A stretch of DNA of 44,062 bases from Treponema sp. GTDB lineage: Bacteria > Spirochaetota > Spirochaetia > Treponematales > Treponemataceae. Every line of letters starts with the position of its first letter. Positions within the stretch are counted from its first letter, which is position 1. A program made the translations under genes and the position numbers. Of this stretch, positions 1-44,062 are shown piece by piece. The notes beneath the pieces are model-generated. The model ran no database searches. It was not told the origin of the DNA and was given only the letters and a program-made list of their open reading frames with translations. The stretch spans positions 1 to 44,062 of the forward strand of contig JAILIC010000046.1 of assembly GCA_024695475.1 (NCBI GenBank), written 5' to 3'.

Positions 1-57
1 TGGGTTTGTCCGCTTTGTGATGTCACAAAGGAATCATTTTCAAAGATAAAGGAGTAA
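1..57 (+). CDS. C-terminal end of a rubredoxin-type domain protein (5' truncated by window)
   Basis: Frame 1 reads WVCPLCDVTKESFSKIKE and then TAA at 55-57. The CPLC knuckle preceded by W-V and followed by K-x-x-F is the second iron-binding knuckle of rubredoxin (consensus W-x-C-P-x-C-x-x-x-K-x-x-F). Rubredoxins and rubredoxin-tailed proteins such as rubrerythrins and flavin reductases carry a single Fe bound by four Cys and shuttle electrons. Only the last 18 residues are visible, so I cannot say whether this is a stand-alone rubredoxin or a C-terminal domain. The hairpin at 136-169 could end its transcript. Confidence 0.7.
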   Translation, partial: WVCPLCDVTKESFSKIKE

Positions 58-135
58 TTGTATTGTCAGAGTACGCTTTGCGTAAAGCCATGACTCAGTC
101 AGTTTTAGGTTGATGACACGTATCAATCTAAAATA

Positions 136-169
136 AAAAAAGCTTCTGCAGAATTGCAGAAGCTTTTTA
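136..169. terminator. Bidirectional intrinsic terminator (rubredoxin gene / tRNA-Pro)
   Basis: A 13-bp perfect stem (AAAAGCTTCTGCA at 138-150 against TGCAGAAGCTTTT at 155-167) with a 4-nt loop is flanked by A-rich DNA on the left and T-rich on the right, so it gives a U-tract in either direction. It lies directly 3' of tRNA-Pro on the minus strand and downstream of the rubredoxin-type gene on the plus strand. Confidence 0.8.
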
Positions 170-242
170 TCGGGATGACAGGATTTGAACCTGCGACATT
201 CTGGTCCCAAACCAGACGCGCTACCAGCTGCGCTACATCCCG
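170..242 (-). tRNA. trnP-UGG: tRNA-Pro (anticodon UGG)
   Basis: The reverse complement folds into a full cloverleaf: acceptor CGGGATG/CATCCCG, D stem GCGC/GCGC, anticodon stem TCTGG/CCAGA around loop TTTGGGA, and T arm GCAGG-TTCAAAT-CCTGT. The discriminator is A (position 170). The anticodon is TGG, so it is proline-specific and reads CCN codons. CCA is not encoded and must be added by the CCA-adding enzyme. It has its own strong promoter and terminator, so it is a single-tRNA transcription unit. Confidence 0.97.
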
Positions 243-254
243 GAAAGTGATTCT

Positions 255-283
255 ATAATAGCAAAGTGCAGTTATTTGGTCAA
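255..283 (-). promoter_or_regulatory. Sigma-70-type promoter of tRNA-Pro
   Basis: On the minus strand TTGACC (283-278), a 17-nt spacer and TATTAT (260-255) lie 12 nt ahead of the mature tRNA 5' end. This is close to consensus in both boxes and spacing. Confidence 0.8.
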
Positions 284-312
284 GAGCAAAATCGAAAAAA
301 AATAAAATTTTT

Positions 313-777
313 TTACGAAAATTGCTTAGTCCAATCGGGACGTTGACGTGTAATGGGTGGTTCTGCATGAGTCGAAGCAAGTTGAGTTTCAATTTCTTGC
401 TTTGAGTGCAGTTGGCCATTATTTATACCGGGACAGTCAGAAGCTTCTGCATCCCAGTTTTGCTTACATGAGAGGAGATAGTCCCAAAAGGGATAGGCAC
501 GGCATTGGACTGGGCGGGCATCGTATACGGTGCATCCGTCTTTCCAAAATACACAGTCGTAGTTTTTCTTTTCACGCAGGCAGAGAATGTCTGTTGTGGT
601 AGTGTCCTGTACCCAACGACAGTACGCTTTGATAAACTGCTCGGGAGTAAGCTCACACTTTTTGCTTAGTGCATCCAAATCGCTTTTGGTGAGATATACA
701 AATCCGGGATCGATTCTGCAGCACTTTGAGCATCCGTTACAGGAAAAGTGCAGGCCGTTCTCATAGAATTTTTCCAT
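313..777 (-). CDS. YkgJ-family cysteine-cluster protein (putative Fe-S / zinc-binding)
   Basis: A 154-residue protein with the YkgJ/UPF0153 pattern: an N-terminal C-x-G-C-x-K-C-C-R cluster (residues about 14-21), then a second set of cysteines and the R-P-x-x-C-R-x-Y-P-F signature near residues 88-98. The family is thought to bind an Fe-S cluster or zinc, but its reaction is unknown. The length is usual for the family. The ATG at 777 gives the Cys cluster at the expected distance. There is no convincing Shine-Dalgarno, because the promoter at 786-814 leaves almost no 5' leader. It is followed by tRNA-Pro, which has its own promoter. Confidence 0.85.
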   Translation of the reverse strand: MEKFYENGLHFSCNGCSKCCRIDPGFVYLTKSDLDALSKKCELTPEQFIKAYCRWVQDTTTTDILCLREKKNYDCVFWKDGCTVYDARPVQCRAYPFWDYLLSCKQNWDAEASDCPGINNGQLHSKQEIETQLASTHAEPPITRQRPDWTKQFS

Positions 778-785
778 ATCTACCG

Positions 786-814
786 ACTATACGGTAATTT
801 ATGGTGGTGGTCAA
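786..814 (-). promoter_or_regulatory. Promoter of the ykgJ-like gene, with -10 only 8 nt from ATG
   Basis: On the minus strand TTGACC (814-809), a 17-nt spacer and TATAGT (791-786) are followed by CGGTAGAT and then ATG (777). Transcription should start within about 0-3 nt of the start codon, giving a leaderless or nearly leaderless mRNA. Confidence 0.7.
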
Positions 815-847
815 GTAAATGAATCCGTAACGTAAGGTGTCACTTAT

Positions 848-877
848 TTGTGCTATTACAGACGGTTTATTTATGAT
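848..877 (+). promoter_or_regulatory. Possible promoter of the antiporter gene
   Basis: TTGTGC (848-853), an 18-nt spacer and TATGAT (872-877) would give a leader of about 33 nt that includes GGAGG at 900-904. The boxes match consensus only moderately. The AT-rich run that follows offers other -10 choices. Confidence 0.4.
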
Positions 878-916
878 ATTATTAATATAACTTCATTTTG
901 GAGGTATACAATTTTT

Positions 917-2989
917 ATGGAAGAAAATATTACCGAAGTGGTAACTATGTTGGTATTCCAGCTTGCGGTCATTATCTTTGCAGTCCGTGTTTTTGGAAAA
1001 CTTGCAGTAAAAGTAGGAATACCTTCCGTACTTGGCGAATTAGTGGCTGGTATTATTATCGGTCCATATGCATTAGGAGCGATTCCCTTGCCAGGTTTTG
1101 CCCACGGTTTGTTTCCCTTGTATTCATCTTCGCTTGCGGTAAATCCAGAATTATATGCAATCTCTAGTATTGCTTCGATTATCTTGCTGTTTGCATCAGG
1201 TATTGAAACAGATTTATCGTTGTTTATTAAGTATTCTGTATCAGGTGGTATCATCGGTTTTGGAGGTGTCGCCATATCATTCCTGTTTGGCGATGTTTGT
1301 ACCATGCTTATGCTCCATACCTCATTTATGGATGTTCGATGTCTGTTCCTGGGTATAATGTCAACAGCAACTTCCGTCGGTATTACAGCACGTATCCTAT
1401 CTGATAGAAAAAAGATGGACTCACCAGAAGGTGTTACTATTCTCGCGGCAGCGGTATTTGATGATGTTTTAGGCATCGTATTGCTTGCTGTTATTATGGG
1501 TATCGTTTCTGCAGTAAATGGGGGAGGTTCTTTGTCAGGCAGTGTTATCGGTATGATAGCACTAAAAGCATTCTCGATTTGGCTCATTTTTACTGTTTTG
1601 AGTATTGTTTTTTCAAAGCAAATTGCACGTTTTGTAAAGCTATTTGGCGGTACATTCGATTTTACGATTGCTTCTCTCGGTGTTGCATTTATCCTTGCTG
1701 GTATCTTTGAAATGCAGGGACTGGCAATGATCATTGGTGCCTATACGACAGGACTTGCACTTTCAGGTACCGATATAGCACCAGTTATTCAAGAGCGTAT
1801 TCACGGTTTGTATAAGTTCTTCGTTCCAGTCTTTTTTGCAGTCATGGGTATGAGTGTTAATGTAATGGAATTGACAAACCGCAGTGTCTTGATTTTTGGT
1901 GCTGTGTATACAATTACCTGTGTGCTTTCAAAGATACTCGGTTGTGGTGGACCTGCAATGGGTTTAGGCTTTAATTTCCGTGGCGCATTACGTATTGGTG
2001 CAGGTATGGTACCACGTGGTGAAGTGGCATTGATTATTGCAGGTATTGGACTTACCGCAGGTGTTATTAATCAGCAGGAATTTGGGATTGTCATCTTGAT
2101 GACACTCATTACAACTCTTGCTGCGCCTCCAATTTTAAGCATAACTCTTAAGATGAAAGGTAGAGGCACACGTAAAGAAGTAAAGACATCAGAAGCCCAA
2201 CAGTTTGTTTGGGATTTTCATAATCCAGAGATCTCTGCAATTGTTCTTAATTTCTTTATTGAAGATTTGCGTTCAGAAGGATTTTACGTGCAGATGATGA
2301 ACATCTCTGAAGGTTTGTCTCAGGCTCGTAAAAATGATGTATCGCTCTCTCTGCGAGTTGAGGGCTCATCGCTTATCGTTGAAACCAGTGCTGAAGATAT
2401 GGGCTTTGTTAAGGGTGAAATATATGAAATTACCTTGCGCCTCAATAAGTCTCTGGAATCATTAAAAGCACTTAAAAATACGGCACAGCTACAATATGGA
2501 TTTGCAAGCGCACAAAATCGTGTTGAACCTATGTTGTTTAAGTATCTTAAACATTCCGTCGTTTCTTGTGACCTGCAAAGTACGACAAAAGATGGTGTGT
2601 TAAAAGAAATGGTTTCGCTGCTTGAAAAGTCCGGCAAAGTGATTAATGCTGAAGAAGTATTTAAGGCGATTTTGGATCGCGAAAAGATTATGAGTACTGG
2701 TCTTGAAAAGGGTATTGCTATTCCACATGCTCGTACTGATGCAGTCAGTGAAATTTGTGTTGCCATAGGTGTAAAAAAAGGCGGCCTTGATTTTGCGGCA
2801 TTGGATAAAAAGCCGACAGAGCTCATCATTATGATAGTTTCTCCAAAGAGCACTGAGTCTCCGCAGATGCAGGTTATGTCAGCAATTACGGGAACTTTGA
2901 CCAATTTGCAGGCCGTAAAAGATATGATAGCAGCAACAGAACCTGAAAAACTAATTGAAATATTCAAAGCTGCATATCAGAAAAAATAA
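917..2989 (+). CDS. Cation:proton antiporter (CPA2 type) with C-terminal PTS EIIA-like domain
   Basis: A 690-residue protein. Residues 1 to about 395 form a polytopic CPA2/KefB-type Na+(K+)/H+ exchanger, with the V-F-D-D-V-L-G-I segment in the ion-binding region. Residues about 410-540 are a soluble linker. The C-terminal ~145 residues match PTS EIIA-2 (fructose/nitrogen type), with the G-I-A-I-P-H-A-R signature placing the phospho-acceptor His at about residue 604. The start at 917 was chosen over the in-frame upstream ATG at 848 because GGAGG (900-904) lies 12 nt ahead of it and the upstream codons give no sensible membrane start. The fusion suggests ion exchange gated by PTS phosphorylation; that is inference. 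It is monocistronic and ends at a strong terminator. Confidence 0.9.
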   Translation: MEENITEVVTMLVFQLAVIIFAVRVFGKLAVKVGIPSVLGELVAGIIIGPYALGAIPLPGFAHGLFPLYSSSLAVNPELYAISSIASIILLFASGIETDLSLFIKYSVSGGIIGFGGVAISFLFGDVCTMLMLHTSFMDVRCLFLGIMSTATSVGITARILSDRKKMDSPEGVTILAAAVFDDVLGIVLLAVIMGIVSAVNGGGSLSGSVIGMIALKAFSIWLIFTVLSIVFSKQIARFVKLFGGTFDFTIASLGVAFILAGIFEMQGLAMIIGAYTTGLALSGTDIAPVIQERIHGLYKFFVPVFFAVMGMSVNVMELTNRSVLIFGAVYTITCVLSKILGCGGPAMGLGFNFRGALRIGAGMVPRGEVALIIAGIGLTAGVINQQEFGIVILMTLITTLAAPPILSITLKMKGRGTRKEVKTSEAQQFVWDFHNPEISAIVLNFFIEDLRSEGFYVQMMNISEGLSQARKNDVSLSLRVEGSSLIVETSAEDMGFVKGEIYEITLRLNKSLESLKALKNTAQLQYGFASAQNRVEPMLFKYLKHSVVSCDLQSTTKDGVLKEMVSLLEKSGKVINAEEVFKAILDREKIMSTGLEKGIAIPHARTDAVSEICVAIGVKKGGLDFAALDKKPTELIIMIVSPKSTESPQMQVMSAITGTLTNLQAVKDMIAATEPEKLIEIFKAAYQKK

Positions 2990-3006
2990 CCTTGTATCGG
3001 TGAAAT

Positions 3007-3041
3007 AAAAAGCCCGGCTTCAATTTGATGCCGGGCTTTTT
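3007..3041. terminator. Bidirectional intrinsic terminator between convergent genes
   Basis: An 11-12 bp stem AAAAAGCCCGGC (3007-3018) / GCCGGGCTTTTT (3030-3041) has an 11-nt loop and T-tracts on both strands. It serves the antiporter gene (+) and the EAL-domain gene (-), whose stop is at 3074. Confidence 0.9.
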
Positions 3042-3073
3042 AGTGTTTAATGCAAAACAAAAAACAGGCAGAA

Positions 3074-4798
3074 TTAGGCAAGTTCTTCGATTTGCTCGAC
3101 TTCTTTACGTTCAAATACACCGCGTTTGATGATGTCAGTCATTGCCTCAAAAGAAATTGGAGCACTGTACAGATAGCCTTGAGCATTATTACATCCCGTA
3201 TTTACTAAGAAGTCAGCCTGCTCCTGTGTTTCGACACCTTCGGAAATGACATCAATACCTAATTCATTGGCAAGCGTGATGATGTTGCGTATAAGAATAA
3301 AAGCTTTTTGGCTTTTCATGCAGTCATCAACGAATGTCTTATCAATTTTGAGTACATCAGCATGAATGCTTTTGAGAAGACTTAATGAAGAGTATCCTGT
3401 ACCAAAATCATCAATTGAAATCTTGATACCGTTTTCAAACATCTTTTGAGTAAATTCCGTTAGTCGGGTAAATTCCTCAAAGGTTGTTGTCTCTGTAATT
3501 TCGATTTCGATGAGCTCTACCGGGACATCGTATTTCTTAAGTATCGATTTTATCTTGTCTACGATTTCTGGATCGTAGAGGTTTGTACGTGACAAATTGG
3601 ATGATATGATTGGTACGCTAAGACCCATGTTTCGCCATTTTTGGATAGACTCACAGGTACGTTCCAACATGTATAAGTCAAGCTGGGCTATGAGATCATT
3701 AGCCTCCAAAATAGGCACAAAACGTCCTGGAGGTATGATAACACCATCTTTTTTCCATCTGACAAGTGCTTCCATACCGATGAGTTTTCCGCTGGAAATA
3801 TGAACCTTTGGCTGAAAGAATGGTACATATTCCTTTTGATTTAAACAGATTGAAAAAGTACCTGTTACCAGTTTTGCCCAGGCTTCTGATTTTTCAATTT
3901 CATCAGTGTAGTAGACGACTTTGCTATGAAACTTATTTTTCCCGAGCTGTACGGCAAAAGACGATTCAAACATTCGGCGATCAAAAGGCTTGGTACCTTC
4001 TTTATCGAGTGAAATTCCTCTCCACGTGGATAAGTGCAAGGTCATTTGCACTCCCTTGTTGTTAACCTCTATAGGAATATCATCAAGAAAGGCAATGGCT
4101 TGTTCGAGTCGTTGAGCCTTTATGATAAAGACGATGTTATCTCCACCTGGTCGGGCAATGTATTCATCAGGCTCAAGAAAGGATTGTGCAATTTTTGCGT
4201 ACTGCTTAATAATCGTGTCTCCTGTGATATCGCCAAGAGTTCTGTTGTAATACTTCATATTCTGAAGATTACAGAATATGGTTACATAGTTTTTAGCCTG
4301 ACCTTTTTGGAATACTTCGGTTTGAAACTTGCGAGCCGTGTATTCCAAAAATGGTAAATCAGTAAACAAATCATAATGCATGGTATGCTTGATGATGTCA
4401 CTGAAATTCTGGCGGCTAAACATGATGTAAAACAAGATATCCATCGTTTTATAGATTAGCTTGTCATCTTCTGTTAGTGTAAGATCTGTCCGCCAGTACA
4501 GTTTTGTAGATATATTGGTCTGAAAAGTAATATTATTAAAATGACAGATTTTAAGGTGCTCATCGTCATAAGGTAGGTTTGACTGATAAAGAACCGCGGA
4601 GTGTGTCGTATCTTTTTTAGAAATAGAGTTCTTTGGAACAAAAACTTCATATTCTATGCGGACTATCTGTAAAGTTTCGCATAAGGATGCCAGTGCTTTT
4701 GTAAAGACATCGCTATTTGTGATTGAAGTATTTGAAATTCCGCTTTCTATTTCCCTAAGAAAACTTCCTATCTTCTGGTAACATACTGAAACATCCAT
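3074..4798 (-). CDS. GGDEF-EAL protein, probable c-di-GMP phosphodiesterase with degenerate GGDEF
   Basis: A cytoplasmic 574-residue protein. Residues 1-140 are an unassigned sensory region with no TM segment. Residues 145-300 are a GGDEF domain in which the signature reads GGDNI (218-222), so cyclase activity is unlikely. Residues 315-565 are an EAL domain with E343 of the EAL motif, N401, E433, D463-D464 in D-D-F-G-T-G, K484, E520/E523 and Q540 in place. These are the metal and catalytic residues of active c-di-GMP hydrolases. An AAGG ribosome site lies 5 nt upstream of the ATG. The PilZ-bearing cellulose synthase at 39.7-42 kb is a plausible downstream client of the c-di-GMP pool; this link is inferred. 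Confidence 0.9.
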   Translation of the reverse strand: MDVSVCYQKIGSFLREIESGISNTSITNSDVFTKALASLCETLQIVRIEYEVFVPKNSISKKDTTHSAVLYQSNLPYDDEHLKICHFNNITFQTNISTKLYWRTDLTLTEDDKLIYKTMDILFYIMFSRQNFSDIIKHTMHYDLFTDLPFLEYTARKFQTEVFQKGQAKNYVTIFCNLQNMKYYNRTLGDITGDTIIKQYAKIAQSFLEPDEYIARPGGDNIVFIIKAQRLEQAIAFLDDIPIEVNNKGVQMTLHLSTWRGISLDKEGTKPFDRRMFESSFAVQLGKNKFHSKVVYYTDEIEKSEAWAKLVTGTFSICLNQKEYVPFFQPKVHISSGKLIGMEALVRWKKDGVIIPPGRFVPILEANDLIAQLDLYMLERTCESIQKWRNMGLSVPIISSNLSRTNLYDPEIVDKIKSILKKYDVPVELIEIEITETTTFEEFTRLTEFTQKMFENGIKISIDDFGTGYSSLSLLKSIHADVLKIDKTFVDDCMKSQKAFILIRNIITLANELGIDVISEGVETQEQADFLVNTGCNNAQGYLYSAPISFEAMTDIIKRGVFERKEVEQIEELA

Positions 4799-4831
4799 AC
4801 AGCCTTCTTATATTAAGAATGATATCTTTTA

Positions 4832-4860
4832 TTATACAGTTGGTTTTAATAAATGACAAG
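4832..4860 (-). promoter_or_regulatory. Promoter of the EAL gene
   Basis: On the minus strand TTGTCA (4860-4855), a 17-nt spacer and a perfect TATAAT (4837-4832) give a leader of about 27 nt that contains the SD. It separates this gene from the TonB-like gene upstream. Confidence 0.75.
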
Positions 4861-4897
4861 GAATCGTGACTGTTATATCGTAAGAGTTTGTTGAGTG

Positions 4898-5413
4898 CTA
4901 TTGTAGTTTATAGGTGATTTGGATTGTGTAGTTGCGGATGGTATCTTCGAGAGCAACAGGAAGCGGAAATACTTGTTCTATCTGCTGCTTTGCAGCTTGC
5001 GAAAGGAGCTGCGGCGAAGTCCCTAGTTCCCGACAATCCATAAGGGTGCCGTAGGGGGATATATCAACGAGTAGATTTACTGTTCCTTCAATACCACGGT
5101 TACGGGCACGCTCTGGATAAAAATAAACATTTTTTAATCGTTCATTAATAAGCGTTTGCAGTTGTTGGAATGTAGTATACTCTTTGATGGTTGCAGCTTC
5201 TTTTATGGAACTGTCTGAAGCATTTGCGTTGCTGGAGTCTCCTGCTGTGCCATGATAGTGACGATTGCCTTCGGTAACGTTGACTGCTGGCGGCAACCAC
5301 ATGGAATTTTTTGTACGTGGATCTATACGTCTATTTTGTCCAAAGGCAGTGTCCAAAGAGACGAGAGCGTTAAAAGAGAATATACATAAAAGCCAAACAG
5401 TTTTCTTCTTCAT
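4898..5413 (-). CDS. Secreted/anchored protein with TonB C-terminal-like domain
   Basis: A 171-residue protein. Residues 1-25 form a signal peptide or membrane anchor (MKKKT followed by a hydrophobic stretch). A low-complexity Ser/Asn/Asp segment follows. Residues about 90-171 resemble the TonB C-terminal domain (Y-P-x-x-A-R-x-x-G-I-E-G-T-V-N-L-L-V-D-I, then an A-A-K-x-x-I-E-x-x-F-P-L-P block). The long Pro-rich spacer of true TonB is absent, so periplasm-spanning energy transduction is uncertain. The start at 5413 was preferred over 5446 because AAGG lies 9 nt ahead and the signal sequence then begins properly. A possible -10 TATAAT sits at 5528-5523. It is divergent from the lipoprotein operon. 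Confidence 0.75.
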   Translation of the reverse strand: MKKKTVWLLCIFSFNALVSLDTAFGQNRRIDPRTKNSMWLPPAVNVTEGNRHYHGTAGDSSNANASDSSIKEAATIKEYTTFQQLQTLINERLKNVYFYPERARNRGIEGTVNLLVDISPYGTLMDCRELGTSPQLLSQAAKQQIEQVFPLPVALEDTIRNYTIQITYKLQ

Positions 5414-5555
5414 GGCAATTTGCCTTACGTGTAAAATGCTCCACATGTCTTATCGGCATAATTCCCCTGATACTTGAGCATTATTTTTGATCAAAATCGG
5501 TATTCTACTTGGTAACCATGGAATTATACAGTTGTTTTTATGTACTTTTACGATA

Positions 5556-5584
5556 TTGACAAAGAAGTTGCTATTTGTCATAAT
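5556..5584 (+). promoter_or_regulatory. Promoter of the lipoprotein/protease operon with overlapping inverted repeat
   Basis: TTGACA (5556-5561), a 17-nt spacer and CATAAT (5579-5584) are near consensus. A perfect 7-bp inverted repeat, TGACAAA (5557-5563) and TTTGTCA (5574-5580), fills the -35 to -10 interval and is a plausible operator for a dimeric repressor. The expected start is near 5591. Confidence 0.7.
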
Positions 5585-5609
5585 CGCTTTATCTTTAATT
5601 AAAATAGTT

Positions 5610-5660
5610 AAGCATACATTTTTTTCCTGTTTTTTAACGGGAAAGGTGTATGCTTTTTTT
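5610..5660 (+). terminator. Attenuator-like terminator hairpin in the leader of the lipoprotein operon
   Basis: AAGCATAC (5610-5617) pairs with GTATGCTT (5648-5655). An inner stem CCTGTT (5626-5631) / AACGGG (5636-5641) has a TTTT loop, and seven T residues (5654-5660) follow. It lies between the promoter at 5556 and the start codon at 5680, so it would stop transcription before the operon unless antiterminated. No alternative antiterminator pairing was identified by eye. Confidence 0.65.
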
Positions 5661-5679
5661 ATTTAAGAAGGAGAAATGT

Positions 5680-6321
5680 ATGAAAAAACATTCAAAAAAA
5701 CACGTAGTATGCCTTATGGCAGCAATGGTTTGTGCAGCATTATTTTTAAGTTGTGAAACAACATCATCAGCAGCTAATGCTGAAGTAGCTTTGAACTATG
5801 ACGAAAGCATGACACCAGAAAATTCTTGTGTTATTTATTTTTCGTTTTTCCTGAATACGGAGGCAGCTTTTAGGCAAATTAATCCTGAGCTTGATGTAGA
5901 TGAACAACATTTTGAATATAAAAAATCCGATTTTCAATGCTGGACAGTCTTTAAGCCATGTAAACCAGGATCTCGTTATATGCTCACGAAGTTGAAAGGT
6001 AGTGAAGGTGATATGTCTGGTCGTTTTGGGGGTACAATATGGGATATGGACTTTGATCCAAGCCAGCAGATTTTTGTTATCGACGTACCTAAGGAGCCTG
6101 GTGTGTATTGCTACGGTTGGATTGATGGATTAGCTGTTGCACGAAATGCAAGTAAAGGTGAGGTATTTCAAGTTCCTGTACCAAATGATATGACTGACTG
6201 GAAAGCAAAAACTGCTGTAAAACGTGCCGATAAAGCATTCAAAAAGGCTTATGGTGGTACCCCATGGTACGATGCTTATCTTGCAACAAAAGACAAACTT
6301 CTCAACGCTCGGAGTAAGTAA
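5680..6321 (+). CDS. Putative lipoprotein A1 of a duplicated lipoprotein/secreted pair
   Basis: A 213-residue protein. The N-terminus is a lipoprotein signal ending A-A-L-F-L-S-C, so the mature protein would begin with a lipidated Cys. The start at 5680 is set by AAGGAG just upstream. No known family was recognised. It shares T-P-E-N-S, Q-I-N-P-E-x-D-x-D, V-P-x-E-P-G-V and G-T-P-W-x-D-A with the lipoprotein at 6940-7578, so the two are paralogues. It is first gene of a five-gene operon ending in a protease-barrel protein and abuts the next gene (stop 6319-6321, ATG 6322). A role in the periplasm or outer membrane is inferred only from the signal. Confidence 0.85.
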   Translation: MKKHSKKHVVCLMAAMVCAALFLSCETTSSAANAEVALNYDESMTPENSCVIYFSFFLNTEAAFRQINPELDVDEQHFEYKKSDFQCWTVFKPCKPGSRYMLTKLKGSEGDMSGRFGGTIWDMDFDPSQQIFVIDVPKEPGVYCYGWIDGLAVARNASKGEVFQVPVPNDMTDWKAKTAVKRADKAFKKAYGGTPWYDAYLATKDKLLNARSK

Positions 6322-6894
6322 ATGAAAAAACGGATTTTTTTACTTCTTTTATCAGTGTCCGTTGCTCTTTGTTTTGCTGAATCTAAAAATACAGAGATTT
6401 TAACACCTGGTTCTAAAGAAGTTGTCATCGTTGGTAAAATTACCGTTCATACTAATGACAAGAATCGGGAGTTTTTTGCAAAATCATGGGGCGTAAAAGA
6501 TTTTTCAAAAGCAGATACCTATGTTGCCTTTGATGAGGTTAAGAATCCTAAGAAGGAGATGCCGGAATGGCGTGAATATTTACAAGGTGAGTATTTTCTT
6601 GCAAAACGAATAGTCAAGGACAGGCAGGTCGTGTCAAAATCTCGATTTGCTTGGTGCTTTTATAGTGATTATGATTTTCAAGTTGCTGTCCCACTGAACT
6701 TTAAGGCAACGATACCTGACGGCGAAAAATATGTCTACATTGGGGATTTTGACTACTATCTTGATGGTTCAGATTTTAGGCCTGTAAAAATAACTGTTTC
6801 TGACAGTTTTGATTTGGCAAAAGAATTCCTTGAAGCAACGTATGGTGTACCTGTAGATCTTTGCAGAGTCGAAATAAGCAATCTTGATGAGTAA
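6322..6894 (+). CDS. Putative secreted protein B1 of the duplicated pair
   Basis: A 190-residue protein with a Sec signal peptide (MKKRIFLLLL..., cleavage likely after C-F-A). No family was recognised. It shares K-E-V-x-x-x-G-x-I near residue 30, a F-F-x-x-S-(W/F)-G-V element, D-T-Y-V and a (K/E)-K-(Y/F)-x-Y-I-G-D-F block with the protein at 7575-8282. The start directly follows the stop of A1, so translation is probably coupled. It is probably periplasmic. Confidence 0.8.
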   Translation: MKKRIFLLLLSVSVALCFAESKNTEILTPGSKEVVIVGKITVHTNDKNREFFAKSWGVKDFSKADTYVAFDEVKNPKKEMPEWREYLQGEYFLAKRIVKDRQVVSKSRFAWCFYSDYDFQVAVPLNFKATIPDGEKYVYIGDFDYYLDGSDFRPVKITVSDSFDLAKEFLEATYGVPVDLCRVEISNLDE

Positions 6895-6939
6895 AAGTAT
6901 ATAAAAAAGTATATAAAAATATTTATGAAGGAGAAAGCT

Positions 6940-7578
6940 ATGAAAAACTTTCTAAAGGCTATCACTGTGCTTGCAGCAACTGCGATTGTCTGTACCAGTT
7001 GTGCGTCAACAAAAGTTGACTATCTGGCAGAATCAGAGGAAAAAACACCAGAAAACTCTGTCGTCATGATTTTTTTATGGGGATATGGTCACTATGATCT
7101 TGCGCAAATAAATCCTGAGTTTGATCCAGATTTGATTGAGATTACATTAGGAAAACCATGGACAACTCCAATGACTCCCGGAGCTCTTTATTTTGTAAAA
7201 GAACTGAGAGCTGATACAAAAGGAACCTATGCTGGTACTCCATGTCTACCAGGTGAGCTTCCTTTTGCATTCTTAAATGTGGTGGAGCCTGGAATTATGA
7301 CTAATGGTGGTCGTCTTGAAGTACCAACAGAGCCTGGTGTTCATCTGGTTACTTACTTTAATAAGTACAGTGCAACGACAGAAGACAGTGAATCAGAACC
7401 TAAAAAAGAACCTCCAACTATTGTCATAGGTAAGTATCCTAAGAGTATGGAAGACTTAAAAACTATGCCGTACTATAAAAAAGGTGCCGTAAAAACAATC
7501 AAAAAGGCTGCACAATACTATGCTGGCACTCCATGGGAAGATGCCATTAATGAAAAACTAAAGGAGTGGGAAGAATGA
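6940..7578 (+). CDS. Putative lipoprotein A2, paralogue of A1
   Basis: A 212-residue lipoprotein with signal ending A-I-V-C-T-S-C. The ATG at 6940 was chosen because AAGGAG (6928-6933) precedes it; the in-frame ATG at 6925 would place the SD inside the gene. It aligns with A1 across its whole length at motif level (T-P-E-N-S, Q-I-N-P-E-F-D-P-D, V-P-T-E-P-G-V, A-G-T-P-W-E-D-A). An insert of Ser/Glu/Lys/Pro-rich sequence is present around residues 145-160. Function is unknown. It overlaps the next gene by 4 nt (ATGA). Confidence 0.85.
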   Translation: MKNFLKAITVLAATAIVCTSCASTKVDYLAESEEKTPENSVVMIFLWGYGHYDLAQINPEFDPDLIEITLGKPWTTPMTPGALYFVKELRADTKGTYAGTPCLPGELPFAFLNVVEPGIMTNGGRLEVPTEPGVHLVTYFNKYSATTEDSESEPKKEPPTIVIGKYPKSMEDLKTMPYYKKGAVKTIKKAAQYYAGTPWEDAINEKLKEWEE

Positions 7579-8282
7579 AAACTAAAACTATAGCCTGCAG
7601 TATTGTATTTTTTATGGTGGTTTCTGCCGTTTTTGCAAAATCACAGTATCTAGACGTACCATCAAAAAAGGAAGTGACTTTTATTGGACGTATCTTTTTT
7701 GACTCTGATGTAGATCGCAATTTTTTGTTTGAGTCATTTGGTGTATCTGAGAATAAGCGTCAGTATCCGGATACATATGTTCTTCCTTATTTTCCTGGAA
7801 AAACTGGAATCTTTTCGAGTATTCATAAATATGATGAAATAGAAGAATTTGAGGAACATGCTTGGGGCGTTAACGGTGATTACTTTTATGTAACGTATAC
7901 ACTTCCTGAGGATCGTACTATCTATTTCGATTGTGCTACTGTTTTTATTGGTAGTTCTTATATGTTACCAGTACTCTTACCAATGTACTGTAAGGTACAG
8001 GTACCTGAAAACGAAAAATTCTTGTATATAGGTGACTTCCATTTTAGTGCCAAAGGATTTGCTTTTGAAGTATCTGGTACTGTCGTCGATGAGTATGACG
8101 CTGCACAGGATGCCTTGAATGCGGTAACAAAAAAGCAGTATACACTCTGCCGTGCCAATGTTGAAAAAGCTTCTAAAGAAGAATTAAAAGCTATCAAGTA
8201 TACTTATGAACCTCCGGTTACAGAATTTAACAAGTGGTATAAGATGCTCGCTGAGCGTGGCCTAATCTCTGGAGATAAATAA
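7575..8282 (+). CDS. Putative secreted protein B2, paralogue of B1
   Basis: A 235-residue protein with signal peptide (MKTKTIACSIVFFMVVSAVFA). It is related to B1 by K-E-V-T-F-I-G-R-I, E-S-F-G-V, D-T-Y-V and E-K-F-L-Y-I-G-D-F. The start at 7575 overlaps the A2 stop (ATGA) and is served by AAGGAG at 7561-7566, so the in-frame ATG at 7566 is rejected. The relative order A-B-A-B shows a tandem duplication of a two-gene unit. Function is unknown. Confidence 0.85.
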   Translation: MKTKTIACSIVFFMVVSAVFAKSQYLDVPSKKEVTFIGRIFFDSDVDRNFLFESFGVSENKRQYPDTYVLPYFPGKTGIFSSIHKYDEIEEFEEHAWGVNGDYFYVTYTLPEDRTIYFDCATVFIGSSYMLPVLLPMYCKVQVPENEKFLYIGDFHFSAKGFAFEVSGTVVDEYDAAQDALNAVTKKQYTLCRANVEKASKEELKAIKYTYEPPVTEFNKWYKMLAERGLISGDK

Positions 8283-8283
8283 C

Positions 8284-9969
8284 ATGAAAAAAATACTTGT
8301 AATGGCTTGTGCCACTCTGTTTTTGACAGTTTCCTCTTTTGCACAGGTAAAAAACTATGTAGGTGTCGTTCGTGAAACTCATTATCCTGCATACGATGAA
8401 TTCCTTGATGACTTAGGTAAAACATTTAAGTCTCATGGCTACAATACCTATGCGGAATATGTTGATGCATACCGTAAGGGTGGTTTTGGATCTGGCTTTG
8501 TATATGTTGATGCTGAAGGCAATAACTATATTATTACTAACCGCCATGTGGTAAGTCAGATGGCTTCTGCTTCAATTGAGTTTGAAGGTGCAGACGGCGG
8601 TGTTACCAAATACGATAATCTGTCAATGTTTATTACTGATGATGACATTGACTTGGCAATCCTTAGATTTGAAGGCAATGCCAAACCGTTTAAGACAGGC
8701 CTTCCTCTTTTTGAGGGGAAGCTTGCCGATGGTCAGGATGTACAGTCTGCTGGATATCCTGGATTGATGGGTGAGCCAGTATGGCAGTTTGGTAAGGGTA
8801 GTGTTACAAATGCCTCAGCCCGTATCAAAGATATGATTGATCCAACTATTTCTACTGTTATACAGCACTCAGCCCAGATTGATGCTGGTAACTCTGGCGG
8901 TCCGCTTCTTGTTGCTTCAAAAAATGCCGCTGACGGTTATGAAGTTGTTGGTATTAATACATGGAAAGCCGTAGGACGTGATGCAACTAATTTTGCTATC
9001 CCTGCAAAGCTTGCCATTCAACTTATCGAAAAGGCTAAAAAGCCAGCAGATGATGCAACACTTAAAGCTGATCGCGTTGCAAAGTTTAAGGCTGCTCTTA
9101 CAGAAAGTACCAATGACTATACTGCAATCGTTAAGTTTATTTCCTATGATATGGCTTCAAAACAAGGTGAAGCTAGCTTTGAAGAAATATTAAAACATGG
9201 ATCAACTGCAGTCCGCAACCGCATTGCATCAGAGTTTTCATATAATCCTATGGAAGGCTTGCGTTATGCTGTTGCCTATACTGTATACAAGGATTTTAGC
9301 GCTGAAAACGCTACTGATGAAAAATTGACTGCCATTGACTGGCAAAAGGAACATGGGCTTTATAGAATCTCTTCAGTAAAAGTTGAAGAACCAAAAAAGA
9401 CTAAGGTTGCAAAAGATTCTAAAAAAACAACATCAAAAAAGCCTGATTCTAAGGGCAATAAAGTACCAGAAATTAGTTTTAACGGATTGGGAATTCCTTA
9501 TCAGATAGGTTTATCCGCAGGTGGATTTATACCTACAAGTGTTGATAAAGATGAAGCAGATTTGAAAGGTGGATTTGATCTCACCGCATCAGTATTCCCT
9601 GGCGAAAATGGAATGTTTGGTGTAGTCTTTGGATTTGAAAGGCTTTCAGCAGTTGGCAAAGACTTTAATGCATTTGGATTTGGAGCCTGTTTCCGTATTC
9701 CATTGGATTTTACACTGTTCTGTGTTAGTCCAAATGCCTCTGCCGGATTTAGAATGTGTGGTGGTGGCGATCCATCATTATTACAGGGTTTTTGGCAGGT
9801 TGGAGTTGAAACAACATTTGATTTAGGAGTTGACTACATCCGTCCTGGTATAGGACTTGGATATAGAAAAGCGGGTAATAGCTTTACTTTTACTGATAAT
9901 CGTAATTTAGATACAACCGTAAATAGTTCCAATCTTGCTTTGACCCTCACTTTAGGCTTCTTATTCTAA
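8284..9969 (+). CDS. Trypsin-like serine protease fused to a C-terminal outer-membrane-type beta-barrel
   Basis: A 561-residue exported protein (signal peptide 1-20). Residues about 65-260 are a trypsin/DegP-like domain with a full triad: His88 in T-N-R-H-V-V, Asp123 in D-I-D-L-A-I-L, and Ser204 in G-N-S-G-G-P-L. There is no PDZ domain. A Lys/Ser-rich linker (about 370-400) leads to about 160 residues of alternating Gly/aromatic beta strands ending in a terminal Phe (L-G-F-L-F), as in outer-membrane barrels. This suggests a surface- or periplasm-facing protease tethered in the outer membrane. It is the last gene of the A1-B1-A2-B2 operon (GGAG 10 nt upstream of ATG) and is closed by a terminator. 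The barrel call is from pattern, not family match. Confidence 0.8.
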   Translation: MKKILVMACATLFLTVSSFAQVKNYVGVVRETHYPAYDEFLDDLGKTFKSHGYNTYAEYVDAYRKGGFGSGFVYVDAEGNNYIITNRHVVSQMASASIEFEGADGGVTKYDNLSMFITDDDIDLAILRFEGNAKPFKTGLPLFEGKLADGQDVQSAGYPGLMGEPVWQFGKGSVTNASARIKDMIDPTISTVIQHSAQIDAGNSGGPLLVASKNAADGYEVVGINTWKAVGRDATNFAIPAKLAIQLIEKAKKPADDATLKADRVAKFKAALTESTNDYTAIVKFISYDMASKQGEASFEEILKHGSTAVRNRIASEFSYNPMEGLRYAVAYTVYKDFSAENATDEKLTAIDWQKEHGLYRISSVKVEEPKKTKVAKDSKKTTSKKPDSKGNKVPEISFNGLGIPYQIGLSAGGFIPTSVDKDEADLKGGFDLTASVFPGENGMFGVVFGFERLSAVGKDFNAFGFGACFRIPLDFTLFCVSPNASAGFRMCGGGDPSLLQGFWQVGVETTFDLGVDYIRPGIGLGYRKAGNSFTFTDNRNLDTTVNSSNLALTLTLGFLF

Positions 9970-9978
9970 ACATATATA

Positions 9979-10015
9979 GGGCTGTCCATAAAAAGTGGAC
10001 AGCCCCTTTGTAATT
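9979..10015 (+). terminator. Intrinsic terminator of the lipoprotein/protease operon
   Basis: A perfect 10-bp stem GGGCTGTCCA (9979-9988) / TGGACAGCCC (9996-10005) with a 7-nt loop is followed by a moderately T-rich tail. Confidence 0.85.
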
Positions 10016-10039
10016 TTATATTTGAAGTTTTCCTATCTT

Positions 10040-10045
10040 TATGAT
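10040..10045 (+). promoter_or_regulatory. -10 element upstream of the cobalamin riboswitch
   Basis: TATGAT lies 10 nt before the first aptamer stem, placing transcription start near 10052. No clear -35 was found at 16-18 nt, so this promoter may be activator-dependent or simply weak. Confidence 0.4.
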
Positions 10046-10055
10046 ATGTTTCTTT

Positions 10056-10218
10056 CGTGCATTTCAATGGAAGCAGGTGCAAGGCCTGAGCTGGATGCTT
10101 AACTGTATCGAATGAGTGTTACCTGTTTTGCAGATGACACAGCGGCACAGCAGCCCACTGGATAAAACCGGGAAGGGGGTGTCGTATTTTCTTCGGAGCC
10201 AGGAAACTTTGGTGCACG
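10056..10218 (+). promoter_or_regulatory. Cobalamin (B12) riboswitch
   Basis: The region carries the conserved core of the cobalamin aptamer: a GGTGCAAGGCCTGAG segment near 10077, GCCCACTGG (10153-10161) followed by ACCGGGAAGG (10167-10176, the B12-box region) and GAGCCAGGAAAC (10196-10207). CGTGCA (10056-10061) and TGCACG (10213-10218) close it as stem P1. It sits just before a TonB-dependent receptor. The absence of a terminator between aptamer and gene, and a hairpin (10275-10280 / 10292-10297) abutting the GGAG ribosome site at 10298, suggest translational control. Boundaries are by eye. Confidence 0.85.
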
Positions 10219-10310
10219 TTGAAAAACAAAACAGTTTTTCATGCCACCCGTACGGATGGTACATCCTTCAATTGGAAGACTTAGCAATCGGGTCTTCGGA
10301 GATTCTTTTC

Positions 10311-12308
10311 ATGTTTCATTTCAATTTTTCTCTAAAAGGTGCAGGTCACGCTTTGTTGCCTGCATGTCTGCTCGTAATTGCAGGAGTATCTGTTTTTGCT
10401 CAAAATTCGAGCACGACTATTGTTGGCGTCCGTGATAAAACAAAAACTACGGATATAGCTGCTTCTGTTGATATTATTTCGGAAGAAGATATCGTAAAAT
10501 CAGGTAAATCAACCGTTACAGAATTACTGGAATCTGTACCGGGAGTCTCTCTCTCTGGTATGACAGGTAGTTCTCGCCGTGGTGTTTCCATCGGTGGCTA
10601 TGGAGAAAATGCATACGGTCGTGTACTTATTCTTTTAGATGGTGTTCCGCTTAATAATCCTGATATGGTTTCTGCTGACTTATCATGGATACAAGTTTCT
10701 TCAATAAAGCAAATTGAAGTATATAAAGGTGATGCCAGTGCATTATATGGTAATCAGGCCGTGGCTGGTGTTATTTCTATTACTACCAAGGAAGCTGCAA
10801 AACGCTCTGTTATGGTTGAAGGTAGTGCTAGTACTAATAAGACAGTTACAGGAACAGCCAGTGCTTCAACAGCGGGTGATTCTTATGGTGTTACTGTAAG
10901 TGCAACCATGGATAATGAGCGTCATGAGCGCGAAAATGCTGAAAGTTATACAGGTACTGTCAGCGTTGGTGGTTTTTATGATGTTACTGATACTGTATCT
11001 ATCCATACACAGGTAAGTGCCCATAATGACCGCTATGGTATGCCTGGAAGTGCATCAGAACGTGATGCTACAACTGTAAAAAATCCTTATGACTATGCAA
11101 AACTGTTTGGTACCTTTGTACTGGTAAAACCTGAATGGGATTTTTCTGAACAGGGAAAAACAACATTGCCGCTTTCATATACCTATTCAAAAGTTGATTC
11201 TGCCTGGTTATCTTCAAAAGATTGGTCAGATGCAACTAAAAATTATTTTTCTGAAAAGCGTGTACATACCATTACGTTTAGACCTGATGTCTCATATCAG
11301 TTTAATGATGCGGTAAAAGCATACGCAGCATTTGACTCGCAGTGGAATTATGTATCAACAAAAACAGGGTATGATACCTCTTTTACTGCTTTGGAAGATG
11401 CATCTCTTACTCCTGTTAAAATGAGTACATCAAATTATGCACCGGTTGCAAATATCACTTTTACTCCAGTACAGCCATTGCAGTTGGAGCTGACTGGACG
11501 GTATGACTCCTATACTATCCGTTATGATAGCGGGGCTGTTGATGCAAGTAAAAGTTATTCTAAGCCAGTATGGAAAGCCTCGGTACTGTATCATGTGACC
11601 GAAAGTGATGAATTTGATTCTTCTGTTTATGCTTCGTACGGATCAATTTTTCGCTATCCGTTTACTGATGAAGTTGGTTCATTTTATGGATATACAACAG
11701 ATAAGTTTTCTGATTTAAAGGCAGAGACTGGTTACTCGGCACGCTTGGGATATAAAGGAGTCCTGAATATTGGTAGCTTTGATGTGTATGGTGGTTGGTC
11801 AAGTACCGATAACGAGATTGTATATAATGGTGCTACCTATGCTAATGAAAATATGGATCCTATTACACGCTGGACTGCTGGTGCCAGTGTTAAAGTAACT
11901 CCAATACAATATGTGGCTTTTACTGCTGGATATACGTTTGTTAATGCAAAGTTTACTTCTGGAACATATAAAGATAAAAAGGTACCGCTGGTATCAGAAC
12001 ATGTTTGTACTGCAGGTATTACTATCATGCCAATAGAAAAAATAGCGTTTGGAAGTACGATACGGATTGATTCTCCCTATTATTTGGCAACTGATTTTGC
12101 TAATGCTCAGGATAAAGAGCCTGTTGCGGTCAATCTGGGGCTTAATGCTTCTTGCAAAGTGACAGAGGATTTTACCTTGTATGCAAATGCAGATAACCTT
12201 CTTGAAAAGGCAAAACCAGAGTATGCTGGTTATTCTTCTTCTGCTGGAGCTTATTATTATCCTCGTGACGGTAGAACATTCACAGTAAAAGCACGTATTA
12301 TGTATTAA
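10311..12308 (+). CDS. TonB-dependent outer-membrane receptor, probable cobalamin/corrinoid transporter (BtuB-like)
   Basis: A 665-residue protein. Residues 1 to about 34 are a signal peptide ending V-F-A. The plug domain (about 35-165) shows V-P-G-V, L-I-L-L-D-G-V-P-L-N and S-A-L-Y-G-N-Q-A-V-A-G-V-I-x-I-T-T-K. The rest is a 22-strand-type barrel ending in aromatic Tyr. It would import B12 or a related corrinoid across the outer membrane using TonB energy; the substrate is inferred from the riboswitch. The ATG at 10311 was chosen because GGAG (10298-10301) lies 9 nt upstream. The longer reading frame from 10116 would start inside the riboswitch. No ABC partner for B12 is nearby. Confidence 0.9.
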   Translation: MFHFNFSLKGAGHALLPACLLVIAGVSVFAQNSSTTIVGVRDKTKTTDIAASVDIISEEDIVKSGKSTVTELLESVPGVSLSGMTGSSRRGVSIGGYGENAYGRVLILLDGVPLNNPDMVSADLSWIQVSSIKQIEVYKGDASALYGNQAVAGVISITTKEAAKRSVMVEGSASTNKTVTGTASASTAGDSYGVTVSATMDNERHERENAESYTGTVSVGGFYDVTDTVSIHTQVSAHNDRYGMPGSASERDATTVKNPYDYAKLFGTFVLVKPEWDFSEQGKTTLPLSYTYSKVDSAWLSSKDWSDATKNYFSEKRVHTITFRPDVSYQFNDAVKAYAAFDSQWNYVSTKTGYDTSFTALEDASLTPVKMSTSNYAPVANITFTPVQPLQLELTGRYDSYTIRYDSGAVDASKSYSKPVWKASVLYHVTESDEFDSSVYASYGSIFRYPFTDEVGSFYGYTTDKFSDLKAETGYSARLGYKGVLNIGSFDVYGGWSSTDNEIVYNGATYANENMDPITRWTAGASVKVTPIQYVAFTAGYTFVNAKFTSGTYKDKKVPLVSEHVCTAGITIMPIEKIAFGSTIRIDSPYYLATDFANAQDKEPVAVNLGLNASCKVTEDFTLYANADNLLEKAKPEYAGYSSSAGAYYYPRDGRTFTVKARIMY

Positions 12309-12320
12309 ACTGATACGCAG

Positions 12321-12352
12321 TACAGAATACAGTAGAAATACTGTATTCTGTA
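12321..12352 (+). terminator. Perfect 14-bp hairpin with GAAA tetraloop, probable 3' end of the receptor mRNA
   Basis: TACAGAATACAGTA (12321-12334) and TACTGTATTCTGTA (12339-12352) pair without mismatch around a GAAA tetraloop. No U-tract follows, so it may be a processing or stability element, or a DNA-level operator 15 nt upstream of the EF-G -35 box, instead of a classical terminator. Confidence 0.5.
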
Positions 12353-12366
12353 TATCTGTAGTGCAC

Positions 12367-12395
12367 TTGTGATACTTCCTGCTTTTCTATATTAT
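12367..12395 (+). promoter_or_regulatory. Promoter of the EF-G gene, leaderless geometry
   Basis: TTGTGA (12367-12372), a 17-nt spacer and TATTAT (12390-12395) are followed by seven nucleotides (ATACCTT) and then the ATG at 12403. Transcription is predicted to begin at or 1 nt before the A of ATG. No SD-like sequence precedes this start. Confidence 0.7.
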
Positions 12396-12402
12396 ATACC
12401 TT

Positions 12403-14469
12403 ATGTCTGATTCAAATCTAAATAAAATGCGTAATATCGGTATTATGGCACATATTGATGCCGGTAAAACAACAACTACAGAACGCATATTGTATTATTC
12501 CGGAAAAATTCACAAGATTGGTGAAATAGATGATGGTGCTGCTACCATGGACTTTATGCAGCAGGAGCAGGAGCGTGGTATTACCATCGCTTCAGCAGCT
12601 ATCACAACACAGTGGAAAGACCATCAGATAAACATTATTGATACCCCCGGACACGTTGATTTTACTGCGGAAGTAGAGCGCAGTCTCCGTGTACTAGACG
12701 GTGCTGTTGCCGTTATTTGTGCAGTAGGTTGGGTGCAGCCACAGACTGAAACCGTATGGCGACAGGCTGATGAGTTTAGTGTTCCCCGCCTTTGCTTTGT
12801 TAATAAAATGGATCGTGTCGGTGCTGATTTTTTTGGTGCCATGAACGATGTACACGAAAAGTTTGGATGCGAAACTGTTGCACTGCAAATACCAGTTGGT
12901 TCTGGCGCAGAGTTTGACGGTATTGTCGACTTGCTCCGTATGAAAGAAATACACTGGGATGCAGAGTCTGAAGGCGAAAAATTTACGGTCAGTGACATTA
13001 GTGACGCCATGAAAGATATGGCACAAGAATGGCATGACAAGCTTATTGATACGGTAGCATCAAATGATGATGCCTTAGGCGAAAAATATCTCGAGGGTGA
13101 AGAAATTACTCTTGATGAGTTAATAGCAGTTATCCGCCGCTGTACTATCGATAGAACTTTTGTTCCGTTCTTGTGTGGTTCTAGCCGCCATAATCAGGGT
13201 GTACAGCCGCTTATGGATGCCATCGTAGACTTTTTGCCAGCTCCAGATGAAGTACCACCTGCAGAAGGTATCCATGTTAAAAAACATGGTGATGAAGAAA
13301 AGGTCTCTGTTCCTTGCAAAGAAAACGGCATGCCACTTGGTTTGGTATTTAAGATTCAGTATGACCGTGAGATGGGCAACTTGTGTTACGTACGTATGTA
13401 TTCCGGTAAGATTAACTCCGGTACACAAGTACTCAATGTCTCAAAGAAAAAGCGTGAGCGCATTAATCGTATTTTGCGTGTTAACGCAAATAAGATGGAA
13501 CAGATGGATAGTGTTTCTGCCGGTGATATTGCAGTCTTTGTAGGCTTAAAGCTTGCTCAGACAGGTGATACGCTCGGTAGTGAAGGTCTTCCAATACTTC
13601 TTGAAAGTATGAAATTCCCTGAACCGGTTATTTCAATTGCTATCGAGCCTGAGACTTTGTCTGATCGTGATAAACTAAAAGAAACACTTGATATCCTTTC
13701 GCATGAGGATCCGACATTTACCTCACATGAAGATGACGAAACTGGTCAGCTGATTATCAGCGGTATGGGTGAGTTACATCTTGATGTTTTGGTAACACGC
13801 ATGAAAGATGACTTTAAAGTAAACTGTCGTAGCGGTGCTCCTCAGGTTACCTATCGTGAAGCGGTTACTGCTGCTGCAGAGCATACAGAAGTATTTAGCA
13901 AGGTACTTGCCGGTAAGGAAAATACTGCTGGTATTACAGTTAAGGTTGAGCCTCGTAAACAGGGTGAAGGCAACTTGTATATGTGTACAGCTAAGCAAAA
14001 TGATATTCCTGACGAAATTATGGAAGCTATCGAGTCTGGATTTAAGGGCGCTTTGGCTGCTGGTATTTCATATGGTTATCCGTGTACTGATACAGCTGTT
14101 ACTGTTACTGCAATTGACTATAATGAACTTACTTCGACTCCGTTTGCTTTTGAAGCCTGTGCTTCAGCTGCCTTTGATCATGCTTGTGAAAAAGCAGCTC
14201 CCCAGCTCCTTGAGCCGGTTATGAATGTTGATATTTCTTGTCCAAAAGAATTTGTTGGTGATGCGATGAGTCAGATGACTCAGCGTGGTGGCATGATTAT
14301 GGGGCAGGACTCAAAGACTTCTGTTGAGATTATTCATGCTCAGGCACCTATGGCAAAGATGTTTGGTTTTTCAACAAACTTGCGTTCGGTAACACAGGGT
14401 AGGGCTTCATTCAGTATGGAATTTAGCCACTTCCAGGTAAAGCCTGACGGATTAGGAACTATTTACTAG
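12403..14469 (+). CDS. fusA: Elongation factor G paralogue (translational GTPase)
   Basis: A 688-residue full-length EF-G. G1 A-H-I-D-A-G-K-T-T (16-24), G3 D-T-P-G-H (80-84) and G4 N-K-M-D (134-137) are intact, with domains II-V following. EF-G catalyses mRNA-tRNA translocation and, with RRF, ribosome recycling. The gene stands alone and not in a str operon (rpsL-rpsG-fusA-tuf), which suggests one of the two EF-G copies that spirochaetes carry (spdEFG1/spdEFG2). In Borrelia those two split translocation and recycling, and I cannot tell which copy this is. The start is supported by homology; translation would be leaderless. Confidence 0.93.
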   Translation: MSDSNLNKMRNIGIMAHIDAGKTTTTERILYYSGKIHKIGEIDDGAATMDFMQQEQERGITIASAAITTQWKDHQINIIDTPGHVDFTAEVERSLRVLDGAVAVICAVGWVQPQTETVWRQADEFSVPRLCFVNKMDRVGADFFGAMNDVHEKFGCETVALQIPVGSGAEFDGIVDLLRMKEIHWDAESEGEKFTVSDISDAMKDMAQEWHDKLIDTVASNDDALGEKYLEGEEITLDELIAVIRRCTIDRTFVPFLCGSSRHNQGVQPLMDAIVDFLPAPDEVPPAEGIHVKKHGDEEKVSVPCKENGMPLGLVFKIQYDREMGNLCYVRMYSGKINSGTQVLNVSKKKRERINRILRVNANKMEQMDSVSAGDIAVFVGLKLAQTGDTLGSEGLPILLESMKFPEPVISIAIEPETLSDRDKLKETLDILSHEDPTFTSHEDDETGQLIISGMGELHLDVLVTRMKDDFKVNCRSGAPQVTYREAVTAAAEHTEVFSKVLAGKENTAGITVKVEPRKQGEGNLYMCTAKQNDIPDEIMEAIESGFKGALAAGISYGYPCTDTAVTVTAIDYNELTSTPFAFEACASAAFDHACEKAAPQLLEPVMNVDISCPKEFVGDAMSQMTQRGGMIMGQDSKTSVEIIHAQAPMAKMFGFSTNLRSVTQGRASFSMEFSHFQVKPDGLGTIY

Positions 14470-14485
14470 AGATAGTTCCTTTTAT
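14454..14485 (+). terminator. Terminator-like hairpin spanning the EF-G stop codon
   Basis: AGGAACTA (14454-14461) pairs with TAGTTCCT (14473-14480), followed by TTTAT. The stop codon TAG (14467-14469) is in the loop. This would end the EF-G mRNA only about 12-16 nt after the stop. Confidence 0.5.
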
Positions 14486-14510
14486 CGGATGATGGTATCA
14501 CCCTCATTAC

Positions 14511-14671
14511 TCGGATATCATCATCCTAACTGGTCGCGAGTCATCATCCTAATTCATCGGATGTCATCATCCTAACTGGTCGGATGTCATCATCCTAACC
14601 AGTCGCGAGTCATCATCCTAACCAGTCGCGAGTCATCATCCTAATTCATCGGATGTCATTATCCTAAAAAA
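14511..14671. repeat. Tandem array: seven units of 23 bp
   Basis: Seven head-to-tail units of exactly 23 bp with consensus TCGGATGTCATCATCCTAAC plus 3 variable bases. Units start at 14511, 14534, 14557, 14580, 14603, 14626 and 14649. Two head types occur (TCGGAT and TCGCGAG) with three tails (TGG, TCA or CAG), in a mixed order that suggests recombination or conversion between units. The last unit decays into an A-run. A diverged 26-bp unit may precede at 14485. GGATG/CATCC within a unit and ACTGGT/ACCAGT between units can base-pair. It lies between the EF-G gene and the tRNA-Leu promoter and has no spacers, so it is not CRISPR. Confidence 0.9.
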
Positions 14672-14715
14672 AAGAATCTAGCTGTAATTTTTTAGCAAAT
14701 TTCTATCTTAGCTAC

Positions 14716-14744
14716 TTGACACACAGGAGCAGTTTCGATAATAT
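14716..14744 (+). promoter_or_regulatory. Strong promoter of tRNA-Leu
   Basis: A perfect TTGACA (14716-14721), a 17-nt spacer and TAATAT (14739-14744) lie 13 nt ahead of the mature tRNA. Confidence 0.88.
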
Positions 14745-14757
14745 AATAAACACTTAC

Positions 14758-14839
14758 GCGGGGATGGTGGAATTGGTAGACACGTCAGCTTGAGGTGCTG
14801 ATGCTGCAAGGCGTGCCTGTTCAAGTCAGGTTCTCCGCA
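14758..14839 (+). tRNA. trnL-GAG: tRNA-Leu (anticodon GAG)
   Basis: A class II tRNA of 82 nt. The acceptor GCGGGGA/TCTCCGC includes a G-T pair. The anticodon stem TCAGC/GCTGA encloses loop TTGAGGT, giving anticodon GAG for CUU/CUC codons. A long variable arm (around 14802-14814) and T arm CCTGT-TCAAGTC-AGG follow. The discriminator is A and no CCA is encoded. Confidence 0.95.
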
Positions 14840-14844
14840 ATGAT

Positions 14845-14877
14845 AGCTTGTCGTTCAAAACGGCAAGCTTTTTTTTT
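14845..14877 (+). terminator. Terminator of tRNA-Leu, inside the leader of the MFS gene
   Basis: AGCTTGTCG (14845-14853) pairs with CGGCAAGCT (14861-14869) with one mismatch-type position, followed by eight T residues. The MFS start codon is only 18 nt beyond, so transcription of that gene must come from read-through or from an unseen promoter. Confidence 0.85.
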
Positions 14878-14895
14878 ACCTGTGAGGTTATCACT

Positions 14896-16083
14896 ATGCT
14901 GATGGCATTCCCGATTTTCTTTATGTTTGCTGCACATGCGGTAAAGAATTCCTATTTATCTTTGTTCTTTAGCCAGCTTGGTTTTGATGTAGCGCAAGTT
15001 GGTCTACTGCTTGCAGTGTTTGAGTTGTCGGGAACCATTTTGCCACTGTTGTTGGGACGTTTTGTAGAACACAGACGTAATTATGGCATTCCACTGGTTG
15101 TATACGGACTTTTATGTTTTGCAGCATCATTTCCAATGTTGCTGTTTCATAATTTTGTGATAAGCGCTGTCTCTGTTGTATTTTTTGCCGCAGGCATCAA
15201 GGCAATGGTCCCTCTGTCTGATACGGTTACAGAAAACATTTTGGTACACAAAGGTGATTACGGCAAAGTGCGGACATCTGGTTCCGTTGGTTTTGTCTTA
15301 ATGCAGTTTGTTTTGCAGGCTTTTTGCCGTCCGTCAAATTTAAGCGGAATGGAAATGGTGCTCTGGCTCGGATCTCCTTTTCTGTTATATGCTGCCTCTC
15401 TGGCATTAGTACCAGGTTTGCTTTCCGGTAAGTCAGGCGTACCTGCACAGGCTGTTGTACAAAAAAATCAAAAAGCAGTACGCTTTTCTCTCAAAGAGGA
15501 ATTGCATGGCCTGTCAGCAGAGTTCTGGATGGCTATGGTCATGATAACCTTTGCCTTTTTAGGCAGCTGCTCATACAATAGCTTTTTATCATTGTATATT
15601 GCTGAGTCACTGCATCTTGATGTTGCAGCTTTGATGTGGGGAATTTCTTCCTGTGCGGAAATTCCATTTATGTTCTTTTCTGGCTATCTCATCAAGAAGT
15701 TTACAAGCCGTCATCTGCTGTATGTATCGATTTTTGCTATGTCTGTACGTATGGTTGTGTATGTGGCTTTTCCTTCATTTGGTGGACTTGTGGCAGGGCA
15801 GTTATTACATGCATTTACCTATGGTGTCTTTCATCCTGCTGCAGTTGCATTCGTCTGCGAGCGTGTCTCTGAACACAAAAAGGTAACCGGGATGACCATG
15901 TATGCCATTTTAGCTCAAGGTGTAGCCTATCTAATCGGTAATGCTGCTGGTGGTATTATCATCGCACAGTTTGGCTATCAGTTCCTCTTCTTGGGAAGTG
16001 CACTGTTACCGATTTTAGGTATTGTCATCTTTAGAGTGTGGAAACTTTCGTTTGGACGCAATTGCTGTATCGAAGCTCAATAG
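14896..16083 (+). CDS. Major facilitator superfamily transporter (MFS_1-like / phenylpropionate-permease-like)
   Basis: A 395-residue protein of about 12 hydrophobic segments, with the N-terminal half opening F-F-S-Q-L-G-F as in the MFS_1-like family that includes HcaT and nucleoside:H+ symporters. The start at 14896 was selected because GAGG (14884-14887) lies 8 nt upstream. An in-frame ATG at 14848 falls within the tRNA terminator and is rejected. The substrate cannot be named from sequence. No metabolic gene accompanies it. Confidence 0.85.
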   Translation: MLMAFPIFFMFAAHAVKNSYLSLFFSQLGFDVAQVGLLLAVFELSGTILPLLLGRFVEHRRNYGIPLVVYGLLCFAASFPMLLFHNFVISAVSVVFFAAGIKAMVPLSDTVTENILVHKGDYGKVRTSGSVGFVLMQFVLQAFCRPSNLSGMEMVLWLGSPFLLYAASLALVPGLLSGKSGVPAQAVVQKNQKAVRFSLKEELHGLSAEFWMAMVMITFAFLGSCSYNSFLSLYIAESLHLDVAALMWGISSCAEIPFMFFSGYLIKKFTSRHLLYVSIFAMSVRMVVYVAFPSFGGLVAGQLLHAFTYGVFHPAAVAFVCERVSEHKKVTGMTMYAILAQGVAYLIGNAAGGIIIAQFGYQFLFLGSALLPILGIVIFRVWKLSFGRNCCIEAQ

Positions 16084-16126
16084 TACCAAAATTCGTTTTT
16101 TTTATGGAATATGACGTTTTTTTAAT

Positions 16127-16155
16127 TTGACTTTACCCCTCTGATGGTTTAAAAT
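16127..16155 (+). promoter_or_regulatory. Promoter of the ABC ATPase gene
   Basis: TTGACT (16127-16132), a 17-nt spacer and TAAAAT (16150-16155) give a leader of about 34 nt containing AGGAGG (16182-16187). Confidence 0.8.
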
Positions 16156-16195
16156 TAATACAATAATTTTTATAACCCTTTAGGAGGTTGCCATT

Positions 16196-17326
16196 ATGGC
16201 AAAAGTTGAATTAACAGGTATTGGCAAGCAGTATGATGATGCCGAAGGTTTTGCAGTAGAAAATGTCAATATCACTATTGAGGATCAGGAGTTCTGCGTT
16301 TTCGTAGGTCCTTCTGGTTGTGGTAAATCTACTACATTGCGTATGATCGCTGGTTTGGAAGATATTTCTGCTGGTGATTTGAAGATTGATGGTGTACGTG
16401 TCAATGATATGCCACCAAAAGATCGTGATATCGCTATGGTATTCCAGAACTATGCTTTGTATCCTCACATGACTGTATATGATAACATGGCTTTTGGTCT
16501 TAAGATTCGCAAGATGCCAAAAGAAGAAATAGACAAGCGTGTTCATGAAGCTGCAAAACAGCTTGACCTTGAGCAATATTTAAACCGCAAGCCAAAGGCT
16601 TTGTCTGGTGGTCAGCGTCAGCGTGTTGCTGTCGGTCGTGCAATCGTTCGTAATCCAAAGGTATTCTTGTTTGATGAACCTTTGTCAAACTTGGATGCAA
16701 AGCTCCGCGTTTCTATGCGTAAGGAAATTTCTGATCTGCACAATCGTCTTAAGGCAACTATGATTTACGTTACCCATGACCAGGTTGAAGCTATGACCCT
16801 TGCAAACAAGATTGTTGTTATGAGTATGGGTCATGTACAGCAGGTTGGTAAACCACTTGATTTGTACAACAAACCAATCAACAAGTTTGTTGCAGGCTTC
16901 TTGGGTACACCACCTATGAACTTTATGGACGTTACCATCAAAGAAGAGGGTGGTCAGATTGTTGCTGATGAAGGTTCATTTGTTGTAGTACCTACTGCAG
17001 ATCAGCAGAAAAAATTAAAGGAAAAAGGTTGTGTTGGAAAGGTAGTTACCTTTGGTATCCGCCCAGAAGATTTGCACTATGTTGAAACTCCAGCTGCTGC
17101 AAACAATATGCCTATGATTATCGACAACAAGGAATTGCTCGGTGCTGAAGCTCACTTGTTCTTGCATTCAAGCAAAGATCAGAATGTTGTTGCACGTGCT
17201 GCTCAGAGTGGTGCATATGAGCTTGGTTCAACATGTAATGTTGTACCTGATATGGAAAAAGCTAAATTCTTTAGCAAGGATGAGGGCGAGCTTAACCTTG
17301 TTGATGATATCCAAAAGACTTGGTAA
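16196..17326 (+). CDS. ugpC: Sugar ABC transporter ATP-binding subunit, UgpC/MsmX/MalK type
   Basis: A 376-residue ATPase. Walker A G-P-S-G-C-G-K-S-T (38-46), Q-loop near residue 84, signature L-S-G-G-Q (136-140), Walker B V-F-L-F-D-E-P (156-162) and the H-loop T-H-D are all present, plus a C-terminal OB/TOBE regulatory domain of about 130 residues as in MalK. It hydrolyses ATP to drive carbohydrate import. No permease or binding protein is adjacent, so like MsmX/MsmK it may serve several sugar transporters. A strong SD and promoter, and the free-standing position between terminators, fit high constitutive expression. Confidence 0.93.
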   Translation: MAKVELTGIGKQYDDAEGFAVENVNITIEDQEFCVFVGPSGCGKSTTLRMIAGLEDISAGDLKIDGVRVNDMPPKDRDIAMVFQNYALYPHMTVYDNMAFGLKIRKMPKEEIDKRVHEAAKQLDLEQYLNRKPKALSGGQRQRVAVGRAIVRNPKVFLFDEPLSNLDAKLRVSMRKEISDLHNRLKATMIYVTHDQVEAMTLANKIVVMSMGHVQQVGKPLDLYNKPINKFVAGFLGTPPMNFMDVTIKEEGGQIVADEGSFVVVPTADQQKKLKEKGCVGKVVTFGIRPEDLHYVETPAAANNMPMIIDNKELLGAEAHLFLHSSKDQNVVARAAQSGAYELGSTCNVVPDMEKAKFFSKDEGELNLVDDIQKTW

Positions 17327-17364
17327 GCGATGCTCGTATAACTAGTATTGCTTTTTACTAGAGG

Positions 17365-17406
17365 AGACCAGCGGTTTGTATATAACTGACCGCTGGTCTT
17401 TTTTTT
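17365..17406 (+). terminator. Intrinsic terminator of the ABC ATPase gene
   Basis: A perfect 11-bp stem AGACCAGCGGT (17365-17375) / ACCGCTGGTCT (17389-17399) is followed by a run of T. It has a U-tract only in the plus direction. The chemosensory operon on the other strand ends at 17405, overlapping the T-run, and would read through the hairpin without a U-tract. Confidence 0.93.
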
Positions 17407-19153
17407 AGTTACTCTCTTTGCGGATATTTTCGAGCTTTGCTGCAGCCATTTGTATTTGGTCAGTTGTTTCGGTGATTGTTTTTGTTGACTCTGCAAAGTT
17501 ATCGATTGTGGTACTGATTTGTTTTAGTGTCACGAGAATCTGATTAAACGAAGCTGTCTGTTCTTCGATCATGGTTGCAATTTCACTGGTTTTGACAGAG
17601 GTATCAACGGCTGAGTCTTTTATAGCGTTAAAGTTTTCCATAAGGGTATTAGCAGACTCTGCTTCCTTTTTGATAAATTGAGTCTCCTGCTCTGATGAAG
17701 AGATTAACTCATGTGAAGCCTGCTGGATATCAGTAATTGAGTTTTCAATGTCTTGTATGCTGTTAATCGTGCTGTTTGCCAGGCGACGGATTTCGGCAGC
17801 AACGATATGAAAGTTTTTACCATCGTCACCAGCAGTTACGGCTTCCAGTTCTGCATTAAAGGCAATGATACGAGTTTGATCAGCGATATCTTTTATAATG
17901 CTGATGATATCCCCGATTTTGTTTATCTGGCTGCCAAGATTACGGATACCTTCGATTATTGACTCATTGGAGGCATTGATTTCGTCCATGTGGTTGAGGT
18001 TTTGCTCGAGTATATCAAAACTGTTGTTTACATCCTGCTTGGTAATTTCTGTTCCTTTGGATACGGTAGTAATCATGTTCTCGATATTTTTGGCAAAGGC
18101 GTTTGAGTCTTCCATGGTAGTTACGATTTCTTTGACATCGGAACTTTGCTCAATTGAAGCGGCTGAAAGTTCGTTTGCTACTACTGACAAATCCTGTGTG
18201 GTCTTTCGAGCATCACCACTGATAAATAATGATTGGGCAATGATGTCTTGAAAGTGGATAAGTATCTCATTGAGGAGGTATACGTTATACTGCATCTGAT
18301 CCGAAATTGATGTATCCATCTGTTGGTTGATCTCGTCAGAAGTAAGTATGCCTGTGATAGTATTTTGTAACTTTACATTGCTGCTGATGATGTGATTGAA
18401 AAAATAATAGGCAAGGGCAGTACATAATCCCAAGTTCATTATGGCAAGGGTAATGATACGTGCAATTTGAAATTGTGCTTTTGGCCAGATGTTATTGAGT
18501 TGACTGTATCCTTGCATGAGTATCAACAGTGTCAGTACATTTGCAAAAATAACCGGTATGACGAGGAAGAGTATACATTTTACGCCTGTAGCCAGACCAA
18601 ATGCACGTTTTGAAAATACATACTCTTTATTTATCCCCTGTGCTACCAGAATTTCGCCATAGTGGCTGCAGATACGTTCCGAATAGACTCCACCCAAAAT
18701 GGCTGCATTGTAACTGCCAAAAATACAGGCAACGAAGGCCATAAAGCTTGTACGGCTATCTATATGAATTTGTGGTATATATTGGTAGCTGGCACAAAGA
18801 ATAACGGAAAATGCTGAAAAGAAGGCAAATGTTTCGAGCATTTTTTTTACCGGATAGTCCATGATATCCTGAAAGAGTTTAGTACGTTCAATATCGTCTA
18901 AAATTCCGTTTTCTTCCCATGTACTGATGCGTTTGCTTAATGGTCGGGTCATCAGCATGTTTGCAATAGGTGCAAGTGTAAATTCTGCAACAATAATGAT
19001 ACCGATAAGTACGGCAATAGCAGCAGGAATTTGTTCTCTGTGTAGTGCAATAAAGAAATTTGCAAAAAAGAAAACGATAAATGCAGAGATACAATTAGGT
19101 ATGACTCCTGACTTAAAAATTTGTTTATAAAAAGGGAGATTGCTGTCTTTCAT
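17405..19153 (-). CDS. Six-TM methyl-accepting chemotaxis-like receptor D (fourth of four)
   Basis: A 582-residue protein. Six hydrophobic segments lie within residues about 15-260, with only short loops between them. The conserved cytoplasmic-loop motif I-E-R-T-K-L-F is present (near residue 88), and I-C-S-H-Y-G-E...G-L-A-T-G-V precedes TM5. No HAMP is seen. Residues about 290-580 are an MCP signalling coiled coil with tip A-D-Q-T-R-I-I-A-F-N-A-E-L-E-A. It is last gene of the chemosensory operon, 5 nt after receptor C. The start has GGAGG 13 nt upstream. Of the four receptors it retains the canonical A-G-x-x-G-K-N-F turn best. Its signal is presumably membrane-embedded or redox/lipid-borne; this is inference. 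Confidence 0.9.
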   Translation of the reverse strand: MKDSNLPFYKQIFKSGVIPNCISAFIVFFFANFFIALHREQIPAAIAVLIGIIIVAEFTLAPIANMLMTRPLSKRISTWEENGILDDIERTKLFQDIMDYPVKKMLETFAFFSAFSVILCASYQYIPQIHIDSRTSFMAFVACIFGSYNAAILGGVYSERICSHYGEILVAQGINKEYVFSKRAFGLATGVKCILFLVIPVIFANVLTLLILMQGYSQLNNIWPKAQFQIARIITLAIMNLGLCTALAYYFFNHIISSNVKLQNTITGILTSDEINQQMDTSISDQMQYNVYLLNEILIHFQDIIAQSLFISGDARKTTQDLSVVANELSAASIEQSSDVKEIVTTMEDSNAFAKNIENMITTVSKGTEITKQDVNNSFDILEQNLNHMDEINASNESIIEGIRNLGSQINKIGDIISIIKDIADQTRIIAFNAELEAVTAGDDGKNFHIVAAEIRRLANSTINSIQDIENSITDIQQASHELISSSEQETQFIKKEAESANTLMENFNAIKDSAVDTSVKTSEIATMIEEQTASFNQILVTLKQISTTIDNFAESTKTITETTDQIQMAAAKLENIRKESN

Positions 19154-19158
19154 AGGTA

Positions 19159-20910
19159 CTATTTATCCTCCTCATTTGTATTGCTGATTGATCCCAGTTG
19201 TTGAGCTGTTATGGTAAGTGCGTCGGCAGTATCGATAATCGCTTTTGTTGAGTCAGAAAAATTTTGAACGCTGATGCCGATTTGTTGCAGTGTTTTTACG
19301 ATTTGCTCAAATGATGCCGTCTGCTGGGTAATCATTTCTTTTATTTCTGTTGAAGTAGAGGCATTAACATCAGCAGATGTGTGAATGTTAAAAAATGCTT
19401 TTTCCAGTTGATGGGCAAGCTCTGAACCATGATGTATCTGCTCGGTATTGCTTTGGGAGGCAATTAACAGGGAATCAGCAGATTTTTGGATATCATTGAT
19501 CTTGTTTTTGATTTCATTTGTACTTTCCATTGTACTGTTTGCCAAACGTCGAATTTCACTTGCAACATTGCGAAAGTTTTTACGGCTTTTGAGTACGCGC
19601 GCAGTTTCAAGTTCCGCATTAAAGGCAATGATTTTTGTTTGATCTGCAACACTATTGATGATGGATATAATATTCTTTATTCCATTGATTTTATTTGTGA
19701 GGTCCTTGATACCAGTAATAGTCGTTTCATTTGATTTTTCTATCTCGATCATGCGATTGAGGTTTTCCTGCAGGATTTGAGAGCCTGTCTGTACATTTTC
19801 AGCAGTGGCGTCAGCGAGAGATGCAACTTCAATGATACGTGCTTCAATCTCATGGGAGAGTCGGCTGGCATCTTCCATTGTTGAAACAATTTCATTTGTG
19901 GCGGTTGATTGCTCCAATGCAGTTGTTTTAGTTTCATTTGCAACGGCAATAAGATTTTGTGATGTCTCTTTTATGTTATTACCGATTTTTTCAGTCCGAG
20001 AAATAATGCCCTGAAAAAATGAAATTAACAGGTTTGACAGGTAGTGGTTATATGCAATTTCGTTTTCGATGCTTGTTTCAAGGAATGTAGCTTTTGTTAC
20101 ATTTTTACCTTGCATGTTTTGTAAGACTTCTGTCATTTTTGCATTATTGCGGTGAATTCGATGATAAAAAAGAAGAATTAATGCTGTCTGGATACATATA
20201 TTCATGATAATGGTACCAGTCATGCGCTTTATTTGTAAAAAACTTCGTGGCCACATAGCCGGTGTATCCATAGGAGAATAACCTGTATACAAGACGAGAC
20301 AACAGATGATACCTGCCGCTGCTACTGGAATGATGACATATAAGAATAATTGTGTTTGTAATCTAACGCCAAAGTATTTTTTGTGCATGACGTAGCTTGT
20401 GTCGAGGCCTGTAGCAACGATTTTACTCGCGTATTCGGTGCAAATCTTGTTACAATAATTGTATGCATACAATGCGGCAAAGTATGATCCATAAAAACAC
20501 TCGACCAGTGACAGTATATTAATAGCGAGGGCGACTTTTAAATAAAAGTAATATATTAAAAACAGGGTAAATGAACCGAGTACAAAATATATTGCAGTCA
20601 TGACGGCGCAAATAAAGGGCATGTGCATTACTTGTTCAAGTAGTTGTGTCCGCTCGCGTTTATCAAGCATGCCGCTTTCAAAATCTGATATTTTAGATGA
20701 AACATCTTTATACACAAAATGATCTATGACGGGAGCAATCATAAATTGGGCAACGAGAATGATGCACAGTACATATTTAAATGCTGGCATGGTGATGTAA
20801 GATGCTAACCGTATGGAAAGCACTGAATACAGGAATATAATGAGACCTGAGGCAATATCAGGCAAAAAACTGTGTAGAATTACTCTTTTTTCAAATGTCA
20901 TTGTTTTCAT
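19159..20910 (-). CDS. Six-TM methyl-accepting chemotaxis-like receptor C
   Basis: A 583-residue paralogue of D with the same layout: six TM segments in residues 10-260, loop motif R-E-R-T-Q-L-L, I-C-T-E-Y-A-S before TM5, no HAMP and no periplasmic domain. The signalling tip is A-D-Q-T-K-I-I-A-F-N-A-E-L-E-T-A-R, after which the usual A-G-E-x-G turn is replaced by V-L-K-S-R-K-N-F. The start ATG overlaps the stop of receptor B (ATGA at 20910-20907) with AAGGTG upstream, so translation is coupled. Confidence 0.9.
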   Translation of the reverse strand: MKTMTFEKRVILHSFLPDIASGLIIFLYSVLSIRLASYITMPAFKYVLCIILVAQFMIAPVIDHFVYKDVSSKISDFESGMLDKRERTQLLEQVMHMPFICAVMTAIYFVLGSFTLFLIYYFYLKVALAINILSLVECFYGSYFAALYAYNYCNKICTEYASKIVATGLDTSYVMHKKYFGVRLQTQLFLYVIIPVAAAGIICCLVLYTGYSPMDTPAMWPRSFLQIKRMTGTIIMNICIQTALILLFYHRIHRNNAKMTEVLQNMQGKNVTKATFLETSIENEIAYNHYLSNLLISFFQGIISRTEKIGNNIKETSQNLIAVANETKTTALEQSTATNEIVSTMEDASRLSHEIEARIIEVASLADATAENVQTGSQILQENLNRMIEIEKSNETTITGIKDLTNKINGIKNIISIINSVADQTKIIAFNAELETARVLKSRKNFRNVASEIRRLANSTMESTNEIKNKINDIQKSADSLLIASQSNTEQIHHGSELAHQLEKAFFNIHTSADVNASTSTEIKEMITQQTASFEQIVKTLQQIGISVQNFSDSTKAIIDTADALTITAQQLGSISNTNEEDK

Positions 20911-22637
20911 TGTTTGTCACCTTCATTTGGAGATTGAGTTGTTATAACACCAGTGCTTATGGTCTGAATTTTTTCAGAGTACTGCTGCATTTTAAGTACG
21001 GAGTCAGATATTTCAAGTGTTCCGTTGTTGATACTGACAATACTGTTATGTATCTGCTCAAGTGTTTTTAGAATTTGAGCAAATGATGTTGTCTGTTCGA
21101 TAATGTGCTGTTTAATTTGCTTTGCATTGACAAGTGTACGTTGGGCACTTGTTTGGATGGTGGTAAAGCGTTTTTCCAGTTGTGCTGACAGGTCGTCACC
21201 TTCCTGTATTTTTTCCATGCAGGAGTGTCCTGTGGTGATAAGAACATCACTGGCTGTAAGAATATCTTCGATTTGTTCTTTGATTTGCTTTGTCATTGTC
21301 ATGGTACTATTTGCCAATTGACGGATTTCTTTACTGACGTTATAAAAATCTTCGATATCGTTTTGGATATTGCCTGCTTCAATTTCGGCATTGAATGCGA
21401 TTATTTTAGTTTGGTCGGCTACAGTATCGATAAGGTTAATGATATCTTTTACACTTAGGATCTTGTTATAGAGATTCTGGATACCGATGATAGTCATCTT
21501 ATTGAATGTAATGATATCTTTCATGATCGATAGATTTGCATGTATCTGCTCTACGTTATTGTCGATATCTGTTACGGTTTTTTCGGCAACATGGACAACT
21601 TCGTCTGATTTTAATGAGATGGTATTTGATAGTTCTTTAGTGGCCTCCATCGATTTGACAACAGCAGCTATGCTGTCTGACTGTGTCTGTGCGGTTGCAT
21701 TTGTTTGCTGTGCAATCGATGACAGTTCCAATGATGAGGTGTTTATCTCGCAACTAATATTGTTGTTTTTTTGAAGCATTGTATGAAAAAGACTGATGAC
21801 ATGATTTATCAAAAACTGTGTATAGGCAAGTTCTGATGATAGATCGGTAGGAATAAACGCTGCATTTGCAATATCATGAGATGTTATACGCAACATAGAT
21901 GCCTTCATGTCTGTTGCGTATCTGTGAATCTTTTTAAAGAATACAGTAATGAGCAGTATGAGTACTGCACAATTGATTATCGATATAATCGTTATCTGGA
22001 GCAGATGGTTTGGATTAAATATGCAAAACAAAAAGATGAGTGTAAAAATACAGATAATCGGCAATATGATGTAGATGACAAACAAATGGGTGAGTGAAAT
22101 ACCAAAGAGATGTTTGAGTATGATACGCTGCTGTGATATTCCTTGTGATACGACATCCTTTGTTATTTTTGAACAAATATTTTGTGAGCTGTAAAAGGCT
22201 GCAATATACGCAAAGTACGAAGTAACACACCCGATTAACAGAAAGATGAGTGATTCTTTTATTTCGACATTCATAAAGAGTATAAAGCACAGTACAAGCA
22301 TACCGGTACAGAAAGTAAACATGCAGTATATTTCAGTTGCCTTTACATAGGGAAAATTGGTTAACTGCATAAAGAGGTCAGTCCTTTGTTTTTCTGTTGT
22401 CTCCTGTGTTTGCCAGTACAGCAGTTTATTTGATAACGAAAAGGTGACGAGTTTGTTAAGAATAGGAGAAAAAATACACAAGCCAATGCCGATGATGCTG
22501 GCTGCACTGATATAGGTTTGCAGCAGTTTTTCTATGGGCAGATGTATAAATGTCATGTCATAAAAAAAGATGATGATCGATGCCACAAAATTGATGACGA
22601 GGTTCTTTTTGAGTACCGTTTTTTCAAAGTTTTGCAT
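20907..22637 (-). CDS. Six-TM methyl-accepting chemotaxis-like receptor B
   Basis: A 576-residue paralogue. The start at 22637 was chosen over 22688 because GGAGG lies 6 nt ahead and it brings TM1 to the same position as in the other three. It overlaps the stop of receptor A by 14 nt. Six TM segments are followed by a coiled coil with tip A-D-Q-T-K-I-I-A-F-N-A-E-I-E-A-G-N-I-Q, the most diverged after the conserved core, lacking the Arg and Gly of the canonical hairpin. The C-terminus is N-E-G-D-K-Q with no CheR-tethering pentapeptide. Confidence 0.9.
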   Translation of the reverse strand: MQNFEKTVLKKNLVINFVASIIIFFYDMTFIHLPIEKLLQTYISAASIIGIGLCIFSPILNKLVTFSLSNKLLYWQTQETTEKQRTDLFMQLTNFPYVKATEIYCMFTFCTGMLVLCFILFMNVEIKESLIFLLIGCVTSYFAYIAAFYSSQNICSKITKDVVSQGISQQRIILKHLFGISLTHLFVIYIILPIICIFTLIFLFCIFNPNHLLQITIISIINCAVLILLITVFFKKIHRYATDMKASMLRITSHDIANAAFIPTDLSSELAYTQFLINHVISLFHTMLQKNNNISCEINTSSLELSSIAQQTNATAQTQSDSIAAVVKSMEATKELSNTISLKSDEVVHVAEKTVTDIDNNVEQIHANLSIMKDIITFNKMTIIGIQNLYNKILSVKDIINLIDTVADQTKIIAFNAEIEAGNIQNDIEDFYNVSKEIRQLANSTMTMTKQIKEQIEDILTASDVLITTGHSCMEKIQEGDDLSAQLEKRFTTIQTSAQRTLVNAKQIKQHIIEQTTSFAQILKTLEQIHNSIVSINNGTLEISDSVLKMQQYSEKIQTISTGVITTQSPNEGDKQ

Positions 22638-24387
22638 GAGAATCCTCCGTTTGTGCAGATCCCCAAAGCAATAGCTGTGTTGCTGCAATCTGTAGATTAT
22701 CCGCGGTGTTTGTAATTAATTGGGTTGATGCAAGAAATTGCTCAAAACCTGCGCTTACCTGCTGTAATGTGTCGTTAATCTGTTTAAAAGTCTGTTCCTG
22801 TGAGTCGGTGATAGATTTAACGTTTTCGGCTGTTTCGACAGTGATATCACTGGTTGTGTAGAGATTTGAAAAGGTTTGTTCCAGCTCGCTAAAGAATTTG
22901 CTTATTTCGCGTATTTTTTGAGTACCGCTTTCGCTGGTGACAATAAGATTATCAGATGTTTCTTGTATGTCTTTAATTCGTTTTTTTATATCATGCGTTG
23001 ATGTGGTAATAGTAGCGGCGAGCCGACGTATTTCGTTTGCTATGACATGAAAATTTTCGGCATTATCTTCGCCTGCGCTGTCAGCTTTTAATTCTGCATT
23101 AAAGGCAATGATCTTGGTACGCTCTGCAAGGGAATCAATGGTATTGATTATTTCCCACACTTTGTCAACCTTACCGCTCAGCGTTTTTATGCCAGTGATG
23201 GTGGCGAGGTTTTCGTTTGATATTTGTAGCATTTGGTTTTCGCTGATGTCATGTTTTAGCAAGAAAAAACCTTCGTTTAGATTGCTTCTGGTTGCTTTAG
23301 TCGTATGTTCTACATCACTGGTGGTTTCAGATATGTTGTTTAGTAATTTTTGTACGTTATACATAGTTGAAAGGCACTCGTCGACACTTGCAGATTGTGA
23401 GATCGATGTATCGGAAGTGGTGTTTGCGGTAATCGAAAGTTGTTTGATGGCTTCTTGCAGATTTGTTGTTGAGTTATTTGTTTGTTGCACTATTGATTGT
23501 AATTGAGACAACATGTTATTGATGAGTGCTACGTTATAATTAAGCTCATTGTTGACATCTGTTGGCAAATAGGTAAAGTCAGTTGTTTTTTTCAACAGGG
23601 TATTTTCTAGTACGTTATTGATATTGATGGTTGTCCGGAATATCTGCTGAAAAACAATAATGGTAAATACAGCTATGATTGTTATATTAGTAATGATAAA
23701 CAGAGGCGTAATATGTTTTTCTCTGATAATAACGAGCAGTGCAAGAAGATGTTCTAATACGATGGGTATAAGAATATACATTGTGGCACGAGCAGTCATG
23801 CTCAGACCAAATGTCTGCTTTTTATTAAATGCTTCTTGATCCAATCCTTGTTGTACGAGTTGTTTTGCATAGTGAGAGCATACTTGCTCGGTGAATGTAT
23901 AGGCAACGAGAGCTTCTATAAAGCTGCCGAAAAACGATGTCGCAGTCCAGTAAGGAATAAGTGTAAGCGGTAGATGAAAACAAAAGCATAAAAAACAGAT
24001 GGTAGCAAGCAAAGTGAGTGTGGATATTACAAGTACTTCTAAAAAGATTTTTTTAGGGCAACTTGCCAGCTTTTCAAGTAATTGAGTTCTCTCTAATGGG
24101 GTACCTGGACTGCTTTTTTCTCGTTTTAAACTGTCGGTTATGTCCATTATCAGTGTGTGATTGATTTTTGGACCGATAAGATTTGGAAGAATAAGGGTTA
24201 CAACAACGAGAATGATAATTGTTTTAGGAATATCAATACAGTCGATATATGGGGCGATACCTGAAAAAAGAAAATTATAGGTGATGATACCGACTGCTGA
24301 AAATGTATTGAGCAGTCGTCCTGTACGCATGAATCGAGTTTTAAAACTATCGTTTAGAATAAGTTTGTTCAAATGCTTTCTTTTCAT
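22624..24387 (-). CDS. Six-TM methyl-accepting chemotaxis-like receptor A
   Basis: A 587-residue paralogue, first receptor after the cyclase gene (7-nt gap). Six TM segments lie at about 28-50, 55-75, 115-138, 140-165, 205-228 and 235-258, with loop motif L-E-R-T-Q-L-L and V-C-S-H-Y-A-K before TM5. The tip reads A-E-R-T-K-I-I-A-F-N-A-E-L-K-A, so Gln of the usual A-x-Q-T is Arg, and the turn A-G-E-D-N-A-E-N-F is one residue longer than in receptors B-D. No HAMP is seen. The SD is weak, so translation is probably coupled to the cyclase gene. Confidence 0.9.
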   Translation of the reverse strand: MKRKHLNKLILNDSFKTRFMRTGRLLNTFSAVGIITYNFLFSGIAPYIDCIDIPKTIIILVVVTLILPNLIGPKINHTLIMDITDSLKREKSSPGTPLERTQLLEKLASCPKKIFLEVLVISTLTLLATICFLCFCFHLPLTLIPYWTATSFFGSFIEALVAYTFTEQVCSHYAKQLVQQGLDQEAFNKKQTFGLSMTARATMYILIPIVLEHLLALLVIIREKHITPLFIITNITIIAVFTIIVFQQIFRTTININNVLENTLLKKTTDFTYLPTDVNNELNYNVALINNMLSQLQSIVQQTNNSTTNLQEAIKQLSITANTTSDTSISQSASVDECLSTMYNVQKLLNNISETTSDVEHTTKATRSNLNEGFFLLKHDISENQMLQISNENLATITGIKTLSGKVDKVWEIINTIDSLAERTKIIAFNAELKADSAGEDNAENFHVIANEIRRLAATITTSTHDIKKRIKDIQETSDNLIVTSESGTQKIREISKFFSELEQTFSNLYTTSDITVETAENVKSITDSQEQTFKQINDTLQQVSAGFEQFLASTQLITNTADNLQIAATQLLLWGSAQTEDSHAKL

Positions 24388-24394
24388 ATCTATG

Positions 24395-26221
24395 CTACTT
24401 TGTGGTTAGTGTAAAAGCTCCATCCCAGTCTACTGGTTTGTTTTTATTAAATTCCATACAACGTGTGTATAATACCTTTGCAGACTTGTTGTCTGGATAC
24501 TCTTGCAATGCCTTGTCAAAATACGAGGCGGCATTGTCAAAGTTGCCTATTTCGTATTGGTTTAATCCCTTTTTGTATGCTTGGGTAAATGCTGACGTAT
24601 ACGTATTGTTTTCATCTGTTAATTCATAAATTTTTACCGGAATGGATTTGCCTTTTACTTTTACGGTATCGAGTTGTCGGATAATGTACTCTCCACGGAG
24701 ATCTTGCACCACCGAATCGGTAATAATAATGTGTGAGTCATAGAGTTTCGTCAAACTCTCAATACGTGAAGAAAGGTTTACGTCATCACCAATAACGGTA
24801 TATTCTTTTTTTTCTGCGCTGCCGATAGCTCCGACAATAGGCTTTCCGTAATGTATGCCAATACCCGTTTTAAAGGAGTAGCCTTTGGGCATGACTAACA
24901 TACTGGTATCAAGTGTTTTGACTGCCTGCATCATTTCCAGAGCTGCTTTTGCTGCACGATTGCCATTGTCTTCAAAACTCTCGGCAGCTCCAAATAATGC
25001 CATGATGGCATCTCCCATAAACTTGTCGATGGTGCCGCCATGTTTTTTGATAATAGAGCCCATGATAGAAAAATAATAGTTGAGAAAGGTAACGACACTT
25101 TCTGGAGGATTTATTTCGCTTAATGGAGTAAAATCTCTGATGTCAGTAATGAGAACGGCAACCTGGCGTTTCTCGCCCATGGTGGCATTAATGAGCTTGT
25201 TGCCTTCGATAAAGTTATCTATAACCTTGTCCGGTAAAAAACGGCTAAAGGCTTGCCGTATTTTTTTCTCGGAAGCCATTTTTTTGTTAAACTCAATTAC
25301 TTGTGCAACGACTGGTTCATAAATCTCGATAAAAAAATCGAGACGTTCAAGCGTGCGGCTGTTAAATGCATCTTCTGTAGCATTTGCAAGGTGGAGTGTA
25401 AAAATGCCGTTTCGATCGCGGGGAAATACCTCGTAGCTTTTTAATTTTATCTCTTCAGTGTTTTTAGTAGGCACGTCCAATTCAATAGTATTGGTATTTT
25501 GCCATAGATATTCTTTTCTATTAGGAACCTTTTCTTTAAAATCAGATTGGCATATATGCTTAAAGTCTTCATAGTCCTTTTTTGTTATTGTCTTGATATG
25601 TTCAAAATATCCTGACAGAGAGTCGTCATTTACTAAGATGCCGAGTGCATCGTAATTAAAAACACCGGCAACGGTTGATGCCATATACTGCAATAAATCG
25701 CTGATATCAAAAGTACTAGATGCAGCTTTATAGGCATTTTGCATTTGATACAGAGTAAACAGCTCGTAATCATAGGTTTTATTGATAAAAGTTATGAGCT
25801 GTGTCAAATCAGGCTCTGGTCTGACGGTTGCTTTGCGCTTTGGTATATTTTGGCTATACGAGATATATACTTCGTCGGCTTTTGTGGCTAGCTGATCATC
25901 TATGATGATAAAGCCATTTGATTTGGAGTTTGATGCCCAAAAGCGGTGTACACTTGTTTCTTCATTGCCACAGACTATGACACAGATGTCGCTAAACTCA
26001 TGAGCGTTTTTTATGGTACGGGTCAGGCTGTAGGCGTCAATAGCTGGTAATTCATAATATACAAGTAAGAGGTCTGGGCTTTCGGTATATACTTTTTTGA
26101 GAGCTTCGATTCCGTCTTCGGCAAGTACTGTTGCGTATCCTAATTTTTGCATTTGTTTTGCCAGTATGGTTCTCATCGTTGGAGAATCAAAGGCAATAAG
26201 AACCTTTTTTTTACTCACCAA
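24395..26221 (-). CDS. Class III adenylate cyclase with N-terminal pseudo-receiver
   Basis: A 608-residue cytoplasmic protein. Residues 1-125 have a receiver fold but the phospho-acceptor Asp is Tyr55 (P-D-L-L-L-V-Y-Y-E-L-P), the acid pair is Phe11-Asp12, and the conserved Lys region reads I-I-I-D-D. Residues about 155-315 look GAF-like. Residues about 345-540 are a class III cyclase with metal Asp360 and Asp404, adenine-selecting Lys400 and Thr475 (class IIIb pattern), and Asn482/Arg486 for transition-state binding, so cAMP production is expected. Residues 545-608 resemble a TPR and end in the spirochaete cyclase-type W-D-G-A-F-x-L-T-T-K. It overlaps cheA by 11 nt and precedes four receptors, making it the likely output of the chemosensory operon. 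Confidence 0.92.
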   Translation of the reverse strand: MVSKKKVLIAFDSPTMRTILAKQMQKLGYATVLAEDGIEALKKVYTESPDLLLVYYELPAIDAYSLTRTIKNAHEFSDICVIVCGNEETSVHRFWASNSKSNGFIIIDDQLATKADEVYISYSQNIPKRKATVRPEPDLTQLITFINKTYDYELFTLYQMQNAYKAASSTFDISDLLQYMASTVAGVFNYDALGILVNDDSLSGYFEHIKTITKKDYEDFKHICQSDFKEKVPNRKEYLWQNTNTIELDVPTKNTEEIKLKSYEVFPRDRNGIFTLHLANATEDAFNSRTLERLDFFIEIYEPVVAQVIEFNKKMASEKKIRQAFSRFLPDKVIDNFIEGNKLINATMGEKRQVAVLITDIRDFTPLSEINPPESVVTFLNYYFSIMGSIIKKHGGTIDKFMGDAIMALFGAAESFEDNGNRAAKAALEMMQAVKTLDTSMLVMPKGYSFKTGIGIHYGKPIVGAIGSAEKKEYTVIGDDVNLSSRIESLTKLYDSHIIITDSVVQDLRGEYIIRQLDTVKVKGKSIPVKIYELTDENNTYTSAFTQAYKKGLNQYEIGNFDNAASYFDKALQEYPDNKSAKVLYTRCMEFNKNKPVDWDGAFTLTTK

Positions 26222-28280
26222 GGAACTCCTTTACCGCTTGTATAAGATTGCCACGTTGAAACTCTGATTTGACTATAAAAGCCTGTGCCCCTGCTTCTAT
26301 AAACTGGTGTTTTGCTTCGGGATCATAGGCACCTGATACGATAATGACAGGTGTGTTTGCGTAATCATCCATGTGACGGATATTACTTAAGAGTGTCAAC
26401 CCATCCATACGGGGCATATTGATATCGGTGACGATTGCATCAGCATGTATGGTACGCAATTGTTCTATGGCGTCAATACCATCAACTGCAGTATGTACAA
26501 TATAGCCGTCAGTTTCAAAGATTGTTTGTTCGATTTGACGGGTGGTTGTAGAGTCGTCAACAATAAGAATAGTATAGGTCTTTTTTTGTGTTTTTGTTTT
26601 GTATTTTTTAATGTCATAGGCAACGAGACCTTTGAGTCGTTGCATAATATCAGGAATATTAAGAATGGGGATAATGGCATAGTTTTCGTCATATACAACG
26701 CCTTGTATGGCCTTCATCCCAGTTAAGAGTCGTGGTAATGGATTTACGACAACGTTTTCGTACTGCTCCAAGGAGTCAACAACGATAGCCATTTGTGTTT
26801 CAAGGTATTCTACGACGATAATGGCCGGAACAGTGTTGCTTGTAGTGGTGTTGATATTTAAAAGTGATGATAGGTAATATACTGGTATGAGCTGCTCATG
26901 TAATCGTATATAGGTTTGAGTTTGGATATGTACCAAAGGATATGATTCAGGATCTATTATTTCCTGAATATAATGTGACGGTATCATAAACTTGAGGGAA
27001 CTTGCATGTACAAAAAGCCCCTCTTGTGTTGCCAAAGACAACGGTATGACGAGTTCAAAGGTAGTACCTTCGTTTTGTTTGGAGGTAAGGTGTATTTTAC
27101 CCTTTATTTTTTCCATGTTGTTACGTACGACATCAAGCCCTATTCCTCGACCAGATAATGCTGTTGTTGTCGAATTGGTTGAAAAACCTGAAGAAAAAAT
27201 GTATTGTTGCAGTTCTCTGTTGCTCATATCAGAGATTTCTTTTTTTTCATTGGGGTGTAATTCAATTGCCTTTTGTCGTACTTTTTCGTATTGAATGCCC
27301 CGTCCATCATCATGTATGACAATCTTAAGGTGGTTAGCTATTTGATAGGTATGGATGGCTATGGTTCCTTGTTCACTTTTTCCTTTTTCTTTTCTTTCTT
27401 GTGGTAATTCGATACCATGATCAAGACTGTTGCGGACAAGATGCATGAGTATATCGACTAGTTTTTCCAGAATGATTTTATCAAGCATGGAGTTTGTTTC
27501 TGGGATATCAATATAGACCTTTTTTTGCAGTTTGATGGCTTCACTTTCAATTTCTTTTCTCAGTGGAGCAAGCACCATGTTTAATGGCAGCATGCGCAAA
27601 TCAAGAATTTGATGTTGCGTATCAAAGATTGTCTTTTCGATGAGAATAAGGTCTTCTTTTAGTTGCTTGGGTATTTCATGATACTGTTTTTCATAAAGCT
27701 CCAGTTCATGTTTAAAGCGAAACTGCCTGATGATGAGATTATCCAGAGATTTGACAATTTCATTGATACGTTCGATATCGATACGTATTGATGTTATGTT
27801 TTCGAGATCGGACGCCTCTTGGATACTATTTTCGATGTCTTGCTCTATTTGCTCGCCTTTGTTTGCTTGCTCAAGTGCATCTACGGTAAAGAAAAAACCT
27901 GATGCTGCCTGTTTATAGGCATCGATAAACAGAGTAATATCCAGCGTATCATCTTGTGTATTTTTTACTTTTGTTAATGCACGAAGTATACAATCTGATG
28001 TTGCAAAGGTGAGCTGTACGATATGGTCGGTAAGTTCAAAGCGTTCTTCTTTTATTCCTTTAAAAACATCTTCAAGTCCATGTGAAAGTGCTTCGATTGT
28101 TGCAAACCCCATCATTCGGGCTGTTCCTTTTATCGTATGGAGATGCCGTAAAAGGTCATTGAGGACTGTCTTATCAGAAGTATTATTTTTTAAAACAATG
28201 ATGGCTTGATTTATTGCCGAAATATGTTCATTTGTTTCGGCTATAAATTCTGTACTAAAGGAATCTTTTGAGCTTGGCAT
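26211..28280 (-). CDS. cheA: CheA-type histidine kinase with C-terminal receiver (CheA-REC hybrid)
   Basis: A 689-residue protein. The Hpt domain (1-~120) has phospho-acceptor His48 in H-T-I-K-G-T. There is no P2 (CheY-binding) domain, only a short acidic linker. A long P3 dimerisation helix pair spans about 163-230. The P4 ATPase has N-box Asn284/His288, G1 D-D-G-R-G-I and G2 G-R-G-I-G-L-D. The CheW-like P5 spans about 435-560. A complete receiver (565-689) has Asp619 in T-D-I-N-M-P and Lys of I-V-K-S. The kinase probably passes phosphate to its own receiver. The layout resembles hybrid CheAs of alternative-function pathways such as Wsp or Frz. It overlaps the cyclase gene. Confidence 0.93.
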   Translation of the reverse strand: MPSSKDSFSTEFIAETNEHISAINQAIIVLKNNTSDKTVLNDLLRHLHTIKGTARMMGFATIEALSHGLEDVFKGIKEERFELTDHIVQLTFATSDCILRALTKVKNTQDDTLDITLFIDAYKQAASGFFFTVDALEQANKGEQIEQDIENSIQEASDLENITSIRIDIERINEIVKSLDNLIIRQFRFKHELELYEKQYHEIPKQLKEDLILIEKTIFDTQHQILDLRMLPLNMVLAPLRKEIESEAIKLQKKVYIDIPETNSMLDKIILEKLVDILMHLVRNSLDHGIELPQERKEKGKSEQGTIAIHTYQIANHLKIVIHDDGRGIQYEKVRQKAIELHPNEKKEISDMSNRELQQYIFSSGFSTNSTTTALSGRGIGLDVVRNNMEKIKGKIHLTSKQNEGTTFELVIPLSLATQEGLFVHASSLKFMIPSHYIQEIIDPESYPLVHIQTQTYIRLHEQLIPVYYLSSLLNINTTTSNTVPAIIVVEYLETQMAIVVDSLEQYENVVVNPLPRLLTGMKAIQGVVYDENYAIIPILNIPDIMQRLKGLVAYDIKKYKTKTQKKTYTILIVDDSTTTRQIEQTIFETDGYIVHTAVDGIDAIEQLRTIHADAIVTDINMPRMDGLTLLSNIRHMDDYANTPVIIVSGAYDPEAKHQFIEAGAQAFIVKSEFQRGNLIQAVKEFLGE

Positions 28281-28303
28281 GCCGGCCTATCCTGTTATAT
28301 GTA

Positions 28304-29695
28304 TTACTTTTTATCGAGCGAGTCACATAATGTTAAAAAGTATTCTGGACTAAACTGCTCCATAATAAAATTATAACATGTTTCTTGATTTTGAATATAC
28401 TGTTTCAAATAATTTTTACAGGTTGAGATAAGTTTTTCTTTTTCTTTTGGCGATAGCAGTGATGGAGTGAGTGTCAGCTGTTGAAAATATCCAGGCCAAA
28501 AGAGTGGAACCGTATACGTTGCTTTTTGAAATAACTCATATGCTGTTGTTATATTGCCTTGTGCCTTTTTGACTAGTCCTAAAAAATAGTATTTAAACTC
28601 GGTGTTTTCAACACGGAATGGATATGCTTGTATAAGTGTTAATGCGTGTGGATAGTTTTTATACGTAATATCGTTTTGTATTTTTGCATATAATTGAGGA
28701 ATTGTATCAATCTGTTGTATTTGTGTGTTTTGTTGTATTTGATAGTTTTCTTCTTTTTTGTCTACTTTTTGCTGTCGAGTTATCAGTACATGCGATTTTG
28801 TTTGCGACTGGGGGAGTATCACTGGTTTATAATCACGTTTTACTGGTTTGAGTATGGAAGTTGATGAAGCTTTTTTTTCTGTATTATTAATTTTACGTAA
28901 AAAGTAGACGGTACCGACATGTTCTTTTACGAAAGGGAGGCTATCATCACAATCGATGCTTGCAATTTCGTTTATCGATAGAAACAGTAAGGCATTTGGT
29001 TTTAAGAAAGTTGCAATATGTCTGAGTAATCTGTTCCGTAAATCAGGCTCAAAATAAATAAACAGGTTACGTAAAAAAATGAGGTCAACGCCATCTGCTG
29101 GCAATGGTGGATTATTATTGATGAGTAAATTCATTAGGTTGTAGGTAAAATAATGAATGGAATTTTGTACATCTGGATACAATTTAAATTTGCGTTTTTC
29201 CCAACTTCCGTGTGCTTCTAATAGTGGCAAATACTTTTTGCCGTCAGAGCGGAATGACTTTATTCTAAAAAGACCTTCCTTTATAGAAGATAATACAACG
29301 GTATCAATATCGGAGGCATAGACAGTTACTTGCAATCCACAGCATTTTGCAGCTAAATACAGAGAAATAGGTTCTTCACCAGTAGAACAAGCAGCACTCC
29401 ATATAGAAATATGGTTTGCATTGGTCTTAAACTGAGGAAAAAACACTTTTGTCAGATAATCAAACTGCTGTTCTTCCCTAAAAAAATAGGTTTCATTTAT
29501 GGCTGCCTCATCGATTAGTGATGATAGTTCTATACTTGAGCTATTGAGAAAAGTATAATACTCATCAAGTGTCATGTGCAACTTTTCAAGATGTCTGTTG
29601 AGATAACTGGACATCGTTGTCTGTTGTGCATTTTTTATACTGATGCCGCAATGAGTTTCTATGATGTCAAATATATCCTGTTCTGTTACCGACAT
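28304..29695 (-). CDS. cheR: CheR methyltransferase with C-terminal TPR-like extension
   Basis: A 463-residue protein. Residues 1-275 form the CheR N-terminal helical and SAM-dependent methyltransferase domains, with N-E-T-Y-F-F-R-E (67-74), SAM loop S-A-A-C-S-T-G-E-E-P (100-109) and a F-L-R-N-L-F-I-Y-F motif. It methylates receptor glutamates. A polar Gln-rich linker (about 290-340) precedes about 110 residues with helical TPR-like character, as in CheR proteins of Wsp-like systems. The start codon follows the cheB stop by 2 nt with no clear SD, pointing to translational coupling. Confidence 0.92.
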   Translation of the reverse strand: MSVTEQDIFDIIETHCGISIKNAQQTTMSSYLNRHLEKLHMTLDEYYTFLNSSSIELSSLIDEAAINETYFFREEQQFDYLTKVFFPQFKTNANHISIWSAACSTGEEPISLYLAAKCCGLQVTVYASDIDTVVLSSIKEGLFRIKSFRSDGKKYLPLLEAHGSWEKRKFKLYPDVQNSIHYFTYNLMNLLINNNPPLPADGVDLIFLRNLFIYFEPDLRNRLLRHIATFLKPNALLFLSINEIASIDCDDSLPFVKEHVGTVYFLRKINNTEKKASSTSILKPVKRDYKPVILPQSQTKSHVLITRQQKVDKKEENYQIQQNTQIQQIDTIPQLYAKIQNDITYKNYPHALTLIQAYPFRVENTEFKYYFLGLVKKAQGNITTAYELFQKATYTVPLFWPGYFQQLTLTPSLLSPKEKEKLISTCKNYLKQYIQNQETCYNFIMEQFSPEYFLTLCDSLDKK

Positions 29696-29697
29696 GA

Positions 29698-30741
29698 TTA
29701 CTTGATATATTTATTAATGAATACTGGTATTTCTTGTAATGGTAAAACAGTTGATGCCCCTCCACATTCTATTGCAGCTCGAGGCATTCCAAATACAACG
29801 CAAGTTTTTTCGGACTCTGCAATGGTAAAGCCTCCATTATTTTTTATGCGTAGGCATCCTTCTGCTCCGTCTTTACCCATTCCAGTTAAAAGGACGGCAA
29901 AACACCGCTCTTTTAGACAGGGGGCTGCACTTATAAAAAGCTTATCGACTGCGGGACGTAAAAAGTGCATGGGTGGATCTTTATCCAACATCATGGTATA
30001 AGAACCTTTTTGAGTTGGAGTTGCCTTTATGGTTAAATGGCTGTTTGCTGGAGCTACATAGACATTCCCTTTTTGTGCTATTTGTCCATGCTGAGCAAGT
30101 TGTACGTTATGTCCTGTTGTGTCTTTGAGCCATTTTGCAAAGTAGACGTCAAATGAAGCATCTATATGTTGTGTGATAAGAATTGGCAATGGAAAGTTTG
30201 TCGGTAAGCCTTGCAATACTTTTTGTATGGCAATGGGGCCACCTGTTGAAGCACCAATGAGTAACAAATCATAGGCATTTACCGCAGGTTGTCTAGCAGC
30301 AGTGTTAGCAGTTGTTGTTTGTACGGACTTTAGAGGAACTGTCTTTTTAAGAGCTTGTCGCTGCTCAATTATCGAAGCAAGCCTGTTACAGAATTTTTTG
30401 AGTGTCTCGGTTGTCATGCTTGCAACATTTGGTTTTTGCACCATGTCCAGAGCCCCGGCCTGAATACATTTATAACTGTTTTGTATGGTATCTTCTGTAG
30501 TAAAAACGATGATAACAGGCTTTGACGTTGCCATGATCTGACGTGTTGCCTCAATGCCGTCCATGACTGGCATATTGATATCCATGATGATAAGATCGGG
30601 ACGATATAATTTATTAAGTTCAATGCCTTCTTGTCCGTTTTTTGCATGACCGACAATATGAAAGCGACCATCTATCTGCATTATTTGTTTTAGTACTGCA
30701 TACACAACTGCAGAGTCATCTACAATAAGAACATTTATCAT
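29698..30741 (-). CDS. cheB: CheB receptor methylesterase
   Basis: A 347-residue protein of standard CheB length. The receiver (1-~105) has acid pair Asp8-Asp9, acceptor Asp54 and the Lys of V-Q-K-P. The esterase domain (155-347) has a complete triad Ser165 (G-A-S-T-G-G-P), His192 (T-Q-H-I-D) and Asp291 (G-M-G-K-D-G). It demethylates or deamidates receptor glutamates when phosphorylated by CheA. Its start overlaps the upstream small gene by 4 nt (ATGA). Confidence 0.95.
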   Translation of the reverse strand: MINVLIVDDSAVVYAVLKQIMQIDGRFHIVGHAKNGQEGIELNKLYRPDLIIMDINMPVMDGIEATRQIMATSKPVIIVFTTEDTIQNSYKCIQAGALDMVQKPNVASMTTETLKKFCNRLASIIEQRQALKKTVPLKSVQTTTANTAARQPAVNAYDLLLIGASTGGPIAIQKVLQGLPTNFPLPILITQHIDASFDVYFAKWLKDTTGHNVQLAQHGQIAQKGNVYVAPANSHLTIKATPTQKGSYTMMLDKDPPMHFLRPAVDKLFISAAPCLKERCFAVLLTGMGKDGAEGCLRIKNNGGFTIAESEKTCVVFGMPRAAIECGGASTVLPLQEIPVFINKYIK

Positions 30742-31142
30742 ATAGGTTTTTCGCTCCCTTTTTTTACTAAGTATTGTATATCAAGTTCATATTGGAGTTT
30801 GTCATTTTCAAATCTAAATCCACAGATACCATGGCTGCGTAGTTTTTTGCCGATGATTCCCTCTATCGACTGTATAGAATGAAAAGAAAGTTGCTGAATT
30901 TGTGGTATGGCAGATGTTGTTATAAAAAAAGGGGTAGAGCCTTTTGTACGTAATATACATTTTGTCTGCGTATCGGGGGCAGTGATATTGCATGAAGCTG
31001 CAAAATCATCGAGGGAAATAGTCGTAAGATTACCTGTGACATCATCACCACTTTGAACATTACTTTCGGCAATGACTGTGTATGGTATGAGGATATCATT
31101 TTGATTGTAGGGCAATTTTATGTACCAGTTACTTTGTTTCAA
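30738..31142 (-). CDS. Small protein of the chemosensory operon, unknown (possible degenerate CheW-like domain)
   Basis: A 134-residue protein with no signal peptide or TM segment. No family was recognised with confidence. Its C-terminal half (I-L-R-T-K-G..., then I-Q-S-I-E-G-I-I-G-K-K-L...L-Q-Y-E-L-D-I-Q-Y-L-V) follows the rhythm of the second half of a CheW domain (I-x-G-x...L-D-x-x-x-L), which makes a diverged CheW-type adaptor plausible. It overlaps cheW by 14 nt and cheB by 4 nt, so it is certainly co-translated with the core signalling genes. Other options include a PilZ-like or pathway-specific inhibitor fold. Confidence 0.7.
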   Translation of the reverse strand: MKQSNWYIKLPYNQNDILIPYTVIAESNVQSGDDVTGNLTTISLDDFAASCNITAPDTQTKCILRTKGSTPFFITTSAIPQIQQLSFHSIQSIEGIIGKKLRSHGICGFRFENDKLQYELDIQYLVKKGSEKPI

Positions 31143-31599
31143 GATCTACCTGTACCTTTTCGAGTATTCCTTCGAGATTGATTATAGGTGCTGTAGTGTC
31201 ATTAAAAGCAATTGCACCGGTAAAGTTTTGTGTTTCTGATTGATTTGATAACGAAACTTCTGAAATATCTTCTTTTGCATGAAACTCCAGGATGTCGGTG
31301 ATTTTTAGTGCAACATTATTTACATTGTTGAGAATGAGAAAAAGAGAGTTTCGCGATTGCTGTGCAGTATCATGTTGTTCGCTATTTTGTGTATCCCCGC
31401 TAAGGTAGTGTGCAAAATCAAGAACCGCATATGGATTTCCATAATAGTTAAGTACACCGGTTATATATGGGGGAACAAAAGGAATGGGAAAAATCTTGCT
31501 GTTACGTATTATTTCTTGAATGGCAGATGATTCAATTGCGTAGGAATCAGTACCTGACTTAAAAACTAACCATGTTTTATGTGATGCTGTGTCACTCAT
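31129..31599 (-). CDS. cheW: CheW coupling protein
   Basis: A 156-residue single CheW domain. Y-A-I-E-S-S-A-I-Q-E-I-I followed by P-x-V-P-P-Y-I-T-G-V-L-N-Y-Y-G and A-V-L-D-F is the classic first half. It bridges receptors and CheA. A short Asn/Gln/His-rich insert is present near residues 68-82. It is first gene of the operon, with a TATAAT box only 6 nt from its ATG and no SD. Confidence 0.92.
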   Translation of the reverse strand: MSDTASHKTWLVFKSGTDSYAIESSAIQEIIRNSKIFPIPFVPPYITGVLNYYGNPYAVLDFAHYLSGDTQNSEQHDTAQQSRNSLFLILNNVNNVALKITDILEFHAKEDISEVSLSNQSETQNFTGAIAFNDTTAPIINLEGILEKVQVDLETK

Positions 31600-31605
31600 A
31601 CTGTT

Positions 31606-31611
31606 ATTATA
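31606..31611 (-). promoter_or_regulatory. -10 box of the chemosensory operon, 6 nt from the cheW ATG
   Basis: A perfect TATAAT (31611-31606, minus strand) is followed by AACAGT and then ATG (31599). The -35 is poor (TTGTAA at 31632-31627 with a 15-nt spacer), suggesting an activated promoter. The start site would coincide with the start codon. Confidence 0.55.
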
Positions 31612-31647
31612 ATCTATTTACGCTGATTACAAAAGTATAAAAATGCG

Positions 31648-31676
31648 TTGTAAGACAAGGAATAATCAAGTAAAAT
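31648..31676 (+). promoter_or_regulatory. Promoter of the RNase gene, leaderless geometry
   Basis: TTGTAA (31648-31653), a 17-nt spacer and TAAAAT (31671-31676) are followed by AGCTAT and then ATG at 31683. The predicted start is at the start codon. It is back-to-back with the cheW promoter within 83 bp. Confidence 0.65.
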
Positions 31677-31682
31677 AGCTAT

Positions 31683-33596
31683 ATGTTTAATAAGAATACG
31701 CTTGTACTATATAAAAAACAACCCGCTGTCATTTCTGATATTGATGGTGATAAATTTATCATTACGTATTGTAGTGCGCCTGCAACGGCTACTGGTAAAA
31801 AAGCACAATATGCGACACAGAAGGTTCGTGATAAAGATATTGTTTCGATAGGGGATGCTACGGTATCTTCAATAGAAAAAGTGCTTGCGTATACAGCTGA
31901 AGCCATTGGTGAAAAAATTGCCGAAGCACATGAGTTGTTGTTGTCTGATGAAACTACGGCAACGCAATCTATCTCATTTATTGATTTATTTTCGTTGATT
32001 GATGGATCGCTTGAGCCTGACTCATATTGGTTTGTCTACAGTAGGCTTGTTGCTTCGTTTGAGTTTGCATTGGATGAGACTTGCTTTAAGTCTGGTACCA
32101 TTGCATTTGTTCCTCGTTCACTTGATGATATTGCTTTACTTAAACAAAAGGCTGATGAAAAAGAACATGCTGGTGAAATTCGAGCTGCCTTTATTACTCG
32201 ATTAAAGAAAAAAGCTCTTGTACTCCCTGATGATGCAAAATACATGGGCGATGTTGAAGCCTTAGCATTGGGGCAAACAGATAAATCAAAAACACTCCAT
32301 GAAGCTGGTATAAGTGAAACACCTGAAAAAGCGCATAAACTATTACTTGATACTGGAATCTGGGCCATTACGCGCAATCCTTATCCAAGCCGCTGGGGCT
32401 TGTCGATGCAGTCTGCATCAGAAGGGCTTGCTTGCCCTCCTGAAGAAGAACGTCTTGAAGTGCCTGGTGTGTCATATGCCATAGATAATGCTTGGTCAAC
32501 CGATCCTGATGATGCTGTTGCTTGGGATGGTACGTATCTGTGGGTGCATATAGCAGATCCTGCAAGTACGGTTTTGCCGGATAGTTCCATCGATAAGACT
32601 GCTAGAAATCGTGGTGCGACATTATATATCCCAGAGGGTGCAAGTCGAATGTTGTCGGAAGATGCTCTTGCTGATTATGCACTTGGACTAACCGAAAAAA
32701 GCAGGGCACTCTCATTTAGAATCTTGTTTGATGAAAATGGTGCAATCGATGATTGTGCTGTATTTAAAACTGTCGTTGTTGTTAAACGATTGTCATATGA
32801 AGAAGCAGATGCCCAGAAAGATTCTCCAGAACTTGCTCCATTGTTTGCTATAGCACAACGCAATATTGAGCGTCGTACAAAGGGTGGTGCTGTCTTTATT
32901 AATCTTCCAGAAGTACATATTACGGTAGAACCTGAGACAAAGCATGTTTCAGTCTTGCAGGAGCAGCATCCGGAATCAAGTGAGATGGTCCGCGAGATGA
33001 TGTTGCTTGCAGGAGAAGGTGCTGCCCGCTTTGCATTTAAAAACGGTATTCCGTTTGCATATATCGGCCAGGATACCCCTGAAATACCAGCTGATGTTCC
33101 TGATGGGCTTGCCGGGCAGTATAGGTTGCGTCGCTGTATGCGTCGCCGCAATGTGGGCGTGACTCCACGACCTCATGGAGGTTTGGGACTTGCCGTATAT
33201 AGTCAGGTTACCAGTCCACTGCGACGATATAGCGATTTGCTTTCGCATCAGCAGTTACGAGCATTTCTTGATGGCAGACCATTAATTGATAAAGATACTT
33301 TGCTGGAACGTCTTGCCGCTGGTGATGAGGCTATGTATGCAAGCAAAAAGGCCGAGCGTAACAGTAATTTGCATTGGACGCTGGTATATCTGTTGCAAAA
33401 TCCGGATTGGACTGCTGAAGCCGTCTGTGTAGAATTAAAAGGTAAGCAGGCCGTATTCTTGATTCCGTCCATTGGACAGGAGACAATACTTACTCCGACA
33501 AAAGCAGTTGCGCTTAATGAAACTATTATGGTCAAGGCTGGCTCTGTCGATATTCCTAATCTGCAGGTTGTCTTTACTCAAATCAGCTCCTCGTAA
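31683..33596 (+). CDS. RNase II/R-family 3'-5' exoribonuclease
   Basis: A 637-residue protein with a central RNB catalytic domain (about 260-560). The A-I-D-x-x-x-S-x-D-P-D-D-A motif supplies the metal-binding Asp residues, and H-I-A-D-P, Y-I-P-E-G and S-P-L-R-R-Y-S-D-L are also conserved. It degrades single-stranded RNA processively. The N-terminal ~240 residues do not show the tandem cold-shock domains of E. coli RNase R, so it fits the shorter RNase II-like class found in cyanobacteria, Deinococcus and spirochaetes. No SD precedes the ATG. It is divergent from the chemosensory operon. Confidence 0.9.
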   Translation: MFNKNTLVLYKKQPAVISDIDGDKFIITYCSAPATATGKKAQYATQKVRDKDIVSIGDATVSSIEKVLAYTAEAIGEKIAEAHELLLSDETTATQSISFIDLFSLIDGSLEPDSYWFVYSRLVASFEFALDETCFKSGTIAFVPRSLDDIALLKQKADEKEHAGEIRAAFITRLKKKALVLPDDAKYMGDVEALALGQTDKSKTLHEAGISETPEKAHKLLLDTGIWAITRNPYPSRWGLSMQSASEGLACPPEEERLEVPGVSYAIDNAWSTDPDDAVAWDGTYLWVHIADPASTVLPDSSIDKTARNRGATLYIPEGASRMLSEDALADYALGLTEKSRALSFRILFDENGAIDDCAVFKTVVVVKRLSYEEADAQKDSPELAPLFAIAQRNIERRTKGGAVFINLPEVHITVEPETKHVSVLQEQHPESSEMVREMMLLAGEGAARFAFKNGIPFAYIGQDTPEIPADVPDGLAGQYRLRRCMRRRNVGVTPRPHGGLGLAVYSQVTSPLRRYSDLLSHQQLRAFLDGRPLIDKDTLLERLAAGDEAMYASKKAERNSNLHWTLVYLLQNPDWTAEAVCVELKGKQAVFLIPSIGQETILTPTKAVALNETIMVKAGSVDIPNLQVVFTQISSS

Positions 33597-33637
33597 ACCG
33601 TATGCGAAAGCTTTTTTACGAGTATGTATACAAAGCA

Positions 33638-33666
33638 TTGCATATATATGCATATTTTGGTATATT
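33638..33666 (+). promoter_or_regulatory. Promoter of lysC-dapB
   Basis: TTGCAT (33638-33643), a 17-nt spacer and TATATT (33661-33666) give a start near 33673 and a leader of about 29 nt with GAGG/AGGA. There is no room for a lysine riboswitch, so control by end-product acts on the enzyme, not on the leader. Confidence 0.65.
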
Positions 33667-33701
33667 GATGTATCAATTTACAAGTTTGAGGCAGGAATAC
33701 T

Positions 33702-35033
33702 ATGATTGTAATGAAGTTTGGCGGTTCATCGGTTGCAAATGCGGAGCGAATCAGGCATGTTGCTTCTATTATAAAGACATATAAAGATAAAAAACCTGTT
33801 GTTGTTCTTTCTGCAATGGGTGATACAACGGATTATCTTCTTGAAGCGGCAGAACAGGCTTTGACGGGTACTGTTGATATCCGACGGATTATCGACTTGC
33901 ATATTCAAACGCAGAAAGAATTAGGTATTTCTGTTGATTCCCTTATTGGATTGCAGACTGAGTTGACTCAGTTGTTGACTGGTATTTTTATGATTAGGGA
34001 GCTCACTAAAAAAACTCGCGACTATCTTGTTTCGTTTGGTGAGCGTATGTCAGTCCGCATTATGGCTGCCTATCTTGAAAAAGAAGGAATTCCTGCTAAA
34101 AGCTATGATGCATGGGATATCGGTATTGTAAGTACTAACGAGTATACGAATGCGGAGTTGCTTGATAGTGTATGGAGTGAAATTCCTGCACATCTTAATG
34201 CTTATAAAAATGGTCAGTCACAGGAGATTCCTATAGTTACAGGTTTTATTGCAAAGGACAGCTCAGGAACAATTACAACTTTGGGTCGTGGTGGCAGTGA
34301 TTTGACAGCTACGGTGATTGGTGCTGCCATGAATGCTGATGAAATCCAGACTTGGAAAGACGTTGACGGTATCATGACTACCGATCCTCGTATTTGTCCT
34401 AATGCGCATCGTGTTGATGAAGTTACTTATGAAGAAGCTCAGGAGCTTGCTTATTTTGGAGCACAGGTTCTGCACCCTCGTTCTATGATACCTTGTCGTA
34501 AAGTGGGGATTCCAGTACATGTTATGAACTCCTATAATCTGGATAGTCCTGGAACGTTAATTGTTGAAAAGCATTCTGTGGCTCCAAATAGGGTTTGTGC
34601 AATTACTTTGGTAAAGGGTGTTACCCTTATCGATATTGTATCTACCCGCATGCTGGGAGCGGCAGGCTTTTTAGCTCATATTTTTAACCAATTTCTCAAG
34701 TATAATATCAGTATCGATGTGATTGCTACCAGTGAAGTTTCTGTTTCATTGACAGTCAATACTAAAAAGGATTTGACTCCTTTATTGAAGGATATCGGTG
34801 ACGCTGCCGATGTACAGGCAAAAACAGGTAAAGCTATCGTTACGATTATCTGCGATGCAGATCATTCCAGTGATATTTTATCTGTTGGTTTTGCTGCTCT
34901 TGCACAAAAGGGAATCAATGTGCAGATGATCAGTCAGGGTGCTTCCAAGGTAAATATCAGCTTTATTTGTGAAGACTCTGAAGCTTCAGACGTTGTGCGT
35001 GTATTGCATAATGCCTATTTTGGACAAGAATAG
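33702..35033 (+). CDS. lysC: Aspartate kinase
   Basis: A 443-residue monofunctional aspartokinase. K-F-G-G-S-S at residues 5-10 is the phosphate-binding motif, G-R-G-G-S-D-L-T-A marks the aspartate/ATP site, and T-W-K-D-V-D-G-I-M-T-T-D-P-R is the family hallmark. Two ACT-type regulatory repeats fill residues about 300-443. It phosphorylates aspartate as the first step to lysine, threonine and methionine. The length fits the lysine-sensitive single-polypeptide class (LysC type III-like). dapB follows 16 nt downstream. Confidence 0.95.
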   Translation: MIVMKFGGSSVANAERIRHVASIIKTYKDKKPVVVLSAMGDTTDYLLEAAEQALTGTVDIRRIIDLHIQTQKELGISVDSLIGLQTELTQLLTGIFMIRELTKKTRDYLVSFGERMSVRIMAAYLEKEGIPAKSYDAWDIGIVSTNEYTNAELLDSVWSEIPAHLNAYKNGQSQEIPIVTGFIAKDSSGTITTLGRGGSDLTATVIGAAMNADEIQTWKDVDGIMTTDPRICPNAHRVDEVTYEEAQELAYFGAQVLHPRSMIPCRKVGIPVHVMNSYNLDSPGTLIVEKHSVAPNRVCAITLVKGVTLIDIVSTRMLGAAGFLAHIFNQFLKYNISIDVIATSEVSVSLTVNTKKDLTPLLKDIGDAADVQAKTGKAIVTIICDADHSSDILSVGFAALAQKGINVQMISQGASKVNISFICEDSEASDVVRVLHNAYFGQE

Positions 35034-35049
35034 AAAAGGAACAGAAAAT

Positions 35050-35832
35050 ATGAAAATTGCATTAGTCGGTTATGGTAAAATGGGACATCTTTTAAAGAAT
35101 GTCGCTATTGAAAAAGGACATACGGTTGCAGTTACTGTTGATGTTGTTGCTCCTGATGCAGATGTAAAAATTCCTGCTGGAGATGGCCAGGCACTTGCAC
35201 GAGCAATAAAATCTGCTGGCGTTGATGGTATTATTGAGTTTAGTCATCCAAGTGCGGTAATGACAAATATCAAGGCTTTGCTGCCATTGGGGATCCCTAT
35301 TGTTGTTGGTACAACTGGTTGGAATGATAAAGTTGCAGAAGTTGAAAAACTGGCCTCTGATTGTGGAGGTACTTTGTTATACTCTTCCAATTATTCTATT
35401 GGTGTAAATATGTTTTTCAAAATTGTCGAAGAGGCTGTAAAGGTATTACAACCGTTTTCTGAGTATGATATTGCTATTCATGAAATGCATCACAATCAAA
35501 AAGCTGATAGCCCTTCAGGAACTGCTTTAGAAATTGCACGCCGTGTGCTTGCTAATACATCTGCTAAGACAGAGACTGTTGTTGATGCATTCCACACAAA
35601 ACCTGCTCCACAGCAGTTGCATGTATCAAGTACACGTATAGGAAGTAATCCTGGAGAACATACAGTCTATTTTGATAGCCCTGCTGATACCATTGAGTTG
35701 ACCCATCGTGCACGTAATCGAGAGGGTTTTGCTCGTGGTGCGGTATTCTCTTTGGAGAAGTTAGTTGCAGGTGTTCAGAATGGTTCTTTCAAAAAAGGAA
35801 AAATCTATACGACAGATGTAATCTTTTCATAG
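35050..35832 (+). CDS. dapB: 4-hydroxy-tetrahydrodipicolinate reductase
   Basis: A 260-residue protein. The Rossmann motif G-Y-G-K-M-G is at residues 7-12, G-T-T-G-W is in the nucleotide-binding half, and E-M-H-H-N-Q-K-A-D-S-P-S-G-T-A carries the catalytic His and Lys. It reduces HTPA to tetrahydrodipicolinate in the diaminopimelate/lysine path. The start at 35050 was chosen because AAGGA lies about 9 nt ahead and the Rossmann strand then begins correctly. The frame's earlier ATG at 34969 lies within lysC. It forms an operon with lysC. Confidence 0.95.
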   Translation: MKIALVGYGKMGHLLKNVAIEKGHTVAVTVDVVAPDADVKIPAGDGQALARAIKSAGVDGIIEFSHPSAVMTNIKALLPLGIPIVVGTTGWNDKVAEVEKLASDCGGTLLYSSNYSIGVNMFFKIVEEAVKVLQPFSEYDIAIHEMHHNQKADSPSGTALEIARRVLANTSAKTETVVDAFHTKPAPQQLHVSSTRIGSNPGEHTVYFDSPADTIELTHRARNREGFARGAVFSLEKLVAGVQNGSFKKGKIYTTDVIFS

Positions 35833-35836
35833 TATG

Positions 35837-37279
35837 CTACTCTTGTAGTCTGATTATTTTACCTAATGCGTTTCGGGGAAGTGGAGTAGAAGTAAAGATA
35901 ACCTGCTGTATGCGATGTGACAGTGGGACAGTTTTATTAAGCTGGGTAACAAAGCCTTGTATTGAATTTTCTGTCTCATTGTACTTTTGTAGTGCAGGAC
36001 AATAGAGCTCTGCAATGATACTATTGTCTTTACTATAGACTCTGCTTTCGGTAATTGCAGGATGTGCCTGGAGCTTTTGTTCCCATTCTTCAGGGCTTAC
36101 ATTTTCACCATTTGAAAGAATGATGACATTTTTTTTGCGTCCCTGGATATGCAAATATCTGTCTTTATCAACATATCCTAAGTCACCAGAATGCAGCCAG
36201 CCGTCTGTATCTATGAGCTGGCGTGTCTGATCGGGATTATTATAATATCCTGGTGTAATGGTTATACCTTTTATGAGCACTTCACCATCTTTGATACGTA
36301 CCGAACAAAATGGTGCTATTTGTCCGCTGGCACCTGGTTTATAGCATCCCAGATATGAAACGGTACCTGTTGTTTCTGTCATGCCGTAGTAGACCAATGG
36401 TTGTATATGCAACTTCTGTAGGGTTTGCGCTAAAGTAGGTGACAATGGGGCTCCAAGACAGAGTATGGTTTTAACTGAAGATAGTGCCCGTGCAACTGCT
36501 GTTGAAGTCTGCTGTTTTCGTATTAACAGGTCTGCCATTGCCGGTACTATATTCAGTTTTGTAAATGTCGTAGTTTTGATATCGGATAGGAATGTCTTTG
36601 CACTGGCAAGCGTGACGATATGTCCTCGCATCATGTCTTCGAGCAGGGGAATGATACCACTGATATGGTATAAGGGAAGTGTCTGTAAGACTTTGTACGG
36701 CCCCTTGTCTGGTGTACAACCAATGCTTTCGGGAAAGGCACAGAGGTTGGCATTTGTGATTTGGACAGCTTTGCTTGTACCGCTTGTTCCAGAAGAAAGC
36801 AAGAGAAGTATAACATCTTGTTCTCTAGGCTCGGTATGTGCTGTAGCTGCATCGCTGATATCTGATAGAGCAGGCATCTCTAAAGGAACTTGCATAATTG
36901 CCTTATTGATTGATACTAGTGCATCACTATAAGAGTCTTCATAGAGACAGTAGTCTATATCGAGTGCATCCATCAGCATTGCGAGATCTGCACTTCCTAA
37001 GTTTTGATTGAGAGGAACAACAATATTGTTGGAGCAAATAATGCCAAAATAGTGAATGAGGTAGGTATAAGAGTTTTCACCAATAATGGCGATGTGCTGT
37101 CGTTTTTGCTGGCTGCCTGATTTTACTCGCCAATAGGTTGCTGCTTTGAGGACATCTGCATAAAACTGTTGCACCGATATCAGCGTCTCGCCATCAAAAT
37201 CGATGATACTAAAACCTGATGGTGTCGTAGCTTGTGAATAAAAATCTCTATAAAGGCGCAACAGTTTTGGTATGGTCAT
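35837..37279 (-). CDS. AMP-forming acyl/aminoacyl ligase (ANL superfamily)
   Basis: A 480-residue ANL enzyme. The P-loop S-S-G-T-S-G-T-S-K is at 162-170, the A5 motif Y-G-M-T-E-T-T-G follows, S-G-D-L-G-Y and G-R-K-K-N form A7/A8, and Lys474 in N-A-L-G-K closes the adenylation site. It should activate a carboxylate as acyl-AMP and, given the ACP gene 8 nt upstream, load it on the carrier protein. The substrate is not readable from sequence; a fatty acid or an amino acid as in DltA are both possible. It is last gene of the exopolysaccharide operon, convergent with dapB with only a 4-bp gap. Confidence 0.88.
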   Translation of the reverse strand: MTIPKLLRLYRDFYSQATTPSGFSIIDFDGETLISVQQFYADVLKAATYWRVKSGSQQKRQHIAIIGENSYTYLIHYFGIICSNNIVVPLNQNLGSADLAMLMDALDIDYCLYEDSYSDALVSINKAIMQVPLEMPALSDISDAATAHTEPREQDVILLLLSSGTSGTSKAVQITNANLCAFPESIGCTPDKGPYKVLQTLPLYHISGIIPLLEDMMRGHIVTLASAKTFLSDIKTTTFTKLNIVPAMADLLIRKQQTSTAVARALSSVKTILCLGAPLSPTLAQTLQKLHIQPLVYYGMTETTGTVSYLGCYKPGASGQIAPFCSVRIKDGEVLIKGITITPGYYNNPDQTRQLIDTDGWLHSGDLGYVDKDRYLHIQGRKKNVIILSNGENVSPEEWEQKLQAHPAITESRVYSKDNSIIAELYCPALQKYNETENSIQGFVTQLNKTVPLSHRIQQVIFTSTPLPRNALGKIIRLQE

Positions 37280-37287
37280 CGTATGTA

Positions 37288-37527
37288 TTATTTGTTTAAA
37301 ATCTTTTCAACTTCATCAGCGATGTCTTGTACAGTCTCAACTTGTGCAAGAATACGCTCCGCTATTTTTATACGGAATGTTCGTTCTAAGTCTCCTAACA
37401 GTGTATAAAAATCAACAGACTCAATGTGCAAATCATCTTGCATGAGTGTATCCGCGGTAACATTGTCTGTTTCCATTGTTTTTTTTACAACAGCTATTAC
37501 TTTTTCGAGAATTTCGGTGTTAGTCAT
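37288..37527 (-). CDS. Acyl carrier protein
   Basis: A 79-residue acidic four-helix carrier with the pantetheinylation serine at Ser37 in H-I-E-S-V-D-F. The usual D-S-L is E-S-V here, as in many specialised (non-fatty-acid-synthase) ACPs. It starts inside the end of the serine hydrolase gene (8-nt overlap, AAGGAG SD) and is followed by the ligase. Confidence 0.88.
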   Translation of the reverse strand: MTNTEILEKVIAVVKKTMETDNVTADTLMQDDLHIESVDFYTLLGDLERTFRIKIAERILAQVETVQDIADEVEKILNK

Positions 37528-38617
37528 ACTCTTTAGCTCCTTGTACTTTATGTATATTTTTCATGTATTTTACGAGTTCTTTATGTATTTTAACTTCCAG
37601 TGCATTTGTATCTATGTGAGAATGATTACTCAACAAAATGATGCAAAGAGAATCTTCTGGGTAATAATACATCGCATTCCTGAAAACGATGCCTTCTCCT
37701 TCGTGGTAAAACTTTGTGCCGTCAAACTTTAAACCACATGAGTACGGTTGCTGTTCGGTAAATTGTTTATAAATATGTACATTTGGAATTGCATTGCTGA
37801 ATAGTGCGTGTTCCCATTTTAAAAGATCAACGATATTTGTCACGAGACAACCAGCACCACCGGTAATAGATGCATCGTATTCAGTAATTTGTACCTGCTG
37901 TTTTGTGTCAAATCCGATAGCCTCAGCCTTTTGAGGTGAAAAAGCGTATTTAATTACCCCCGTAGGAAATAACAGCTTTGATTTGACATAGCTGGCATAG
38001 TTTTCATGAGTGATTTGCTCTATGAGTAAACCGAGGAGATAATAGTTTGCATTGCTGTATTCATGCTTGCTTCCTGGTATAAAACGGAGTGGCTGAGAAA
38101 AAATCAGTTGTAGCAGTTTTTGCGGATCTATGCCATCGGTGTAAGCATTTTCTCCAATTACGTCTCGAAGTGTATCATCGGTAATATAATCGGGTATGCC
38201 AGATGTCATTTCCAATAGATGTCTGATAGTAATTTTTTTACCGTATGCATAGTCAGGAAAAAAGGTATCGAGTGTATCTGTCAGCTGTAAATTTCCATCT
38301 GCACAGAGCTGTAATATAGCTGCGGCAGTAAACTGTTTTGTAAGTGAAAAGAGAGGAAATGTTGTATACCGATCATTAGGTTTTTGGTTTACATCATCAG
38401 CGTATCCAATACCAGTTGAGTATAGTATTTTGCCGTGTTCTGCCAATAATATCGTTCCACTATATCTATGCTGGATAAGTATCTTTGTGATGGAAGACTT
38501 AAAATCCGTTATCGTATGGTAGTTTCTGTTTGCTGCATAGAGTCTGGTTGCAAATAGAGCTACTATGGCGAGAGCTAAACAGATAATACATATCGAAAAA
38601 AAAGTATCTCGCTTCAT
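37520..38617 (-). CDS. Membrane-anchored SxxK serine hydrolase (beta-lactamase/class C PBP family)
   Basis: A 365-residue protein. An N-terminal signal anchor spans residues 5-28, placing the catalytic domain outside the inner membrane. S-L-T-K (Ser91/Lys94) is the nucleophile motif, Y-S-N (187-189) the second, and H-E-G (305-307) the third. The fold covers penicillin-binding proteins, esterases and transacylases. The start at 38617 (2 nt after the cellulase stop) replaces an upstream in-frame ATG at 38668 that would add a hydrophilic stretch before the signal anchor. Between a cellulase and an ACP/ligase pair it may move or remove acyl groups on the polysaccharide; this is inference. Confidence 0.85.
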   Translation of the reverse strand: MKRDTFFSICIICLALAIVALFATRLYAANRNYHTITDFKSSITKILIQHRYSGTILLAEHGKILYSTGIGYADDVNQKPNDRYTTFPLFSLTKQFTAAAILQLCADGNLQLTDTLDTFFPDYAYGKKITIRHLLEMTSGIPDYITDDTLRDVIGENAYTDGIDPQKLLQLIFSQPLRFIPGSKHEYSNANYYLLGLLIEQITHENYASYVKSKLLFPTGVIKYAFSPQKAEAIGFDTKQQVQITEYDASITGGAGCLVTNIVDLLKWEHALFSNAIPNVHIYKQFTEQQPYSCGLKFDGTKFYHEGEGIVFRNAMYYYPEDSLCIILLSNHSHIDTNALEVKIHKELVKYMKNIHKVQGAKEYD

Positions 38618-38619
38618 TA

Positions 38620-39699
38620 TTACTCTTGTATATATTTTTTGAGTGCTCTGACGATAAATCGTCCCCAAGGGGTCATGTCGGAATCTTCCCAGTCGCTGAG
38701 CTTGTTACACGTACTCAGAATGACACTATGAGACTCTGCTTTATTTGATAGTGACCACACGCACCATCCTATATTATTCGTTTTGAGATAATCAATAAAC
38801 TTTCGTGTTTCGTTAAAGTTAAGTCTGCTGTCGTGTGATGCAGTGATTTTTGTGTCATCAAGCTTGCCATACGAAATACCCCATTCTGTAACGAATATGG
38901 GAAGCTTTTTATCAAGTGCTTTTTTTAAGTCTCCTGGAGAAAACTCGTTTTGCTCTGAAATGTTAATGTAATGATGATAACTATACATAATGTTGGCATA
39001 AGGCAGTGGCTTTTTTAATGGCCCGCTTAAATCTCTACAGTAATCTGGGGTACCAACGATAATGACTGCTTTTGGACTGTTTTTTCTGATAATCGGTATG
39101 ATATATTCGGCATATTCATAGACATCTTTCCAGGATGTACGTCCATTTGGCTCATTACAGATTTCATATAATATATTTTTACAGTTGGGATACCTGCTGG
39201 TAATCTCTGTAAAAAAATCTATTGCTTTATTTTTATGCTTAAGCGGATTTTTGTCTCTCATAACATGCCAGTCAACAATGACATACATGTCTTGTGAGAT
39301 GGCATTTTCAACTGCCATGTACAGATAGTTTTTACTCTCTGTCTCGTTGTAGATGTATCCCCCTTCCTGTGTTAGATACATTGCTGCTCTAAATACGTTT
39401 GCACCATATGACTTTGTGGTTTTGAGTGCATTTGCATTACAATAGCGTGGATACCAAACGAGACCGTGACTGCTAAAACCTCTGAGCTGTACCGTTTCGC
39501 CACTTTCACTTTTAAGAAAGCGTCCTTCTACTGAAAGTTGTCCATATTGCTGTACCGGGCTTGATACAACTTGATTAACAGGTGCCTGTGCAAAAAGAGG
39601 CGCATTTGCTGCTGTACATAATGTGATACACACTGCTATGAGCGATGCGTACTGATGGCAGTACGTAGTAAACTTATCGACGGCGTTTTTTGTTGTCAT
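38620..39699 (-). CDS. GH5 endoglucanase (cellulase)
   Basis: A 359-residue secreted enzyme with signal peptide (cleavage after A-P-L-F-A). The GH5 barrel has acid/base Glu183 in C-N-E-P and nucleophile Glu272 in V-T-E-W-G, plus R-A-A-M-Y, D-W-H and Y-S-Y-H-H-Y substrate-site motifs. It hydrolyses beta-1,4-glucan. It overlaps bcsA by 26 nt. Bacterial cellulose operons normally include such a hydrolase (BcsZ, GH8); here a GH5 takes that place. It could also serve dietary cellulose breakdown, but the operon position favours a role in synthesis. Confidence 0.93.
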   Translation of the reverse strand: MTTKNAVDKFTTYCHQYASLIAVCITLCTAANAPLFAQAPVNQVVSSPVQQYGQLSVEGRFLKSESGETVQLRGFSSHGLVWYPRYCNANALKTTKSYGANVFRAAMYLTQEGGYIYNETESKNYLYMAVENAISQDMYVIVDWHVMRDKNPLKHKNKAIDFFTEITSRYPNCKNILYEICNEPNGRTSWKDVYEYAEYIIPIIRKNSPKAVIIVGTPDYCRDLSGPLKKPLPYANIMYSYHHYINISEQNEFSPGDLKKALDKKLPIFVTEWGISYGKLDDTKITASHDSRLNFNETRKFIDYLKTNNIGWCVWSLSNKAESHSVILSTCNKLSDWEDSDMTPWGRFIVRALKKYIQE

Positions 39700-41950
39700 A
39701 TGCTTCCCATTCCTTTACTTTTGCCAGAAATAATTTATTTGTTGAAAGTTGCTCCATGTTTTTGATTATGTAAATTCCTGGCCGTATATCTGTTTTTTCA
39801 CATAAAATATCAAAACCGCTTTGAGGATACAACACGAGTACATCTGGTAGCGACTTTTCGCTTACAGGAGCGAGTTTTATATATTTGAAGTTAAAGCCTT
39901 GAAGTTTTACTTCGGTTCCATCTTCGAGTATGGTTGTCTCCTTTATGAGAAGACGAGCTGTTTTTCGGTTAGTCTCAGTTTTATCACTGTTATGGAGTGC
40001 AAAATTGGAACTGATATCACTGACATAGCTTGATGATGCAAGTAAATGTTTTGGCAAGGTATGCTCGCGATCAAAAATGATTTGAAGATATTGTTTTTTA
40101 TTGAGCAGACTCATTTTATTAAGCTCAATACTGTACTTCCATGACTTGTCTTTTGTTTTTGTGACACTGGATATATGTCCGCTGATATGAGCTTCATACA
40201 TGCGATACGATAGGGTAAATGATATATTTGCCTCTTTGTCGTCGGGTAAGTAGACCGCATCATTTAAAATAAAGGCTAAGCCACCTTCTGAAACATCGAC
40301 AGTCCAGCCTTTGTATGTGTTATTGTTATAGGTGACTTCGATAGGAATATCAAATTGAAAGCGCTCTGATTTGCGTTCATTGGTGCGTCCATTGATAAAT
40401 AGGATTGCCATAACGAGGCTGTATGAGTTGATACAAAGCCAGTACAGGATGATGAGTGCCCCGAGTGCACGATACAGTATGAGTTCCCTGAGTGTTATGG
40501 CCAACGAAAAGAGACAGCATACTAACAGTACCACATGTGGTAGTACAAGAAAACGATCATCTGGTTCGCCACCACTTTGTGATTTACTGGTGATACTAAA
40601 TTTCTTTTTTTGTATCCCTAAAATCTCAGCCCAGATGGGAATGACAAGATAAGGAAACATGATGGTATCGATAATATTGCTCCAACGAGCATCTCGGTAG
40701 CCTCCTGCGATAAGCTTGAGCAGACGTGAATAGAGTACATATGATGGCAACCAGATAAGCAGGAGTGGCTCTAGTCCTGCGACGACAATAGGTATATGAA
40801 ATAGCACAAATACTAATGGTGACATGATAAAGATAAGTCGTCGAGAAAAACTTTCCCAGTAAAGGCGACAGGCAAAATACGACAGTTTTTGAGCAAAAGT
40901 AAGATTTTTATTTCTGAATAGATGTATGCGCCTTAATGAATAGATGCAACCTCGTGCCCATCGCTCGCGTTGCTTTATGAGGCTGCGGAATGTCATTGGA
41001 GCAAGTCCCTTGGCAACTAATTTGCTTATGGCATAGCACTTATATCCTAATGCTTCGATACGTATGCCGGTCTCAAAGTCTTCGGTGATAGTACCTGTGG
41101 CAATACCGCCGACGCGCTCCAGTGCTTCTCGTGAAATGAGCGTATTGGAACCGGCGTATAATACTGCATTGTCTCTGTTTTTTTCGATGTTAATATGACG
41201 AAAAAAGTAATCCTGCTCATTTGGCACGGAGTTTTCACTGTAAAGGTTATACTGGAACAAGTCTGGATTATAGAATGACTGTGGTGTCTGAATAAATCCT
41301 ACTTTTTCATTTGGATCAATTTCATCTTTCTCTTTAGGAATCCAATTGCCATTACTATCTTTTTTTACTTTTGGCAAAAAGAAAAACGGCACCGTTTCAA
41401 GTAAAAACTCGCTATTGGGAATCATGTCTGCATCAAAGGTGGCAACTAATGGTGCAAAAGTTTTTGACAGTGCATTATTCAAATTGCCAGCCTTTGCAAG
41501 CTTATTATTTTTTAATCCGAAATAGCCGATTTTGAGTTCCTGTGCAAGTTTTTGTACTTCGGGTCGTGCGGCATCGTCACAGAGAAATACATGTACTTTG
41601 CTTTTATCTGGATAGCGCAACATAGTACAGGCATTTGCCGTTTTGAAGAGCAAATTGGTGTCTTCATTATGTGTTGCAATAAAAATGTCAACTTCAGGAT
41701 ACCAGCTGTTTGGGATTTCAGGAAGTTCTGGCTGAAAGATCTTTTTCATCATAATGACTTGTACCAATACCTCAAAGGCAGATGAAATCTCTGCTGTAAA
41801 GAGAAGCAATCCACAGATACAAGCTACCCAGCCATGATCAGCAGGACGAGGAATGGTAAAGAAGAGACGCCACACATAGTATATAGCAAGAAAAAAATAG
41901 GTGACTACTGTGGCAAGTTTTACGATGATAATATGGAGTAGTTCTTTCAT
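39674..41950 (-). CDS. bcsA: Cellulose synthase catalytic subunit with PilZ domain
   Basis: A 758-residue membrane GT2 enzyme. Two N-terminal TM segments are followed by the catalytic domain with D-D (125-126), D-A-D (173-175), T-E-D (289-291) and Q-R-E-R-W (327-331, the Q-x-x-R-W-type motif), then about six TM helices. The PilZ domain has R-x-x-x-R at 526-530 and D-x-S-x-x-G at 552-557, both needed for c-di-GMP binding. It polymerises UDP-glucose into beta-1,4-glucan and extrudes it. No BcsB, BcsC or BcsQ is visible in the window. A C-terminal ~130-residue extension beyond PilZ is unassigned. Confidence 0.92.
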   Translation of the reverse strand: MKELLHIIIVKLATVVTYFFLAIYYVWRLFFTIPRPADHGWVACICGLLLFTAEISSAFEVLVQVIMMKKIFQPELPEIPNSWYPEVDIFIATHNEDTNLLFKTANACTMLRYPDKSKVHVFLCDDAARPEVQKLAQELKIGYFGLKNNKLAKAGNLNNALSKTFAPLVATFDADMIPNSEFLLETVPFFFLPKVKKDSNGNWIPKEKDEIDPNEKVGFIQTPQSFYNPDLFQYNLYSENSVPNEQDYFFRHINIEKNRDNAVLYAGSNTLISREALERVGGIATGTITEDFETGIRIEALGYKCYAISKLVAKGLAPMTFRSLIKQRERWARGCIYSLRRIHLFRNKNLTFAQKLSYFACRLYWESFSRRLIFIMSPLVFVLFHIPIVVAGLEPLLLIWLPSYVLYSRLLKLIAGGYRDARWSNIIDTIMFPYLVIPIWAEILGIQKKKFSITSKSQSGGEPDDRFLVLPHVVLLVCCLFSLAITLRELILYRALGALIILYWLCINSYSLVMAILFINGRTNERKSERFQFDIPIEVTYNNNTYKGWTVDVSEGGLAFILNDAVYLPDDKEANISFTLSYRMYEAHISGHISSVTKTKDKSWKYSIELNKMSLLNKKQYLQIIFDREHTLPKHLLASSSYVSDISSNFALHNSDKTETNRKTARLLIKETTILEDGTEVKLQGFNFKYIKLAPVSEKSLPDVLVLYPQSGFDILCEKTDIRPGIYIIKNMEQLSTNKLFLAKVKEWEAYDNKKRRR

Positions 41951-41954
41951 TGCG

Positions 41955-43574
41955 TTATGATTCTTTCATCTTAAGAGTAATAATATACAGCAACGTTATA
42001 AAACAAATAACAAAGATAACAAGTGCAATGGAATAATAGGTTTGAGTCTTTTGGGCAATTCTTGTATCTTCATATTCTGACAAAAAAGGAACCATATAGT
42101 TGTCCAACCACTTACCATGAGTAAATGCCATATCTTTAAGGCGGATTATTTCGTCTTGGTAGGTATCACGATTGCGGTTTATTATGTATCCTCTACCTTC
42201 CTTTACTGTTGCAAGCATGTGTTCCTTTTGGTAGACGGCACTCCAACGGCTTCTGTCCCGTAACACTGCATTACCAAGAAATGCTACGGTATCGTCGATA
42301 TAACTATCAAGATACTCCTGCGATAAGATTGTCTTTCGTAACTGCTTATAGCGTTTGTCAAGCTTCTGTACAAAATGAGGGTCGCGTACGAGTCGCTCAA
42401 ACCAAGGACGCTCTTTAAAAACAATATATTCAGCATCACCTGCTGCGAGTTTATAGTTATCCCAACAGTTGTCATAATCCCATAATGGACCCATCGTGAG
42501 TTTGCGCGCATAATCTTTGTAATAATAGGTAGAGTTATCACCTGCATCGTAATTCATAAAGAATTCGTTAACAATAAAGTAATCGACAAATGATGGCACA
42601 TCTATAAACTGCGAATAAGTTAAAAACTCCTGAAGATTATCGGAATAGAGGATATGCTCAATATGTGACAAGTCACGCTCAACTTGTGATACAAAGCGAT
42701 CTGTTAAATCTCTTTCTTTTGGATACTTGAATGTAAACCAACCATAGCAAATATTGTTTTCTGATGCCCACGTTGATAATGTTGTTTGTGTATAGTTTTT
42801 ACGATCACGACAAATAATATAACTGGGGTTTAGATCGTTTTTCTTATATTTTGCAATATTGACATGATCCTTGCCACGTTTTATTGGTTCGACAGCAAGG
42901 TATAATCCTTGATAAATGTATTTACCTTCTTCTTTGGTAAAGACTTCGCAAAAACGTACATCAGAGGTATAAGGAACAATAACGCCCCCAATAGTCAGCG
43001 CAACATAGTTTCGTATTTGACTGGAATCAAGAATACTATTTGATAAAATCCAGTTTTCATCTGCATTCATGCCCAAAAACGGATACTCTAATTCCTGTTT
43101 TTTATCTTTATCAGCAAAAAACTTAATGCCATACTGGTGTTTTTTAAACGCACGGGAAGAATTGCCTCTCAATTTTATAAGACCATCGTTAACAAATGTT
43201 GGCTCGTCAGTGAGCATATTACTATGGTTGCGATTGTCTATGACGGTTATGTGCATATCAATCCAAGGATTTGTCTGGTTTTGATTTGCATAGGTACGTG
43301 CCTGTTCACTGCCAAGCGTTTTATAAATGTCAGGAGGCTGTTTACCATTCATATCAAGAATGACAATCGGCAGATGTGTCTTAAAGGAACTTTCATGCGT
43401 GCGTCCTGAAACTGGCATGGTGTCTGGACCAAGAGAAGAATCGATGTTTTTATATAATTCATGATGAAAAGCTCGTACTGATTTTGAATAATCAGTATTT
43501 AGATGAGAAAAATAAAATATAAAGAAAAGAAGCATCAGCACTACAACGACTGATGCACAAATAATTTTTTTCAC
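41955..43574 (-). CDS. CotH-family (atypical protein kinase) exported protein
   Basis: A 539-residue protein with an N-terminal TM (residues 4-22) and a second at the C-terminus (about 513-533). The middle matches the CotH family: R-G-N-S-S-R-A-F-K-K, P-F-L-G-M...N-W-I-L-S-N, G-L-Y-L-A-V-E and D-Y-F-I-V-N-E followed by M-G-P-L-W-D-Y-D. CotH of Bacillus is a secreted-surface-protein kinase. The start is GTG (43574), with AGGA 9 nt upstream, and gives a proper signal anchor. It lies between DUF4956 and bcsA (4-nt gap), a neighbourhood known for CotH proteins. Confidence 0.87.
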   Translation of the reverse strand: MKKIICASVVVVLMLLFFIFYFSHLNTDYSKSVRAFHHELYKNIDSSLGPDTMPVSGRTHESSFKTHLPIVILDMNGKQPPDIYKTLGSEQARTYANQNQTNPWIDMHITVIDNRNHSNMLTDEPTFVNDGLIKLRGNSSRAFKKHQYGIKFFADKDKKQELEYPFLGMNADENWILSNSILDSSQIRNYVALTIGGVIVPYTSDVRFCEVFTKEEGKYIYQGLYLAVEPIKRGKDHVNIAKYKKNDLNPSYIICRDRKNYTQTTLSTWASENNICYGWFTFKYPKERDLTDRFVSQVERDLSHIEHILYSDNLQEFLTYSQFIDVPSFVDYFIVNEFFMNYDAGDNSTYYYKDYARKLTMGPLWDYDNCWDNYKLAAGDAEYIVFKERPWFERLVRDPHFVQKLDKRYKQLRKTILSQEYLDSYIDDTVAFLGNAVLRDRSRWSAVYQKEHMLATVKEGRGYIINRNRDTYQDEIIRLKDMAFTHGKWLDNYMVPFLSEYEDTRIAQKTQTYYSIALVIFVICFITLLYIITLKMKES

Positions 43575-43608
43575 CTCTCCATATCCTGTATGTGATTACA
43601 TTGTGAAC

Positions 43609-44062
43609 TTATCTGGTTATTTCATCATTCTGGCAGATGAGGTTTACCGTATCCACGCCTTCGATTTTGAACAGCGTAGTTTGTATATCTGTACCATTAT
43701 GTGCCTTTTTATAATGCTTTATGTTATGATCTGAGACTTCATAAATAAGCTCTACAGATGCTTTTGTCTCATTACAAACTCTAAAAAAGGCATGGCGGTT
43801 ATAGTATTTAGTTACTGCATTTGCGACTTCGAGCGAGAAGTTTTCACCAGCACCACGAACTATGAGTAGGTACCGGTTATTGTTGATGACATTACCTAAG
43901 AAGAGCATTGCAAAGAAGATGACTCCTGATCCGAGACTTGCGACAAGATAATCTTCACTACCGCAACAGATACCTGCTGCAATACACCAGAAAATGTATG
44001 CAGTATCTCTAGGATCCTTTATGGCAGTACGGAAACGTACGATAGATAAAGCACCGACCATA
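43609..44062 (-). CDS. DUF4956-domain membrane protein (5' end outside window)
   Basis: At least 150 residues. G-A-L-S-I-V-R-F-R-T-A-I-K-D-P-R-D-T-A at the visible N-terminus is the DUF4956 signature. Two hydrophobic segments and a soluble C-terminal domain follow. Function is unknown; the family is commonly encoded beside CotH and VTC-type proteins, so a VTC-domain gene may lie just beyond 44062. The reading frame runs off the window edge, so the ATG at 44061 is probably internal. Confidence 0.75.
   Translation of the reverse strand, partial: MVGALSIVRFRTAIKDPRDTAYIFWCIAAGICCGSEDYLVASLGSGVIFFAMLFLGNVINNNRYLLIVRGAGENFSLEVANAVTKYYNRHAFFRVCNETKASVELIYEVSDHNIKHYKKAHNGTDIQTTLFKIEGVDTVNLICQNDEITR

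Follow-up and report, generated by a model that had tools for sequence, protein, structure and literature searches.

How could a chemosensory operon control a cyclase that is encoded among its own genes, when the receiver domain of this cyclase has lost the residues of phosphorylation? The question is raised by an operon in a contig of 44,062 nucleotides from a Treponema sp. (JAILIC010000046.1; the whole stretch is here called the window), which belongs to the 3.17-Mb genome, in 172 contigs, of a Treponema relative of gut or rumen type, with rumen and other Treponema MAGs as its nearest named relatives. Ten ORFs, which together span 31599 to 17405 and are all encoded on the minus strand, follow each other in the order cheW, orf2, cheB, cheR, cheA-REC, cyclase and four receptors, and their junctions, counted from the receptor D end, are 5, -4, -65, 7, -11, 23, 2, -4 and -14 nt, i.e., gaps of at most 23 nt or overlaps. 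The overlap of 65 nt between receptors B and A shrinks to 14 nt with an internal ATG at 22637, which from the sequence may be the start of receptor B. Terminator-like and promoter-like matches within the operon do not occur with a frequency above that in shuffled sequences. A single-strand operon of ten genes had been described in an earlier note on this DNA, and coordinates, gaps and Pfam domains all agree with that description.

The operon begins with cheW (31129..31599, Pfam CheW 4.6e-16) and the 134-aa orf2 (30738..31142). They are followed by cheB (29698..30741), where Pfam recognizes REC and methylesterase domains, with intact REC and catalytic motifs, by cheR (28304..29695, Pfam CheR 3.3e-28), which carries a C-terminal extension, and by cheA-REC (26211..28280), with Hpt (H48), P3, HATPase, CheW-like and C-terminal REC domains. 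Next comes the adenylate-type cyclase (24395..26221), and then the receptors. The presence of receptor, CheW and a CheA with Hpt, HATPase and CheW-like domains identifies a chemosensory system of the CheA type, and its gene context, judged from sequence, is like that of the alternative cellular function (ACF) clusters. Pilus and flagellar genes are absent from the operon and the window neighbours scanned and, as the earlier note had it, the other window proteins that were scanned include no CheY, CheD, CheC or flagellar protein. Its reading goes in the right direction but is incomplete as to mechanism; supported is the part that makes the operon a dedicated one with an adenylate-type cyclase as its sole encoded output, since the junction of cheA and cyclase is conserved and no substrate or catalytic residue has been lost. 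Separate che clusters without an operon-type cyclase are found on contigs C115 and C124 of the same genome. Elsewhere in the window lie a PilZ-domain glycosyltransferase beside a GH5 cellulase-family gene and a CotH gene (38620-43574), and a GGDEF-EAL protein (3074-4798).

The pairing of cheA and cyclase is no local accident. Searches of the genome with CheW and the cyclase found a paralogous operon on contig C157, with receptor, CheW, a 161-aa ORF, CheB, CheR, CheA-REC, cyclase and receptor in the gene order of the window; this second full operon and the degenerate N-terminal REC of the cyclase are the two features that went unnoted at first reading. In the family, a protein search gave relatives of the cyclase in 54 of 145 genomes, nearly all of them full-length, and searches at the order and phylum levels gave further full-length relatives. 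In 40/40 fetched family loci the cyclase gene is the next one 3' of cheA in the same orientation, and in most cases the two genes overlap slightly, and in 20/20 fetched loci from outgroup Spirochaetota a single cyclase or a tandem pair comes directly after cheA, with CheR, CheB, CheW and receptors alongside wherever the contig is long enough. The CheA-cyclase pair is also carried by two more Treponema/Spirochaetaceae MAGs, which we take from their isolate names to be of termite-gut origin. A single scan of genome contigs gave mainly generic cyclases. One family locus (L086) has neither cheB nor cheR between cheW and cheA. A cheA-cyclase cluster in an alphaproteobacterial MAG (L099:865-9882) contains CheW, CheB, a separate receiver, a CheA that lacks REC and a class III cyclase that has GAF/PAS and likewise lacks REC; it was rejected as the same system and is an analogue only.

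The cyclase, in which Pfam matches REC, class III cyclase and TPR-like repeats, consists of a pseudo-receiver (residues 1-125), a middle domain (about 150-320), a class III cyclase domain (350-538) and a TPR-like C terminus. In class III cyclases, specificity for ATP follows a rule of Lys and Thr residues. The catalytic and substrate residues here are D360, K400, D404, T475, N482 and R486, which provide the metal Asp pair, the substrate Lys and Thr, and the transition-state Asn and Arg of an adenylate cyclase; D360, K400, D404, N482 and R486 are invariant in 44/44 family cyclases and position 475 is T or S. K471 was considered as substrate lysine and rejected, as K400 has the proper position and is invariant. 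By these residues the product is probably cAMP, for which the genome holds possible targets, since it encodes several cNMP-binding proteins, one of them with two such domains. A 412-aa protein at L236:1153-2391, where two cNMP-binding domain matches fall, is a possible cAMP effector. In the AlphaFold model of the cyclase (mean pLDDT 77), the catalytic domain aligns with Pseudomonas aeruginosa CyaB at a Z of 23.1 and an rmsd of 2.2 over 182 aligned residues, a top match tied with other cyclases; the bicarbonate-responsive CyaC is also among the closest structures, and the structural alignments concern almost exclusively residues 350-538. The middle domain is probably GAF-like, a label drawn from the secondary structure in the model and from a single weak Pfam match among 30. 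Two outgroup operons have tandem cyclases (L226:8812-12236 and L227:8364-11739), in which one copy has His in place of the first metal Asp and keeps Asn and Arg, and the other keeps the metal residues and has lost Asn and Arg; such complementary losses in sequence are as expected of an obligate heterodimer.

In the receiver of the window cyclase, the set D/D/D/T/K is replaced by F11/D12/Y55/G85/I107, so that the domain is no phosphorylatable response regulator. The full phosphorylation set occurs in 0/44 family cyclases, and the conserved Lys likewise in 0/44, while 18/24 outgroup Spirochaetota cyclases have the full acid pair, the phospho-Asp, the Thr/Ser and the Lys. Receiver residues have been lost independently in the outgroup loci L221, L226 and L227. 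The family of the window forms a clade in a midpoint-rooted tree (support 0.988), and the simplest history would be an ancestral phosphorylatable output with one loss at the base of the family; the best reading of the sequences is that a response regulator was the ancestor of the cyclase. From the inability of the pseudo-receiver to accept phosphate follows that control should go via protein contact, and the comparison suggests that the phosphate relay to the cyclase was lost among these relatives, with signalling by protein contact instead.

The CheA of the window looks like an intact kinase, with H48, N284 and the G boxes intact, and its C-terminal REC (571-683) retains D575/D576/D619/K671. 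The acid pocket, phospho-Asp and Lys of this REC are kept in 44/44 family CheAs. The earlier suggestion that the CheA receiver may be the end point for phosphate is compatible with the sequence, because this receiver is always intact, but it is incomplete in that it omits the pseudo-receiver of the cyclase and a group of CheAs without kinase. In this group, a clade of sister operons (support 0.998), the phospho-His is replaced by Ser or Cys in 11/11 CheAs, and the N, G1 and G2 boxes are missing from all of them; HATPase is recognized by Pfam in 0/11, and the REC and CheW-like domains in 11/11. Five genomes (88-97% complete) have no operon-type CheA besides the kinase-less one, and in their other CheA matches a C-terminal REC is not seen in frame. 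Pairs of kinase-less CheAs have a dN/dS of about 0.08 and the pseudo-receiver has 0.05-0.15, which means that both genes are maintained. An outgroup CheA (L227:11708-13849) has Gln aligned to the phospho-His and keeps its ATPase boxes, possibly an independent loss of phosphotransfer as far as the alignment goes.

Variation is seen also in the genes before cheA. The CheB receiver, intact in the window, is degenerate or missing in many family operons. The position of orf2 between cheW and cheB is kept in most family operons, and orf2 is absent from those with kinase-less CheA. It has no match in Pfam or NCBIfam; a profile comparison with CheW gives a weak collinear match (probability 19%), and an AlphaFold model from three sequences has a pLDDT of 37 and no usable fold. 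Its sequence is possibly that of a divergent CheW-like protein, which we do not claim because of the low profile probability and model confidence.

The four receptors, A (22624..24387), B (20907..22688), C (19159..20910) and D (17405..19153), all match Pfam MCPsignal and carry a tip signature, which in receptor C reads QTKIIAFNAELET in translation. The six transmembrane segments formerly ascribed to all of them are clear by hydropathy in B, C and D, whereas A has four segments above threshold. Operon tips follow QT[KR]IIAFNAE[LI]EA with small variations, the operon receptors of sisters and outgroup have close forms of it, and in the clade with kinase-less CheA the tips are almost invariant. 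Among the non-operon receptors sampled from the window's genome, the tip is mostly QTNLLA[ML]NAAIEA. These tip sequences suggest that the operon receptors form arrays apart from the chemotaxis arrays.

The operon and its conservation, the lost phosphorylation residues, the intact catalytic residues, the purifying selection and the receptor class are all read from sequence. The model that we find rather probable on these grounds is a self-contained array leading from receptor to cAMP, in which a former response-regulator cyclase is now controlled by contact, probably via CheA and its REC. In this scheme, receptors reserved for the pathway and distinct in the sequence of their hairpin tip would assemble an array with CheW and CheA-REC, CheR and CheB would provide its adaptation, and the cyclase would be its effector with cAMP as output. 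The ancestral cyclase REC would have been phosphorylated by CheA, a state retained in other Spirochaetota, while the present pseudo-receiver would most likely dock on CheA, probably on its C-terminal REC, and the docked state would switch the dimeric cyclase. The CheA-REC is favoured as docking site because it is the sole receiver intact in every operon. It is also the best contact candidate by analogy with the Pil-Chp system, where PilG, a CheY-like receiver protein, activates the cyclase CyaB (PMC10896506). The choice of docking partner is nevertheless a guess, and P1, P4, P5, CheW or the receptors are possible alternatives. What we infer is that the array assembles, what the cyclase docks on, in which direction control runs and that cAMP is the product. 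We put it somewhat short of an even chance that the array controls the cyclase without any phosphotransfer to it and that the kinase-less CheA of the relatives is a scaffold only, with signalling by contact alone. Against the contact model counts that the CheA kinase and the CheB receiver of the window look intact, from which follows that phosphate still flows somewhere.

The main rival to contact through the CheA-REC is contact in which phosphate plays no part: the cyclase would be a structural part of the array that senses the state of the receptors through CheA and CheW contacts, and the window CheA would be a kinase for CheB adaptation only. Operons with kinase-less CheA retain receptors, CheW and cyclase, their receptor tips are nearly invariant, and L086 does without cheB and cheR between cheW and cheA, all in favour of conformation alone. 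However, the phosphorylation residues of the CheA-REC are kept even where the kinase is gone, which suggests that phosphate matters somewhere, perhaps from another kinase, and we regard this rival as unlikely, albeit the one to reckon with. It is less probable still that control of the cyclase lies mainly with its middle (GAF-like) domain or with bicarbonate, and that co-expression is the only reason for its place in the operon. Such control would fit the separate middle domain that is predicted and the place of CyaC among the closest structures, but hardly the phylum-wide adjacency to cheA or the intact receivers of outgroup cyclases. That the system is dying, with the genes for pseudo-receiver and kinase-less CheA in decay, as the conserved residues lost in cyclase REC, CheB REC and CheA could indicate, is very improbable and already disfavoured by intact frames, catalytic residues present in 44/44 cyclases and dN/dS values far below 1.

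Chemosensory pathways that end in a nucleotide cyclase are already known. Wsp is a chemosensory array with a REC-nucleotide cyclase output; in its WspR a phosphorylated REC is joined to a GGDEF enzyme, whereas the present output joins a pseudo-REC to a class III cyclase. Pil-Chp of P. aeruginosa (ChpA, PilG, CyaB) also raises cAMP via a class III cyclase, and its CheA, ChpA, also bears a C-terminal REC (PMC10896506, PMC10782961). The comparison with Pil-Chp therefore stands as functional likeness and not as family membership: here the cyclase is encoded inside the operon and has its own (pseudo-)receiver, the receptors are dedicated, CheA has a single Hpt, and there is no separate PilG/PilH, i.e., no free receiver, and no pilus gene. 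ACF clusters, including those with CheR-TPR, share the non-flagellar CheW, CheB, CheR, CheA-REC and receptors, and REC-mononucleotidyl cyclase outputs have been listed among them (PMC3447774); the present operons differ by the fixed phylum-wide order of cheA and then cyclase, the lost phosphorylation residues of the output REC and the kinase-less CheAs. In the CheA survey of Berry et al. 2023, the core domains, including the ATPase, invariably co-occur (PMC10782961). The CheAs of the survey have P1, P3, P5 and C-terminal REC in common with those described here, but the kinase-less CheAs of the sister operons lack the ATPase. A literature search for this combination in an operon, with subscription papers mostly outside its reach, found no report. 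What is new, as read from the sequences, is that the output has lost its phosphorylation and that relatives have lost the kinase, two losses for which we found no earlier report.

Chemosensory arrays are usually taught as machines for control of a kinase. A series within one phylum, from phosphorylatable cyclase via pseudo-receiver to kinase-less CheA, would show that the conformation of an array can drive an enzyme directly, and the same spirochaete series would offer a testable model of kinase-independent output. The operon would also supply a named cAMP input for spirochaetes.
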